A stretch of DNA of 64,000 nt from Rhizophagus irregularis (taxonomy: Eukaryota > Glomeromycota > Glomeromycetes > Glomerales > Glomeraceae): NCBI RefSeq assembly GCF_026210795.1, contig NC_089431.1, positions 4,650,001-4,714,000 of the forward strand, in the 5' to 3' direction. The translations under genes and the position numbers were made by a program. Every line of letters starts with the position of its first letter. Positions within the stretch are counted from its first letter, which is position 1. The notes under the pieces are model-generated. The model was not told where the DNA came from. It did no database searches and saw nothing but the letters and a program-made list of their open reading frames with translations. Shown here one piece after another: positions 1 to 64,000 of the stretch.

Positions 1-1659
1 AAAAATCCTCGTAATATTTTAGCAATAAAATCTATCAACGACCCCAATGCTAAAAAAATTGTTTACGAGGTGATATATTATAACATAAAGTATATTTCGT
101 CTTTATAATAAATTCATTTTCCAATAAAAAAATTCTTCTTTATTATTTTATAGCTTAAAATTCATCGTGAAGTACATTTTAATGATTATATTATAAAATT
201 CCATGGTGTTACAATAAGTATAAATAATTCTAATATTTGATTTTATATGAAATTTTAATATAATTTATGAAAATTATAAATTAAATATTTTATTTTCTTT
301 TAAAAAGATAATCAAAATTCTGGTTCAAAGAAATGCTATATGTTGGTAATGGAATACGCGGACAGTGGTACACTTCGAAATTATTTAGAAAAAAATATTA
401 ACAATCTCACTTGGAATGATAAATTCAAAATGGCATATCAATTAGCTAGTGGTGTATTATGCCTACATGAAGAGGATATTATTCATTGTGATTTGGTAAT
501 TCATTTGTTTATATTACATTTATTATGTATTTATAATTTTAGTTCAGTTATTTATTTATTATTAATTAATAGCACTCCTGCAACGTGTTAGTCCATCAAA
601 ATACAATCAAATTGGCTGATTTTGGACTATCAAAAATTATTAATGACCCAAGTGCATCACAACAAGGTGGTGTAATTCCTTATACTGACCCGAAAAGGTT
701 CGTAACTGATTCATACTCTCTGAACCAAAAGAGCGATGTTTATAGTATTGGCGTACTTCTATGGGAAATATCAAGCTGTCGGCCACCTTTTAGAGATAAG
801 TCTAATCAGCTTGGATTACCGATTAGGATTTCGCAAGGTCTTAGAGAAACACCTATTTCTAATACACCTAAGGACTATGAAAAACTTTATACCGGTAAAT
901 ATAATTTGAAAGCTTAATTATGGTTTAAAATATTATTATCAATAACATTGATGATATTGTTAATTTATAGATTGTTGGAATCATGAACCAGATGATCGTC
1001 CAATTATCCAAAATGTGGTTGCTAGATTAGAAGCAATTATGACGAAATATAATATAACTGAGAGGTCTGCTTGGACACCTCCTATTAATAGTTTATCACA
1101 TAACAATTTGCCTCGAGGTTTTAATAATAATATGAATAATACAATCAAAGTAGAACCTTTAAAGTCACCGAGTAAAGCACCTCAGACTAACTTTTATAAG
1201 CAAAAATCCGAAAAAGATATAGTCGATGGAATAGCTGCTCTTTCTGATGACATATACGATCGAAATAAAAAGCAGAGAATTCTTAATTACATTAAAGAAC
1301 ATCATAAAACTTCAGGAGAAATTTTTGACTGGCTATCAAATAATCAAAGTGAAGCCAACTCTCTTCTTGTACTTGGAGATTTTTATTATTTAGGAATTGC
1401 AACTTTGGCTGATAATAAAAAAGCTTATAAGTACTATGAGGAAGCAGGAAATAAAGGAAATAGCTTAGCTCAGTACACTCTTGGAATTTTAAGTGAAAAG
1501 GAAGAAAGAGATACTTGTGCAGCAATGTATTGGTTTAACGAATCTGCTAAACAAGGAAACCAAAAAGCTATAAATAATTTCTATAGATTACAAAGTGATA
1601 ATTGCAGATCCTATAAACTTACAAATAAATATAGCATGATGGGTCGAAATCTTGTTTAG
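1..1659 (+). CDS. Protein kinase with C-terminal Sel1-like repeats, 5' partial
   Basis: Likely a cytosolic Ser/Thr- or Tyr-type (TKL-like) protein kinase. Exons read as 1-69, 154-217, 308-495, 573-894 and 971-1659 (444 codons, open throughout); the 5' end and Gly-rich loop lie outside the window. Visible motifs: the ATP-anchoring Lys in LAIKSI, the hinge MEYADSGTL, a catalytic loop HCDLHSCN (Arg of HRD replaced by Cys), DFG in LADFGLSK, and PYTDPK where APE is usual. After the kinase come a linker and about two Sel1-like TPR repeats (DNKKAYKYYEEAGNKG.., CAAMYWFNESAKQG..). The exon plan is identical to the next two genes and to the intact gene at 20608, so these are tandem paralogues. The HRD Cys suggests altered activation-loop regulation, but the catalytic Asp is kept and activity remains possible. 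Confidence 0.85.
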
Positions 1660-2375
1660 TTTTTTTTATTATTTAATATTTTATTATTTCATCAGCTTTA
1701 ATTACCTTTTTAAATTATAATACAAAAAATATTAGTTTGTAAACGTTTTATATAATTTTTGTTATTTTTGTTACAAATATTAAAGAGATTTGATAAATTT
1801 TTAAAAAATTTTTATAAAATCGGTTAATTAGCTGTTTGTAAGATTTTGTGATCTTATTTTCGGAGCGAAGCGTATGTGATTGGTAAATTTTGCGGTCACG
1901 TGGATATTTTCGTTTAAAAAACGTCATGTGATGATATGATTCACATTTCACAAAATTTAACCATGATTAATTTAATTTGTTTTCCGCCCGAACTATAATT
2001 TCCATTTTTTCATTGTATAAATATAAAATTCGGAGTTAAAAAATTTGTATATAATCTCTTCTTTTTTATTCCCGAAAGAGAGGAGGATCGATCTATCTAT
2101 GGTTAGATCCGCTGGAGATTTAGTCCGTTAAGCCGATTCCGATTTTGGCGATAAATAAAAAAAAAAAAAAAAAAAAAGGAAAAGATAAACTAGTAAAACA
2201 TATGCCAATGACAAAATTGTGTAACTTCGGGAGTTATCTCAATGTTATATAATGAAATTGTGTCCTGCTACAAGATAATCGGAATAACAATTCCCCCGAT
2301 TGTAAATAAAGTTTATAAACAATCTTTTTTCGAATTTTTTTTTTCATATTAAGAATTTTTTTTTCGTTCATAATT
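1660..2375. other. Intergenic, AT-rich; structured GC-richer patch before an A-run
   Basis: No coding signal. At about 2071-2150 there is a locally GC-richer stretch (GAGAGGAGGATCGATC.. to TTTTGGCGATAAA) followed directly by a run of about 20 A at 2157-2177. It could be the end of a retroposed (SINE-like) copy or the leader of the next gene. A TATAAATA-like motif lies near 2015. Confidence 0.35.
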
Positions 2376-4626
2376 ATGTCTAATAAAACAAAATTCAACG
2401 TTGTTACTCGGGTTGATTGGACTAATTGGATTAAAGAAGGCATATCAAATAAAATTATTAAATATTATGAATATAATAGCTTTTCCAGTGTTAAAGAAAT
2501 TGGCTTCAGAAATTCCAGGAAAGTTTATCGTGCAAACTGGAAAAGTTCTCGTAATCCATTAGCCTTAAAAACTATTAATGAAGATACTGCTGAAAAAATT
2601 ATTTATTGGGTAATTACGTTATAAACATATTTCCGTTTTTTATAATAAAGATTTTTCTAATTGAAAAAATATTTTTTTTATCATTTAGCTTAAATTACAA
2701 CGTGAAAAACATTTTTATGATAATATTATAAAGTTTTATGGTGTCACAATAGGTAAAAAAAATTTTGTTATTATTTGCTTTATTATCATTTATGAAATTG
2801 AAATGAACGATCATATTTCTTTTTAATAAGATTATCGATATGATAGTTCAAGGAAGTATATGTTGGTGATGGAATATGCTGACAGTGGTACTCTTCGAAG
2901 ATATTTAAAAGAAAATTTTAGCAGTCTCACTTGGAATGATAAATCCGTTATAGCATATCAATTAGCATACGCTGTATCATGTTTACATGACGAGAATATT
3001 ATTCATGGTGATTTGGTAATTAATTTTATAATAAATAATATATACTATATATATAATTAAAATTTGTAATTAAATTATTTTTATTTATCATTATATAATA
3101 GCATTCTGATAACGTGTTAGTCCATCAAAATACAATCAAATTGGCTGATTTTGGAGTTAATCCAGAAAGATTTTATTCGGATGAATACTCTTTAATTAAA
3201 GGCGATATTTATAATGTTGGCCTACTTCTATGGGAGATATCAAGTGGACGGCCACCTTTTAATGGTGAGAATAGTTATAGACGACCTATCCCCAATACAC
3301 CTAAGGATTATGTAACAATTTATACTGGTAAATATGGTACAAAGTGCTTGATTATGATTGATTATATAATAATTTTGACATTTTTTGCTAATTTAATTAG
3401 ATTGTTGGAAAGAAGACCCCCCAACTATCTACGATATAGTTGCTAGATTAGAAGCCATTATGGAAAGAAATTTTGAGACTAGTAATGATTATCAGCTATA
3501 TGATTTTAATAGAGAAGTCCAGAATTCTAATTCAAGTTTTGTAGAAGATTTATATTCGTGTAATTCTGACGAAGATATCCAGAAATATATATCAAGTTTA
3601 GAGAGAACTGAAAAAGATTTTCATTTACAAAATTCAAATATCCAGCAATCTAGTTTTGAAAAAACTACTAAGGATTTTCGATCTTATGATTCTAAATCAA
3701 ATATCCAAAAACCTATTTCAAGTTTTGCAAAAGATTTTTATTCGTGTAATTCTGACATAGATATTTCAAGTTTAGGGAGAACCGAAGATTTTCAGTTACA
3801 CGATTCTAATTCAAGTTTCAAGCAACTTGGTTCTGAAAGAACCACTAAAGATTTTCGATCTTGTGATTCTAATTCAAATTCACTTTCAAGCTTTGCAAAA
3901 GATTTTTATACGTGTAATTCTAAAATAAGTACCCAACAGTGTTTTTCAAGTTTAGACAAAGTCGCAGAAGATTCTTATTCATATAACTCTGACGCAGATA
4001 TCCAGCAACCTAGTTTTGTAAGGACTACTACTAAAGATTTTCGACCTTATAACTCTAATTCGAATGTCCAGAAACCCATTTCAAGTTTTACAAAAGATTC
4101 TTATTCATATAACTCTGACGTAGATATCCAGCAACCTAGTTTTGTAAGGACTACTACTAAAGATTTTCGACCTTATAACTCTAATTCGAATGTCCAGAAA
4201 CCCATTTCAAGTTTTACAAAAGATTCTTATTCATATAACTCTGACGTAGATATCCAGCAACCTAGTTTTGTAAGGACTACTACTAAAGATTTTCGACCTT
4301 ATAACTCTAATTCGAATGTCCAGAAACCCATTTCAAGTTTCGCAAAAGATTTTTATTCATATAGTTCTGATACAGATATCCAGCAATGTATATCAAGTTT
4401 CGAAAGAGATTTTCAGTTACATGATTCTAATTCAAATTATGAAAATAATAATTCGTATAATTCTAATGTAAATAATCAGCAGTCTATTTCAGGTTCTAGT
4501 AGGATTAATTCATTACCTTATGATAGTGATATTGAGGACCTTATTGGAAGTATTAATAATGATACATCAAGTTCCCGTAATAATAATAATAAATCACCAT
4601 CTGATTTCTGGAAATACCTCAAGTAA
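2376..4626 (+). CDS. Kinase-like protein (probable pseudokinase) with repetitive Ser/Asn-rich tail
   Basis: Five exons: 2376-2609, 2689-2752, 2831-3015, 3102-3327, 3401-4626; 644 aa, in frame throughout. It has the family N-terminus (WTNWIKEGISNKIIKYYEY) but the Gly-rich loop is degraded: EIGFRNSRKVYRA where paralogues have GTGGFGKVYRA. The ATP Lys (LALKTI) is kept. HRD has become HGD. The DFG motif is kept but is followed at once by VNPERF, so the activation loop and the PYxDPK region are shortened. Instead of Sel1 repeats the last exon encodes about 390 residues rich in Ser, Asn, Asp and Tyr, including three near-identical 42-aa units. From this I infer a catalytically weak or dead scaffold-type kinase. 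The tail is low complexity and probably disordered. No premature stop or frameshift is seen. Confidence 0.82.
4001..4378 (+). repeat. Three tandem 126-bp coding repeats
   Basis: Units start at 4001, 4127 and 4253 and encode 42-aa repeats (QQPSFVRTTTKDFRPYNSNS.. to ..KDSYSYNSDVDI). The copies are nearly identical at DNA level, so the expansion is recent. Degenerate versions of the same motif (TKDFRSYDSKSN, KDFYSCNSD) extend on both sides, roughly 3540-4450. Confidence 0.95.
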
Positions 4627-6256
4627 AACTATAATTAGTTAAAATTGATCGTTTCTAAAAGTATAAATTTTTAGATTATATTATTATAATTTATAAGATT
4701 TTTATTATAGTAAACATTTTATTTTTAAATTTAGTAAATACATTTATAACTATCAAATAATTTATCAAAGCTAACAAACCCAATAAACAAAAAAAAAATA
4801 ATGTTCAAAACAAACTTAATTGGATAATATAAAGTCTAAAACGTTTTTTAAGATTTGTCATTGATTGCTAATCATTCTTGAAAGAGTTACAGTATCAAAC
4901 TCAGTTGTCCGTTCTTTGATTTAAGTTCATTATAGCTTACAATGATATAAATACATACATGTGCAATCAATTAACTTGATCGATTAAGGTAGAATCAACC
5001 GTCAATTTTCGTGAGTTACAACTTACAAGTCCGTTTACATACAATTATTACAATATTCCAATCGCATAATCAATTAATCGAGAATAACATATTTGGGGAA
5101 CGTTTAAAGCGGAGTAGTTCACGTGATCATTATAAAAAAAAAAATTTGTCACGTTATGTCGTCTCTACTTTTCATTTTTATTAACAGTTAAATATTCCGG
5201 AGACAATTGTGCAAACCTATTTGTCACCCATTATTTGCCACATCCATAATTTCTTAATGCCATAATGCCGGTGAAAACTACCCGATTTTCGGTTAATGAT
5301 CGATCATATTCGATTAAACCAGTAAGTAATATAATTATTTCTGCAACATAAGAGGATGAAGTAATTGTTGTCAATTATAAGGATTACAAATAATGTGTCG
5401 TACTATTATTCCCAAATTCCCAATTTAGTATGCTGACAATTCTTTTTGTCCCATTTCTCCTGCAAAACAATAATAAAGTTATCATCAAATTGATACTCTA
5501 TAAAAAAAATTGAAGATATGAAGATATGAAATTTGTTCAGAAAACACCTTATTTATCTTTACCAATTCTTTGCCAAAACTAGCAAAATTCAGGAAAATAT
5601 AAAACCAATCAAATTCACGAAACCATAAAGCCAGACGAAATTAAAAATATAAAGCTACCGAACATTTTACATTGATGATCAACCGCCGGCGAACCTTCTT
5701 TTTTAGGGTATGATCGAAATTTTTGCGAGTTTTAATGTTATGAAATTACTGAAGATGGATAAAATTTTCTATGCTTATTTTTCGCTCTTAAATGATGAAT
5801 GACGTAAATGAATGCCCAATAATGATTTCCCTTATATGATTAAGATCCAACTTCGGAAATGTTGATAGTAAAAATGCCGATTGTGATATGTAAGTTGCAT
5901 GAGGCTAATTATTAACGCAAAATAATCATGGCGGAGTGTAATTTTATTATTCCCATATTCTATCTGTGTTATTGTTAATAATCCATATGCAGGAAACAAA
6001 CCTTTCTTTTTTTCTTAAAAAAAGAAAAAACTTTACCACATTGAGAATCATTCAATTTCCCAAATATGAAATAATTGAAAGATATCTTGTTTTATTCCAT
6101 ATTTAACATTATAACAATATTAATTTATTAAAACCATACAAATTATTTAATAGTAAAATGGTAATTTCTTCGGTTGTTAACGTTTTATGACTCATGACTC
6201 TTTTTTTTTTAAAAGAAATTTTTTTCTTCCGCAGTGAGAATACTTCTGTAAGTAAA
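4627..6256. other. Intergenic, no gene seen
   Basis: AT-rich DNA between two tandem kinase genes. I see no ORF with family resemblance, no clear terminal inverted repeats and no RNA gene. Confidence 0.5.
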
Positions 6257-7581
6257 ATGTCTCATATCAAAATACCCAAGTGGATAAATTTAATTGAAGA
6301 ACATATTTCAAAAAAACATATTAAATGTTATGAATACAACAACTTTTCTAATCTTAAAGTAATTGGCACAGGAGGCTTTGGAAAGGTCTATCGTGCGAAC
6401 TGGAAAAGTTCTCATAGTACTTTAGCATTAAAACCTTTCAACGATGCTACAGCTGATAAAATTGTCTATGAGGTAGTTATACAGTATATCCTTATAGTGG
6501 AGCCAGTCAAACCGACAATTAAAAAGACAGATACGCCCATGTTACGTAATAAATATATCTATTGTTATGCGTGTACGTGGTGTGACCATTATAGGTTTCG
6601 GTCTTTTGTTCGTCAGCCTTTTGACCTAGATATATATATATGTCTAGAACCATATTGCAGTACATATTTTCGTCTTTGCAATAAATACATTTTATTAAAA
6701 TTCTTTATTATTATTTAGCTTAAGATCCAGAGGGACATAGAATTTCATAAGTATATCGTTAAATTTTTGGGTATTACAATAGGTATATAATTTAATATTA
6801 CTTAATTTTATATGAAGCATTAAATATAATTTATAGAAATATATATTATATTTTCTTTAATAAGATAATCAACAAAGAAATATATACTGGTGATGGAATA
6901 TGCCGACGGTGGTACTCTTCGAGAATACTTAAATAACAATTTTGACAATCTCACTTGGAACGATAAATTAAAAATGGCACATCAATTAACTTGCGCTGTA
7001 TCATACTTACATGATAAGAATATTATCCATCTTAATTTGGTAATTCACTCATATTTGATTACATTTATTTTACGATTATAATTTATAAATTAATTATTTT
7101 ATTCATAATTAAATAATAGCACTCCCAAAACGTGTTAATCCGTCAAAATACGATCAAATTAACTGGTTTTGGATTATCAGATATTTCATGCCAAAATGGT
7201 ATAATTCCGTATATTGACCCAAAAAAATTTTCTTTAGGTAATTACACTTTAAATAAAAAGAGCGATGTTTATAGTATTGGTGTACTTTTATGGGAAATGT
7301 TAAGTGGTCGGCCACCTTTCGAATATGAAGACCAGTATAATTTAAGAACACTGATATCGCAAGGTCTTAGAGAAACACCTATTCCAAATACGCCTAAGAA
7401 TTATGAAATGATTTATACTGGTAAATTATAATTAAAAAGTTCAATTATGTGTGGTTTAAAATATTATTAATGACATCACTGGTATTGTTAATTTATAGGT
7501 TGCTGGAAACATGAACCATATGATCGTCCAACTATTCAAGAGGTAGTCTCTAGATTAGAAGCAATTATTACGAAAAATTAA
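6257..7581 (+). pseudogene. Kinase-like pseudogene, tandem paralogue of the two upstream genes
   Basis: Same exon plan as its neighbours: 6257-6472, 6719-6782, 6865-7039, 7120-7420, 7499-7581. The Gly-rich loop is intact (VIGTGGFGKVYRA) and the Lys is present (LALKPF). The exons add up to 839 nt, not a multiple of three: at the start of exon 3 the frame entered from exon 2 hits TGA just before the VMEYADGG hinge, a 1-nt loss relative to paralogues. Independently, HRDL has become HLNL and DFG has become GFG, so the catalytic Asp and the Mg-binding Asp are both gone. The last exon ends after EAIITKN without any Sel1 tail. Intron 1 is 246 nt instead of about 80 because of an insertion. I read it as a dead copy. 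A sequencing error could explain the frameshift but not the lost catalytic residues. Confidence 0.8.
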
Positions 7582-9097
7582 TGTAACTACAAATAACTTT
7601 AACTTATCTGATATCATAATATGATAGAGGTTGGCAAATAAAATTAGTAAATATTTTTTGGTCAACATTTAGTGAATTAAAAATTAAATATTCTTTTGTG
7701 AATGTTTTATTTTTAAGGATTCATCATGTATAGTACAAAAAGAGTTTGTTTTGCAGTTTTATTAATAAAAACGATCATATTCCTGACGATGTCTGGTATT
7801 TTTTAGGAAATTAGAGAAATATTGTGACGCAATCACAATTTTTACACCAGATTTTGATGTCGTTCGCAATGGAAAAGAAAACAAAAGTATTATTGGAATA
7901 AGATTTTGCACATTTCATTAAAATATTTATATTACAATATATTATAATTTTTACGTCACGACAAGATTATTAAATTGCTGCGTCGCAAAATCATATGATC
8001 TAACATGACCTGTGCACATGATCCGGATGATTGTATAGTATAGTAAATAACTTTTTTATCATCCTGCACACGGACATTAAGTTGATAGTGATCACCATAT
8101 AAAATAAACTATTTTAGACTTTTGTGTATTGTGACTCTTAATAAGTACCCTCGTGCAATTATTTTTGGTTGGTTACGTAAGGAATTTACTATAATATTAC
8201 ACACTTCCTCAGTTCATTTTGATCAAGCAATAACTAACTAGAAATAAGAAAGAGAATGTTATAAGTTATAACTTGTAAATTGTATATAATCGTTTTTTAT
8301 AAAAATGGATTTTTACATTTGCAATAAAAAAAGTTTTTGATTGAAAAATTATATAATGATTTTATAATATGTATTATTCGTTTCTATATTCAGATGCTTA
8401 TTAATTTTGATCAGAAGTGGTATTATGGCTTTGTAATACAGTAATAATATGATCTTAAATTTGCATCACTTTAATAATAATGACAACACTTTCAGGAATA
8501 TTATGATAATTCTATATTGACAAAAAAAGAAATCAGGTATATTATGAATATTATGATAATTCAAAAAAATTTTATATTGACGATTAAAAAAGATTTAATT
8601 TTTTTTTTTGTCTTATGATTGTGAAATTTTTAATTTCCTTTATATGAATTTTATTATTATCTATCTTTACATTAAACAATAAACTTATATTCTGGTGCAC
8701 TAATAAGAAATGGTACAAGATATTACGTCTTTTCTAATTATAATAAAATAATATTTTTTATGGATAATCATTAGAACGAATCATTAGAGACGCTATTCAT
8801 TTATTAACATACGAACTATATAGCCAAAATTTCAGCAAATTAGACGTGATTTTATAACGATATAACTAGAAATTTTTCTTATAATATTATATCTCGCTCT
8901 ATATATAGATAATGCACAGTAACGCCTGACCAAATTGAACTTCTTGTTACATAACAAATTATACAGTATCCATAACATTTATCTATGACTAATATTTAAC
9001 TATTAATTATTTCTACCCTTTATAGTATAAAAATAAAGTAAAATAATTTACGAAAAAAATCTATAAATTTATATCTGATATACAGTAAAAAATAAAT
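7582..9097. other. Intergenic between convergent kinase genes
   Basis: AT-rich, no gene recognised. A short imperfect direct duplication (AATATTATGATAATTC with TATATTGAC) occurs at about 8497-8581. Confidence 0.5.
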
Positions 9098-11010
9098 TCA
9101 AGGATTATTAAAATCGATATCAAGTTCAAATTCCAGAGTGACGTAATCTATATTCAATTTAAAAAATAAATGGTTATAACGTATAAAAGCATTACTAAGA
9201 TATTATTAAAAGCACCAATAAACTATTTACCTTTATTATGAGGTTTATGGGATTGATTAAAATTCATATTAATATCAAATTTAATTTCGTTCGTAAGATA
9301 TTCTAAAAAAACATAGAAAAGTATAAATTTTAGTTAAAATTATAAATGAATTCGTTAATTAATAATAATTATTTACCATTAATTTCATTTTCACATAATT
9401 TTTCCTTTTTAATACATTGACCTATAAAGTTTTAATTTATTAGAAGTTTGTTTAGTTAATTACAAAATAAAACAACTGGATAAAATTTAATATTCATAAT
9501 ACCATCATTATTATCTGTAACTAGGTCTTCAATTTTTCTTTTACCTTTTAAGAAAATAATGATTATTAATAGTAACATAAATAAGCAAAATTAAATAATT
9601 TATAGGTAAATCTTAATATCATAAATTGTTTACCAGTTCCTAAATTTATAGACAGACTTCTTGAACTCCTTAAAGACATTGCAGAATTAATCATGCTACT
9701 TAAAGGTCTACTCTTATAAATGGCACCTGGATTATTTGTTGTTACAGATCCAATATCTAATGATTCAATAATTTCAGTTGGATTTTTATTCCGTAGCATA
9801 TTTTGAATTTTTCCAAATAAATCAGTAGCTGTTGGTCTTTTCTCCGGATCAGAATGCCAGCATTCTTTCATTAATTCAATATATCCTTCAGGTGCATTTG
9901 TGACAATTGGTGGTCGTAAACCATCCCAAATATCAATAATAAGTTCTGTATCATGATTTCGATCCCAAAAAGGTCTTCTACCTGTCATAAACTCCCACAT
10001 AATCATTCCAAAACTATATATGTCAGAAGCGTTTGTATATTTTTGTCCTTGAAAAATCTCTGGTGCCATATAAGGAATAATACCATAATTCTCATTATTA
10101 TCTGTAGATTCAGTTGCTGATTTACTTATTCCCAGATCACCTACATATGTACTTTCATTTCCATAGATATTTTTACCAATGAAGATATTTCCACTATGTA
10201 AATCTCGGTGAATAATATCTGAATTATGGATATTTTCAAGTCCAAATATTATGTTACGTAATCTAAACAACTTTGTTTCCCAATTAATATTATAAAAGTC
10301 ATTACTTATGTAACGTATCAAATCACCTGAATTATAATATGCCATGACAATCATAATATCTTTGGTAATAGGATCTTGAGTAATTCCAAAATATTGGCTA
10401 ATGTTACTATTATAAGTTTTTCTATCTGAATAAATCTGATATGAGCTAAATAAAAACCATTAAATCAATTTAACATCATCGTTATATTTAAAGATTTAAA
10501 ATATTACATGTACTATACCTCATTTAGTTCCTTTGTTGTAAAGTTTTTAGAATTGTGAAGTTTTTTGAGAACAACAGTATAATTATTATTACGAGAAATA
10601 TTCGCATCATCACGTATAACATTACACCAATTTATGATTGGACCATCAACCCAAGTAGCTTTATAAATTTTACTAAACCCTCCTTCAGCAATAAATTCTA
10701 TATTTTTGAATTGATCATAGGCAACAAACTCCATTTTTCCATTTTCGGAGACAAAGTTAATTTGTGTATATTTGATAAAATCATCAATAGCCTTGTTTCC
10801 ACTTGATTTAAAAATTATTTTTGATTTGTGACACATGCGACAAATCTGATAATCCTCAGCAGATGGTTTTCTTCTTTTATTGCATTCATTACATTTTTTA
10901 TATGCTTTTCTATTTTGTTTAACCGTAGTTTGTGCTTGTTGACATAATTGCATATTATCCGATAATAAAAAGTCAATTTTATGTTTATAATTTGTTAATT
11001 GTTCTATCAT
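9098..11010 (-). CDS. Protein kinase with N-terminal Cys-rich motif and C-terminal tail of mini-exons
   Basis: Six exons on the minus strand: 11010-10519, 10435-9634, 9544-9464, 9421-9377, 9302-9231, 9147-9098; 513 aa, all junctions in frame. The N-terminal ~165 aa carry a paired CxxC motif (CNECNKRR.., CRMCHKSK) that may bind zinc, then the kinase begins with IAEGGFSKIYKATW. The ATP Lys is in VVLKKL, the catalytic loop is HRDLHSGNIF, the Mg-binding motif is DLG (not DFG), and APE is present (PYMAPEIF). The ATPase-competent residues are therefore all there. After the kinase the gene continues in four short exons (81, 45, 72, 50 nt) ending YVTLEFELDIDF-NNP. The intron 1 acceptor was chosen at 10436 because the nearer AG at 10446 gives a stop. 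The tail exons rest on splice consensus and phase only. Confidence 0.8.
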
Positions 11011-13435
11011 ATATTAATTTGTTTTGAAAAAAAGTTAGATTATTTTTTGAGGCAATTAAGAATGTTGTCCAATTTATAAATTTATTTTCAATAATAAATC
11101 TGTATAAATTCTACAAATAATTCTTTTCGAAAGTTTCTAACCCAAAAAGTTAATAACTAACTTAAAATGTATCTTGGAAAATGAATTTTTTGATAAGAAT
11201 TTCTTCAAAGAATGCCCATATGTATCATGTACAATACGTAGTACAAATATAATTTGGCGTAAGTACAAATTCAGTTGTAATTCCAACGAAACAATGAAAA
11301 AAAATTTTCTCATTATTTTTTCATAATACAGTAAACAATATGAAATTTTTTTCATAGATAGGTATTGTTTATTTGAGAACAATACATGTATAATATCAAC
11401 TTTTTTTGATCAACCTTTATAGCGGTCGTTGAATTTAAACAAATAAGTATAATAAACTGAATGTATAACCTTACACCAATGCTTGTCTTTTCTATATAGA
11501 ATCCTTCATTCTTTTCTAGATGCAGTTCTAGAAAAATTCTACAGAGATTAAGAGATTATGTACTACGTGGATCCGGACGTAAGAACTCCTTGCTTAACAT
11601 GAAAAATAAAAAAAAATGATGTAAACAAAAATAAAAATGTTACATAATTATCCCATAATTATCATTTTATCTTTTACAGTATAATCCACATTATATATTG
11701 AGAAAATTATCTATGATTTTATCAGGAAATCAGAAACCATTAAAAGTCCGTTGCTGTGTTTAAATATTAAAAAAAATATTGGTTACAAAAAAATGTCGAA
11801 CAATGAAAGGGTAAAATCGAAAAAGGAAGGGGATGTATGACCGTACAACAAATAGTCCTATACTTTAGAATTTGTATCCGTCCATCCGGATATTCATCTA
11901 ATTTGTCTTCCGGATATCCAATTATTTTATTCCACTTGGTAAGATGATCATTTCCATTTTGGTGATAGCTGTCCCACAAAAATTATTTTTCTAAAAATCA
12001 AAAATTTCCTTTTAAAGGGAAATATTTTAGCATAATTCTGGCCGGCATTATAAAATTGGTCAGAGTTACCCTTAATGGATAATATTCGGATATCAAGAAT
12101 TCTGTATCCGTTCAGCGGATATCTATTTTTTAACGGATAACGGATATAAACTCTACTATACTTCATCGCTTCGCTCGTCAATTATATTTGTGAGATGCAG
12201 CTGTCATAATAATTCCTAACTGCTGCGCAAAAAAAAATTTTTGTTTCAAAAGCTTTTTTCTCGGTAAAATTAGATTTAATTTTTTTTCGATTTCTACAAT
12301 TACAATTATGTTCTAATGTAGCGTTTTTGGCCGATATTCCAGATTACCATATTAAATGAGAGACAAATTGAATAAAAATGTAATGGTTAAATATTTTATC
12401 TGATTTTTGGAAAACTCAAGGTTATACAAAAAGTTTCCAGTTAGTTCTTTGCAAATTCTATCTACTATGTAAAGGTTATTACTAAGTATATTATTATTAA
12501 AATATAAAAATTTGGTATAGATTTATTATCAATTCATTCGTAAATTTGTTAATATCTGTGTTCATATAACAGATTTTATTAAAAGAAATTTCGAATAATC
12601 TTATCATCGAAACAAATAAACCATCAGATAAAATATGCATTTTATATACGACATAAATAATAAACAAATTATTAAAAAAAAAAGAGGCTATAAAAAGTCT
12701 ATTTAGCACATTTAGCAATAAAAAGTTGAAATAAACTGATTTACAACAAACAGTAAAATAGATATTAATTAATATTCAAACGATTGATTATAACTATCAT
12801 CATTTTCATTTATGTAAGTTTTCTGAAAGTCAGACTTTTTGTTCTTGATTTATTATAAGTTAAAGCATATAATATTAGATGTTTATTTAATAGAAATTAC
12901 AACATCCGAAAACTGGTTTTCTTTTAAATTATTTATGCTAAAAGATTGTAAAATAATCTTGTATATTCTAATCATTTTTCTTTCAAAATAAGTTTGATAT
13001 TAAATTTTTTTGGATATACATTTTTATTCTGATTATTGATTATTAGAAAAATATTTAATGGAAACTGTTTCAATTTTTATATAGGAAACCAATAGAAATT
13101 TTCTAAAAAAAATTTTCTGTAAAATTTTATATTTATTTTATATATTTGATAATGAAATTTTATATCGAGAACTCATAAGTATATTATCTTATATAATACA
13201 AGAGGTTATTGTAAAAAATTAAGAACAAATTTTTTAATATAACATTATCTTGTTATATTTTCATGAGGTCATTTAATAATTTGAATAAATTTATTAAGAT
13301 TATTTAAATTACAAACTAAGAATTTTGTAAAACATTTTACTACTCTATCTAGTCTTAGTGTTTAAATAATCCAAGATAAAAAGATAAATAAATAAATAAA
13401 TGATAATAATTTAAAATATAAAAAAAAAAGATTAT
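11011..13435. other. Intergenic, AT-rich, possible decayed inverted-repeat element
   Basis: Upstream of the kinase gene at 9098-11010 and downstream of the next. At about 11850-12170 GGATATCCGTCC-type motifs recur in both orientations, with imperfect ends (CTATACTTTAGAATTTGTATCCG and, reversed, AGTATAGTAGAGTTTATATCCG). This suggests an old MITE. Nothing else supported. Confidence 0.35.
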
Positions 13436-15823
13436 TCAAAATCCATCTAAAGATAAAAAAATTAACAAATTGGTAAAATAAATAAGATTTCTTTTTAAAG
13501 CGACTAATTAATTAAGAGCTTACCATCAGGAATTTCCAATTCATCTTGTTCTTTTGAATGAAAGTTTGGATTATTATATACTTCGTCTTCATCTATAAGG
13601 AGAAAAAAATAAATAAAATTAAAAAATAATATAAAAATTAAATTATTTTGTCTTTTCATTTTGTGTTGAATTATTTCTTTTTCATCATCTAAATTTTTAA
13701 ATTAAAGCTACATTAAATATTAAATATATTGTCAAAATAATTTTTATTTTTTTTTGCTTACCATCAATATCAATATCTTTCCTTTTCATTTGTTGTTGAA
13801 TTATTTCTTTTCGTCATATTATTTTTAAAAATAAAAGTCACGTTATTTAATAAATGAAACTGATTCAATGTATATTTTTTATTTCACTTAGTATTTACTT
13901 ACTATTTGAATTTATTTGTAACTTTATAAATTCTTTGGGTAATTTTTCTCTATCACCTAAAATTAAGAATATAGATATAGATTTCAATATTTAATCTATT
14001 ATTTCAAACAAATCACCTTTAAAATATTTATTAATTATACTTGATAATTTCTTACTATACTGCTTATTTGATCCATTAAAATCGTTAACTAAAATAAATA
14101 TCAATTATTAAACATTATTATGCAATAATTCAACGCTATAATGTACTTACTATTGTTAGGAATGTTAAAATCATACAATTTACTATGAAACACTATTAAT
14201 AGTAAAATTAAGTATTTCAAAAACTAAATTATTATAGTAACCAAAAAATGGTAAAAATTATTATTTAGCCAGTTATAGTACCTTCTTGTTCTTCTATTAT
14301 AATAAAAGATAACATTAATAATGTATTGTAAAATAAATACATTCATTAATACACTTATACCTTCTGTTGCATTTCTCGGTTCAGGTAGATTTCCAAAGTT
14401 GTGAATTTTACTTGTAAATAATCTGCTACTCGTATAATTTTCTTCTACTTTATTCACTTTTAAATTATCTATTTCTGATTTAAATAATTCATCTGGCATA
14501 TTTTGATAATCTATATTAATTCTTAACATTTTTTTCCCAAGTGCATAAGTGTCAGGCCTTTTTAATGGATTAGCATCCCAACATTCTTTCATTAAATTTT
14601 TATATTCTAATGGAGTTCCTGGCACAATTTTTGGTCTTATACCGTTAATAACATTCATTACAATATCATTTTCATGTTCATAATTTATAAATGGTGGTTG
14701 TCCAGATGAAATTTCCCACATAAGAATTGCGATACTATAAATATCAGATGCAAAAGTATATTCTCTTCCAACAATAACTTCGGGTGCTATGTAAGGAAGA
14801 TTTCCATATATACTTGTTGAAGATTTATCAGCAGGTCCACAAAATCCAAGATCACTAATAAACCACCGATCATTAAATTTTGAATATAATATATTTCCAG
14901 AATGTAAATCTCTATGAACTGCTTTCTCATCATGAATATAACTAAGTGCAAGAATTATTCTATAAGAAATATTAATTCTATCTTTCCATGTAAGTTGATT
15001 ATGATTTTGTCGTAAATATTTTCTTAAATCTATATCCATTTTATTCATTACAAGCATATAATTTCCATTTGATGGATTTTGTGTTAAACCATAACAATTA
15101 ACAACAACTGCCCATTTATTACTTATAGTTAAATGTGATTTAGCCTAAAAGATAATAATTTGTGAAAATACTCATATTAATATAATGACTGTATAATTTT
15201 ATACAATAAATTTAGAATATAATAATACAAACCTCTTCAAACCAACTTTGATTTGCACTTTCAACATTTTCTAATTTTTTAAGCACTATACCATAATTTT
15301 TGAGTCTCATTAATTGTTTTTTTCCAGAATCCCATTCTTCATACGCTCCGTCAATCCAAACTGCTGTATAGATTTCAGAGAATCCACCTTTTGTTAAATA
15401 ATTAATATTTTTCAAATTGTTATATGGAATCCATTCAACTATTTTATTTGGCATGAGTGATTCCGTTTGACATTTCTGTATTAAATTATCAATATCATCA
15501 TTCCCAGATGTCCAATTTGAAAAATTTTCTTTTAAATAATTTCGGACACAATATTCACAATGTAATGTGGCTAAACATTCTTGGTTACAATTTTCACAAA
15601 TTCTTCTTGTACCATCATTATTCATAACTTTATCTCGATCATAATTTTTAGTTAAATTTCTTATTGCTTCAGTTTTTTCATCATTTGTAAGAATTTTATC
15701 AGCAAGGACTGTTTGTTTTTGAAATTCAAATTGTTTGTGTATATCATTGTAAATATTAGCATCTGTTAATGTTATTGCTCTATTATTTGTTGCATAAATT
15801 AATTCATATCGAAGAGTGGACAT
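13436..15823 (-). CDS. Protein kinase with Cys-rich N-terminus and a nine-exon structure including a 12-nt microexon
   Basis: Exons on the minus strand: 15823-15233, 15144-14361, 14293-14282, 14192-14151, 14088-14017, 13956-13903, 13806-13762, 13592-13524, 13446-13436; 559 aa, every junction phase-consistent (all tail introns are phase 1). N-terminus: CENCNQEC..CEYC possible zinc motif. Kinase: LTKGGFSEIYTAVW, Lys in IVLKKL, HRDLHSGNIL, DLG in ISDLGFC, PYIAPEV, and GxRP..CWDANPLKRP near the end. The tail encodes VFHSKLYDFNIPNN, GDREKLPKEFIKLQINSN and DELEIPD-type segments and ends D-G-F. I recognise such tails from kinases of arbuscular mycorrhizal fungi, but no function is known to me. The 12-nt exon (EEQE) and the 11-nt last exon are the least certain parts; an alternative end is the in-frame stop just after 13524. 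Confidence 0.78.
13650..13702 (-). pseudogene. Decayed duplicate of a kinase tail exon
   Basis: On the minus strand an acceptor (ATTTAG) is followed by ATGATGAAAAAGAAATAATTCAAC.., closely matching exon 13806-13762 of the same gene (EIIQQQMKR / EIIQHKMKR). No GT donor follows, so it cannot be used as an internal exon in the same way. Confidence 0.45.
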
Positions 15824-16009
15824 AATGTAATTTATAAATTAAGGGAAGAGAAAGAATTATTTTAAGTTCGTTCATTCAAACCGTAATAAATTAATAAAAT
15901 GCAAATTGTTGATCAAACTTCATGTTGTGCGACATAAATTTTTGACCTTTAGGCGTAGTATTTGACGCCTCATGACCATAAAAAAGAAAAATATACCCGA
16001 TATAATAAC

Positions 16010-16242
16010 AGGACCCAGAAATATATATAAAAGGGTCAGGTTTGAGTTTGCGTATTTTGAACTAAAAAAATCATGAAAATCTTTCCTTTTTTAGATAATT
16101 TTTGATAATTTCAGTCAGAATTTTATTTCCTATTATAGTAACCGACTGACATTATCATAATTCCGGCCCTGAAAAAATGCGTACAGCTCATAGTAAAAAA
16201 TTTTTTCATCACCTGACCCCTATATATATATTTCTGGGTCCT
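16010..16242. mobile_element. Non-autonomous MITE with 8-bp target duplication (hAT-like)
   Basis: Terminal inverted repeats of about 32 bp, AGGACCCAGAAATATATATA.. ..AGGGTCAGGT at the left and its reverse complement at the right. The element is flanked by the direct 8-bp repeat ATAATAAC at 16002-16009 and 16243-16250. An 8-bp duplication is the usual signature of hAT transposases. No coding capacity in 233 bp. Confidence 0.8.
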
Positions 16243-16368
16243 ATAATAACCATATTATCGTACTTTCTATACTTAGTATGATAATTTAAAATTAATAATT
16301 TGCTTTTTATTATTTTTATTTTTTTTTTTCAGCGAATACAATTTTAACAAATTTGATTGTCATACTTA

Positions 16369-16647
16369 GGCCGTTCCAAATTAATAATTAGTTTAACGTC
16401 CTTTCCGGCCAAAAATTTTGAGGGGGGGGGGGGGATAATTTAAACAAACATGAAAATTAAACATATTAAAAATTTCGGAAATTTTCGGTAAAATCGGAAA
16501 TTCTCGGTACTATTAAATTTTAGTAAAGGAGGGGGTGTTTTAAGCATATTTAAACATATCAAACATATATGTTTAAATCACCCTTGAATTTTTCAAAAAT
16601 AGAGGGGGGGGGGAGGACGTTAAACTAAATATTAAATTGGAACGGCC
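16369..16647. mobile_element. Non-autonomous MITE with TTA target duplication (PIF/Harbinger-like)
   Basis: Inverted ends GGCCGTTCCAAATTAATAAT.. and, reversed, GGCCGTTCCAATTTAATATT.., about 34 bp each, both running to AACGTCCT. The trinucleotide TTA flanks both sides (16366-16368, 16648-16650), typical of Harbinger insertion. The interior holds two G-tracts (about 16422-16434 and 16604-16611). Confidence 0.75.
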
Positions 16648-16650
16648 TTA

Positions 16651-17490
16651 ATGAATTAGATAGTATCTTTATTATTATTCAAATAATTTGATAAAAAAAA
16701 ATTATTAATTTGTTATTATTTTTAAATCTTATTTAAAAAATCAATAAAAACATGATTGATGAAAATTCAATTTTAGTTATTTTCAATTGAATTTATTTTA
16801 AATAAACAAAGTGACGAATAATGAACATGAAAAATTATAAGAAAGCATTCAATTTATTAATTCTACTAAAAAAGTCATATCTAGGAGAAGATGGTGGATC
16901 GCAAATATAGGTTTAAATAAAAATATATGGTTTAATATAAAAAATAAGTTTAACAGTGAATGAAAAGTAATGATTACGTAACGTCGTAACGATTTAGTGT
17001 AATAATAAATAAGGAATAGATCAGACGCAAGTATGTCACGCCTGTCACGGGTTCTCATAGGCACGCAGGCACGGGTTTTCATGTTACACAATTCAAATTA
17101 TTTGTATGGAGACTATTCTAAACGGCAGACTATATTAATTATTTTCATTTTCTTATTTTCTTAGCAACTGATTAATATTCTAGTACATCAATGATACGAA
17201 GCGTGTGACGGTATATGGTTCCTAAGATATTGATTTAAACCCCATATAATTAAAGAAATCTGACATATATAGTTTTTTATCAATTAACAAAGTTATTTAT
17301 GAGTTTATCACCTTTCAAATTTGAAACAAGAAGCGATCATAATTTAATTAATTTACCTCATTAAACATTCTAAATAGTATAAGGGAAAAGCCAAACAGTA
17401 ATACTAAATTTAATAATCTTTATAAAATTTTAACGATAAATTATGTATTTTGATTCGATTATTCTTTTACTGCAAATTATTTATTTAGAT
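16651..17490. other. No gene seen
   Basis: AT-rich. At 17035-17085 a short imperfect duplication (CACGCCTGTCACGGGTTCTCAT / CACGCAGGCACGGGTTTTCAT). No RNA gene fold recognised. Confidence 0.45.
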
Positions 17491-17560
17491 GGAATTGTTG
17501 GAGACGTGAGCCAAATGAAAGACCAAAGTAATTAAAGTAATTTCAGAAAAAGTCTCAGTA
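17491..17560 (+). pseudogene. Fragment of a kinase last exon
   Basis: After an acceptor-like ATTTAG the reading NCWRREPNERPK matches the conserved CW.xEPxxRP motif that opens exon 5 of the tandem kinases. The reading is lost within about 15 codons and there is no kinase sequence upstream. Confidence 0.5.
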
Positions 17561-17864
17561 TTGTTCCTGAAATAAATAACAATTCTCGAGTAAGAATTAG
17601 AATGTGATAAACATGATCGTTAGATTATTAGAATATCATATTTCAAATACATTTTATTATTTTATTTTCATTTCTTTTGACGTAATTAATTGAATCAACT
17701 AAAAAATATACAAGTATAATTAAAAATATGAAATTGTTTTAAAAGGATATGGCTCATTTTTTACAATAACTTTGAAATATTGATAAATGTTCGTTCGTTA
17801 CACATGTATTCATACATGCGAAAAAATCAACCGTACAATACATGATGCTTTCTATATACCCCAA

Positions 17865-18240
17865 GCAGCCATATAAATTTTACTAAATCCTCCCTCAGCA
17901 ATAAATTTTATATTTTTTGAATTGATCATAAGGAACAAACTCCATTTTACTTGTCATAGCAACACCATCACTTTGAGTATACCTAATAAAATCGTCAATG
18001 ACTTTGTTTCCAATTTTTTAGGCTTGAGTATTGTCTTTATATTGTAACAAATGTAACAAATTTGGTGACTTTCGTATAAAATTATTCTTTTCTTAATTAC
18101 ATTCATTACATTTCTTATATTTTTTGTTAACTTTGGTTTGGTTTTGCTGACTTGAGGACATGTCGTCTGATAATAAAGATTCAATTTTATGTAATTTTTT
18201 TTTTTTTGAAAACAAATTAGATTATTTTTATTTTTCGGGG
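17865..18240 (-). pseudogene. Truncated copy of the 5' part of the 9098-11010 kinase gene
   Basis: The minus strand carries a damaged version of exon 1 of that gene: the region matching GGFSKIYKA, then FVPYDQFK-like, IDDFIRYTQ, and the Cys-rich CNECNKR-type stretch, in several frames. Similarity continues upstream into non-coding DNA to about 18660, so promoter and coding start were copied together. No second exon follows. Confidence 0.65.
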
Positions 18241-19189
18241 CACTTAAGAATGATATCCCATTTATAAATGTATTTTGAGTAATAAATTCTACACACAATT
18301 TCTCGTAAAATTTTCTAACGGAAAAAATTAAATAACTAACCTGAAACGTGTATTAAAGAATTCTCTCATGCACAATGTAGGATACCTATAATTCCGACAA
18401 GTAAAAAGGTTGTCCTTAATAATATCGTTTTTTTTTGTGAAACAATTGTTTGTTCATTTAAAGAAGTTGCAGTAAAAAATCAATTTTTTTAGAGTAACTA
18501 ACGCCATGCTTATCACTCGTTATAGTAAAAGTGTTAAAAGTGAAGTTATCATTCTTGCTTTAATGTGTCTCATAGCATGTGATTTCTTCTGATGGAAATT
18601 CATTCTTTCCCAAGGTGTAGTGGATTTTTCTGAGTTCGGATAAAAGGCTCCTTGTTAAATAAGTAATTTATCAAAAATTTTTGTACAAATCAACCTTATT
18701 ATTTCGTAAAAAAATTGATCGAGCATACAATACATGTGGGCGTAATTATTTCAGATAACAAGGAACCCAATTCACCCCATGTATACGAACATAGCTTGCA
18801 AAAAAGTGAAAAAATTAAAATTATTTATTATAATAAACTATTAAGGTATTACATTTCGCTATAATAGTTGTCAATATTTTTTAAATAGTTTTACAAATAT
18901 TATTAATATTAACAAGTTTTCGGTATATATACTGTAGGTTCGGCATAACCAGTGGGCGACTGTATTCAATTGATTTTTTCAAGAGATATAAATAAATTAA
19001 TCGAAGGTATATTTGGTGATATTAATGATAAACAAATCTTTATTATCATTTTTAACTCTAAAGATTTATATTATAATTTGCCTTGAGGATATAATTCTTG
19101 AATTATCAAAAATCTTTTATATTGAATTTTGTGTGGGAAATAAATTTTTGAAATATTTTAACCGTAATATTACGCAGGTTTACAGTTTT

Positions 19190-19325
19190 CCACGAGATGT
19201 ATTGCTGGAATGATCCGAAATTACTTTCCTTGAGCGAATTAGAAAGAAGAGTATAGAATCTGAAAATTTAAAAGCCTTTCATTGGTGTCAAAAAGCAGCA
19301 AAAATTCAGTTTCGAAGATAAATTA
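19190..19325 (+). pseudogene. Possible kinase-Sel1 remnant
   Basis: The reading MYCWNDPKLLSLSELERR resembles the CW.xxP..RP..EL end of the kinase domain, and LKAFHWCQKAAKIQF resembles a Sel1 helix (AFxWYxKAAxxG). A stop separates them. Short and degenerate. Confidence 0.35.
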
Positions 19326-19390
19326 CAATGTTAATATAATGTAAGTGCTATTTATTTTCTCTCACAAAATATTTGAGAGAAAATAAATTT

Positions 19391-19700
19391 AAACACGATA
19401 ATTCTTATTATTCTAATTCTTTGAGAATTATTGAACTTTGTAATTGCGCTTCAATTATTCAAACAATTTCGATTCTTATTAATCTAGCGGAATTAAAAAT
19501 TTGTTTTCATAGTTTGTTTAAAATGAAAATAGTGTTGACGTTAATAATTTAAAAGAAATTTATTTACTAAAACTCGAAATTCTTTCTTTACTGAATTTTA
19601 TTACTTTATCACTACCGTTAATTGAATTATATTTTCATACAATTAAAATAACTTGTTCAAATATTAAAGTTTTAACAGTGTGATAGCAACAAAATTTGAT
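19391..19700 (+). pseudogene. Possible F-box/LRR-type remnant
   Basis: One frame reads SNSLRIIELCNCASIIQTIS and then ILINLAELKICFHSLF, a leucine-rich pattern like the repeats of the large F-box families in these fungi. It is broken by stops soon after. Similarity is weak and judged by eye. Confidence 0.25.
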
Positions 19701-20154
19701 AATATATTTTACCAAAAAAATTGGCTGTAAATCATCATCCTCCTTATTCATTTAATTGATGAATGGAAAATTTCTAATTTGGAAATTGAAACTTTCTCAA
19801 TATGAAAGAAATGAAAAAAAAATAAATTTTTTTTAAAAAAAGGTAACGTTTATTATATTTATATTATTCTAAACAACAATATAAATATAAACCATGTAAT
19901 GATACTTTTTGATAAATCAGAATACTCTTTCTTTCATCTTATAATAAAAAAAAATTCCAAATATATTGTTGGAATGATTGTGATAGGAATCATTTATTCA
20001 ATTTTATTCAAATAACGTAAAAAAAAATTTATCATGATTTTCTTTCTATGAAAAAAGTTGTATATATTTTAATAATAGAACCGAAAATAATTATGTGACT
20101 TATAATATTTTTAATTGAAAATAATAATACAAATTATAGTATTTTTCAATATAC

Positions 20155-20205
20155 CTTCAGGACTAGGGAGTTTATCTTCGTTATCTTCGAATGGAAGTTG
20201 ACCAT
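20155..20205 (-). pseudogene. Isolated phase-1 exon of the kinase-tail type
   Basis: A 51-nt open stretch (DGQLPFEDNEDKLPSPE) is bounded by a good acceptor (CTTTAG) and donor (GTATAT) and is phase 1 on both sides, like the tail exons of the gene at 13436-15823. No further exons were recognised around it, so it is probably a remnant. Confidence 0.4.
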
Positions 20206-20607
20206 CTAAAGAGTTAAAAATAATAAAAAAATTGATTTCAAGTCTAACAAACTTAACTATTTCGTATGTAAGACTAAAGTTAAAAAAAAGAATCATAATT
20301 TTTTTTTTTTTTGATAATCTCTTAACAGATTTATTTTTTTATGGAAAAAAAATTATCTTAAATCTTGCAAATAATAAATTTTAACGATGACGTCTATATG
20401 TAAATTACTGCGGTACTGCTGCGGTACTGCGGTACCATGGCGACTTTTTTGTTTGGTAATACTAAAAATCACGCTGTACGTTGTGCGACTATTCGGAGAA
20501 AAAAAATTAATATAATAGGCATACACAATAAAACTTTAACAATTTTTACTTTCATTTTTTAACTTTCTGTTAGCTTATTATTATTCAATACGTTCGATAA
20601 TATCAAA
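20206..20607. promoter_or_regulatory. Upstream region of the kinase-Sel1 gene
   Basis: AT-rich except for a short GCGGTACTGC direct repeat at about 20409-20435. No clear TATA box. Confidence 0.3.
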
Positions 20608-22800
20608 ATGCAAGATACCGAAAATATAAATAATACAAATGAATGGATTAATTGGATTGAGGAAGCTGTTGATAAAGAATATTTAAAATTTTATGAATAT
20701 GAAGAATTTAATAATATTCAACATATTGGTACTGGAGGTTTCGGAAACGTATATCGTGCAAATTGGAAAAATTCAGGAAAACTAGTTGCATTAAAATCAT
20801 TTATTAGTCTTAATAACTTCACCATGAAAGAAATCGTTCGTGAGGTATTTTAATGCAGTATAATACATTTTTTTTCGTCTATGAATTTTTATCTAATATA
20901 TTTATTTCAAATATATATATATATATATATTTTATTCAGTTAAAAATTCAACGCAAAGTTGATTTCCATGATAACATTATTAGTTGCTATGGAGTAACAA
21001 AACTTGAGTTAGGTATTATTAACATCACCTTGATAAATATAATATTCTTTTAATCGCAAAATTTTACAAAAATTTATTTAGTAATTACTTCTTTTATTCA
21101 TTAGAAAATCATAATAATTATCGGTTAGTATTGGAATACGCCGACGGTGGTACTCTTCGAAGTTATTTAAAGAAAAATTTTAACAAGCTTACTTGGGATG
21201 ACAAATATAATATGGCATACCAGTTATCTTGTGCCGTATCATGCTTGCATAATGAAAAAATAGTGCATCGTGATTTGGTAATTTATTTAACATCATTAAT
21301 CATAATGTATTTGTATTATTAATTAAAAAAAAATTGAATATACAGTATATATGTTTTTTTAATAGCACTCCTGTAATATACTAGTCCGTAATAACACAAT
21401 CAAATTAGCAGATTTTGGATTATCTAAAAGAATTGGAGCATCATCTAATCTTCAATCTAAATTATTTGGTGTGGTTCCTTATGTCGATCCAAAAAGCTTT
21501 AGTAGACGAAGAAATAATAATAATCAATCAACACAAATGTTCTCATTAAATGAAAAAAGTGATATTTATAGTATAGGCGTATTATTTTGGGAAATATCTA
21601 GTGGTCAACCTCCTTTCTATGTTGAGGATGAAGAATATGATGTTGGTTTAGCTGTGGAAATTTCGCAAGGTCTTAGAGAAACTGTTGTTCCTGATACTCC
21701 TGAAGAATATATTAAAATTTATACCGGTGAGTAATATTTTAATTTTTAAATTTTATATTCTAAATATTATTAATTCTAAATTATGTTTGGTTTTAGAATG
21801 TTGGGATGGGGAACCAGATAATCGTCCAACTATATATCAAGTAGTTGATTGGCTAAATGCAATAATTACAAAATCAGATGTAATAGTAGATAACCATCAA
21901 ATGTCAAATGAACAAGAAAATGATTTTTTTATAAGTACTAATAATTTAGAATTACGAGATTTATCTCAACTTATTCAAAATTTTGATAAAATGAATACTA
22001 AAGAAATTGATTCTATGGCAATATCAAGTAAACAAGAAAATCTTTCAACTGAAAAAGATTTTAATATTATAGTTGATGAAATAAATGATTTTATTTATAA
22101 ATTAGAAAATAAAGGAATTGGATGGAAATTAGAAAAGCAACAAACTATTGAATATTTAAATAATCATAATTTAAATTCACAAGAATTTTATAATTGGTTA
22201 TTAAATAATCAAAATAGTTCAAATTCTATTTTTATTCTTGGATATTTTAATTTTTATGGAATTATAACAAATGAAAATGATGATAAAGCATTTAATTTGT
22301 TTATTAATGCATCAGAAAAAAATCATACATTAGCACAATTATTTGTTGGTTCGTGTTATGAACGTGGACATGGAACTATAAAAAATGAAAAATTAGCTTA
22401 TAAATATTATGAAAAAGCTGCGAATAATGGAAGTATAGATGCAGTGTATAATCTTAGTATTTTATGTAAAGATGGAATTGGTGTTGAAAAAGATTATAAT
22501 AAAGCTTTTGAATTGTTTAAACAATCAGCTGAAGAAGAACATATAATGGGATTAATGATGTTGGGATATTGTTATGATGAAGGTATTGGAACTAAAATTG
22601 ATAAACAAAAAGCATTTGAATCATATCAAAATGCTGCAAATTTAGGACAAGATGTAGCACAAAATAATCTTGCTGTATTGTATGAAGAAGGAGATGGAAT
22701 TGCAAAAGATATAGATAAAGCGATTTATTGGTATGAAAAATCTGCCAAACAAGGATATGAGTTAGCAAAAAATAATTTAAAAAGACTTCAAAAAAAATAA
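20608..22800 (+). CDS. Protein kinase fused to Sel1 repeats, intact
   Basis: Five exons: 20608-20844, 20940-21012, 21105-21277, 21366-21726, 21797-22800; 615 aa. Kinase domain about residues 25-290 with every motif present: HIGTGGFGNVYRANW, Lys in VALKSF, EYADGGTL hinge, HRDLHSCNIL, DFG in LADFGLSK, PYVDPK in place of APE, DIYSIGVLFWE. After a 100-residue linker come about five Sel1 repeats (AYKYYEKAANNGS.., AFELFKQSAEEEH.., AFESYQNAANLGQ.., AIYWYEKSAKQG). Sel1 arrays act as protein-binding scaffolds, so this is probably a signalling kinase with an adaptor tail. It shows the undamaged form of the gene plan seen in the three kinase genes at 1-7581. Confidence 0.92.
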
Positions 22801-23630
22801 GTTTTTTAATAAACTTTTCTCATTCAAATTTTAAAATTTTAGATCATTAGTTTACAGTATTTATTTTTATAAAAATTTACAAAATAGTAAATACATTGCC
22901 CTAAAATAATGATAGTTAAAATTTTTACCTATTTTATTATATATACTTTCTTTTATAATTAAACATAATCGTAAGAAGACATTTTCGATCTAACATATCT
23001 ATTAATAATGGAAGTACATTGAGACTTATCGCGAACCTTCTATTTTTCAACGGATTTTCTTTTTATCAACTACAACAAATTATAGCCAATAAAAAAAATG
23101 AATAAATTTGGCAAGAAATTTATTAATCAGAATTTTTTTATTTATAATATAATAATTGAAATACTTTATTTATTATTATCTATAAAATTATCCTGATTTT
23201 CTATTCCATCTATTATAAAATGGTATAGTCTTCTTTTTTTTTAATAGGTCCATTTGATAGTTTTTTTTTTGATAACTGAAGGTCCCATATAAAAAAATGA
23301 ACACTACATTTCTTTAAAACCCTTATAAGTATTATTTTTACTAAGACCTTTTTTAACTAAAATTTTTAATGATCGCTTCTTTTTTTCAAAATTAGAATTT
23401 ACAAAATCATCATAACTCTAAATTAATGCAACTATAACTAATTATAGTGAGATATTGAGAAATTCTTTTACAAAAAGAAGAATAAAGACATGAATATTTG
23501 AATTTATAAAAACACTTTTTAGAGAAAATAAATTAAAAATAGGAAACGATTTCCAATTTTATTTGAATTTTTTCGAGTCAACTTTTTTTTATTATGAAAT
23601 AAATTAAAAATGGTATGTGATTTCATAATG
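22801..23630. other. Intergenic, no gene seen
   Basis: AT-rich sequence downstream of the kinase-Sel1 gene; no coding or repeat signal beyond homopolymers. Confidence 0.45.
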
Positions 23631-23781
23631 GTGTAGTTAGCCGAAAAACGGAGCCTAATTCCTGATTGCCGATCATCCGGACCCGGTTTAATCGCAAAAA
23701 ATCCCTTGGAATTCCACAACGATCTAGGCCTGAGCCGGGTCCAGATCATGTTGCGGCTAGTTATTTTTCGATTAACTACAC
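23631..23781. mobile_element. Small inverted-repeat element (MITE-like)
   Basis: Ends GTGTAGTTAGCCGAAAAA and, reversed, GTGTAGTTAATCGAAAAA. The interior is GC-richer than its surroundings and has a second inverted pair (CATCCGGACCCGG / CCGGGTCCAGATCATG). The inverted similarity may extend out to CATAATGG/CATAATAG. No clean target duplication was found, so the superfamily is open. Confidence 0.55.
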
Positions 23782-24569
23782 TATTATGGTGATAAACCTT
23801 TTCTAACAAAGAAAAAATTTCATCTATACTAATAGCAAGTTGCCTTAGTCCCTGACAGGGCGTTTCTAAACTGTTTAATGTGAGACAATAACTTGAAATG
23901 AACAATACCAATAAATAACTATACATTGTATTAAGAAATGTTAAATTTTGTATTTATAAAATAAATGTTTTGGTGAAATCATATAGTTTGCCAAACCATT
24001 GATAAATCCACCATCTAATCCTTTGGATTTGACTTGACATAATACAGATACTGCTGATGACATTTTTTTTTTCTTTCTTAAAAAAAACATTCTAAAGCAG
24101 AATGAATTGTATTATTTTTTTTAATTACTAGCAGTCACCTGTTGCTTCTCACTGGGACCAATGAGTTTGTTTAAATAGAAAAATTTAGTAAGGGTCATCA
24201 TCACCATCAAATTAAAAGAAATAATTTAATAAAAGTTTATTATTATCCATAAGATTATAATGTTTGTTACTAATCTTACCAACATTTTCAACACTGGAAT
24301 TTTTACAAAATGAATTATTGGTTCCGACCATTCCCTATAAAAATTTTTAATGATCACATGTTCGAGTTTCTTATGAATAAAAACTAGAAAAATGATCATT
24401 CATCGGATTTTTCCCAGAATTTTTTTTATAGAGATTATGTTTAGATGATAGGAACAAAATTATCTTATTTGTAACATAGATTTTAAAAAAGGAATTAAAA
24501 CTAATGTAATATTTTATCCCAACTTAATACGAAATTTCAACTAGGGGTAGTATTACTATCATCATAGTA

Positions 24570-25096
24570 CACAGTGAAATTCGATAAACCGGATCTATCG
24601 GTTCCACTAAAAATATCCGGTTTATCGGGATATCCGGTTTAGCGAAAAAATTTCGATATATTGAAAATCTATTTAATATATTGAATTTTTAAAAAATTTT
24701 CATGCTAATAAAACTAATATACACTATAATTTGATTTTTTCATCTGGTTTTAAGTTATAGAGGTCATGAAAATGAATATAAAATATTTTAATTGAATATA
24801 TAAGTAATACTTAACTTCATCCGGAATTAAGATTTTTATAATTCCGGCCAAATTTAAGATTTACCGAATCACGTTACTTAAATTTTATTGGTTCCCAGTC
24901 ACGTGATCCGGTTTATCGAATCATTTTTACTATAGCTGGTTAGAAAATTGATCCGTTATAGCGAATATCGAGCTTTTACTAGTGAACTCCGGTATATCGA
25001 GCCTATTTTAATATACGTGATTTGGTTCCAGCAAAAAAGTCCGGTTTAGGCCCAAATCCGGTTTATCGAATATCCGGTTTATCGAATTTCACTGTG
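24570..25096. mobile_element. Non-autonomous Tc1/mariner-like element
   Basis: Near-perfect 24-bp inverted ends, CACAGTGAAATTCGATAAAC.. at the left and ..GTTTATCGAATTTCACTGTG at the right, flanked by TA at 24568-24569 and 25097-25098 as expected for Tc1/mariner. The interior repeats the motif ATCCGGTTTATCG several times near each end (candidate transposase-binding sites) and has no ORF. Confidence 0.85.
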
Positions 25097-26740
25097 TAAT
25101 TACTTACATTTTGGGCTTTTCTTTTATTAGGAAAAAAATGATTATTCAAAATCAGAATATTTCAAATTGTTGCTTGCTTCGACACGTGGCGTTAGTAATT
25201 GATCAGCCATTAAGTACTAGAATTAGAGAATCCTAAATGCATTAAATTTACAATAGAGTCAATTTCGGGACGATTCTAGATTTCTAGCCCAAATACCAAT
25301 AATAATATTAATTAATCATTTTTTCTCAGTAGGAAAGTTGTTTGGAATAAAAATATTTTCTGCTAAAGGTAGGAGGATTATCGTAACTTTCATAATGAGC
25401 AGGTATAATTGTTCCAGCAAGCAGCAAGTAGAAAATCAATTTTAGCAAGCTGCGCAATCATGCGTCGATTTCACGCCCGATCATATCAAAAAAAAAATGA
25501 CGTTAAAAAAGGTGCATGTGGAAGGGTAAATTTTCTTCAAAATAATATTATTGTGTGATAACAATTTTTATTCTAAATACTAAATATATATACGTAGGTG
25601 AAATACTAGTGTAATTGGATTATTCTTTATTTAATGTATTTTCTAGATTAGCGAATAAGATTTTAAAAGCTAGAACTTTCATTTATGTTATTTTACAAAG
25701 TATTGAACAATTAATTTCTTTATATCATGCAAAAGTAACCTGGAAATTTTTTTTTAATTAAATAGTTTCCCCTTAAGAGGTTTATATTTGGCTATATTTT
25801 GAAACCCAAAAACCGGACCAGGATCAGAATTCTTTATGTAATTGCGTTTCCACATTTTTATTTTTAAAGTTTTTATTATTTTGATATTTTAATATAGAAT
25901 TCATTATATATTTTTTAGTAAAAATGTTTATATATAATAATCAAATACTAAAATTTTATTATTGTAAAACAAATTTATTTTATCATTATTTTATTAATTT
26001 CGTTGATAAATTAGATTTTCTATAATTTATCATATATTATTAGTATAATTTTCTTATACATATAATAATCATATGTCAAAAATTAATTATGCTTTCGATA
26101 TAAAGATGACTTATTATATTTAATTAATAATATATCAAAACAAAAACAAACTATTAATCATTAATAATATCAGATGAGTCAATTCAAATAACATATGACT
26201 GAAATACAAAACTGTTAATACAGTTAAAAAGAGTAATAATTGGTCGATTAATAAATGACAAAAATTAAATCATTGCTGGCTAATAATGTAATTGTGGCTT
26301 GTAAATTGTAATATGTAGTCAATGTGAAGTCATAATGATATAACTTTAGTAAGTATATATTATGACTAATATGCATACTTTTACTTCATTAGGAAATATT
26401 ACTATGTTATTATAGTATGAGTAAGACCAATTATTCATAAAAACTCATGATTTATAATTTGTAGGCAGTATGACTTGAATTGACATATTGATGTGAATAA
26501 TCTTGAATCAAAAACTGTTATAGCTGCAGTCATAGTTACATTTTTTTTTACATCATTAGACTCATATCACATGATGAGAAAAATAATATAAAAGAGGACT
26601 ATTTTGAATTCCGAATTTTTTAGAATATAAAAATCAAAAATAATTTTAAATCCTCAAGAACGCTTAATTTTTTAATAAATTATTAAAAAAAGAACGCTTA
26701 AATTTACGCTTAATTTTTAAATTTATTAAAAAAAAAAACA
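25097..26740. promoter_or_regulatory. Upstream region of the intron-array gene
   Basis: Mostly AT-rich without genes. A TATAAAAGAGG box lies at about 26587, roughly 150 bp before the start codon, followed by a short direct duplication containing AAGAACGCTTAA at about 26656-26715. Confidence 0.45.
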
Positions 26741-26852
26741 ATGACCAGACATCATAATAAGAAATCATTTTTAAGTCAAGCAAAATATGATATTCAAATG
26801 CGGGCAAGGGCTATCGAACATAGAAGAAAGATTAGAGAAGCCACTATGTATG

Positions 26853-28748
26853 GTAAGACTGCAGGGTTCACGATCGGGCTAGTTTCTTCCCAATTGCATC
26901 CAAGGTTACAGCCTGAACGGAATCTTACTTAGTTATTTTTGTAACTAATCTCTTTTTAATTTGTAGGGAACGTTCAAGAAAAAATAAGAAGAAAAGACAC
27001 TATGTATGGTAAGTATGAAGGGATGGTGCGCACTGCAGGGTTCACGATCGGGCTAGTTTCTTCCCAATTGCATCCAAGGTTACAGCCTGAACGGAGTCTT
27101 ACTTAGTTATTTTTGTAACTAATCTCTTTTTAATTCTTTAAAATTTATAGGACACGCTCAAGGAAAAATAATAAGAGAAGATACTATGTATGGTAAGTAT
27201 GAAGGGATGGTGCGCACTGCAGGGTTCACGATCGGGCTAGTTTCTTCCCAATTGCATCCAAGGTTACAGCCTGAACGGAGTCTTACTTAGTTATTTTTGT
27301 AACTAATTCCTTTTTATTTCTTTAAAATTTGTAGGGAACGCTCAAGGAAATTCGATTGGAGAAGATAGAGAAGATGCTATATATGGTAAGTATAAAAGGG
27401 ATGGTGCGCACTGCAGGGTTTACGATCAGGCTAGTTTCTTCCCAATTGCATCCAAGGTTACAGCCTGAACGGAGTCTTACTTAGTTATTTTTGTAACTAA
27501 TTCTTTTTTATTTCTTTAAAATTTGTAGGGAACGCTCAAGGAAATTTGATTGGAGAAGATAGAGAAGGTGCTATATATGGTAAGTATAAAAGGGATGGTG
27601 CGCACTGCAGGGTTCACGAACTGCAGGGTTTACGATCGGGCTAGTTTCTTCCCAATTGCATCCAAGGTTACAGCCTGAACGGAGTCTTACTTAGTTATTT
27701 TTGTAACTAATTCTTTTTTATTTCTTTAAAATTTGTAGGGAACGCTCAAGGAAATTTGATTGGAGAAGATTACTTAGTTATTTTTGTAACTAATCTTTTT
27801 TTTAATTCTTTAAAATTTGTAGGTAATGCTCAAGGAAAAATAAGAAGAAAAGACACTATGTATAGTAAGTATGAAGGGATGGTGCGCACTGCAGGGTTCA
27901 CGATCGGGCTAGTTTCTTCCCAATTGCATCCAAGGTTACAGCCTGAACGGAATCTTACTTAGTTATTTTTGTAACTAATCTCTTTTTAATTTGTAGGGAA
28001 CGTTCAAGAAAAAATAAGAAGAAAAGACACTATGTATGGTAAGTATGAAGGGATGGTGCGCACTGCAGGGTTCACGATCGGGCTAGTTTCTTCCCAATTG
28101 CATCCAAGGTTACAGCCTGAACGGAGTCTTACTTAGTTATTTTTGTAACTAATCTCTTTTTAATTCTTTAAAATTTATAGGACACGCTCAAGGAAAAATA
28201 ATAAGAGAAGATACTATGTATGGTAAGTATGAAGGGATGGTGCGCACTGCAGGGTTCACGATCGGGCTAGTTTCTTCCCAATTGCATCCAAGGTTACAGC
28301 CTGAACGGAGTCTTACTTAGTTATTTTTGTAACTAATTCCTTTTTATTTCTTTAAAATTTGTAGGGAACGCTCAAGGAAATTCGATTGGAGAAGATAGAG
28401 AAGATGCTATATATGGTAAGTATAAAAGGGATGGTGCGCACTGCAGGGTTTACGATCGGGCTAGTTTCTTCCCAATTGCATCCAAGGTTACAGCCTGAAC
28501 GGAGTCTTACTTAGTTATTTTTGTAACTAATTCTTTTTTATTTCTTTAAAATTTGTAGGGAACGCTCAAGGAAATTTGATTGGAGAAGATAGAGAAGGTG
28601 CTATATATGGTAAGTATAAAAGGGATGGTGCGCACTGCAGGGTTCACGATCGGGCTAGTTTCTTCCCAATTGCATCCAAGGTTACAGCCTGAACGGAGTC
28701 TTACTTAGTTATTTTTTGTAACTAACTTTATTTTTTTGAATTTTGTAG
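26853..28748 (+). repeat. Array of ten near-identical introns with 42-51-nt exons between them
   Basis: Ten introns of 114-159 nt share an almost invariant core (CTGCAGGGTTCACGATCGGG then CTAGTTTCTTCCCAATTGCA, CCAAGGTTACAGCCTGAACG) and an acceptor region ending TTTGTAG. Most start GTAAGTATGAAGGGATGG or GTAAGTATAAAAGGGATGG. The block of four units at 26967-27738 recurs 1,030 bp downstream at 27997-28748, showing a second, larger duplication. Intron D at 27386 and intron E at 27580 carry small differences (CAGG for CGGG; a doubled GCAGGGTT). Confidence 0.92.
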
Positions 28749-28986
28749 GGAACGTTCAAGAAGAAATGATAAGTAGAAGTAGTTCAGGCCATGAAAATTT
28801 AAATAGACTTCATAAATTTACGCCTGAAGTACAAAAACAACAAAATAATTCTAATTTTGATACCCATTATCAAAATTATTGTAGATGTTGCAATTACTCG
28901 TATTGCAACTGTAAGGCCAAAAATCATTCATATTTTTGTTCTGTATGTAAATTTTACAAATGTTATAAAGGAAAAGGAGGTATATA

Positions 28987-30272
28987 TGTTGTGCCTCAGA
29001 TCGATTCTTGCCTCAGATCGCAACTCACGCACCTCAGATTGAAATCGTCATGTGAGGTGCGTGATGTGGATCATTGATAATCTGAGGTGCCTCGGTTTTA
29101 ATCTGAGGCAAATAAAAAATTTTTTTTTAAAAAAAATATCGATTGTTTTCTACTATTTTTTACTATTTTATTAATCTGAAATAGTGTTAGTTTAACTCAT
29201 TAGTAACTACACTAAAAATTACTTTAATTATTATAAAGTTTTTAATAAGAACGGTTCTTTACGGCTAATTGGCTCTTTGAGGTAAGTTCGGAAGCTTTTA
29301 TTTTATTTTTTTTTTTGTTTTTTTCTTTTTCGGAACGGTACTAACCATTCCTACCTTTTCTTTTTTTTGTTAAACATTTTAAGTAGGTTTTTTTTGTTTT
29401 TTTCTTTTTAGGAGCCGTATTTAACCCATTTCTTTTTCTTTTTTTAATAGGAACGGTTAAAATGTTTTAAGGTAGAATTCAATTTTTATTTTATTTTTTC
29501 TTTTTTGAACGGTACTAACCGTTTTTTTTTCTTTTTTTTTTAGCATTTCGGCCTGGGCTCTCTCCCGGTAAATAGGTATGCTATAATGTTTACTATAGTG
29601 TTAGTTTCTTTCTCCTAGAACGGTACTGACCGTTCTTTTTCTTTTTTTTTTTTTAGCAGTTCAGCCTGGACTTTCTCCCGGTAAATATTTGGTGCTATGG
29701 TGTCTATGGTGTTAGTTTCCTTCTCCTAGAACGGTACTGACCGTTCTTTTTCTTTTTTTTTAGCATTTCGGTCTGGTCTCTCTCCCGGTAAATATTTGGT
29801 GCTATGGTGTCTATGGTGTTAGTTTCTTTCTCCTAGAACGGTACTGACCGTTCTTTTTTCTTTTTTTTTTAGCATTTCGGTCTGGACTTTCTCCCGGTAA
29901 ATATTTGGTGCTATGGTATCTGCGGTGTTATTTTCTTTCTCATATGTTTAAATAATCGGCGTATTTGTAAAGTAGAACGGTACTGACCGTTCTTTTGTCT
30001 TTTTTTTTAGCATTTCGATTTGGACTCTCTCCCGGTAAATAGGTGGTGTTATGGTATCTATAATGTTGGTGTTTTCTTCTAGATATTAGCCATTCTCTTT
30101 TCTTTTTTTAATAGGAATAGATTAATGGTTTTTTGAGAATAGGTAAATAAGATTTTGAGTAAGAAAACATGGATGTTAGAGAAATGAAAATTTATAATAA
30201 GAGGAACGAAAAAAAATTTAATGTAAAATCTGATATTGAATAATATAAAAATTGTGTAATAAATAAAATCAA
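28987..30272. repeat. Left terminal inverted repeat of the Ginger-like element
   Basis: About 1.28 kb, the reverse complement of 39525-40821 with few differences. The outer 120 bp contain several copies of CCTCAGAT in both orientations. Positions 29507-30000 contain tandem 107-139-bp units, each with the palindrome AGAACGGTACTGACCGTTCT (29617, 29728, 29835, 29974) and the motif CTCTCCCGGTAAAT. The inner boundary is approximate. Confidence 0.9.
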
Positions 30273-30370
30273 CTTAAAAATTGAGATTATTGTCAGGTGA
30301 TATGTGTGATGCAAATCATTGATAATCTTTACAAAGACACGACATTTTTTTATTACAGTTTTTTTTTATG

Positions 30371-30470
30371 GAAAACACGTTTTATCGCGTTAACAGATTG
30401 AAAACACATGTTTTATCTCGTTACAGTCTGAAGACACATGCTTTATATCGTTACAGCTTGAAAACACATG
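30371..30470 (+). repeat. Subterminal 29-30-bp tandem repeats
   Basis: Three and a half copies of GAAAACACATGTTTTATCTC-like units starting at 30371, 30400, 30430 and 30460, directly before the integrase start. Each holds an ACATGT palindrome. They may be transposase-binding sites or promoter elements. Confidence 0.8.
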
Positions 30471-30665
30471 TTTGTAGCTATATGTTTTGTCATGGAATAT
30501 ACGTTTATCAGCAGAGATACATTTAATGGAATTATTGAACGTTACATTGGCAACCTCCCTACGTCAAAGCAAGAAAAAGCTTTGATAAATCTTAATTTTT
30601 TAAATAAAATTAAAGAAGTATTGTTAGACCCTAAAAATAATACTATTTCTAATAAAAATACACGT

Positions 30666-31898
30666 TGAGATCCCCCAATTCCCCCTGTCATCAATTTACA
30701 AGGTTGCCACATCGAACGGGCATTCTCATGGTCGAACGAACGAATGGGCGAACAAACAAACGAACGAACGAGCAATCAAACGAACAAACACGTGATCAAA
30801 ACATAATTAACGAACAACAACATCAGCGAACAATATACAACAACATTCTTGGTTCACAAAATAAATAGCGTTAGTAATATAAAACGTTGAGCGATATAAA
30901 ATAAAATATACTTCTCTTTCCTCAAATTATATCCACTTTCGATTTCAAACTGCGATAGCTCTCGCTACGAATTATTATCTTCCAAAGGTATATATTTAAT
31001 TCATCTTAAATTTTCATTAATTAAAATTAATTAATCAAACATTAATTAAAGTTTAGGGCGAACCTATTACCTTTAATTAATATTAAACTTCATTAATAAT
31101 TAAAAAATAAAACTTATATTTTATTGAGTTCTGTGGATGCGAACTGTGGAATTACTTTGAATTCCGTTCTCTATATATACAATTTTTATGCTACTTTCTA
31201 TTCTATCTATATACTATCTTTTATGTTCTTTACATATTATCTTTGAACTATCTTTCTAATATACTATCTATATTTTAAATACGCTATCTTTTAATATGCT
31301 ATCTTATATATTATTTTATATGTTATCTCTTCTATTATTCAAATATTACATCGTAAAGAAATAATTTATAACCCATCTTTTATGGCTGTGCTATCTTTTC
31401 TTTAAAATAATCTTTCAAATATTATATCGTAAAGATATAATTCATCTTTTGTGGCTGTGTTATCTTTTTATATATGTTCTTTTTAATATGTTGTCTTTTA
31501 TATTCCATCTTTTTACTATCTTTTCATATTATCTTTTATATTATCTTGTGTTCTTTAATCTTTCCGACATTATTTTATATGTTCTTTTAATCCACTTTAT
31601 GTGTTTTGCTTATAATCTATCTTTTGTGGCTTATAATTATTCTTTCTTATCGTTCTTGTTGTTAAAGATCGCCAAGCCGCAATTGATCGACTCTATTTAT
31701 CCTATTGGTTCTTTGTCAATCATTCAATAAATATTACATCATGCAGATCATTACTCTTCTTAAATGTTTATCCTTTTCGGCTAATTATTTATCCATCCAC
31801 ACCAATCCACGATTAATTTGTTCGTTCTTAATACTTGATAATTACATTTGGCGGTGGTGTTTTATCATCTTCTCATGCTTGATATTCGGCCGTTTACA
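30666..31898 (-). repeat. 3' LTR of the retrotransposon
   Basis: 1,233 bp, matching 36475-37708 apart from a 1-nt difference in a T-run (about 31510). Contains a GAACGAACGAA microsatellite at about 30733-30785. Confidence 0.93.
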
Positions 31899-31914
31899 TT
31901 ATCCCCCTCTTCGC
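31899..31914 (-). promoter_or_regulatory. Polypurine tract
   Basis: On the minus strand GCGAAGAGGGGGATAA ends exactly at the 3' LTR start (TGTAAAC). This is the expected plus-strand DNA priming site. Confidence 0.8.
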
Positions 31915-31974
31915 TATTTGTGACCTCACAAATAACTTTAAAAGAATCGAACTCGGGTCTCATTCATAATAATT

Positions 31975-33201
31975 TTAATCGAATCGAACTCGGGTCTTAT
32001 CGAATACCTCTTTTCCTTTAATTACTATTTTTGGTGTAAATCCCCTTCGATCATAAAATTTCTTTAACCATTCTCCATTTTGTGGTGTTTTTAGTATTCT
32101 TCCATCCAATTCTTTAAGTTTGTATGCTCCATTCCCAAATTCTTCGTGAATTAAATATGGTCCTTTCCATTTGCTCTGTAATTTTCCAGACCATTGTTTC
32201 TCTCTCCATGCTTCATATAATAATACTTTTTCTCCTATTTCAAATTTAGGTTTTCTAATTCCTCTTTTGTCATGTTGTTGTTTTTGTTTCTCTTGAGCTT
32301 CTTTCACATTTTCTTTTATTTTCCTTCTTATTACCGGTAGCTCTTCAATTAATATTTTTATTCTATCAGTTAATGTTATTTTATTTTCGTCTTTATCTAA
32401 TGGTAGTTTTGCTCTTCTTCCGTATGTTGCATAAAAAGGTTTAATTCTTGTTGATGATTGCTTCTTTGTCCTATATGCAAATAATACAGATGGTATATGT
32501 TTATCCCAATTTTCTTCTCCTAATTTGGCCAATCCTTCGCATAAAGTTTTATTGAATCTTTCGACCAAACCGTTTGTTTGTGGCCTATATGGTGTACTTA
32601 ATCTATGATTTATTCCACATCTTTCTACTAATTCCTCCATCATTTTATTGTTAAAGTGAGTCCCTCTATCGCTAATTATTTTCTTTGGACATCCATGTCT
32701 ACAAATTATGTCCCTCCAAATAAATTCTACTACTTCTTTTGCTGTAGCTTCTTTTAGTGGTGCGGCCTCGGGCCATTTTGTAAAATAATCCATTGCTACT
32801 ACAATGTACTTATTTCCCTTTTCTGTCTCTTTTAACGGTCCAACTATATCTATCCCAATCATCTCAAATGGTTCATTTATCTTTATTGGCGTTAATTCGT
32901 TCTTTCCTCTTGGTTTTCCTCTCATTTGACAATTCCAACACGTCCTTACATATTCTTCTACATCTTCTTTCATATTTTTCCACCAATAATTTTCTTTTAT
33001 TCTATCTAATGTCGCTTCTATCCCAAAATGTCCTGATAATTCATTATCATGCATCATGTACATCAATCCCTCGTATTCATAATCCCTGATTACTCTAAAT
33101 CTGTTTTGTCCTTTTATTCTATATAAAATTCCTTCTTTCAATTCATATTTATTCTCTTTTTCGATATTGTCAATTATTCTCTTATAATTATTTTCCTCCA
33201 T
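31975..33201 (-). CDS. Retrotransposon integrase ORF (Ty3/Gypsy)
   Basis: 408 aa. An N-terminal HHCC zinc-binding motif (MMHDNELSGHFG.. CWNCQ) is followed by the rve core with D (GIDIVGPL), D (IISDRGTHF) and E (GLVERFNK) and then a C-terminal domain (FEIGEKVLLYEAWR.., WKGPYLI). It would integrate the cDNA. It lies 60 nt after the stop of the upstream ORF, in the same frame but separated by two TAA codons. The stretch between reads as coding-like sequence in the +1 frame (TKNIEHITKITNSEVESIK), so the original pol frame seems to have been broken by small indels. Whether it is translated separately from ATG at 33201 is unknown. Confidence 0.9.
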   Translation of the reverse strand: MEENNYKRIIDNIEKENKYELKEGILYRIKGQNRFRVIRDYEYEGLMYMMHDNELSGHFGIEATLDRIKENYWWKNMKEDVEEYVRTCWNCQMRGKPRGKNELTPIKINEPFEMIGIDIVGPLKETEKGNKYIVVAMDYFTKWPEAAPLKEATAKEVVEFIWRDIICRHGCPKKIISDRGTHFNNKMMEELVERCGINHRLSTPYRPQTNGLVERFNKTLCEGLAKLGEENWDKHIPSVLFAYRTKKQSSTRIKPFYATYGRRAKLPLDKDENKITLTDRIKILIEELPVIRRKIKENVKEAQEKQKQQHDKRGIRKPKFEIGEKVLLYEAWREKQWSGKLQSKWKGPYLIHEEFGNGAYKLKELDGRILKTPQNGEWLKKFYDRRGFTPKIVIKGKEVFDKTRVRFD

Positions 33202-33261
33202 AATATTTCTTTAATTGATTCTACTTCTGAGTTTGTTATTTTCGTTATGTGTTCTATATTT

Positions 33262-34971
33262 TTAGTTCTGTGCTCTTCTCCATTTTTCCACCTCTTTAAA
33301 TACTTTTCTCCAACTACTATTGTCATTTTTAACTTTTACTCGACTGTATCTTTTGGTATCTTTATACACACTTTGATTTTCTTCAAACATTTTAACCATG
33401 TCCAAATATTCATCCTTCTTTAATGTTGGATATGATGATTTTTCCGTTTTCTTTGTTTCTCTTCCAATGTAATTTTTCCAACATACGTCACCATCTTTCT
33501 CTAAAAATATCACTATTGATTTATCTATCGTTTCTTTCAGTCTGAATATTTCTTTTTCCATCTCATGATTTCCATGTGGAGTAATTAATCCTCTGTCAAA
33601 ACTTTTCGTCTTTTGATAATAATATTCACAATATGGTGATTTGTCTAAAATTATTATATCTGTATCTTCATCATATTCTAACATTCTTCTATTTATTTGT
33701 TCCACTACTTCTTTTCTAAATTTCCATTCTGTATCCATCTTTGATTCGTGAAATTCATCTTTATCTTTTCTTCTTCTTTTATAAGTATTGAATCTTACTT
33801 TTAATCCTTGTTTTTCCCATTCTTTAATTAAATTTTGTACTATACTTGTTTTTCCCAATCCATCTACCCCGTCAATTATTACTATTTCTGGTTGATCCTC
33901 TACTATCTTTAATAATCTACTTAATGCGTCGGCGTTCGTATTTTCTTTTCCCGACCTATGTATTACTTCAAAATTATATTGCTGTAATTCCATTACCCAT
34001 CTTATTTCGCATCTTTCGCACCAAGTTGTACTCTCATTTATTAATTGTCCATATGTTATATTCGCTCTACAATTTTTCACGTCTCCCTCAATGTCATAAG
34101 GTCGTATTTCATCAGTTAATCTTGGTCCATACTCTCTGGGTTTTGTTGGTCCTCCTGCTTCTCTCCATTTTCTTAGTCCTCCTGTTGGGTCATAATAATC
34201 TTGTCTTTTATTACTCCATTTCATTTTTCGTGGTCCTATCGGTTTATCCCAATTCTGTTCAGTTCGTTCAGGTATATAATTTGGTGTCGTTGTACCACTT
34301 GGTATTTCTCTATCATCCATTCTACTTCCTGCTCCTCTTAATTCTTCTTGTAAATTTCCTTCTTCATTATTATTTTTATATCCCACTGTTGGATTCGTCC
34401 TTCTTGTTTGTCTTCTTGTTTTTACTGCGTTATCTTTTGCATACAATTCACTATGATAATTTAATTCTCCATCTTCATAATCATCGTAATATCCTTGTGT
34501 ATAATATACTCCATCGTATTGTGGTTCCTCATATCCATTTTCATTATAATCACACTTTTCTTGGTCATCATATTCACCTGTCATATTCACTCTTGCATTC
34601 CTTTTTGCTTTTTGATTTTTACTCGAGCCAATTTCGGGTCCTTTTATATCCTCTTCCACTTCATCTTCAAGATTCCATATTGTTAAATATTTCCTCATAA
34701 TTTCATATGTTGTTATTATCTTTGCAGTTACTCCAAATTTTCTTGTTCTTTCAATTTCCGTTATTTCTACATCATATCCCATACTAGTCAATCTTAACAA
34801 TTCTTCTTCAGTTGTTATCGTTCCAATATCTCCAAAAATCTTCTGTAATCTTTTTACCCGATTATCAATTTCATCGATATCCTCTTCTTCACAATCTTTG
34901 CATACGGTTCCTCCTAATCTAAACATATCATTCATCCATCTTATCATTTCTATTTTCAATCTTCTAAGCAT
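33262..34971 (-). CDS. Retrotransposon Gag-like / RNase H remnant fused to a nucleoside/thymidylate-kinase-like domain
   Basis: 569 aa. Residues 1-310 are Gag-like to protease-leader, acidic and low complexity, with no zinc knuckle seen. At about 315-350 it jumps from ANITYGQLINES to the tail of an RNase H domain (RWVMELQQYNFEVIHRSGKE and ADALSR), so protease, RT and most of RNase H are deleted. At about 364-375 there is a P-loop, IIDGVDGLGKTS, followed by features of the deoxynucleoside/thymidylate kinase fold: DKSPYCEYYY (like the DRS/ERS or DRY motif), a hydrophobic strand KSIVIFLEKDGDVCWKNYIG and an R/K-rich lid-like ETKKTEKS. By family knowledge it would phosphorylate a nucleoside or dTMP. 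Substrate and activity are not deducible here. The domain runs to the ORF end. Confidence 0.82.
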   Translation of the reverse strand: MLRRLKIEMIRWMNDMFRLGGTVCKDCEEEDIDEIDNRVKRLQKIFGDIGTITTEEELLRLTSMGYDVEITEIERTRKFGVTAKIITTYEIMRKYLTIWNLEDEVEEDIKGPEIGSSKNQKAKRNARVNMTGEYDDQEKCDYNENGYEEPQYDGVYYTQGYYDDYEDGELNYHSELYAKDNAVKTRRQTRRTNPTVGYKNNNEEGNLQEELRGAGSRMDDREIPSGTTTPNYIPERTEQNWDKPIGPRKMKWSNKRQDYYDPTGGLRKWREAGGPTKPREYGPRLTDEIRPYDIEGDVKNCRANITYGQLINESTTWCERCEIRWVMELQQYNFEVIHRSGKENTNADALSRLLKIVEDQPEIVIIDGVDGLGKTSIVQNLIKEWEKQGLKVRFNTYKRRRKDKDEFHESKMDTEWKFRKEVVEQINRRMLEYDEDTDIIILDKSPYCEYYYQKTKSFDRGLITPHGNHEMEKEIFRLKETIDKSIVIFLEKDGDVCWKNYIGRETKKTEKSSYPTLKKDEYLDMVKMFEENQSVYKDTKRYSRVKVKNDNSSWRKVFKEVEKWRRAQN

Positions 34972-36455
34972 TCTTTTATCTTTAAATAGATCGCTTCTTC
35001 CAATCTTTCGATTCCATCTTTCGGTTCTATATATTTACTATGCCATATTTTACTATTAATTTTTACTGCGCCTTAAAATTTCAAAAATTTTTCTAAGTCC
35101 ACAATCTCCTCAGGCTGCGGAGGTTTTTACTGTGCCATCAAATTTATCTTTTATCACCGATCTCCATAATTTCACATGTCACATCTTTTCGTCACTGTGA
35201 TTCATAATTTCACTTATCACATCTTTTTGTCACATCTTTTTGTCACCAAGATCCATAATTTCACATATCACAAACTCCAAAATTTTCATAACTTTTAAAG
35301 TTTGCGAACTTCCAATCTTTCTTATCGTCCACATAAATCCTTCTTACTATATATTCTATATTATATAAATTAATCTATAACACACAAAATGTCGTTCTTT
35401 TCAGATAAATGTCTTTCTTTTCAAATAAATGTTCTTTTTCAAATAAATATTCCTTTTCAAATAAATGTTCTTCTTTTAAATAAATATCCTTCTTTTCGGA
35501 TTTTACTCTATTATTAAATACTGCACGTAATGTTCATTATACGGCTCGTTAATGTGTAAATATCCTTCTATTTTTTCTTCTTTTAACGGAACATTGTAAT
35601 GAAAGCGTGAACTAGGACACTACACCAGGAACCCTCATCTGAAATGTAGCCTAGGACCTGTAACAATACAACATATCCGTCTTTTCCTCCTTCGTTGGCT
35701 GACTTGTCTCTTAACGGGTGAATCTAACCTTCCAAAATCCAGTTTCAAAAGTCATCAGCTATCCATAAAACTCATCTAAACCAACTTTCTTAAATTGGTG
35801 GACCTATACTGAGCTTATCTCTATCTTTTACCCGCTGGAGATACCCCACATTGAAATAAAAGCACGACAGTTTTCAGGTTTGTCCTATTTTATCCATTCA
35901 ATGTTTCTTGATAGTAGGTGTCTTTACAATCTTCATTCCCCGTCCCCAAAGCAATTCGTACGTTATTGAGCTGGGTATCCAGATTTGACGTAACCCATAC
36001 GTTATAATCTTTAATATCGAAGAATAAAAATTTTCCAATTTTGAGCATTTATCCAAAATCCAAACTCAGAGGTAACCCATACCACACAGATGAACCCCGG
36101 ACAATACATTGGTGTTCTCCCATTATTAATCTTTATTCCAAAATTTATCTTTCACTTCCCCATCTCCTTATGAAATTTCTCAGGTACTTTATTCCCGAAA
36201 GAAACATTCTTGTGCTTTCTATCGATTAAGTGATTACTTGCACAACTTCAAACTCCAATCTTTCGCCTTTTCAAGTTTTTAACTCGTTAAATCCTCGTTG
36301 ATTTATTGGTTCCTTTTGAACTCGTCAAAACCTGAAATCTAAAAATAAATTCTAAAATAAAATATTGATTAATAATACCTATCAGTGACTTACTAACGAA
36401 ATTAAATTTTCATATTCATTATAATAATAATCATGTGATGATGATCATTTCCTTT
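34972..36455 (-). other. Untranslated leader of the retrotransposon
   Basis: Between the 5' LTR and the first ORF. Repeats of ATAAATGTTCTT-like and CATCTTTTTGTCAC-like motifs occur at 35160-35500. No ORF of note; probably leader/packaging sequence. Confidence 0.5.
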
Positions 36456-36472
36456 CTTGCGAGCATGCACCA
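36456..36472 (-). promoter_or_regulatory. Candidate tRNA primer-binding site
   Basis: Two bases inside the 5' LTR the minus strand reads TGGTGCATGCTCGCAAG, starting with the TGG that pairs with a tRNA CCA end. I could not assign the tRNA. Confidence 0.55.
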
Positions 36473-36474
36473 TA

Positions 36475-37708
36475 TGAGATCCCCCAATTCCCCCTGTCAT
36501 CAATTTACAAGGTTGCCACATCGAACGGGCATTCTCATGGTCGAACGAACGAATGGGCGAACAAACAAACGAACGAACGAGCAATCAAACGAACAAACAC
36601 GTGATCAAAACATAATTAACGAACAACAACATCAGCGAACAATATACAACAACATTCTTGGTTCACAAAATAAATAGCGTTAGTAATATAAAACGTTGAG
36701 CGATATAAAATAAAATATACTTCTCTTTCCTCAAATTATATCCACTTTCGATTTCAAACTGCGATAGCTCTCGCTACGAATTATTATCTTCCAAAGGTAT
36801 ATATTTAATTCATCTTAAATTTTCATTAATTAAAATTAATTAATCAAACATTAATTAAAGTTTAGGGCGAACCTATTACCTTTAATTAATATTAAACTTC
36901 ATTAATAATTAAAAAATAAAACTTATATTTTATTGAGTTCTGTGGATGCGAACTGTGGAATTACTTTGAATTCCGTTCTCTATATATACAATTTTTATGC
37001 TACTTTCTATTCTATCTATATACTATCTTTTATGTTCTTTACATATTATCTTTGAACTATCTTTCTAATATACTATCTATATTTTAAATACGCTATCTTT
37101 TAATATGCTATCTTATATATTATTTTATATGTTATCTCTTCTATTATTCAAATATTACATCGTAAAGAAATAATTTATAACCCATCTTTTATGGCTGTGC
37201 TATCTTTTCTTTAAAATAATCTTTCAAATATTATATCGTAAAGATATAATTCATCTTTTGTGGCTGTGTTATCTTTTTATATATGTTCTTTTTAATATGT
37301 TGTCTTTTATATTCCATCTTTTTTACTATCTTTTCATATTATCTTTTATATTATCTTGTGTTCTTTAATCTTTCCGACATTATTTTATATGTTCTTTTAA
37401 TCCACTTTATGTGTTTTGCTTATAATCTATCTTTTGTGGCTTATAATTATTCTTTCTTATCGTTCTTGTTGTTAAAGATCGCCAAGCCGCAATTGATCGA
37501 CTCTATTTATCCTATTGGTTCTTTGTCAATCATTCAATAAATATTACATCATGCAGATCATTACTCTTCTTAAATGTTTATCCTTTTCGGCTAATTATTT
37601 ATCCATCCACACCAATCCACGATTAATTTGTTCGTTCTTAATACTTGATAATTACATTTGGCGGTGGTGTTTTATCATCTTCTCATGCTTGATATTCGGC
37701 CGTTTACA
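36475..37708 (-). repeat. 5' LTR of the retrotransposon
   Basis: 1,234 bp. On the minus strand it begins TGTAAACGGCCG and ends GGGATCTCA. The near identity to the other LTR implies a very recent insertion. Confidence 0.93.
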
Positions 37709-39409
37709 ACGTAGTTGGATTAAGAAAAAGTTTAAGCTTGAGGAAATAACACCTGGTGACTATAGGGTAATTGTTGCAGCAAACAACAACCCAGTGTTGG
37801 CTGTAGAAAATATGTACGAAGTTTTATGTCGAACTCATGCAGAAATTACACAGCATGGTGGGCAAAGACAGACATGGAAGTCTATTATAGAAAGGTGGGG
37901 TTGGATTAAACAAGATATTGTAGAACAATTTGTTAATAATTGTACAATATGTGCAGTACGAAAACCATCATTTCACCCTTTAGCAGCAAAGCCTATCATT
38001 GCAAGGAATTTTCTATCTCGTGTGCAAGTAAATATTTAATTTATTTTATATTCTTTTTTTTATTATTATTATATTTAATTTATTTTTTATTTTTTTTTAG
38101 ATGGATCTTATTGATTTATCATTTGACGCAGATGGCGAATATAAATATATTTGCCATGTAAGAGATCACTTTACAAGATTCTCTTGGGCCAGAGCTCTTA
38201 CTTCAAAAAGAGCTATTGAAGTAGCAGCATATCTTTTTGAACTTTTCCATTTTTTAGGCTCTCCTCCAACTATTTTACAGTCTGACAATGGGAAAGAGTT
38301 TTGTGCGGGAGTAATAAAGGAATTAATTGAAATGTGGCCTACAGTAATGATTATAAATGGTCGTCCACGACATCCGCAGTCTCAGGGCCTAGTTGAACGT
38401 GCTAATGGAATTTTACAACAAAAGCTTGGTAAGTGGCGAGAGAATACTGGCCGAACTGATTGGTCTTTTGGTCTTAAATTTGTTATTTCAGCTATGAACA
38501 ATTCATGGTGTCGGTCCCATAAAAAAACACCATATGAACTCGTATATAGTGATAAACCACGTGGAAATTGTACTTTAATTGATGAATTATTTGCAAAAAA
38601 TATCTATAATGAAGAGGATATACCTGATACTATACAAATATATGATAGTATTGAAGATTTGGATAGTGATATAATAGATGATTTGCAAGGTAAGGTTTTT
38701 AATACTAAAAAAATTATTAATTTCAATAATATTTATTAAATTTAATAAAATGTTTTTTTTAATCTAATTGCCAAATTTTATTATTTATCATACTAATACA
38801 ATTAGAATCAAATATTCCAGTTCAACAATTAGATATTGAAAGAGCAGTGGTCCAAGATCAAGATAATGAAAATAATAGACATATAGTACTTATTGATCCA
38901 GTCCTTTTAGATATTACAAATAATACACAGCACGAAGTATTAAGAAATATGGCTCGTCAAGACCTTCAAGATTATACAAATAAGATGGCCAATCAAATGA
39001 GCAAGGGAAGAAAAAGAATTAAAGAATATCAGATTGGTGATCTGGTAAGGGTTGCTGTTCCTAAAATTGATAGATTTAGTGTTGATCGACCCACTTTGCC
39101 ATGTAAAATTATGGAAAAAACTGAAAATAATAAATATAGTTTGGGATCAAAATTTGGAATAATTGGAGTGTATTATTCTGCTAGTGAATTAGAACCACTT
39201 GGAACAGAAACTTTTCCTGAATTAGAAGTCATTCCCTTAAACAAAATATCAATTAGAGAGGCTGCACGTCTTCAGAGTGCGGGTTTAGTATCAGGGGGTA
39301 TATGTAATTGTAAAGGTGAATGCAATAGTAATAAATGTCGCTGTAAGAAGGCAGGTGGAGACTGTAGCAGTAGATGCCATAGTGGACGTTCATGTCAAAA
39401 TAAATGATG

Positions 39410-39524
39410 CGGCATTTGTTATATGTAAAAATATATTAATTAGTCAAAAAAATGCATTATTACTGATGTCTTATATGAAAAAATAATAAAGAATTTGAAT
39501 TTAAGTAATTTCATGTATGCTTAA
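39410..39524. terminator. 3' end of the integrase gene
   Basis: AATAAA-like signals (AAAATAATAAAGAA at about 39479) follow the stop codon by about 70 nt. Confidence 0.35.
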
Positions 39525-40821
39525 ATCATTGATTTTATTTGTTAATAGATTATACACAATTTTATATTATTCAATATCAGATTTTACATTAAATTTTTTT
39601 TCGTTCCTCTTATTATAAATTTTCATTTCTCTAACATCCATGTTTTCTTACTCAAAATCTTATTTACCTATTCTCAAAAAACCATTAATCTATTCCTATT
39701 AAAAAAAGAAAAGAGAATGGCTAATATCTAGAAGAAAACACCAACATTATAGATACCATAACACCACCTATTTACCGGGAGAGAGTCCAAATCGAAATGC
39801 TAAAAAAAAAGACAAAAGAACGGTCAGTACCGTTCTACTTTACAAATACGCCGATTATTTAAACATATGAGAAAGAAAATAACACCGCAGATACCATAGC
39901 ACCAAATATTTACCGGGAGAAAGTCCAGACCGAAATGCTAAAAAAAAAAGAAAAAAGAACGGTCAGTACCGTTCTAGGAGAAAGAAACTAACACCATAGA
40001 CACCATAGCACCAAATATTTACCGGGAGAGAGACCAGACCGAAATGCTAAAAAAAAAGAAAAAAGAACGGTCAGTACCGTTCTAGGAGAAGGAAACTAAC
40101 ACCATAGACACCATAGCACCAAATATTTACCGGGAGAAAGTCCAGGCTGAACTGCTAAAAAAAAAAAGAAAAAAGAACGGTCAGTACCGTTCTAGGAGAA
40201 AGAAACTAACACTATAGTAAACATTATAGCATACCTATTTACCGGGAGAGAGCCCAGGCCGAAATGCTAAAAAAAAAAGAAAAAAAAACGGTTAGTACCG
40301 TTCAAAAAAGAAAAAATAAAATAAAAATTGAATTCTACCTTAAAACATTTTAACCGTTCCTATTAAAAAAAGAAAAAGAAATGGGTTAAATACGGCTCCT
40401 AAAAAGAAAAAAACAAAAAAAACCTACTTAAAATGTTTAACAAAAAAAGAAAAGGTAGGAATGGTTAGTACCGTTCCGAAAAAGAAAAAAACAAAAAAAA
40501 AATAAAATAAAAGCTTCCGAACTTACCTCAAAGAGCCAATTAGCCGTAAAGAACCGTTCTTATTAAAAACTTTATAATAATTAAAGTAATTTTTAGTGTA
40601 GTTACTAATGAGTTAAACTAACACTATTTCAGATTAATAAAATAGTAAAAAATAGTAGAAAACGATCGATATTTTTTTTAAAAAAAAATTTTTTATTTGC
40701 CTCAGATTAAAACCGAGGCACCTCAGATTATCAATGATCCACATCACGCACCTCACATGACGATTTCAATCTGAGGTGCGTGAGTTGCGATCTGAGGCAA
40801 GAATCGATCTGAGGCACAACA
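39525..40821. repeat. Right terminal inverted repeat of the Ginger-like element
   Basis: Reverse complement of the left arm, including the same series of AGAACGGTCAGTACCGTTCT palindromes and the terminal CTGAGGCACAACA. Differences seen by eye are mainly homopolymer lengths, and a few extra bases near the inner end. Confidence 0.9.
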
Positions 40822-40922
40822 TATATAGGACTAAAAGTTGCATGTATTGGAGAAAAGATAACAATGGTAATTTTAGAATATTTGATGTTCGTTTTCATCA
40901 AATTAAGTTACCCTGGGAATAA

Positions 40923-42035
40923 ATGAATAAACAAATTAAAGATTAATTTTTTTTTAATGCATTTTCATTATTTATTTATTTATTATAATTCTTTATACAC
41001 AACAAAATATAATAGCATTTTTTTTTAGATTAGAGGATCATGCAGGAACAAGTTTAATTATAAATTTTTTCACACAATATATATATATATATATATTAAT
41101 ATTATATACGATCTTTTAATTTCCGGAATTAAATAAGAAATTTAACAAAAATCTAGAACGGCTCATAAATTACATATTGTAAAATACACTATTTTTTTTT
41201 TTAACATTTTTTAACACTAAACGTCAAATTTTTATAAGATCATTTTTAAAATTTTTAAAGAAATTTATTCTAATAAAAGAAAGAAAAAAATTATTTTATC
41301 GTTATTGACCTTAAAAAAAAAAACTTAACAATTAAAATATGACGCTATCTTAGAATTATTCAAGAAAGGTAAACAGAATAAGGATTAGATAAATAAAGCA
41401 GAAGAAAAAAATAATATAAATTTCTCATGTCATTTCTTTCCTAACTTTTAGCATATTTTTTCACTCATATTAAGAGGTTACTCATATTAAGAGGATGTTT
41501 AATGAAAGTTGTTTCATTCGGTTTAAATGATCGGCTTTTTGCACCGGTCCGCGCTAAGCCACAAAAAAAAAATTTAAAATTTAAATTAATAGATATAATT
41601 CTCCTGTCGAAATTTACTCAGCTTGGAAGTATTCAGATAAAATCGGCACAACCCGTTGTGTATCTTTAACCCTATAATAAAATGTAACAAGTAATACTAA
41701 TAATTCTGAAAAGGAACATTAGTATATAGTGCTCAGAACGAGTGTATAAGAAATTAAGCTAAATATCCAAGACATAACTAAACAAGTATTATTACACGAT
41801 CTACGAAAAACAACTTGATTTACCAAAAAACAATATGCACGCCGTGCATATGAATGAATATTCGGTGTTCTGCATAAATACATCATTGTACACTTTTAGT
41901 AAGAATTTTCCGTAAATCTAATGTAAAAAGTGTTGATCAATTTATACTATTGCGATAATGATGAACCGATTCTGCGCCAAAAAATAACGATATTTATTTA
42001 CTACAATTTTTTTCTTTTTTTATTCTTTTTCAAAA
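40923..42035. other. Intergenic before the BTB-TLDc cluster
   Basis: AT-rich, with a (TA)n run at about 41080-41096. No gene or RNA recognised. Confidence 0.45.
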
Positions 42036-43475
42036 ATGGGCTATAATAAGCTATTATCAAAATTGGCAGAAAATATACTCGAAATTTTAGACGATGATGA
42101 ATATTATAATATTACAATTGAAGTTGGCGATGACCCTAACGTGAGAATATTTCGTGCTCACATGGTTATTTTAAAATATCGTTCTCCTTATTTGCGAAAA
42201 ATATTGTCGACCAATAAAAAAATTGACGGAACTTTGACAAGTATTAAATTACCAAACATTTTACCCGAGACTTTTCAAATAGTATTAAGGTAAAAAATAA
42301 AAGATAATGTAAATTAAATATATTTATATTTTTTTTTTTACTTACAATCGTTTTATTTTAGATATATTTATGGGGGGGAAATTTCTTTAGAAGAATATGA
42401 TATTTCAGATATCATTAAAATATTAATTGCCATCAAAGAACTTGGTCTTGAGGAATTAATTCCTTGTATAGAAACCTTTTTGATTAAAAATAAAAAAAAT
42501 TGTATGGTACAGAATTTTGATTTGATATATCGAATAAGTTTTGAAAACAATTCTTTCCAAGAACTTCAAAAATATTGTATCGAATTAATTTCCAAAGAGC
42601 CGAATAAGATATTTAATTCGCCAAAATTTTCTTCAATTCCAGAAAATCTTTTAATTACACTTATTCAAAATGAAAATATTCGAGTGAATGAAGTACAAGT
42701 TTGGGAACATGTGATTAAATGGGGTCTCGCTCAAAATCCCGAACTTTCCTCTGATCCTAAAAGCTGTTCAAAAGAAGATTTCAATACTTTAAAAAATACT
42801 TTACAACATTGTATTCCTTTTATTAGATTTCGTAACTTAACTTCCAAAGAATTTTCAAGCAAAGTATTGCCTTATAAAAAAGTTTTGCCAAAGGAATTAT
42901 ATAAGAAGTTATTGGATTATTTTTTGGGTAATGATAGTAACCAGATTATATCGAAAAATATTGATTCTAAAATTATTACATCTCAACATGCTGAATTAAT
43001 CTCAAGATGGGTCGATAGATTAGAAATTACAAACAAGATACCTCCTTTATACAATTTCGAATTATTATTTCGCGGTTCTCGTGATGGTTTTACGCCAAGT
43101 AAATTTCATGAAATTTGTGATAATAAGTCTCGTACTATCACGATTTTTAAAGTAAGCGGAAGTAGCGAAATTCTTGGAGGATACAATCCAATAAAATGGA
43201 CATCTGGTGGATTTAGTAGTACTAAAAATAGTTTTATATTCTCTTTTAAAAACGGTTATGATACTGAAAATTGTATTATAAGCCGCGTGAAAAATGGAGT
43301 GAAGGCTATATATAATAGTCCTTGTTTTTTACCATCATTTGGTAATGATGACTTATCATCAAATGGTTCAGTGATTTGTTGCAAGAGATCTAAAAAATCT
43401 TCTTATGAAAAACCGATCAGAGAAACAAGTAATGAAGATGAAATAGAAGAATTCGAGGTGTTTAGAATTTTTTAA
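42036..43475 (+). CDS. BTB-BACK-TLDc protein 1
   Basis: Two exons, 42036-42289 and 42362-43475, 455 aa. BTB/POZ domain about residues 5-120 (ILDDDEYYNITIEVGDDPNV then FRAHMVILKYRSPYLRKILS), BACK-like region about 125-260 (VQVWEHVIKWGLAQNPELSS), TLDc domain about 290-455 (SRIIT/SKIIT..HAELISRWVDRL, FELLFRGSRDGF, FHEICDNK, ILGGYNPIKW, FIFSF, PSFGNDDL, YEKPI, EFEVFRIF). BTB domains dimerise and often recruit Cullin-3; TLDc domains are linked to oxidative-stress resistance and V-ATPase binding. A role as substrate adaptor is inferred only. First of four tandem copies; the most diverged in the cluster. Confidence 0.9.
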
Positions 43476-43800
43476 GATCGATTTTTAATTTTTCCATAAA
43501 GAATTAATGATGGTGTAAATTTCAAGTATAATATTTTTATAAATTAATCTTAAGAACATTTTTTTATTTATTTATGTATTATTTTTTTTTTTAATAAAAA
43601 AATAAAATAAAAAAAAAAAATTTAGTAGTTTTTAAGTCACATATCCTTGTGTTTAATTTTTACTGTCGCGTTCTGCCAAAGGGTAAATTATTTGCCGACG
43701 ATAAATCTTATTGGTAAATTTTATTGTTAATGTGTGCTGTGCAACTTATTTCTTGTGATCTTTGTGGAACTCGGATTCATTAATTTTCCATCCCGTTTAA

Positions 43801-43809
43801 TATAAAAGG
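43801..43809 (+). promoter_or_regulatory. TATA box of BTB-TLDc gene 2
   Basis: TATAAAAGG 85 bp before the start codon. The same box at the same kind of distance precedes genes 3 and 4. Confidence 0.6.
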
Positions 43810-43885
43810 GTTGACTATCCACAAGTTGGGTTGGAATTTTACATTCTTATTTAAAAAAAAAAAAAATTATATAGACTCGGTAATA

Positions 43886-45388
43886 ATGACTGATAATAAA
43901 CTTTTACCAAAATTATCACAAAATTTACTTGAAATTTTAGATGATGAAGAATATTATGATATTACGATTGAAGTTGGCAATGACCCTAACGTAAAAGTAT
44001 TTCGCGCTCATATGGTTATTTTAAATTATCGTTCTCCTTATTTGCGAAGAATTTTGTCAACTAATAAAAAGAAAAATGATGAAACTTTGACAAGCATCAA
44101 ATTACCAAATATTTTACCCGAAATTTTTCATATAATCTTAAAGTAAGAAATTATTTTAATAATATGATAAACGAACGTTATTTTGTTGTTGTTTTAATAA
44201 TATTATGATTTTAATTTTATAAACGTTTAATTTACTTTTAGATATATTTACGGGGGGAAACTTTCTTTTGAAGAATGTGATATTTCTGATATTATTAAAA
44301 TTTTAATTACCGCCAACGAACTTGGTCTTCAAGAATTAACTCCCTTTTTAGAAACCTTTTTGATAGAAAGCAAAAAAGACTCGATAGATCAGAATTTTGA
44401 TTTGATATATCAAATAAGTTTTGAAAACAATTCTTTTCCAGAACTTCAAAAATATTGTAATAAATTAATTTCCAAAGAACCGAATAAGATATTTAATTCG
44501 CCAAGATTTTCTTCAATTCCAGAAAAACTTTTGGTTACGATTATTCAGAATGATAATCTTCAAATGAACGAAGTTCAAGTTTGGGAACATGTGATTAAAT
44601 GGGGTCTTGCACAAAATCCTGAACTTTCCTCTGATCCGAAAAGCTATTCAAAAGGTGATTTCGATGCTTTAAAGAATACTTTACAACAATGTATTCCTTT
44701 TATTAGATTTCATAATTTTACTTCCAAAGAATTTTCAAAAAATATATTACCTTATAGAGAAATCTTGCCAAAGGAATTGTATGAAAATTTATTGAATGAA
44801 TTTTTGGATAACAACTACAAACCAATTAAAAAGTCGAACCCTCGTATAATTGAAGAGACTAAGGAAACGAATTCAAAGAATATTGATTCCAGAATTATTA
44901 CATTTCAACATACTGAATTAATATCAAAATGGATTGATAGATTAGAAATTACGGACAAGATAAAAAATATTTATGAATTTAAATTACTATATCGTAGTGA
45001 ATTTGATTTTCCAGGAAAATTCCATGAAATTTGTGATAATCAACCCGGTACTGTAACAATTGTTAAATTGAAAGGTAGTAACGAAATTCTTGGAGGGTAT
45101 AATCCAATAGAATGGAAATATGAAGAAAGTTATAGCGTTACTAAAGATAGTTTTATATTTTCGTTTAAGAATAGTGATAGTATTGAAAATCATATTTTAA
45201 GCCGTGTAAAGGATGAAGCAAAAGCTATATATAATGGAAACGATGGACCATCATTTGGTTTTAGGGACTTGCGTATATACGGGAATAAATTGAAATTGTA
45301 CTGCCGAAAAGCTTCTTACGAAAAACCGATCACGGGAGCGGACACTGTTATTGAAAAATATGAAGTATTCAGAATTGTGAAAGCTTGA
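43886..45388 (+). CDS. BTB-BACK-TLDc protein 2
   Basis: Exons 43886-44142 and 44242-45388, 467 aa. I chose the ATG at 43886 (MTDNKLLPKLSQNLLEIL) because this start is shared by the paralogues; the longer frame to 43811 runs through the TATA-proximal leader. BTB about 5-120, BACK 125-250, then a linker (KPIKKSNPRIIEETKETNSK) and TLDc (ELISKWIDRLEITDKIKN.., ILGGYNPIEW, FIFSFKNSD, EKYEVFRIVKA). The single intron falls between the last two nucleotides of a codon at the same point in every family member (..LPEIFHIIL-K/R-YIYGG). Confidence 0.92.
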
Positions 45389-45651
45389 AGTATATTTTTA
45401 AACGCAACCTCTTTATTGTTTATTAAATTTATATATTCTTTTAATAAAAACTTTGATTCTCCATAATATTAATGAGCTACAGAAGTAATTTAATAAATTT
45501 CCATCAATCATTTAATGTGTCAAAGTAACAAAAGTATTTTTATATTGCCAATGATTTTACTAAGTAGAATTTTTAAATTTATTAAGTTATTAAATCGAGT
45601 TTTAAATTCGACCTACATTTTTATGGTAAAGATCTGCATCCTATTTAATAA

Positions 45652-45660
45652 TATAAAAAG
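45652..45660 (+). promoter_or_regulatory. TATA box of BTB-TLDc gene 3
   Basis: TATAAAAAG followed by GCTTTCGACTATTTAGAATT, a block also found before gene 4, then a long A-tract up to the ATG. Confidence 0.6.
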
Positions 45661-45747
45661 GCTTTCGACTATTTAGAATTTTCTAATTTCTTCTGAAAAA
45701 AAAAAAAAAAAAAAAAAATCGAAAAAAAAAATCGATATAAACAGATA

Positions 45748-47237
45748 ATGACTAATAAATTTTTACCAAAATTATCACAAAATTTACTTGAAATTTTAGA
45801 TGATGAAGAATATTATGATATTACAATTGAAGTTGGTAATGACCCTAACGTAAAAGTATTTCGAGCTCATATGGTTATTTTGAATTATCGTTCTCCTTAT
45901 TTACGAAGAATTTTGTCAACTAATAAAAAGAAAAATGATGGAACTTTGACAAGTATTAAATTACCAAATATTTTACCTGAAACTTTTCATATAATTTTGA
46001 GGTAAGATAAACGAACATTATTTTATCATTGTTTAACAAATATAATTTTAATTTTATAATCGTTTAATTTACTTTTAGGTATATTTATGGAGGGAAAATT
46101 TCTTTTGAAGAATGTGATATTTCTGATATTATTAAAATTTTAATTACCGCCAACGAACTTGGTCTTCAGGAATTAACTCCCTTTTTAGAAACCTTTTTGA
46201 TAAAAAGCAGAAAAGACTCGATAGAACAGAATTTTGATTTGATATATCAAATAAGTTTTGAAAACGATTCCTTCCTAGAACTTCAAAAATATTGTAATGA
46301 ATTAATTTCCAAAGAACCGAATAAGATATTTAATTCGCCAAGATTTTCTTCAATTCCAGAAAAACTTTTGGTTACGATTATTCAAAATGATAAACTTCAA
46401 ATGAGCGAAGTACAAATTTGGGAACATGTGATTAAATGGGGTCTTGCTCAAAATCCTGAACTTTCCTCTGATCCAAAAAGCTATTCAAAAGAGGATTTCA
46501 ACACTTTAAAGAATACTTTACAACAATGTATTCCTTTTGTTAGATTCCATGACTTAACTTCCAAAGAATTTTCAAACAACATATTACCTTATAAAAAAAT
46601 CTTACCAAAGGAATTATATGAAAATTTACTAAAAGATTTTTTGGATAATAATTACAAACCAATTAAAAAGTCAAAACCTCGTATAATTGAAGAGATCAAG
46701 GAAATAAATCCAAAAAATATTGATTCTAGAATTATTACATTTCAACATGCTGAATTAATATCAAAATGGATTGATAAATTAGAAATTACGGACAAGATAA
46801 GAAATCATTATGAATTTAAATTACTATATCGCAGTGGATTTGATGCACCTAAAGGATTCCATAAATTTTGTGATAATCAACCTGGTACTGTAACAATTGT
46901 TAAATTGAAAGGTAGTAACGAAATTCTTGGAGGGTATAATCCAATAGAATGGAAATCTGAAGGATGTTATAGCGTTACTAAAGATAGTTTTATATTTTCG
47001 TTTAAGAATATTGATAGTATTGAAAATCATATTTTAAGCCGCGTAAAGGATGAAACAAAAGCTTTATATAATGGAAATTATGGTCCGTCATTTGGTTATT
47101 GTGACTTGCGTATATACTGCTCTGAATATACGGATAAACTGGGAATTTACTGTAAAAAAATTTCTTACGAAGAACCGATCACGGGAGCGAACCCTGTTAT
47201 TGAAAAATATGAAGTATTCAGAATTGTGAAAGCTTGA
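45748..47237 (+). CDS. BTB-BACK-TLDc protein 3
   Basis: Exons 45748-46001 and 46079-47237, 470 aa. Very close to protein 2 along its whole length (same BTB start MTNKFLPKLSQNLLEILDDE, same KPIKKSKPRIIEE linker, same C-terminus EKYEVFRIVKA), so the two genes come from a recent tandem duplication. TLDc landmarks are all present (FKLLYRSGFD, FHKFCDNQPGT, ILGGYNPIEW, PSFGYCDL). Confidence 0.92.
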
Positions 47238-47526
47238 AGTATATTTTTAAACGCAACTTCTTTATTGTTTATTTATATATTTTTTTAAATAAAAATAATA
47301 TTAATGAGCTACAGCAGTAATTTAATAAATTTAATAAATTTCCATCGATCATTTAATGAGCATGTCGAAGTAACAAAAGTTTCTTACGCTATTTATATTT
47401 CCAATGACTTTACTATGTAGAATTTTTAAAATTTATTTAGTCAAGTTATTATGCCTGTAAAATCGAGTTTTTCGTGTTGTTTGATTCGGCCTGCATTTTT
47501 ATGGTAACGATCTGCATCCTGTTCAA

Positions 47527-47535
47527 TATAAAAGG
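47527..47535 (+). promoter_or_regulatory. TATA box of BTB-TLDc gene 4
   Basis: TATAAAAGG followed by CTTTCGACTATTTAGAATTT, shared with gene 3 upstream, then poly-A tracts to the start codon. Confidence 0.6.
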
Positions 47536-47615
47536 CTTTCGACTATTTAGAATTTTCTGAAAAAAAAAAAAAAAAAAAAAAATATTTGAAAAAAAAAAAA
47601 TCGATATAACAGATA

Positions 47616-49117
47616 ATGACTGATAAATTTTTACCAAAATTATCACAAAATTTACTCGAAATTTTAGATGATGAAGAATATCATGATACTAAAATTGAAG
47701 TTGGTAATGATCCTAACGTAAAAATATTTCGTGCTCATATGGTTATTTTGAATTATCGTTCTCCTTATTTGCGAAGAATTTTGTCAACTAATAAAAGTAA
47801 TGACGGAACGTTGACACGTATTGAATTACCAAATATTTTACCCGAAATTTTCCAAATAATCTTAAGGTAATATTATAGAATATTTTGTTTTCATTTCTAT
47901 AGACTAATTTTGATCTTATAAATATTTTTATTTATTTTTTTTTTAGATATATTTATGGAGGAATACTTTCGTTAGAAGATTATGATGCTACAGACATTAT
48001 TAAAATTTTGATTGCCGCAAGTGAACTAAGTCTTCAAGAACTAATTCTTCATTTACAATCCTTTTTGATTAAACACAAAGTGAATTGGATGATGCAAAAT
48101 TTTAGTTTGATATACCAAACGAGCTTTAGAAACAATTCTTTCTTAGAACTTCAAAAGTTTTGTATGGAATTAATTTCTAAAAAACCGGAAAGAATTTTTA
48201 AATCACCTGAATTTACTTCAATTCCAGAAAAATCTTTAATTTCGCTTATTCAAAATAATAATATTCGTATGAGTGTGGCTCAGGTTTGGGAACATGTGCT
48301 TAAATGGGGTATTGCCCAGAATCCTGAACTTTCTTCAGATCCTTCAAACTATTCAAAGGATGATTTTATTGCTTTAAGGAAAACTTTACAACATTGTATT
48401 CCTTTTATTAGGTTTCGTAATCTAACTCCCAAAGAATTTTCTAGCAAAGTGTTACCTTACAAAAAGGTTATACCTAAAGAGTCGTATAAAAATTTAATTA
48501 AATATTTTTTGGATCATGATTATAATCAGATCAACAAGTCAGAACCTTCCAAAAGTATCGATTCAACAATTATTTCAGATCAGCATGTTGAATTGATTTC
48601 GAAATGGATAGACAAATTGGATGATGTTAATGCATCAGATACGGAAACTCTTGCTTCTATGACTTCAAAATCAAATTCGTTATATGAATTCAAGTTATTA
48701 TTTCGTGGACCTCGTGATGGACTAACACCTGATGAATTCTATGAAATTTGCGATAATCAGTCTTTTACTGTAACAGTTATTAAAGTGAAAAATAGTAACG
48801 AAATTCTTGGAGGGTATAATCCAATTTCATGGTATAACAATCCGACATACGGCATCACTAATGATAGTTTTATATTCTCTTTTAAGGATAAGAATGATTA
48901 TATTTTGAGTCGTGTAAAAGATCCAAAGTTTGCTATAGTTAATAGCACTTTTTATGGTCCATCATTTGGTAATGGTGATCTTATATTAAGAGGAAACAAC
49001 TTTTATAATAATAGTTATTGTAGTAAACATTCTTACGAAAGAGCAATCAGGGAAACTGAAGGAATATTTTCGGTAAAAGAGTATGAAGTATTTCAAATTG
49101 TAAAGAATTCATTCTAA
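47616..49117 (+). CDS. BTB-BACK-TLDc protein 4
   Basis: Exons 47616-47866 and 47947-49117, 473 aa. BTB (DDEEYHDTKIEVGNDPNV), BACK (VWEHVLKWGIAQNPELSS) and TLDc (FKLLFRGPRDGLTPDEFYEI, ILGGYNPISW, FIFSFKDKND, PSFGNGDL, SYERAIRE, EYEVFQIVKNSF). It has an extra acidic/Ser linker before TLDc (DDVNASDTETLASMTSKS) that the other copies lack. Its upstream region is like gene 3, but the coding part has diverged more. Confidence 0.92.
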
Positions 49118-49646
49118 AGAATTATTTTATATTTAACTTTTTAGAAATTTCTCTTATTCGGGAAATTATTGAATTTTTATTACGCTCTGATAGATTTTAT
49201 TAATACTATTTTTTTTAAAAACATTTTTTTTAAATATTTGGTAGCTAAAGTAATTATGAAAATAAAAAAAATAAAAAAAAAATTGATTTATAAATTTAAT
49301 TTATATATTCTTATTTACGTAATTTAATGACTAAACATTGAAAAATAATTAAATTCACGTAATAATTTTAAAATAAAATTGGTTAAATGTTTATGAAAAA
49401 AACTATCACTGAATCTGGATAAATTTACGACTATACTTGTCGGCGATAGAATTTCTTATTAATAGTTATAGTTTTATGAATTAAATTACAGTTCTAAATT
49501 GTTGAGCTTTATTGTAATATTGTACTGTATATATATACCGTAATTTACTTTATTTATAGAATAAATACATTGTGCATCGAACAAACTATCACATGGTGTA
49601 CGCGATATGATTTAGTAATAATGCTTGACAATTTTAACCACATTCT
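49118..49646. other. Convergent intergenic region
   Basis: AT-rich DNA between the end of the BTB-TLDc gene and the end of the Sel1 gene. No further gene. Confidence 0.45.
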
Positions 49647-52600
49647 TTAGGAATCGATTTCTTTTTCTATACCTTCGTCTTGTTCATATTGTGCAAGAAT
49701 TTTTTTAGCATCGTCATTTCCACCTTCAGCTGATTCTTTAAGTAACATAAAGGCCTTTTCTTTATCAATATCAACTATAATCCCATGAAGAAAATAATAC
49801 CCTAGTTTATATTTCCCGTTTACACATCCTTTATCAGCCGCTTGTTTATAATAATCAAATGCTCTAATGAGATTTTTATTAACACCTTTACCTATTTCAT
49901 AAATATTTCCTAGTTCATATAATACAAAATCATTATCATTTTCTGCGGATTTTTTATACAAATAATTAACTAGATTTAAATCACTTATTATATTTTCTTC
50001 ATTATCATAAATTGATTTAAGAAATTCTATATTTTCTTTTTCAGTTATCTTATCATATAATTCAAATCCTTTTTCTTTATCAATTTCAGTCCCAATTCCT
50101 TTTATATAACAATATCCAAGACTAAGTTTCGCGTTTAAATATCCCTTTTCAACTGATTTTTTATATAATTCAAATGCGTCAGTTTCATTTTTATTTACAC
50201 TTATTCCTAATTCATAACATATACCTAAATTATCATATGCAACTTCATCTCCATTTTCTGTTGCTTTTTGTAACCAATAAACTGCCTTTTCCAAATCTTT
50301 TTCAGCTTTATTACCCCAGAAATATAAGATTCCAAGATTATTTTGTGCATTAATACTTCCCTTATCAGCTGCAATTTTGTATAACTCAAAAGCTTTTGCT
50401 TTATTAATTTCAGTTCCGATTCCTTTATCATAACAATAACCAAGTTGACATTGAGCATTTAAATATCCTTGATCAGCTGATTTATTATAATATTCAAAGG
50501 CTTTGATTTTATCTTTTACAGTACCTTTACCATTTTCATATAAAATTCCAAGATTACTTTGTGCAATACATGATCCTTTATCTGCAGCAATTTTATATAA
50601 TTCAAACGCCTTAAATTTGTCAACTTCAGTACCAATTCCTTTTTCATAACAATAACCAAGTTGACATTGAGCATTTAAAAATCCTTGATCAGCTGATTTT
50701 TTATATAATGTAAAAGCTTTAACTTCATCTTTTTCAATTACTTCACCATTTACATATAAATTTGCAAGATTATATTGGCCAACACTAGAATCTTTTTCAG
50801 CAGCAATAGTGTACAATTCAAATGCTTTTGCAAGATTAACTTCAGTTCCAATTCCTAAAGAATAACAATATCCAAGTTCAAGTTGTGCATTTAAATAATC
50901 TTTATCAGCAGATTTTTTATAATATTCAAATGCTTTAATTTCATCTTTATCTACACCCACTCCTGATTTATAACAATTTCCTAAACTATATTCTGCTACT
51001 TCATATCCACTTTCTGCTGCTTTATTATACCAGTAAATAGTTTGTTCTAAATCTTTTTCTATTCCTTTACCATTTTTATATAAAATTCCAAGATTATATT
51101 GTGCAATAGTATGATTTTTTTCAGCCGCAATTTTATAAATTTCAAATGCTTTTGTTTTATTAGTTTCAGTACCAATTCCACTATCATAACAATATCCAAG
51201 TTCAAATTGAGCATTTAAATAACCTTGATCAGCAGATTTTTTATAATATTCAAATGCTTTAATTTCATCCTTTTCTACACCTTTTCCATATTTATAACAA
51301 CCAGCTAAATTATATACTGCCACTTCATTTCCATCCTGTGCTGCTTTTTTATACCATTTAAAAGCTTCCTCCAAATTCTTTTCAACCCCTTCACCTTTTT
51401 CATATAAACAACCAATACTGTTTTGTGCATTTATATTTCCATTTTCAGCAGCAATTTTATATAATTCTAATGCTTTTATTTGATTAATCTCAGTACCAAT
51501 TCCATTATTATAACAATAACCAAGCTCAAATTGAGCATCTGAAAAATCTTTATCAGCAGATTTTTTATAATATTCAAATGCTTTAACTTCATCTTTTTCA
51601 ACTTCTAATCCAAATTTATAATGATTTCCTAAATAATATTGAGACATTTCACAACCATTTTCTGCTGCTTTATTAAACCAATAAAATGCTTGTTTTAAAT
51701 CTTTTTCTATACCATCACCATATTCATATAAAAGCGCTAAACTATTATATGCAATATTATATTCTTTTTCAGCAGTAATTTTAATTAATTCATATGCTTT
51801 TATTTTATTAATTTCAGTTCCAATTCCATTAATATAACAATAACCAAGTTCAAATTGAGCTTCTAAATATTCTTGATCAGCAGATTTTTTATAATATTCG
51901 AATGCTTTACCTTCATCTTTTTCAACTATAAACCCTAATTGATAATAATTACCTAAATTATATTGTGCTATTTTACATCCATTCTCTGCTGCTTTATTAT
52001 ACCAATAAATAGCTTTATTATATCTTTCATAATTTTTTATAATATCACCATTTTGATATAAAATACCAAGATTACATTGAGCATTAACATGATCTTTTTC
52101 AGCAGCAATTTCATAAAATTCAAATGCTTTTAATTTATTAATTTCAGTTCCAATTCCAAAATCGTAACAATAAGCAAGTTCAAATTGAGCATTTAAAAAT
52201 TCTTGATTAGCAGATTTTTTATAATATTCAAATGCTCTTTTTTCATCTTTTTTTACAAATTCACCACTTTTATAATAATTACCTAAATTATATTGTGCAG
52301 ATTTATTTCCATTTTCAGCTGCTTTACTATACCAATAAATAACTTTATCAAAATCTTTTTCTATTCCAATTTCATTTAAATAACAATTACCCAATATATA
52401 TTGTGCAAGAGGATATTCATTTTCAGAAGATTTTAAATACCATTTAAAAGCATTTTTATAATCTTGATTTATTCCTATTCCATTTTGATAACAAATACCT
52501 AAATTATATTGAGCATGTAAATCACCTTCATTAGCAGCTTTTAAATACCATTCAAAAGCTTTTTTTTCATCTTTAATTATTCCAATACCATTTTGATAAC

Positions 52601-53351
52601 AATAACCTAAATTATTTTGTGCATTAGAATTTCCACCTTTTGCAGATTTTAAATAAAATTCAAATGCTTTAAATTCATCTTTCTTTTTTCCTACACCATG
52701 TTGATAACAATAACCTAAATTATTTAATTCTATTAATTCATTCTTTTCTAATAATAATTGATTTTCATTAAAATCATCTTTATTATCTTGAGATTCAAAA
52801 TATTTTTCCATATTAATTAATTCATCTTTACATATATTAATTTTTAATCCATTAAAATTTTCAAATTGATTATATGACATAACATGATGAACATTTTCTA
52901 AAATTTTAAATTCTTTTGAAATCATAATTTTTTTATCTAAAATAATATCTTTATAATAATAAAATGATAATAAATATTTTGAAATAATAATATTAAGTAA
53001 TTGATAAGTAGATTTTAATTTTTTATTTTCATCATTTTCATAATTTTTAATTGATTTTAAATAATATATTAAAATATCATCATTATCATTATCATCATCA
53101 TCATAACCTATACCATTTTCATAAAAAAATCCTATTAAACTTGAAAACCAATTTTCATTCTCTTCATGTTCTTTCATTATTTTTAAAAAAATCCTTGTAT
53201 CTTTTTCATTATAATTAAAATAATCTTGGATCCATTCCGTTAAAGTATTTTTAAAATTTTTATAATTTTCTATGTTTATGATTTGACGATAAAATTCTTT
53301 TAAAAATTCTTTTAAAAAATTTTCATCATCATTTGAAATATTTGACGTCAT
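49647..53351 (-). CDS. Large Sel1-repeat (SLR) protein
   Basis: Single uninterrupted 1,234-aa ORF. Residues 1-200 are an acidic, poly-Asn/Asp region without a recognised domain (a DDDDNDNDD run near 77-90). From about 205 to the end there are some 28 Sel1-like TPR repeats of about 36 aa, consensus AF-YYKKSADQGYLNAQFELG then YCYDNGIGTE. No signal peptide or membrane segment is evident, so a cytosolic scaffold is likely. The repeats form an alpha-solenoid used for protein binding. Higher-order order is visible: sets of three repeats recur. The lack of introns contrasts with the kinase-Sel1 genes nearby. Confidence 0.93.
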   Translation of the reverse strand: MTSNISNDDENFLKEFLKEFYRQIINIENYKNFKNTLTEWIQDYFNYNEKDTRIFLKIMKEHEENENWFSSLIGFFYENGIGYDDDDNDNDDILIYYLKSIKNYENDENKKLKSTYQLLNIIISKYLLSFYYYKDIILDKKIMISKEFKILENVHHVMSYNQFENFNGLKINICKDELINMEKYFESQDNKDDFNENQLLLEKNELIELNNLGYCYQHGVGKKKDEFKAFEFYLKSAKGGNSNAQNNLGYCYQNGIGIIKDEKKAFEWYLKAANEGDLHAQYNLGICYQNGIGINQDYKNAFKWYLKSSENEYPLAQYILGNCYLNEIGIEKDFDKVIYWYSKAAENGNKSAQYNLGNYYKSGEFVKKDEKRAFEYYKKSANQEFLNAQFELAYCYDFGIGTEINKLKAFEFYEIAAEKDHVNAQCNLGILYQNGDIIKNYERYNKAIYWYNKAAENGCKIAQYNLGNYYQLGFIVEKDEGKAFEYYKKSADQEYLEAQFELGYCYINGIGTEINKIKAYELIKITAEKEYNIAYNSLALLYEYGDGIEKDLKQAFYWFNKAAENGCEMSQYYLGNHYKFGLEVEKDEVKAFEYYKKSADKDFSDAQFELGYCYNNGIGTEINQIKALELYKIAAENGNINAQNSIGCLYEKGEGVEKNLEEAFKWYKKAAQDGNEVAVYNLAGCYKYGKGVEKDEIKAFEYYKKSADQGYLNAQFELGYCYDSGIGTETNKTKAFEIYKIAAEKNHTIAQYNLGILYKNGKGIEKDLEQTIYWYNKAAESGYEVAEYSLGNCYKSGVGVDKDEIKAFEYYKKSADKDYLNAQLELGYCYSLGIGTEVNLAKAFELYTIAAEKDSSVGQYNLANLYVNGEVIEKDEVKAFTLYKKSADQGFLNAQCQLGYCYEKGIGTEVDKFKAFELYKIAADKGSCIAQSNLGILYENGKGTVKDKIKAFEYYNKSADQGYLNAQCQLGYCYDKGIGTEINKAKAFELYKIAADKGSINAQNNLGILYFWGNKAEKDLEKAVYWLQKATENGDEVAYDNLGICYELGISVNKNETDAFELYKKSVEKGYLNAKLSLGYCYIKGIGTEIDKEKGFELYDKITEKENIEFLKSIYDNEENIISDLNLVNYLYKKSAENDNDFVLYELGNIYEIGKGVNKNLIRAFDYYKQAADKGCVNGKYKLGYYFLHGIIVDIDKEKAFMLLKESAEGGNDDAKKILAQYEQDEGIEKEIDS

Positions 53352-55494
53352 TTTTTTTTTGGGTTTCTATTTTTTTTTGAAAATAAATAAATAAATAAAT
53401 TAATAAGTAGAACAATATTAAAAAAAAAAATTTTTTTTTTATTATACGAAAGATAGTTGTGGTTAACGTTAAAGTAAACACAATCTAATTACTAATCGCT
53501 CAAAATAGAGTAGTAAATAAATAAGTAAAAATAAAAAAAAAATTTCTTTTTCTTTGTTAAAAAAAAAATCCTTTTTTGTTTAAAAAAAAAGCTGAGGGGA
53601 CGCAGTCACGCAGTTATTATTTGGATTGACAAAAACTTGGATGTGTAACTTGTGGTACCAATAATTTTATTGTAAGGGCTTCGGCACGGCATTCTCTATT
53701 TATTTGTGCTACGCACTTTATATTAAAATACACATCATTTTAATGGAAATATGTAAAATAATAATATCCGAAATAATATCCAAAAGAGGTATAAAAAAGG
53801 AGGGATGGGTGTTACACTATTACCAGCGAAATAAAAATAAAATACAATTATAAAATTGAAAACCGTATATGTACCGATTGTATTATATATTGTTGGGATC
53901 TTATAAATTAATAAAGACGTTTAATAAAAGAATTTAAGGTAATATATTATGCAGTACAAGAAAGTTTTAAACTTTGAACGAAATCAAAGACATAATCTAC
54001 CGCAGAATTTGCATAACATTACTGCGGTTACAGTTACGACTGTGTAAAAATATACTGTACCTCATCACACAATTTTTATTTTATATGAGAGGTATAATCC
54101 TCGCCACATCTTTACGTAATGAATGATAGAATGACCTTACGAGGACGTATGGTGGTTATACTGTATATGAATTTAATAATTTACTGTACTATACTTATTT
54201 ATTGTAACCTAATTTTGGTATAATAATATATTATTTAGGGTCATAAAAAAAATATAAATTCTTTCAAACAATTTTATAAAATAATTAAAATAATTTTAAA
54301 TATAAAGTGTTAATGTATAAAAACATTTAACTAAATAACAGATAAATTAAATAATCAATCTAATCCATATTTCACGATTTCACGAGTATTTCACGCATAA
54401 ATTTTATTTTTTATAATACCGTAAAAAAAACATTTTAGCGAAATGAAAGCCGATATTTTTATGAGACATCCAATATTGAAAACGTTATTATAAGTAACAT
54501 TAATTCCTATTGGTCACCGCAGTATTCTTACAGTTATTAGATTGGGGGATATTGGTCTTCGACCGATATCTCTTTCCCCATTCAATAACTATTTATTGTA
54601 ATTAACAATCTCTAAATTTAGAATATCCCGAGTTTAACTAAGCTTAGGAACATTTTAACCATTTTTAAAAACAGAACCGAGGTCGACGAGTCGAGGTATT
54701 CAAAAAATTTTTTTATCGATCAACAATCATGTAACTTTGAGGCTCCCGGCTCCCAAATGAGATTCCTCTTTATAATATTCGGATAAGAGCATTATTTAAA
54801 ATAGGTATCACTCATAAAAATGGGCATATAATTATTAGTTCTGTTGAAATTTGCATAAAAATATTATACACAAAGGCTTTCTAAGCTTTCTAAAAGATGG
54901 ATACTTAAATTTTAGTATAAATTTCGCTTAAACATATAAATGACATGTGAAGACTTCATATTGAATTTGTTTACTTTGTTTATTTAATTTCTCGATCTAT
55001 TCATTTATGGGATATGGAACATCCAATATATGCCTTCGTAGTCTTTACGCCATATAAAGAACGCTATAACATTTCCTGTTAATTATTGTTCTTATAAGTT
55101 ATAACCCCATAAATAATGATACTTTTGATGGAATTATTATACTAACTTTACTTTACTATTATATAATGATAGTAAGCGATGAAGTTAGATTAGAGTTAGG
55201 ATATTTTCTGCCACAACGCACCATTCTTATTTTTTTTGCTTATTCTGGGAAAAAGTTAATCGTAATATTATTATTAGTTAACATAGGAAATAGAAAATCA
55301 ACACGTATCTTACTCGTATCTTATAAAATAATTTTAAATATTAAAAAATGGATATGATTATATAATTTATTATAAATCAACAAAAATAATAAAACACAAA
55401 TTTCTAGTAAAATATTTTTTTCAAAATTTTACATAATTTGAAATACATTATTATGGTTAGTCTTAAACCGATTTGGCCATATTTATTATCGATA
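53352..55494. other. Intergenic, no gene seen
   Basis: AT-rich sequence upstream of the Sel1 gene, with A- and T-runs at 53360-53590. The short open stretch at 55166-55357 has no resemblance to any family here. Confidence 0.45.
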
Positions 55495-56944
55495 CCAATT
55501 TTAAATATTTCAAGTTCTAAAGAGTTTGGATAACCAATTTTACTGATCTGTTTTTTATAAGTTGTATAAGTTGTATTTTCACCAAAAATTTGGTATAATC
55601 GTAGGTCACCATTACCAAATGATGGACCCTTACTATATCCAACGTTCTTACTTATAGATTCCTTAGATTCCTTTTCATTCTTTACGCGACTTAAAATGTA
55701 ATTTTCAATATATTTACTATCAAATGAGAATGTAAAATTATCCTTAGTAATACCATAATTGCGTTACTATCTTCAACTTTAACCAATGTTACAGTATGAG
55801 GTTGACCTATATAAATTTCATGGAACTTTTTAAACCTGTTAAACCTCTCATCACGAGAATCACGAAGTAGTCGTTTATCTGTACCGTAATTTCTAATCTA
55901 TCAATCCATTTTGAAATTATTTCAACATGTTGAGATGCAATTATCTTAAAATGTTATTTAATCTTGTTAGTTGAAATCTTTTGCTTATCCAATAAATTAT
56001 TATCATATAATACCTGATGCAAATGATATATATATTCTTGTGACTCGCTATCACTATTTGCAATATCTAATGCAGATTTTTGTTTTGAAATAGATATATA
56101 TATATAGGGTAATGATTCCTTGCTGTCATTATTCAAAAAATAATTTAGTAAATCATTATATAATTCCTTTGGTAAGATTTTTTTATAAGATTTACTTTAT
56201 TCAAAAATTCCCTTGAAGTTAAATTACGAAATCTAATAAAAGGTATACAATGATGTAAAGTATTCTTTAAAACATTAAAATCATCTCTTAAAAACTAAGC
56301 TTGTAGGATCAGAAGAAAGTTCTGGATTTTGAGCGAGTCCTCATTTAATTACGTGTTCCTATACTTCAATTTCTTTCATTTGAAAATTATCATCTTGGAT
56401 AAGCGTGAATAAAAGTCTTTCTGGAATTGTAGAAAAATTTGGAGAATTAAATATCTTTTCTGGCTCTTTAGAAATGAAATCAGTACAATATTTTTAAAGT
56501 TCTGGGAAAGAATCGTTTCTAAAGCTTATCTGATATACTAATTCAAAATTTTGTTCCATCCAGTTTTTTTTTGTTTTTCAATTAGCTAGGTTCATTAGTA
56601 ATAACCAAGATTTTAAATGATATCTGAAATATCATATTCTTCCAAAGAAAGTCTTCCTCATAAATATATCTGAAAAAAAAAATCACTTTGTACCTTAATA
56701 ATATGTGAAAAAAATCGGGTGAAATATTTGGTAATTAATGTGTTAAAATTCAAACATTTGTCTTTTATTAGTTGATAAAATTCTACGCAAATAAGGAGAT
56801 CGATAATTTAAAATAACCATATGGGCACGAAATACTTTCACATAAGGGTCACTACCAACTTCAATTGTAATATCATAATATTCTTCATCATCTAAAATTT
56901 CAAGTAAATTTTGATAATTTCGGCAAAAGTTTATTATCAACCAT
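55495..56944 (-). pseudogene. BTB-TLDc pseudogene
   Basis: Collinear with the intact gene at 57347-58982 but damaged. The start ATG at 56944 is followed by MVDNKLLPKLS, then a 2-nt loss (CAAAATTTACTTG where paralogues have CACAAAATTTACTTG) shifts the frame. The BTB core is still readable (ILDDEEYYDITIEVGSDPYV). In the BACK part several indels interrupt the frame (for example the run around 56280-56300). The TLDc core has lost the segment with ILGGYNPIEW between 55755 and 55770, although PSFG.GDL and the C-terminal LEIFKI survive. Confidence 0.85.
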
Positions 56945-57346
56945 TATAATCTTGAAAGGTTCACCACGACACCACCGGTTAAAATTACCTCCGTAAATGC
57001 AGATCAGATGTGTAACAAAGATCAGTTCCACAAACAAACTTAGCGTTTAAGTAATTAAATTTATCCTTACGACTTGATAGTTGAGCCAGTACAATTTCCG
57101 ATCATTTAAATAAACCGGTTAGCCTTTAGATTGATTTAATGCTTTATATTCTTCCACTTACGCAATTGATACATGCATTTGACGTGTACTACGTAAATAC
57201 AATTGCTCCATATATAAAAAATAATTATATAATTTTTTTTTATCAGGATAAATATACAGATTTTTTTTTATATCAAGATATTGAAATATAACTTTTTTTT
57301 TTATTAATAAAATATTCGATATTTATTACAAAATCAACAGACCATT
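56945..57346. other. Upstream region of the pseudogene
   Basis: Similar to the region upstream of the intact gene (ATTATAATCTTGAAAGG, GGTTAAATTACCTCCGTA, GTTCCACAAAC), so promoter and gene were duplicated together. Confidence 0.5.
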
Positions 57347-58982
57347 TTACTCAATTTTAAATATTTCAATTTCTAAAAAGCCTGAATAATCGGCTTTGCT
57401 GATCAGTTTTTCATAAGTTCTAAGTTTACAATTGATTCCTAAATAAGTATAAACTTGGTATAAACTCAGGTCGCCATCACCAAATGATGGACCTATACTA
57501 TATCTATCGATCTTACTTATAGCTTTCTTTTCATTCTTTACGCGACTTAAAATGTAATCTTCAATATCACCATTATTAAATGAGAATATAAAACTATCCT
57601 TAGTAACACCATAATTACCATCAAATTTCCATTCAATAGGATTATATCCTCCAAGAATTTCGTTATTACCTTCAGCTTTAACTAATGTTACAGTATGAGG
57701 TTGATCTACACAAATTTCATGGAACTTTTTAAACCTGTTAAACGCCCCACTAGATCCATCACGAGAATCACGATATAATAATTTGAATTCATAGGAAGTA
57801 GTCGGCTTGTCTGTAATTTCTAGTCTATCAATCCATTTTGAAATTATTCCAGCATGTTGAGGTGTAATTATCTTAGAATCAATATTTTTAATCTTGTTAG
57901 TTGAAACATTTTGCTTATTATTATCATGTCCCATTAATCGTCTCGTAGATGTACCTGATGCCAATGATACATATTTTTGTGACTCTTTATCACTGTTTGT
58001 AACCCTAGCAATATCTAATGTAGATTTTTGTTTTGGAACAGATATACGAGGTAATGATTCCTTGATGTCGTTTTCCAAAAAATGATTTAATAATTCTTTA
58101 TATGATTCCTTTGATAAAATTTTTTTATAAGGCAATACCTTCTTTGAAAATTCTATTGAATTTAAATTATGAAATCTAATGAAAGGAATACATTGTTGTA
58201 AGGTGTTTTTTAAAGTATTGAAATCATCCTTTGAAAAATTTGTAGGATCAGAAGGAAGTCCTGGATTTTGAGCGAGTCCCCATTTAATTACATATTCCCA
58301 TACTTGAATTTCTTTCATTTGAAGATTATCATTTTGGATAAGCGTGATTAGAAGTCTTTCCGGAATTGTAGAAAAATTTGGAGAATTAAATCTCTTTTCT
58401 GGTTCTTTATAAATTAAATCAGTACAATATTTTTGAAGTTCTAAGAAAGAATCGTTTTCAAAACTTGTCTGATATATTAATTCAAAATTTTGTTCCAACC
58501 AGTTTGTTCTGTTTTTAATTAAAAAAGATTCTATATAAGGAATTAACTCTTGAAGGTTAAGTTCGTTAGCAATAACCAAGATTTTAATGATATCTGAAAT
58601 ATCATATTCTTCCAAAGAAAGTTTTCCCCCATAAATATATCTGAAAAAGAATTAGTTGTTTGTAATTAAAAATATATACATACACAAGTTAACGCAAAAA
58701 AGAATAAAATATAAAACTCTTGTACCTTAATAATACATGAAAAAATTCAGGTGAAATATTTGGTAATTTAATATTTGTCAAAATTCCATCATTTTTCTTT
58801 TTATTAGTTGATAAAATTCTACGCAAATAAGGAGAACGATAATTTAAAATAACTATATGGGCACGAAATACTTTAACATAAGGGTCACTGCCAACTTCAA
58901 TTGTAATATCATAAAATTCTTCATCATTTAAAATTTCAAGTAAATTTTGTGATAATTTCGGTAAAAATTTATTATCAGCCAT
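57347..58982 (-). CDS. BTB-BACK-TLDc protein 5
   Basis: Exons 58982-58726 and 58640-57347, 516 aa. I took the ATG at 58982 (MADNKFLPKLSQNLLEIL), shared with the family, rather than the in-frame ATG at 59048. BTB 5-120, BACK 125-250, a longer linker with SLPRISVPKQKSTLDIARV and two small Ser/Thr-rich stretches, TLDc about 340-516 (IISKWIDRLEITDKPTTSYE, FKLLYRDSRDGSSG, FHEICVDQPHT, ILGGYNPIEW, PSFGDGDL, YEKLI, FLEIEIFKIE). Likely functional. It is opposite in orientation to genes 1-4 and next to its own dead duplicate. Confidence 0.92.
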
Positions 58983-59270
58983 TATAATCTTGAAAGGAAA
59001 GGGTGAGGAAAAAATTTGTTCAAACTTCCGAGCTTTTTTTTTGAACAAAATTGATCGGTTAAATTACCTCCGTATAGTAACTTAATGTGCAACAGGGATC
59101 ATACGTTCCACAAACTAACTCATAAAGCATTAAATCGCAAATTTAATTCCACTTACGCAATTATTTGCTGATCCTCATGTGATGGGTAGAAATATTGTGT
59201 AACAATTGCGGGGCTATGATTTATAATTAAAATGAAAACGTTCTGAATCTCACGTTCTCAATTTTCAAAA

Positions 59271-60800
59271 ATGTCAAAAGGACACTTTACTCCCGGAAAA
59301 CTTGTTGCTATTGGTAACCTGGTGGCAGAACCTCATTATGGTCTTTTTTCACAAGATTGGTGGTATTATTCTGATTCCCAAATTCAAGATTCTAATACCC
59401 ATGCTATTCCAATAAGACTTGGCTTTCAAGTTGCTTTAAACTCAATCAATAACACTTCATTATTAGAATAGTTTGCAACTTGGAAAATCCAAATACACCA
59501 GGTTTATTTGTGAAGGGAAGGAATTAATAGTGGAGTTTTATCTAGTTCTTCTGCTGCTATTTACACCATTTATGGATGTGTATTTGGTAATAAAAATAAA
59601 ACAAAATATCTGGGAGCAACAATGTTAGGTTTTCATGATTCTTACATGATTCAACAAATGCTCAATAATGTGGATTTCCATCCTTTTACAATTTGTTTAT
59701 ATAATATTACAATTATTATATCATCTATTCCAGATAATAATATTACGAAGGGTTTGCAACTAGTTTTATGTATTAATATAAACAAAAACAAAGTGTAATA
59801 TGACAGAAGATCAAGGAAGGATTATTTTCAATTAGTATTTTTCAAGATGGTTAAATAGTAAACCAATTTCAAGACGTAACAGCTTCTTCAGTTTGGAATC
59901 AAACCCAATTATTGCAGAATTGTAATGGATCAATCTTTTTGGAATTAATCATCCACTTGTGCGATTTAAATTTAAAGAATGTTATGAAAGACTATTTCTA
60001 AGACCTGCACCCTTGATGATTGGAATAATGAAAGAATCATGCAATACATGTTCAAATTATACCTAAAAAAGCATGTACCCAGAAATGATTAACTTTGGTA
60101 TCATACTTTAAGTTGTTCGTATAATCAAAAAAGTACTATTATTGAAATAAAAAGCTTTATTCATGATGTTTATAATGATGATCATGAATTAACATTCATG
60201 AACTTTGGGCATGGAGAGTAATACTTGAAGCAATTGGATTTAAAAATATTACTCCATTTGAAAGGGACGTATCTGATATAAGTATTATTATAAAAAATAT
60301 TACATTATTTATTCACTATCTAATTAAAAAATATCCCATAGATGGAATTTTGGAATCGTGCTAAGGATCCTAAAGGTGATAGTGATTTGTTTTCAAATGG
60401 ATTTTTGAATACTACGCTAAATTCAACAATTAGAAATGATGAATTTGAAAATTAAAAGACACTGCAAATGATTTTTGGTATTCATTATGTGAAAGTCTTG
60501 ATGCCAATCCTAATGGTTCAAATGGAAAAATTCAAATTTTATCATGAAAAATCTACAGGTATGATAAATTATAATTGTATAATACATAATAAATAAAGAA
60601 ATATAACTAAATACAAAATCTCACTTAGGTTTCACCAAAAATAGTTCACACTACTCGTGAACATCACCATAAAAATGGTCCAGGCTGTAAGGTTCTTGAT
60701 AAACCTATTATTGTTTGTAAATGAATGGCTAAATTTAAAGAAAGAGAATTTTAATTATTTTTTGCTGATAAAGAAAATATAAATGTTACGATTATTTTAT
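59271..60800 (+). pseudogene. Decayed member of a fungus-expanded family of unknown function
   Basis: Pieces in several frames can be read in order: MSKGHFTPGKLVAIGNL.. (open 59271-59471), SSSAAIYTIYGCVFGNK..LGFHDSYMIQQ (about 59540-59670), IMQYMFKLYLKKHVPR, LWAWRVILEAIGFKNITPFE (about 60205-60265), MEFWNRAKDPKGDSDLFSNG, ESLDANPNGSNGKIQILS and REHHHKNGPGCKVLDKPIIV (about 60655-60720). The WAWR..G..NITPFE.., FW.., NPNGSNGK..ILS.. and NGPGC..LDKP landmarks match a protein family I remember as abundant in arbuscular mycorrhizal fungi, without known function. Many stops and frameshifts make this copy dead. The first ORF may belong to something else. Confidence 0.55.
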
Positions 60801-61375
60801 ACACACGAGCAATTCCATGTAATGGTGCGTCTAATATTAATAAAAGAAATATGATTTTAATAATTGAAATGCTATAAATAATAATAAGCGGGAAGATAAA
60901 TAAAATAAATGTAGTAAATATAGTACCCAGTTCTAACAATGAATAAATTGACTCTAGCACTTGAATAATAAAAGGTTATTAAGTTATTTATAAAAGAATT
61001 GCAACAATGTTGTAGCAAATTTACATTTTGAAATAGTAAACATTGTTTGGTTCTAGAATATTCAGGCTCATAATTCCCTTACTGTTGATATTCGGATGAT
61101 ATATTCTTGTTGTAAAGTTAAGCTAATATGAACATAATATAAGTATGTAATAAAATATATCAAAATGTATAAATAAAATGTATTAGTTTTAAAGGTTTAA
61201 CTCATGATCAACAAGAAAGTTGTATTTTTATAATTTAGTGATGAAAATGAAAATTGGTATCTTCATTTTGCATAAATAATATTACACAAACTTCTATATA
61301 TATTCGAATAAAGGGCGTTTAAATGTATTTACCCTATTTTTTTTTTAAAAAGAATTTCAATAAAATTATTTAGTA
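60801..61375. other. Intergenic, upstream of the microexon-array gene
   Basis: AT-rich, no coding signal. No obvious TATA box within 200 bp of the candidate start at 61376. Confidence 0.4.
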
Positions 61376-64000
61376 ATGGCTCAAAGTAATGATAAAGGTA
61401 AAAGCATATAATATGAATATAGATATCTAATACAAATTGAAATTGCTCTAAAATTTTTTTCAAACCAAATTTGTAATATAATGAAACTAGTTTCAAAAAT
61501 TGAGAAAGATAAAGGTAAGAAAATTATTAACAGCTTGTAAATTATAAAAATATAATTTAAATTTTTTAAACTATTTCTAAAAATTATTTTACTATATTAG
61601 CTCGTAAGTAATAGGTTATCCTATAATCGGAATGATAATTAAATTACTTCTTTTATTTTATATAACCAAATAATTTATTTTAATATTACTAATATTATTA
61701 TAGTTGGTAGTTATTAGCTATTTTTTTTATTGTATTTTACATGATATTTTAAATAACTAAATTTTCTATTAATATAATTGTTTAATAATTATTAATATTA
61801 TAGAAAGTAAGTATTTAATTTTATATTAATTTAAAAGTATTAAATATAATTTAAATTAATAATATTATTTATTTAAATAATTAGATTGTAAGTTACTGTA
61901 TATACTTAATAATTATAATATTTTTTCTAATTGATTATAATTACTTTACTTTATAATTATTATTAATTAATAATGCTACAGGGTGTAAGTTATTTATTTA
62001 ATCTATTATATTTATACATATAATTTAACTAAATTCTTTATTTAAAAAATTATTTTATATTTCTTTTAGTTGGTAAGTTATAAGTTATTTATTTAATTCT
62101 ATTATATTTATATGATGTTTACGTATAATTTAAACTAACTAAATTCTTTATCTAAAAAATTATTTATTTAATAATATAGCGAGTATGTTATTTTTATATT
62201 TATATAATATTTACGTAAATTTAAACTAACAAATTCTTAACTTAAAAAAATATTCAAATATTTTAGATCGTAAGTAATTTATTATATTATATAATATTTA
62301 CATATAATTTAAACTAACTAAATTCTTTATTTAAATTATTTTGTAATTTCTTTTAGTTAGTAAGTTATAAGTTATTTATTTAATTCTATTATATTTATAT
62401 AATGTATACATATATTTTAAACTAACCAAATTCTTTATTTAAAAAATTATTTATTTAATAATATAGCTAGTATGTCATTTATTTAATTCTATTATATTTA
62501 TATAATATTTACATATAATTTAAACTAACTAAATTCTTTATTTAAAAATTATTCAAATATTTTAGATCGTAAGTGATTTATTATCATATTTATAATATTT
62601 ACATAACATATAATTTAAACTAACTAAATTCTATATCAAATATTTTAGATTGTAGGTAATTTATTATATTTATATAATATTACATATAATTTAAACTAAC
62701 TAAATTCTATATATAAAATTAAATATTTTAGATTGTAAGTAATTTATTATATTTATATAATAGCTTCACATAATTTAAACTACTAATTAAATTCTTTATT
62801 TAAAAAATTATTCAAATATATTAGCTTGTAAGTAATTTATTAGTATATTTATATAATATTTACATATAATTTAAACTGATTAAATTTTTTATTTAAAATA
62901 TTATTCAAATGTTTTATATTGTAAGTAATTTATTATTATATTTATATAATATTTAAATATAATTTAGACTAACTAAATTCTTTATTTAAAAAATTATTTT
63001 GTAATTTCTTTAGTTGGTAAGATATAAGTTATTTATTTAATTCTATTATATCTATATAATATTTACATATAATTTAAACTAACTAAATTCTTTATTTAAA
63101 AAATTATTTATTTAATAATATAGGCAGTATGTTATTTATTTAATTCTATTATATTTGTATTATGTTTACATATAATTTAAACTAACTAAATTCTTTATTT
63201 AAAAAATTATTTATTTAATAATATAGGCAGTATGTCGTTTTTAATTCTATTATATTTATATAATATTTACATATAATATAAACTAACTAAATTCTTTTAT
63301 TTAAAAAATTATTTATTTAATAATATAGGGAGTATGTTATTTATTTAATTCTATTAATATATTTATATAATTATTATAATATTTACATATAATTTAAAAA
63401 TTCATTACAATATTTTAGATTGTAAGTAATTTATTATATTTATATAATATTTAAATATAATTTAAACTAACTAAATTCTTTATTTAAAAAATTATTCAAA
63501 TATTTTAGACTGTAAGTGATTTATTATATTTATATAATGTTTACATATAATTTAAACTAACTAATTCTTTATTTAAAAATTATTCAAATATTTTAGATTG
63601 TAAGTAATTTATTACATTTATATAAAATTTACATATAATTTAAACTAATTAAATTCCTTATTTAAAAAATTATTCAAATATTTTAGATTGTAAGTAATTT
63701 ATTATTTATATAATATTTACATATAATTTAAACTAACTAAATTCCTTATTTAAAAAATTATTTTGTAATTAGTTGGTAAGATATAAGTTATTTATTTAAT
63801 TCTATTATATTTATATAATGTTTACATATAATTTAAACTAACTAAATTCTTTATTTAAAAATTATTCAAATATTTTAGATTGTAAGTAATTTATTATATT
63901 TATATAATATTTACATATAATTTAAACTAACTAAATTCTTTATTTAAAAAATTATTTTGTAATTTCCTTTAGTTGGTAAGTCATGAGTTATTTATTTAAA
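61376..64000 (+). CDS. Candidate gene start running into an array of 3-nt microexons (3' partial)
   Basis: Exon 1 61376-61397 (MAQSNDK plus G), intron 61398-61490, exon 2 61491-61514 (SKIEKDK, phase 1 at both ends). From there on, 25 sites of the form AG-NNN-GT follow at 75-190-nt spacing; with each NNN as a 3-nt exon the frame stays open to the window end. The first few read CTC (61601), TTG (61704), AAA (61804), ATT (61885), GGT (61982). Donors are GTAAGT, GTATGT or GTAAGA with few exceptions. The product is unknown and the gene is incomplete. The intron 61398-61490 is 93 nt and carries only one in-frame stop, so retention is a second possibility. This is a reading from splice consensus only; an alternative is a plain AT-rich minisatellite beyond exon 2. 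Confidence 0.4.
61990..64000 (+). repeat. AT-rich tandem array with intron-like units
   Basis: Units of about 85-110 bp share TTATATTTATATAATATTTA then CATATAATTTAAACTAACTA and AATTCTTTATTTAAAAAATT. Three variants differ around the junction: TATTTTAGATTGTAAGTAAT, TTCTTTTAGTTGGTAAGTTA and AATAATATAGGCAGTATGTT. All have AG, three bases, then GT. ACTAAC in the shared part fits a fungal branch site about 40 nt before the AG. More diverged units extend the pattern back to about 61600. The array is not closed at the window end. Confidence 0.9.

Follow-up and report, generated by a model that had tools for sequence, protein, structure and literature searches.

Positions 61376-64000 of the window (the whole stretch of 64,000 nt that was analysed) most probably form the 5' half of a kinase-like gene in which a long array of 3-nt exons is spliced consecutively in phase 1; we put the probability of this reading at about 0.9. 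The architecture, the closure of the reading frame and the avoidance of stop codons are properties of the DNA itself. A gene of tandem 3-nt exons had been proposed in a sequence-only reading of the same stretch, and this proposal is now supported by a 1-nt exon that closes the frame, by stop avoidance confined to consecutive joins and by the presence of such arrays in 27 loci.

Exons, reading frame and predicted protein

All exons lie on the forward strand. Exon 1 (61376-61397, ATG to AAAG) encodes MAQSNDK plus one base and is followed by the donor GTAAAA; exon 2 (61491-61514, 24 nt) encodes VSKIEKDK, precedes the donor GTAAGA and, like exon 1, leaves phase 1. The array opens with five units common to most paralogues: CTC (61601-61603), TTG (61704-61706, with the weak donor GTAGTT), AAA (61804-61806), ATT (61885-61887) and GGT (61982-61984). 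It continues with TTG (62070-62072), CGA (62180-62182), ATC (62267-62269), TTA (62357-62359), CTA (62467-62469), ATC (62566-62568), ATT (62649-62651, donor GTAGGT), ATT (62732-62734), CTT (62825-62827), TTG (63014-63016), GCA (63124-63126), GCA (63227-63229), GGA (63329-63331), ATT (63419-63421), ACT (63509-63511), ATT (63597-63599), ATT (63687-63689), TTG (63773-63775), ATT (63879-63881) and TTG (63973-63975), the last inside the window. All 25 triplets of the form AG-NNN-GT that had been claimed are present (24 by a stricter pattern, 25 by a looser one), and the listed positions were real except for 62080, which should read 62180, as the sequence-only reading itself states. A further unit, ATT at 62918-62920, was absent from that list; it has the donor GTAAGT, its acceptor has decayed from TAG to TAT, and it is probably skipped in splicing. 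The pattern YAG-NNN-GTRWGH matches 23 times from 61500 on within 61376-64000, against a mean of 0.06 and a maximum of 1 in 50 dinucleotide shuffles of this segment, and it matches twice elsewhere on the forward strand of the window and twice on the reverse strand.

Beyond position 64000 the array runs on, up to window-equivalent 64464 in locus L009, with 3-nt exons at window-equivalent 64076, 64246 and 64462, so that the 25 triplets in the window become 28 joined for the whole gene. There follow a 1-nt exon, A, at 64686, in the context TTTAG-A-GTAAGT, and the first kinase exon from 64783, where the intron ends in AAAG and the exon reads ATTTGGTACTAGTGGAAGTGAA. Two short sequences with inverted ends, noticed by eye at window-equivalent 64271-64379 and 64481-64621 (about 3272-3380 and 3482-3622 of L009), lie within array introns; they differ in composition and resemble small transposons that may be tolerated there.

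The 22-nt exon 1 and then exon 2 leave the frame in phase 1, as had been claimed, the triplets keep this phase without a single stop in the 28 joined, and the 1-nt exon then shifts phase 1 to phase 2, in which the kinase exon begins. The predicted product has 929 residues and is stop-free. Read in phase 2, the window locus has 2 stops in 19 adjacent triplet pairs. The earlier description of exons reduced to one codon each is right as to their size and wrong as to their content: each triplet completes one codon with two bases and opens the following codon with its third, and because the exons straddle codons in this way they are codon-sized, yet not one codon each. Joining exon 2 straight to the kinase exon, which would read GATAAAG and then ATTTGGTACTAG, leads to stops, and with the whole array taken as one intron the kinase falls out of frame; the predicted closing string of the array is TTG-A-ATTTGGTACTAGTGG. 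Dropping every triplet and retaining the 1-nt exon still preserves the frame.

In the first 455 of the 929 residues, Pfam gives only PF07714 (E = 9e-35; 120.6 bits against a gathering cut-off of 23.1) and PF00069 (E = 7e-34), with neither NACHT nor ankyrin in this part, and no hydrophobic stretch was found by eye in the predicted N-terminus, MAQSNDKVSKIEKDK. The aspartate of HRD and the DFG motif are the mark of an active kinase. Both are altered in 17 of 18 loci, the window gene included, where N or S stands at the HRD aspartate and D/N-Y-L/I at DFG; the catalytic loop was not located in one of the 18 loci printed. The subfamily adjoining long arrays (L009-L028), in which the open frames of the kinase exons span 325-924 residues, mostly has HYNFH for HRDLH, and from N or S for the aspartate and DYL-like motifs for DFG it looks like a group of pseudokinases. 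The deposited protein P0053, from another subfamily, retains the catalytic aspartate. The dN/dS of the kinase part is high (median 0.76 over 136 pairs from 17 loci), which we counted against the main reading.

The downstream kinase is identical over the matched part to the deposited R. irregularis protein OCT59_021159, the model of which begins only within the kinase exon and lacks every array residue. P0053 agrees with the join of exons 1 and 2 in L033 and omits the array; in P0114 the frame runs on through intron 1, and the array is likewise left out. The N-termini deposited for P0072 and P0094 are not derivable from the triplets of their nearest loci, and when aligned to triplet readings they do not stand clearly above shuffles (in the best case, P0094 in phase 1, 33 of 500 were as high). 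The gene of P0094 is L035, as its first kinase exon is identical, and the deposited N-terminus cannot be spelled from L035 by a chain of GT/GC-AG introns of 45-2500 nt, which yields the last five residues and not the last eight. A retrocopy pattern of spliced exon 2 plus five triplets, with up to 2 mismatches, gave 69 matches, none of them exact, against 15 for the reversed control; many of these are one repeated sequence (AAATCTCTTAAAAATTGG), and nothing is therefore drawn from them.

Other features of the window

Both forward-strand matches to the strict pattern outside the array lie near a tract of 194-nt repeats, one before it (26465) and one inside it (27866). The tract itself (26858-28760) holds about ten tandem copies of the 194-nt unit, with two blocks of 291-300 nt repeated at 100% identity. 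A large element at 28981-40827 has inverted end repeats, the arms of which are 99-100% complementary (28981-29329/40479-40827, 29357-29653/40157-40453 and 29747-30250/39560-40063), and contains in its interior a direct duplication, the copies of which lie 5.8 kb apart (30666/36475 and 31510/37320, 100%); by its sequence it looks like a young mobile element. A long array of 108-nt repeats (36 codons) occupies 50322-52725, and we take these, as a guess, to be possibly Sel1-type repeats of another gene.

Stop codons are avoided between neighbouring triplets

If the triplets are joined in phase 1, one that ends in T cannot precede one that begins with AA, AG or GA, despite the approximately 90 nt of intron that separate them. 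Consecutive splicing followed by translation predicts such avoidance in consecutive joins only, and a long intron does not predict it. With strict calling, the consecutive phase-1 joins contain 1 stop in 708 pairs versus 35.3 when triplets are permuted within loci (2000 runs, never below 21), and with weak-donor units added (873 units) there is 1 stop in 810 joins versus 38.3 expected (500 runs, minimum 26). Once units are skipped the avoidance is gone: across one unit (i to i+2) 34 of 756 joins are stops versus 36.1 expected; across two (i to i+3) 45 of 706 versus 33.6, an excess, as all 500 shuffles gave 45 or fewer; across three 34 of 657 versus 31.6; across four 32 of 614 versus 29.3; and across five 25 of 572 versus 27.6. 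It is equally absent from joins in phase 2 (91 stops in 708 pairs, 78 expected). Taking neighbours in mirror order produces 50 stops where the given order has 1; AAA-ATT accounts for 15 of the 50, and without its first-unit copies the comparison is 36 to 1. None of 822 triplets is itself a stop codon.

Paralogues share descent, so the stop counts are not independent events, and the shuffles ignore both this kinship and pairs that depend on duplication; counting distinct neighbour pairs only, which offsets the problem in part, leaves 1 stop in 277 versus 23.9 (1000 shuffles, minimum 14). Two loci fetched after the test had been designed show 0 stops in 75 joins versus 2.5, a modest result taken alone since 171 of 5000 shuffles also gave 0. 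Double-length gaps between units number 61, and four of them would give a stop if joined directly; all four contain a unit with a weaker donor, the inclusion of which removes the stop. These required units have the donors GCAAGT in L017 and GTAAAT in L020 (one) and L022 (two).

Constant introns and variable triplets

The array introns have a median length of 92 nt and contain CTRAY in 657 of 810 cases, where the branch A lies about 38 nt from the 3' end of the intron. When units are located by the intron core alone, 689 of 724 keep YAG-NNN-G[TC], and several of the remaining 35 retain an AAG acceptor or a GTTAGT donor. Donors among the 689 include GTAAGT (514), GTATGT (90), GTAAAT (49) and GCAAGT (3). 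The match to consensus is 94% at intron positions and 42% at triplet positions (635 units from the first 20 loci), and nearest units (559 pairs) differ at 3.6% of sites in the intron body and at 41% in the triplet, with the reservations that AG and GT are fixed by the rule for calling units, hence invariant in this count, and that the mixing of unit types explains part of the contrast. Between identical 22-nt flanks within one locus the triplet still differs in 176 of 357 successive pairs.

Most loci open with CTC TTG AAA ATT GGT, and the introns of these units are unlike those of later ones; after the fifth unit the introns are near-uniform and the triplets variable. Compared with their own introns across 17 paralogues, the first five triplets scored 0.961 versus 0.937, which is no significant difference, as 2634 of 20000 random draws reached this level; three of the 20 loci were left out of this comparison, L018 and L027 having no GGT at that place and L022 no start in the stretch. 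The array peptides vary among paralogues, some being rich in Q and others in R, N, W or Y.

A family of array genes across the genome

The R. irregularis DAOM197198 assembly was scanned (146.7 Mb in 32 contigs; PMC10234402). A DNA search with the array returned at least 150 matches to related arrays, and 27 array loci were read: 20 at first, 5 with diverged units and 2 fetched later. L031, which was also fetched, holds an ordinary kinase exon and not an array. The first 20 loci have 20-58 strict sites in the largest cluster of each, and 25 stretches have 9-78 units when weak donors are included. Across 25 array stretches, a YAG acceptor lies exactly 3 nt upstream of 815 among 880 strong donors, a spacing found in 0 of 31 on the reverse strand and in 0-3 of 38-66 in 20 shuffles. 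Genome-wide, two 3-nt sites 58-88 nt apart give 355 matches, and the reversed pattern gives 0.

Exon 1, or exons 1 and 2 together, leaves phase 1 in each of the 18 loci with a recognised exon 1 among 21 tested (both exons were found in 15 loci and only exon 1 in 3), although the lengths vary among 19, 22, 31, 43, 46 and 142 nt. No exon 1 was found by pattern in L011, where AAG stands at 351 in place of the expected ATG, or in L019 and L022, where the stretch begins inside the gene or array. At the other end, the array is closed by the 1-nt exon in 24 of 25 loci (23 plus L024; the L022 stretch shows no kinase exon). When 0-6 nt are permitted between the TTAG and the GTAAGT that precede the kinase exon, all 37 genome matches have exactly 1 nt there, with no match in the control, and the base is A in 35, G in one and T in one. 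Protein searches gave from at least 115 to at least 151 matches to related kinase exons, ordinary kinases included, and in one of these searches most of the matches begin at the same FG[KT]SG boundary. The array genes probably form a family of more than 100.

Several loci depart from the common form. In L037 (2588-2666) and L025 (282-312) a single longer exon, which also leaves phase 1, opens the gene, and intron 1 has apparently been lost or become part of exon 1. L034 has at 548-595 a contiguous exon (CTCTCAAAGATG / CTCTCAAAGATGG) where L033 has the triplets CTC, TCA and ATG, possibly an unsplit or fused form of separate 3-nt exons, which we regard as a lead. Another lead is the resemblance, over three residues only, of ALENW, spelled by triplets, to FENW of the L031 kinase exon. 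L023 contains the one phase-1 stop that is the sole exception in the join test, and in L024 (3122-4038) the 1-nt exon is kept at 3504 and inserted sequence stands where the kinase exon should begin; together with the AAG of L011, these cases mean that some copies may be damaged.

Alternative readings and proposed mechanism

The triplets could be exons and yet be used mainly through alternative splicing, with combinations of skipped units diversifying the proteins, as is stated of the truffle nank genes. Any skip of 3-nt units keeps the frame, donor strength varies among the 689 units, and the truffle precedent is reported to be alternatively spliced. However, joins over one to five skipped units show no stop avoidance, and since only consecutive joins do, skipped products are not under visible selection, which leaves this reading unlikely. 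Far less probable still is a satellite lying in one long intron, or dead DNA, with the AG-NNN-GT spacing inherited from one ancestral intron pair. The array in the window does consist plainly of tandem repeats and the deposited gene model does omit it, but a single intron does not keep the kinase in frame, the splice dinucleotides are intact in nearly all units found by the core, and stop avoidance in consecutive joins has no explanation known to us other than joining and translation.

Juxtaposition of AG and GT is typical of recursive splice sites, and the frame would survive loss of all triplets if the 1-nt exon stayed; both points would suit triplets that serve as steps of recursive splicing and are all absent from mature RNA. 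Such steps should be independent of their neighbours and need no fixed 3-nt spacing, whereas 1 stop in 810 joins was observed where 38 were expected, and we give this reading hardly any credence. Nor do we find it credible that the triplets are read in phase 0, the last small exon being 5 nt (AGTAA) and not 1 nt. The lack of stop codons among the 822 triplets would fit this, phase 2 could be attained through a 5-nt exon too, and the last five residues of the P0094 N-terminus can be spelled so; against it, phase 1 is what the first exons leave in 18 of 18 recognised loci, the 1-nt reading uses the donor GTAAGT where the 5-nt reading requires weaker donors, and the neighbour-dependent stop avoidance matches phase 1.

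For the consecutively spliced array in phase 1, which is the reading we prefer, what we infer from the DNA is that splicing takes place, how arrays grow and what the array peptide does. Counting against this reading are the deposited model that lacks the array, the N-termini of P0072 and P0094, the possibly damaged copies (L011, L023 and L024), the first five triplets with no significant excess of conservation over their introns, the high dN/dS and the excess of stops in joins i to i+3. The mRNA would join exons 1 and 2, then the 3-nt exons in sequence, the 1-nt exon and the kinase exons, each triplet contributing one residue and spanning two codons. Splicing would proceed by intron definition, every intron (~90 nt) being short and complete. 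The array would expand and contract by tandem duplication and unequal exchange of intron-plus-3-nt units, and because each unit adds exactly 3 nt the frame would never shift on gain or loss. Selection may favour diversity of this peptide as a fast-diversifying N-terminal segment of a kinase or pseudokinase. That it acts in recognition or partner specificity is a tentative guess by analogy with the truffle NLR genes. In a wider form, to which we give an even chance, well over 100 kinase-like genes, with arrays of up to about 60 strict triplets (78 with weak donors in one locus) and a 1-nt exon, would make up a codon-by-codon diversity system that arose independently of that in truffles, perhaps serving self/non-self or partner recognition. 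The intron would in this form be the conserved repeat and the triplet the variable element, an arrangement that would let recombination and mutation lengthen, shorten and rewrite the peptide residue by residue without risk to the frame.

If the main reading is true, the spliceosomes of this fungus faithfully excise some 30 or more introns in succession although the exons between them measure only 3 nt or 1 nt, which puts intron definition, and the notion of a minimum exon size, to an extreme test. In the deposited annotation the N-terminal portion would then be absent from this protein and probably from a large gene family of a model mycorrhizal fungus, and the genes would offer a natural setting in which to study how recognition proteins may be diversified in fungi.

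Comparison with known systems

No literature on micro-exons in Rhizophagus was found among the matches listed, in a search outside which most subscription journals and bioRxiv lay. The micro-exon genes (MEGs) of Schistosoma share with the R. irregularis array genes a coding region of many very short exons and variable proteins. MEG exons are mostly 6-36 nt and their products are secreted, in contrast to exons of 3 nt and a protein with a kinase domain here.

The sequence-only reading knew of no described array like this one; arrays of 3-bp mini-exons, dozens per gene, have been reported in the NACHT-ANK (nank) genes of Tuber melanosporum (Iotti et al. 2012, Fungal Biology 116:261, as cited in PMC4986451, PMC9815663 and PMC10197012), so that the kind of array was already known. 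According to the citing papers the truffle genes belong to an ascomycete, encode an NLR-type protein with a C-terminal recognition domain and undergo alternative splicing. Both systems, as far as the citing papers describe nank, are fungal multigene families with a variable protein segment that is spelled by dozens of 3-bp exons; the present one differs in belonging to another phylum (Glomeromycotina), in encoding a kinase-like protein, in the N-terminal position of the segment and in the extra 1-nt exon, and selection is visible here on consecutive joins only.

Single-nucleotide exons are known from Arabidopsis APC11 (PMC4674806) and Fusarium CYP621A (PMC12940212), and as in those cases the 1-nt exon here lies between two ordinary introns and is essential for the frame. 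Whereas those are single genes or one orthologue set, here a 1-nt exon precedes the kinase in at least 37 places and closes an array of 3-nt exons in the loci read. A functional 3-bp microexon is described in Drosophila homothorax (PMC7392893) as one alternatively spliced exon with no array, unlike the 3-nt arrays of the R. irregularis genes. As far as we found, codon-sized exon arrays had previously been reported for one truffle gene family only, and what appears to be new here, judged from the genome, is the phylum, the kinase-like genes, the N-terminal position, the 1-nt exon, a family of probably more than 100 genes and triplets that are far more variable than the introns between them.
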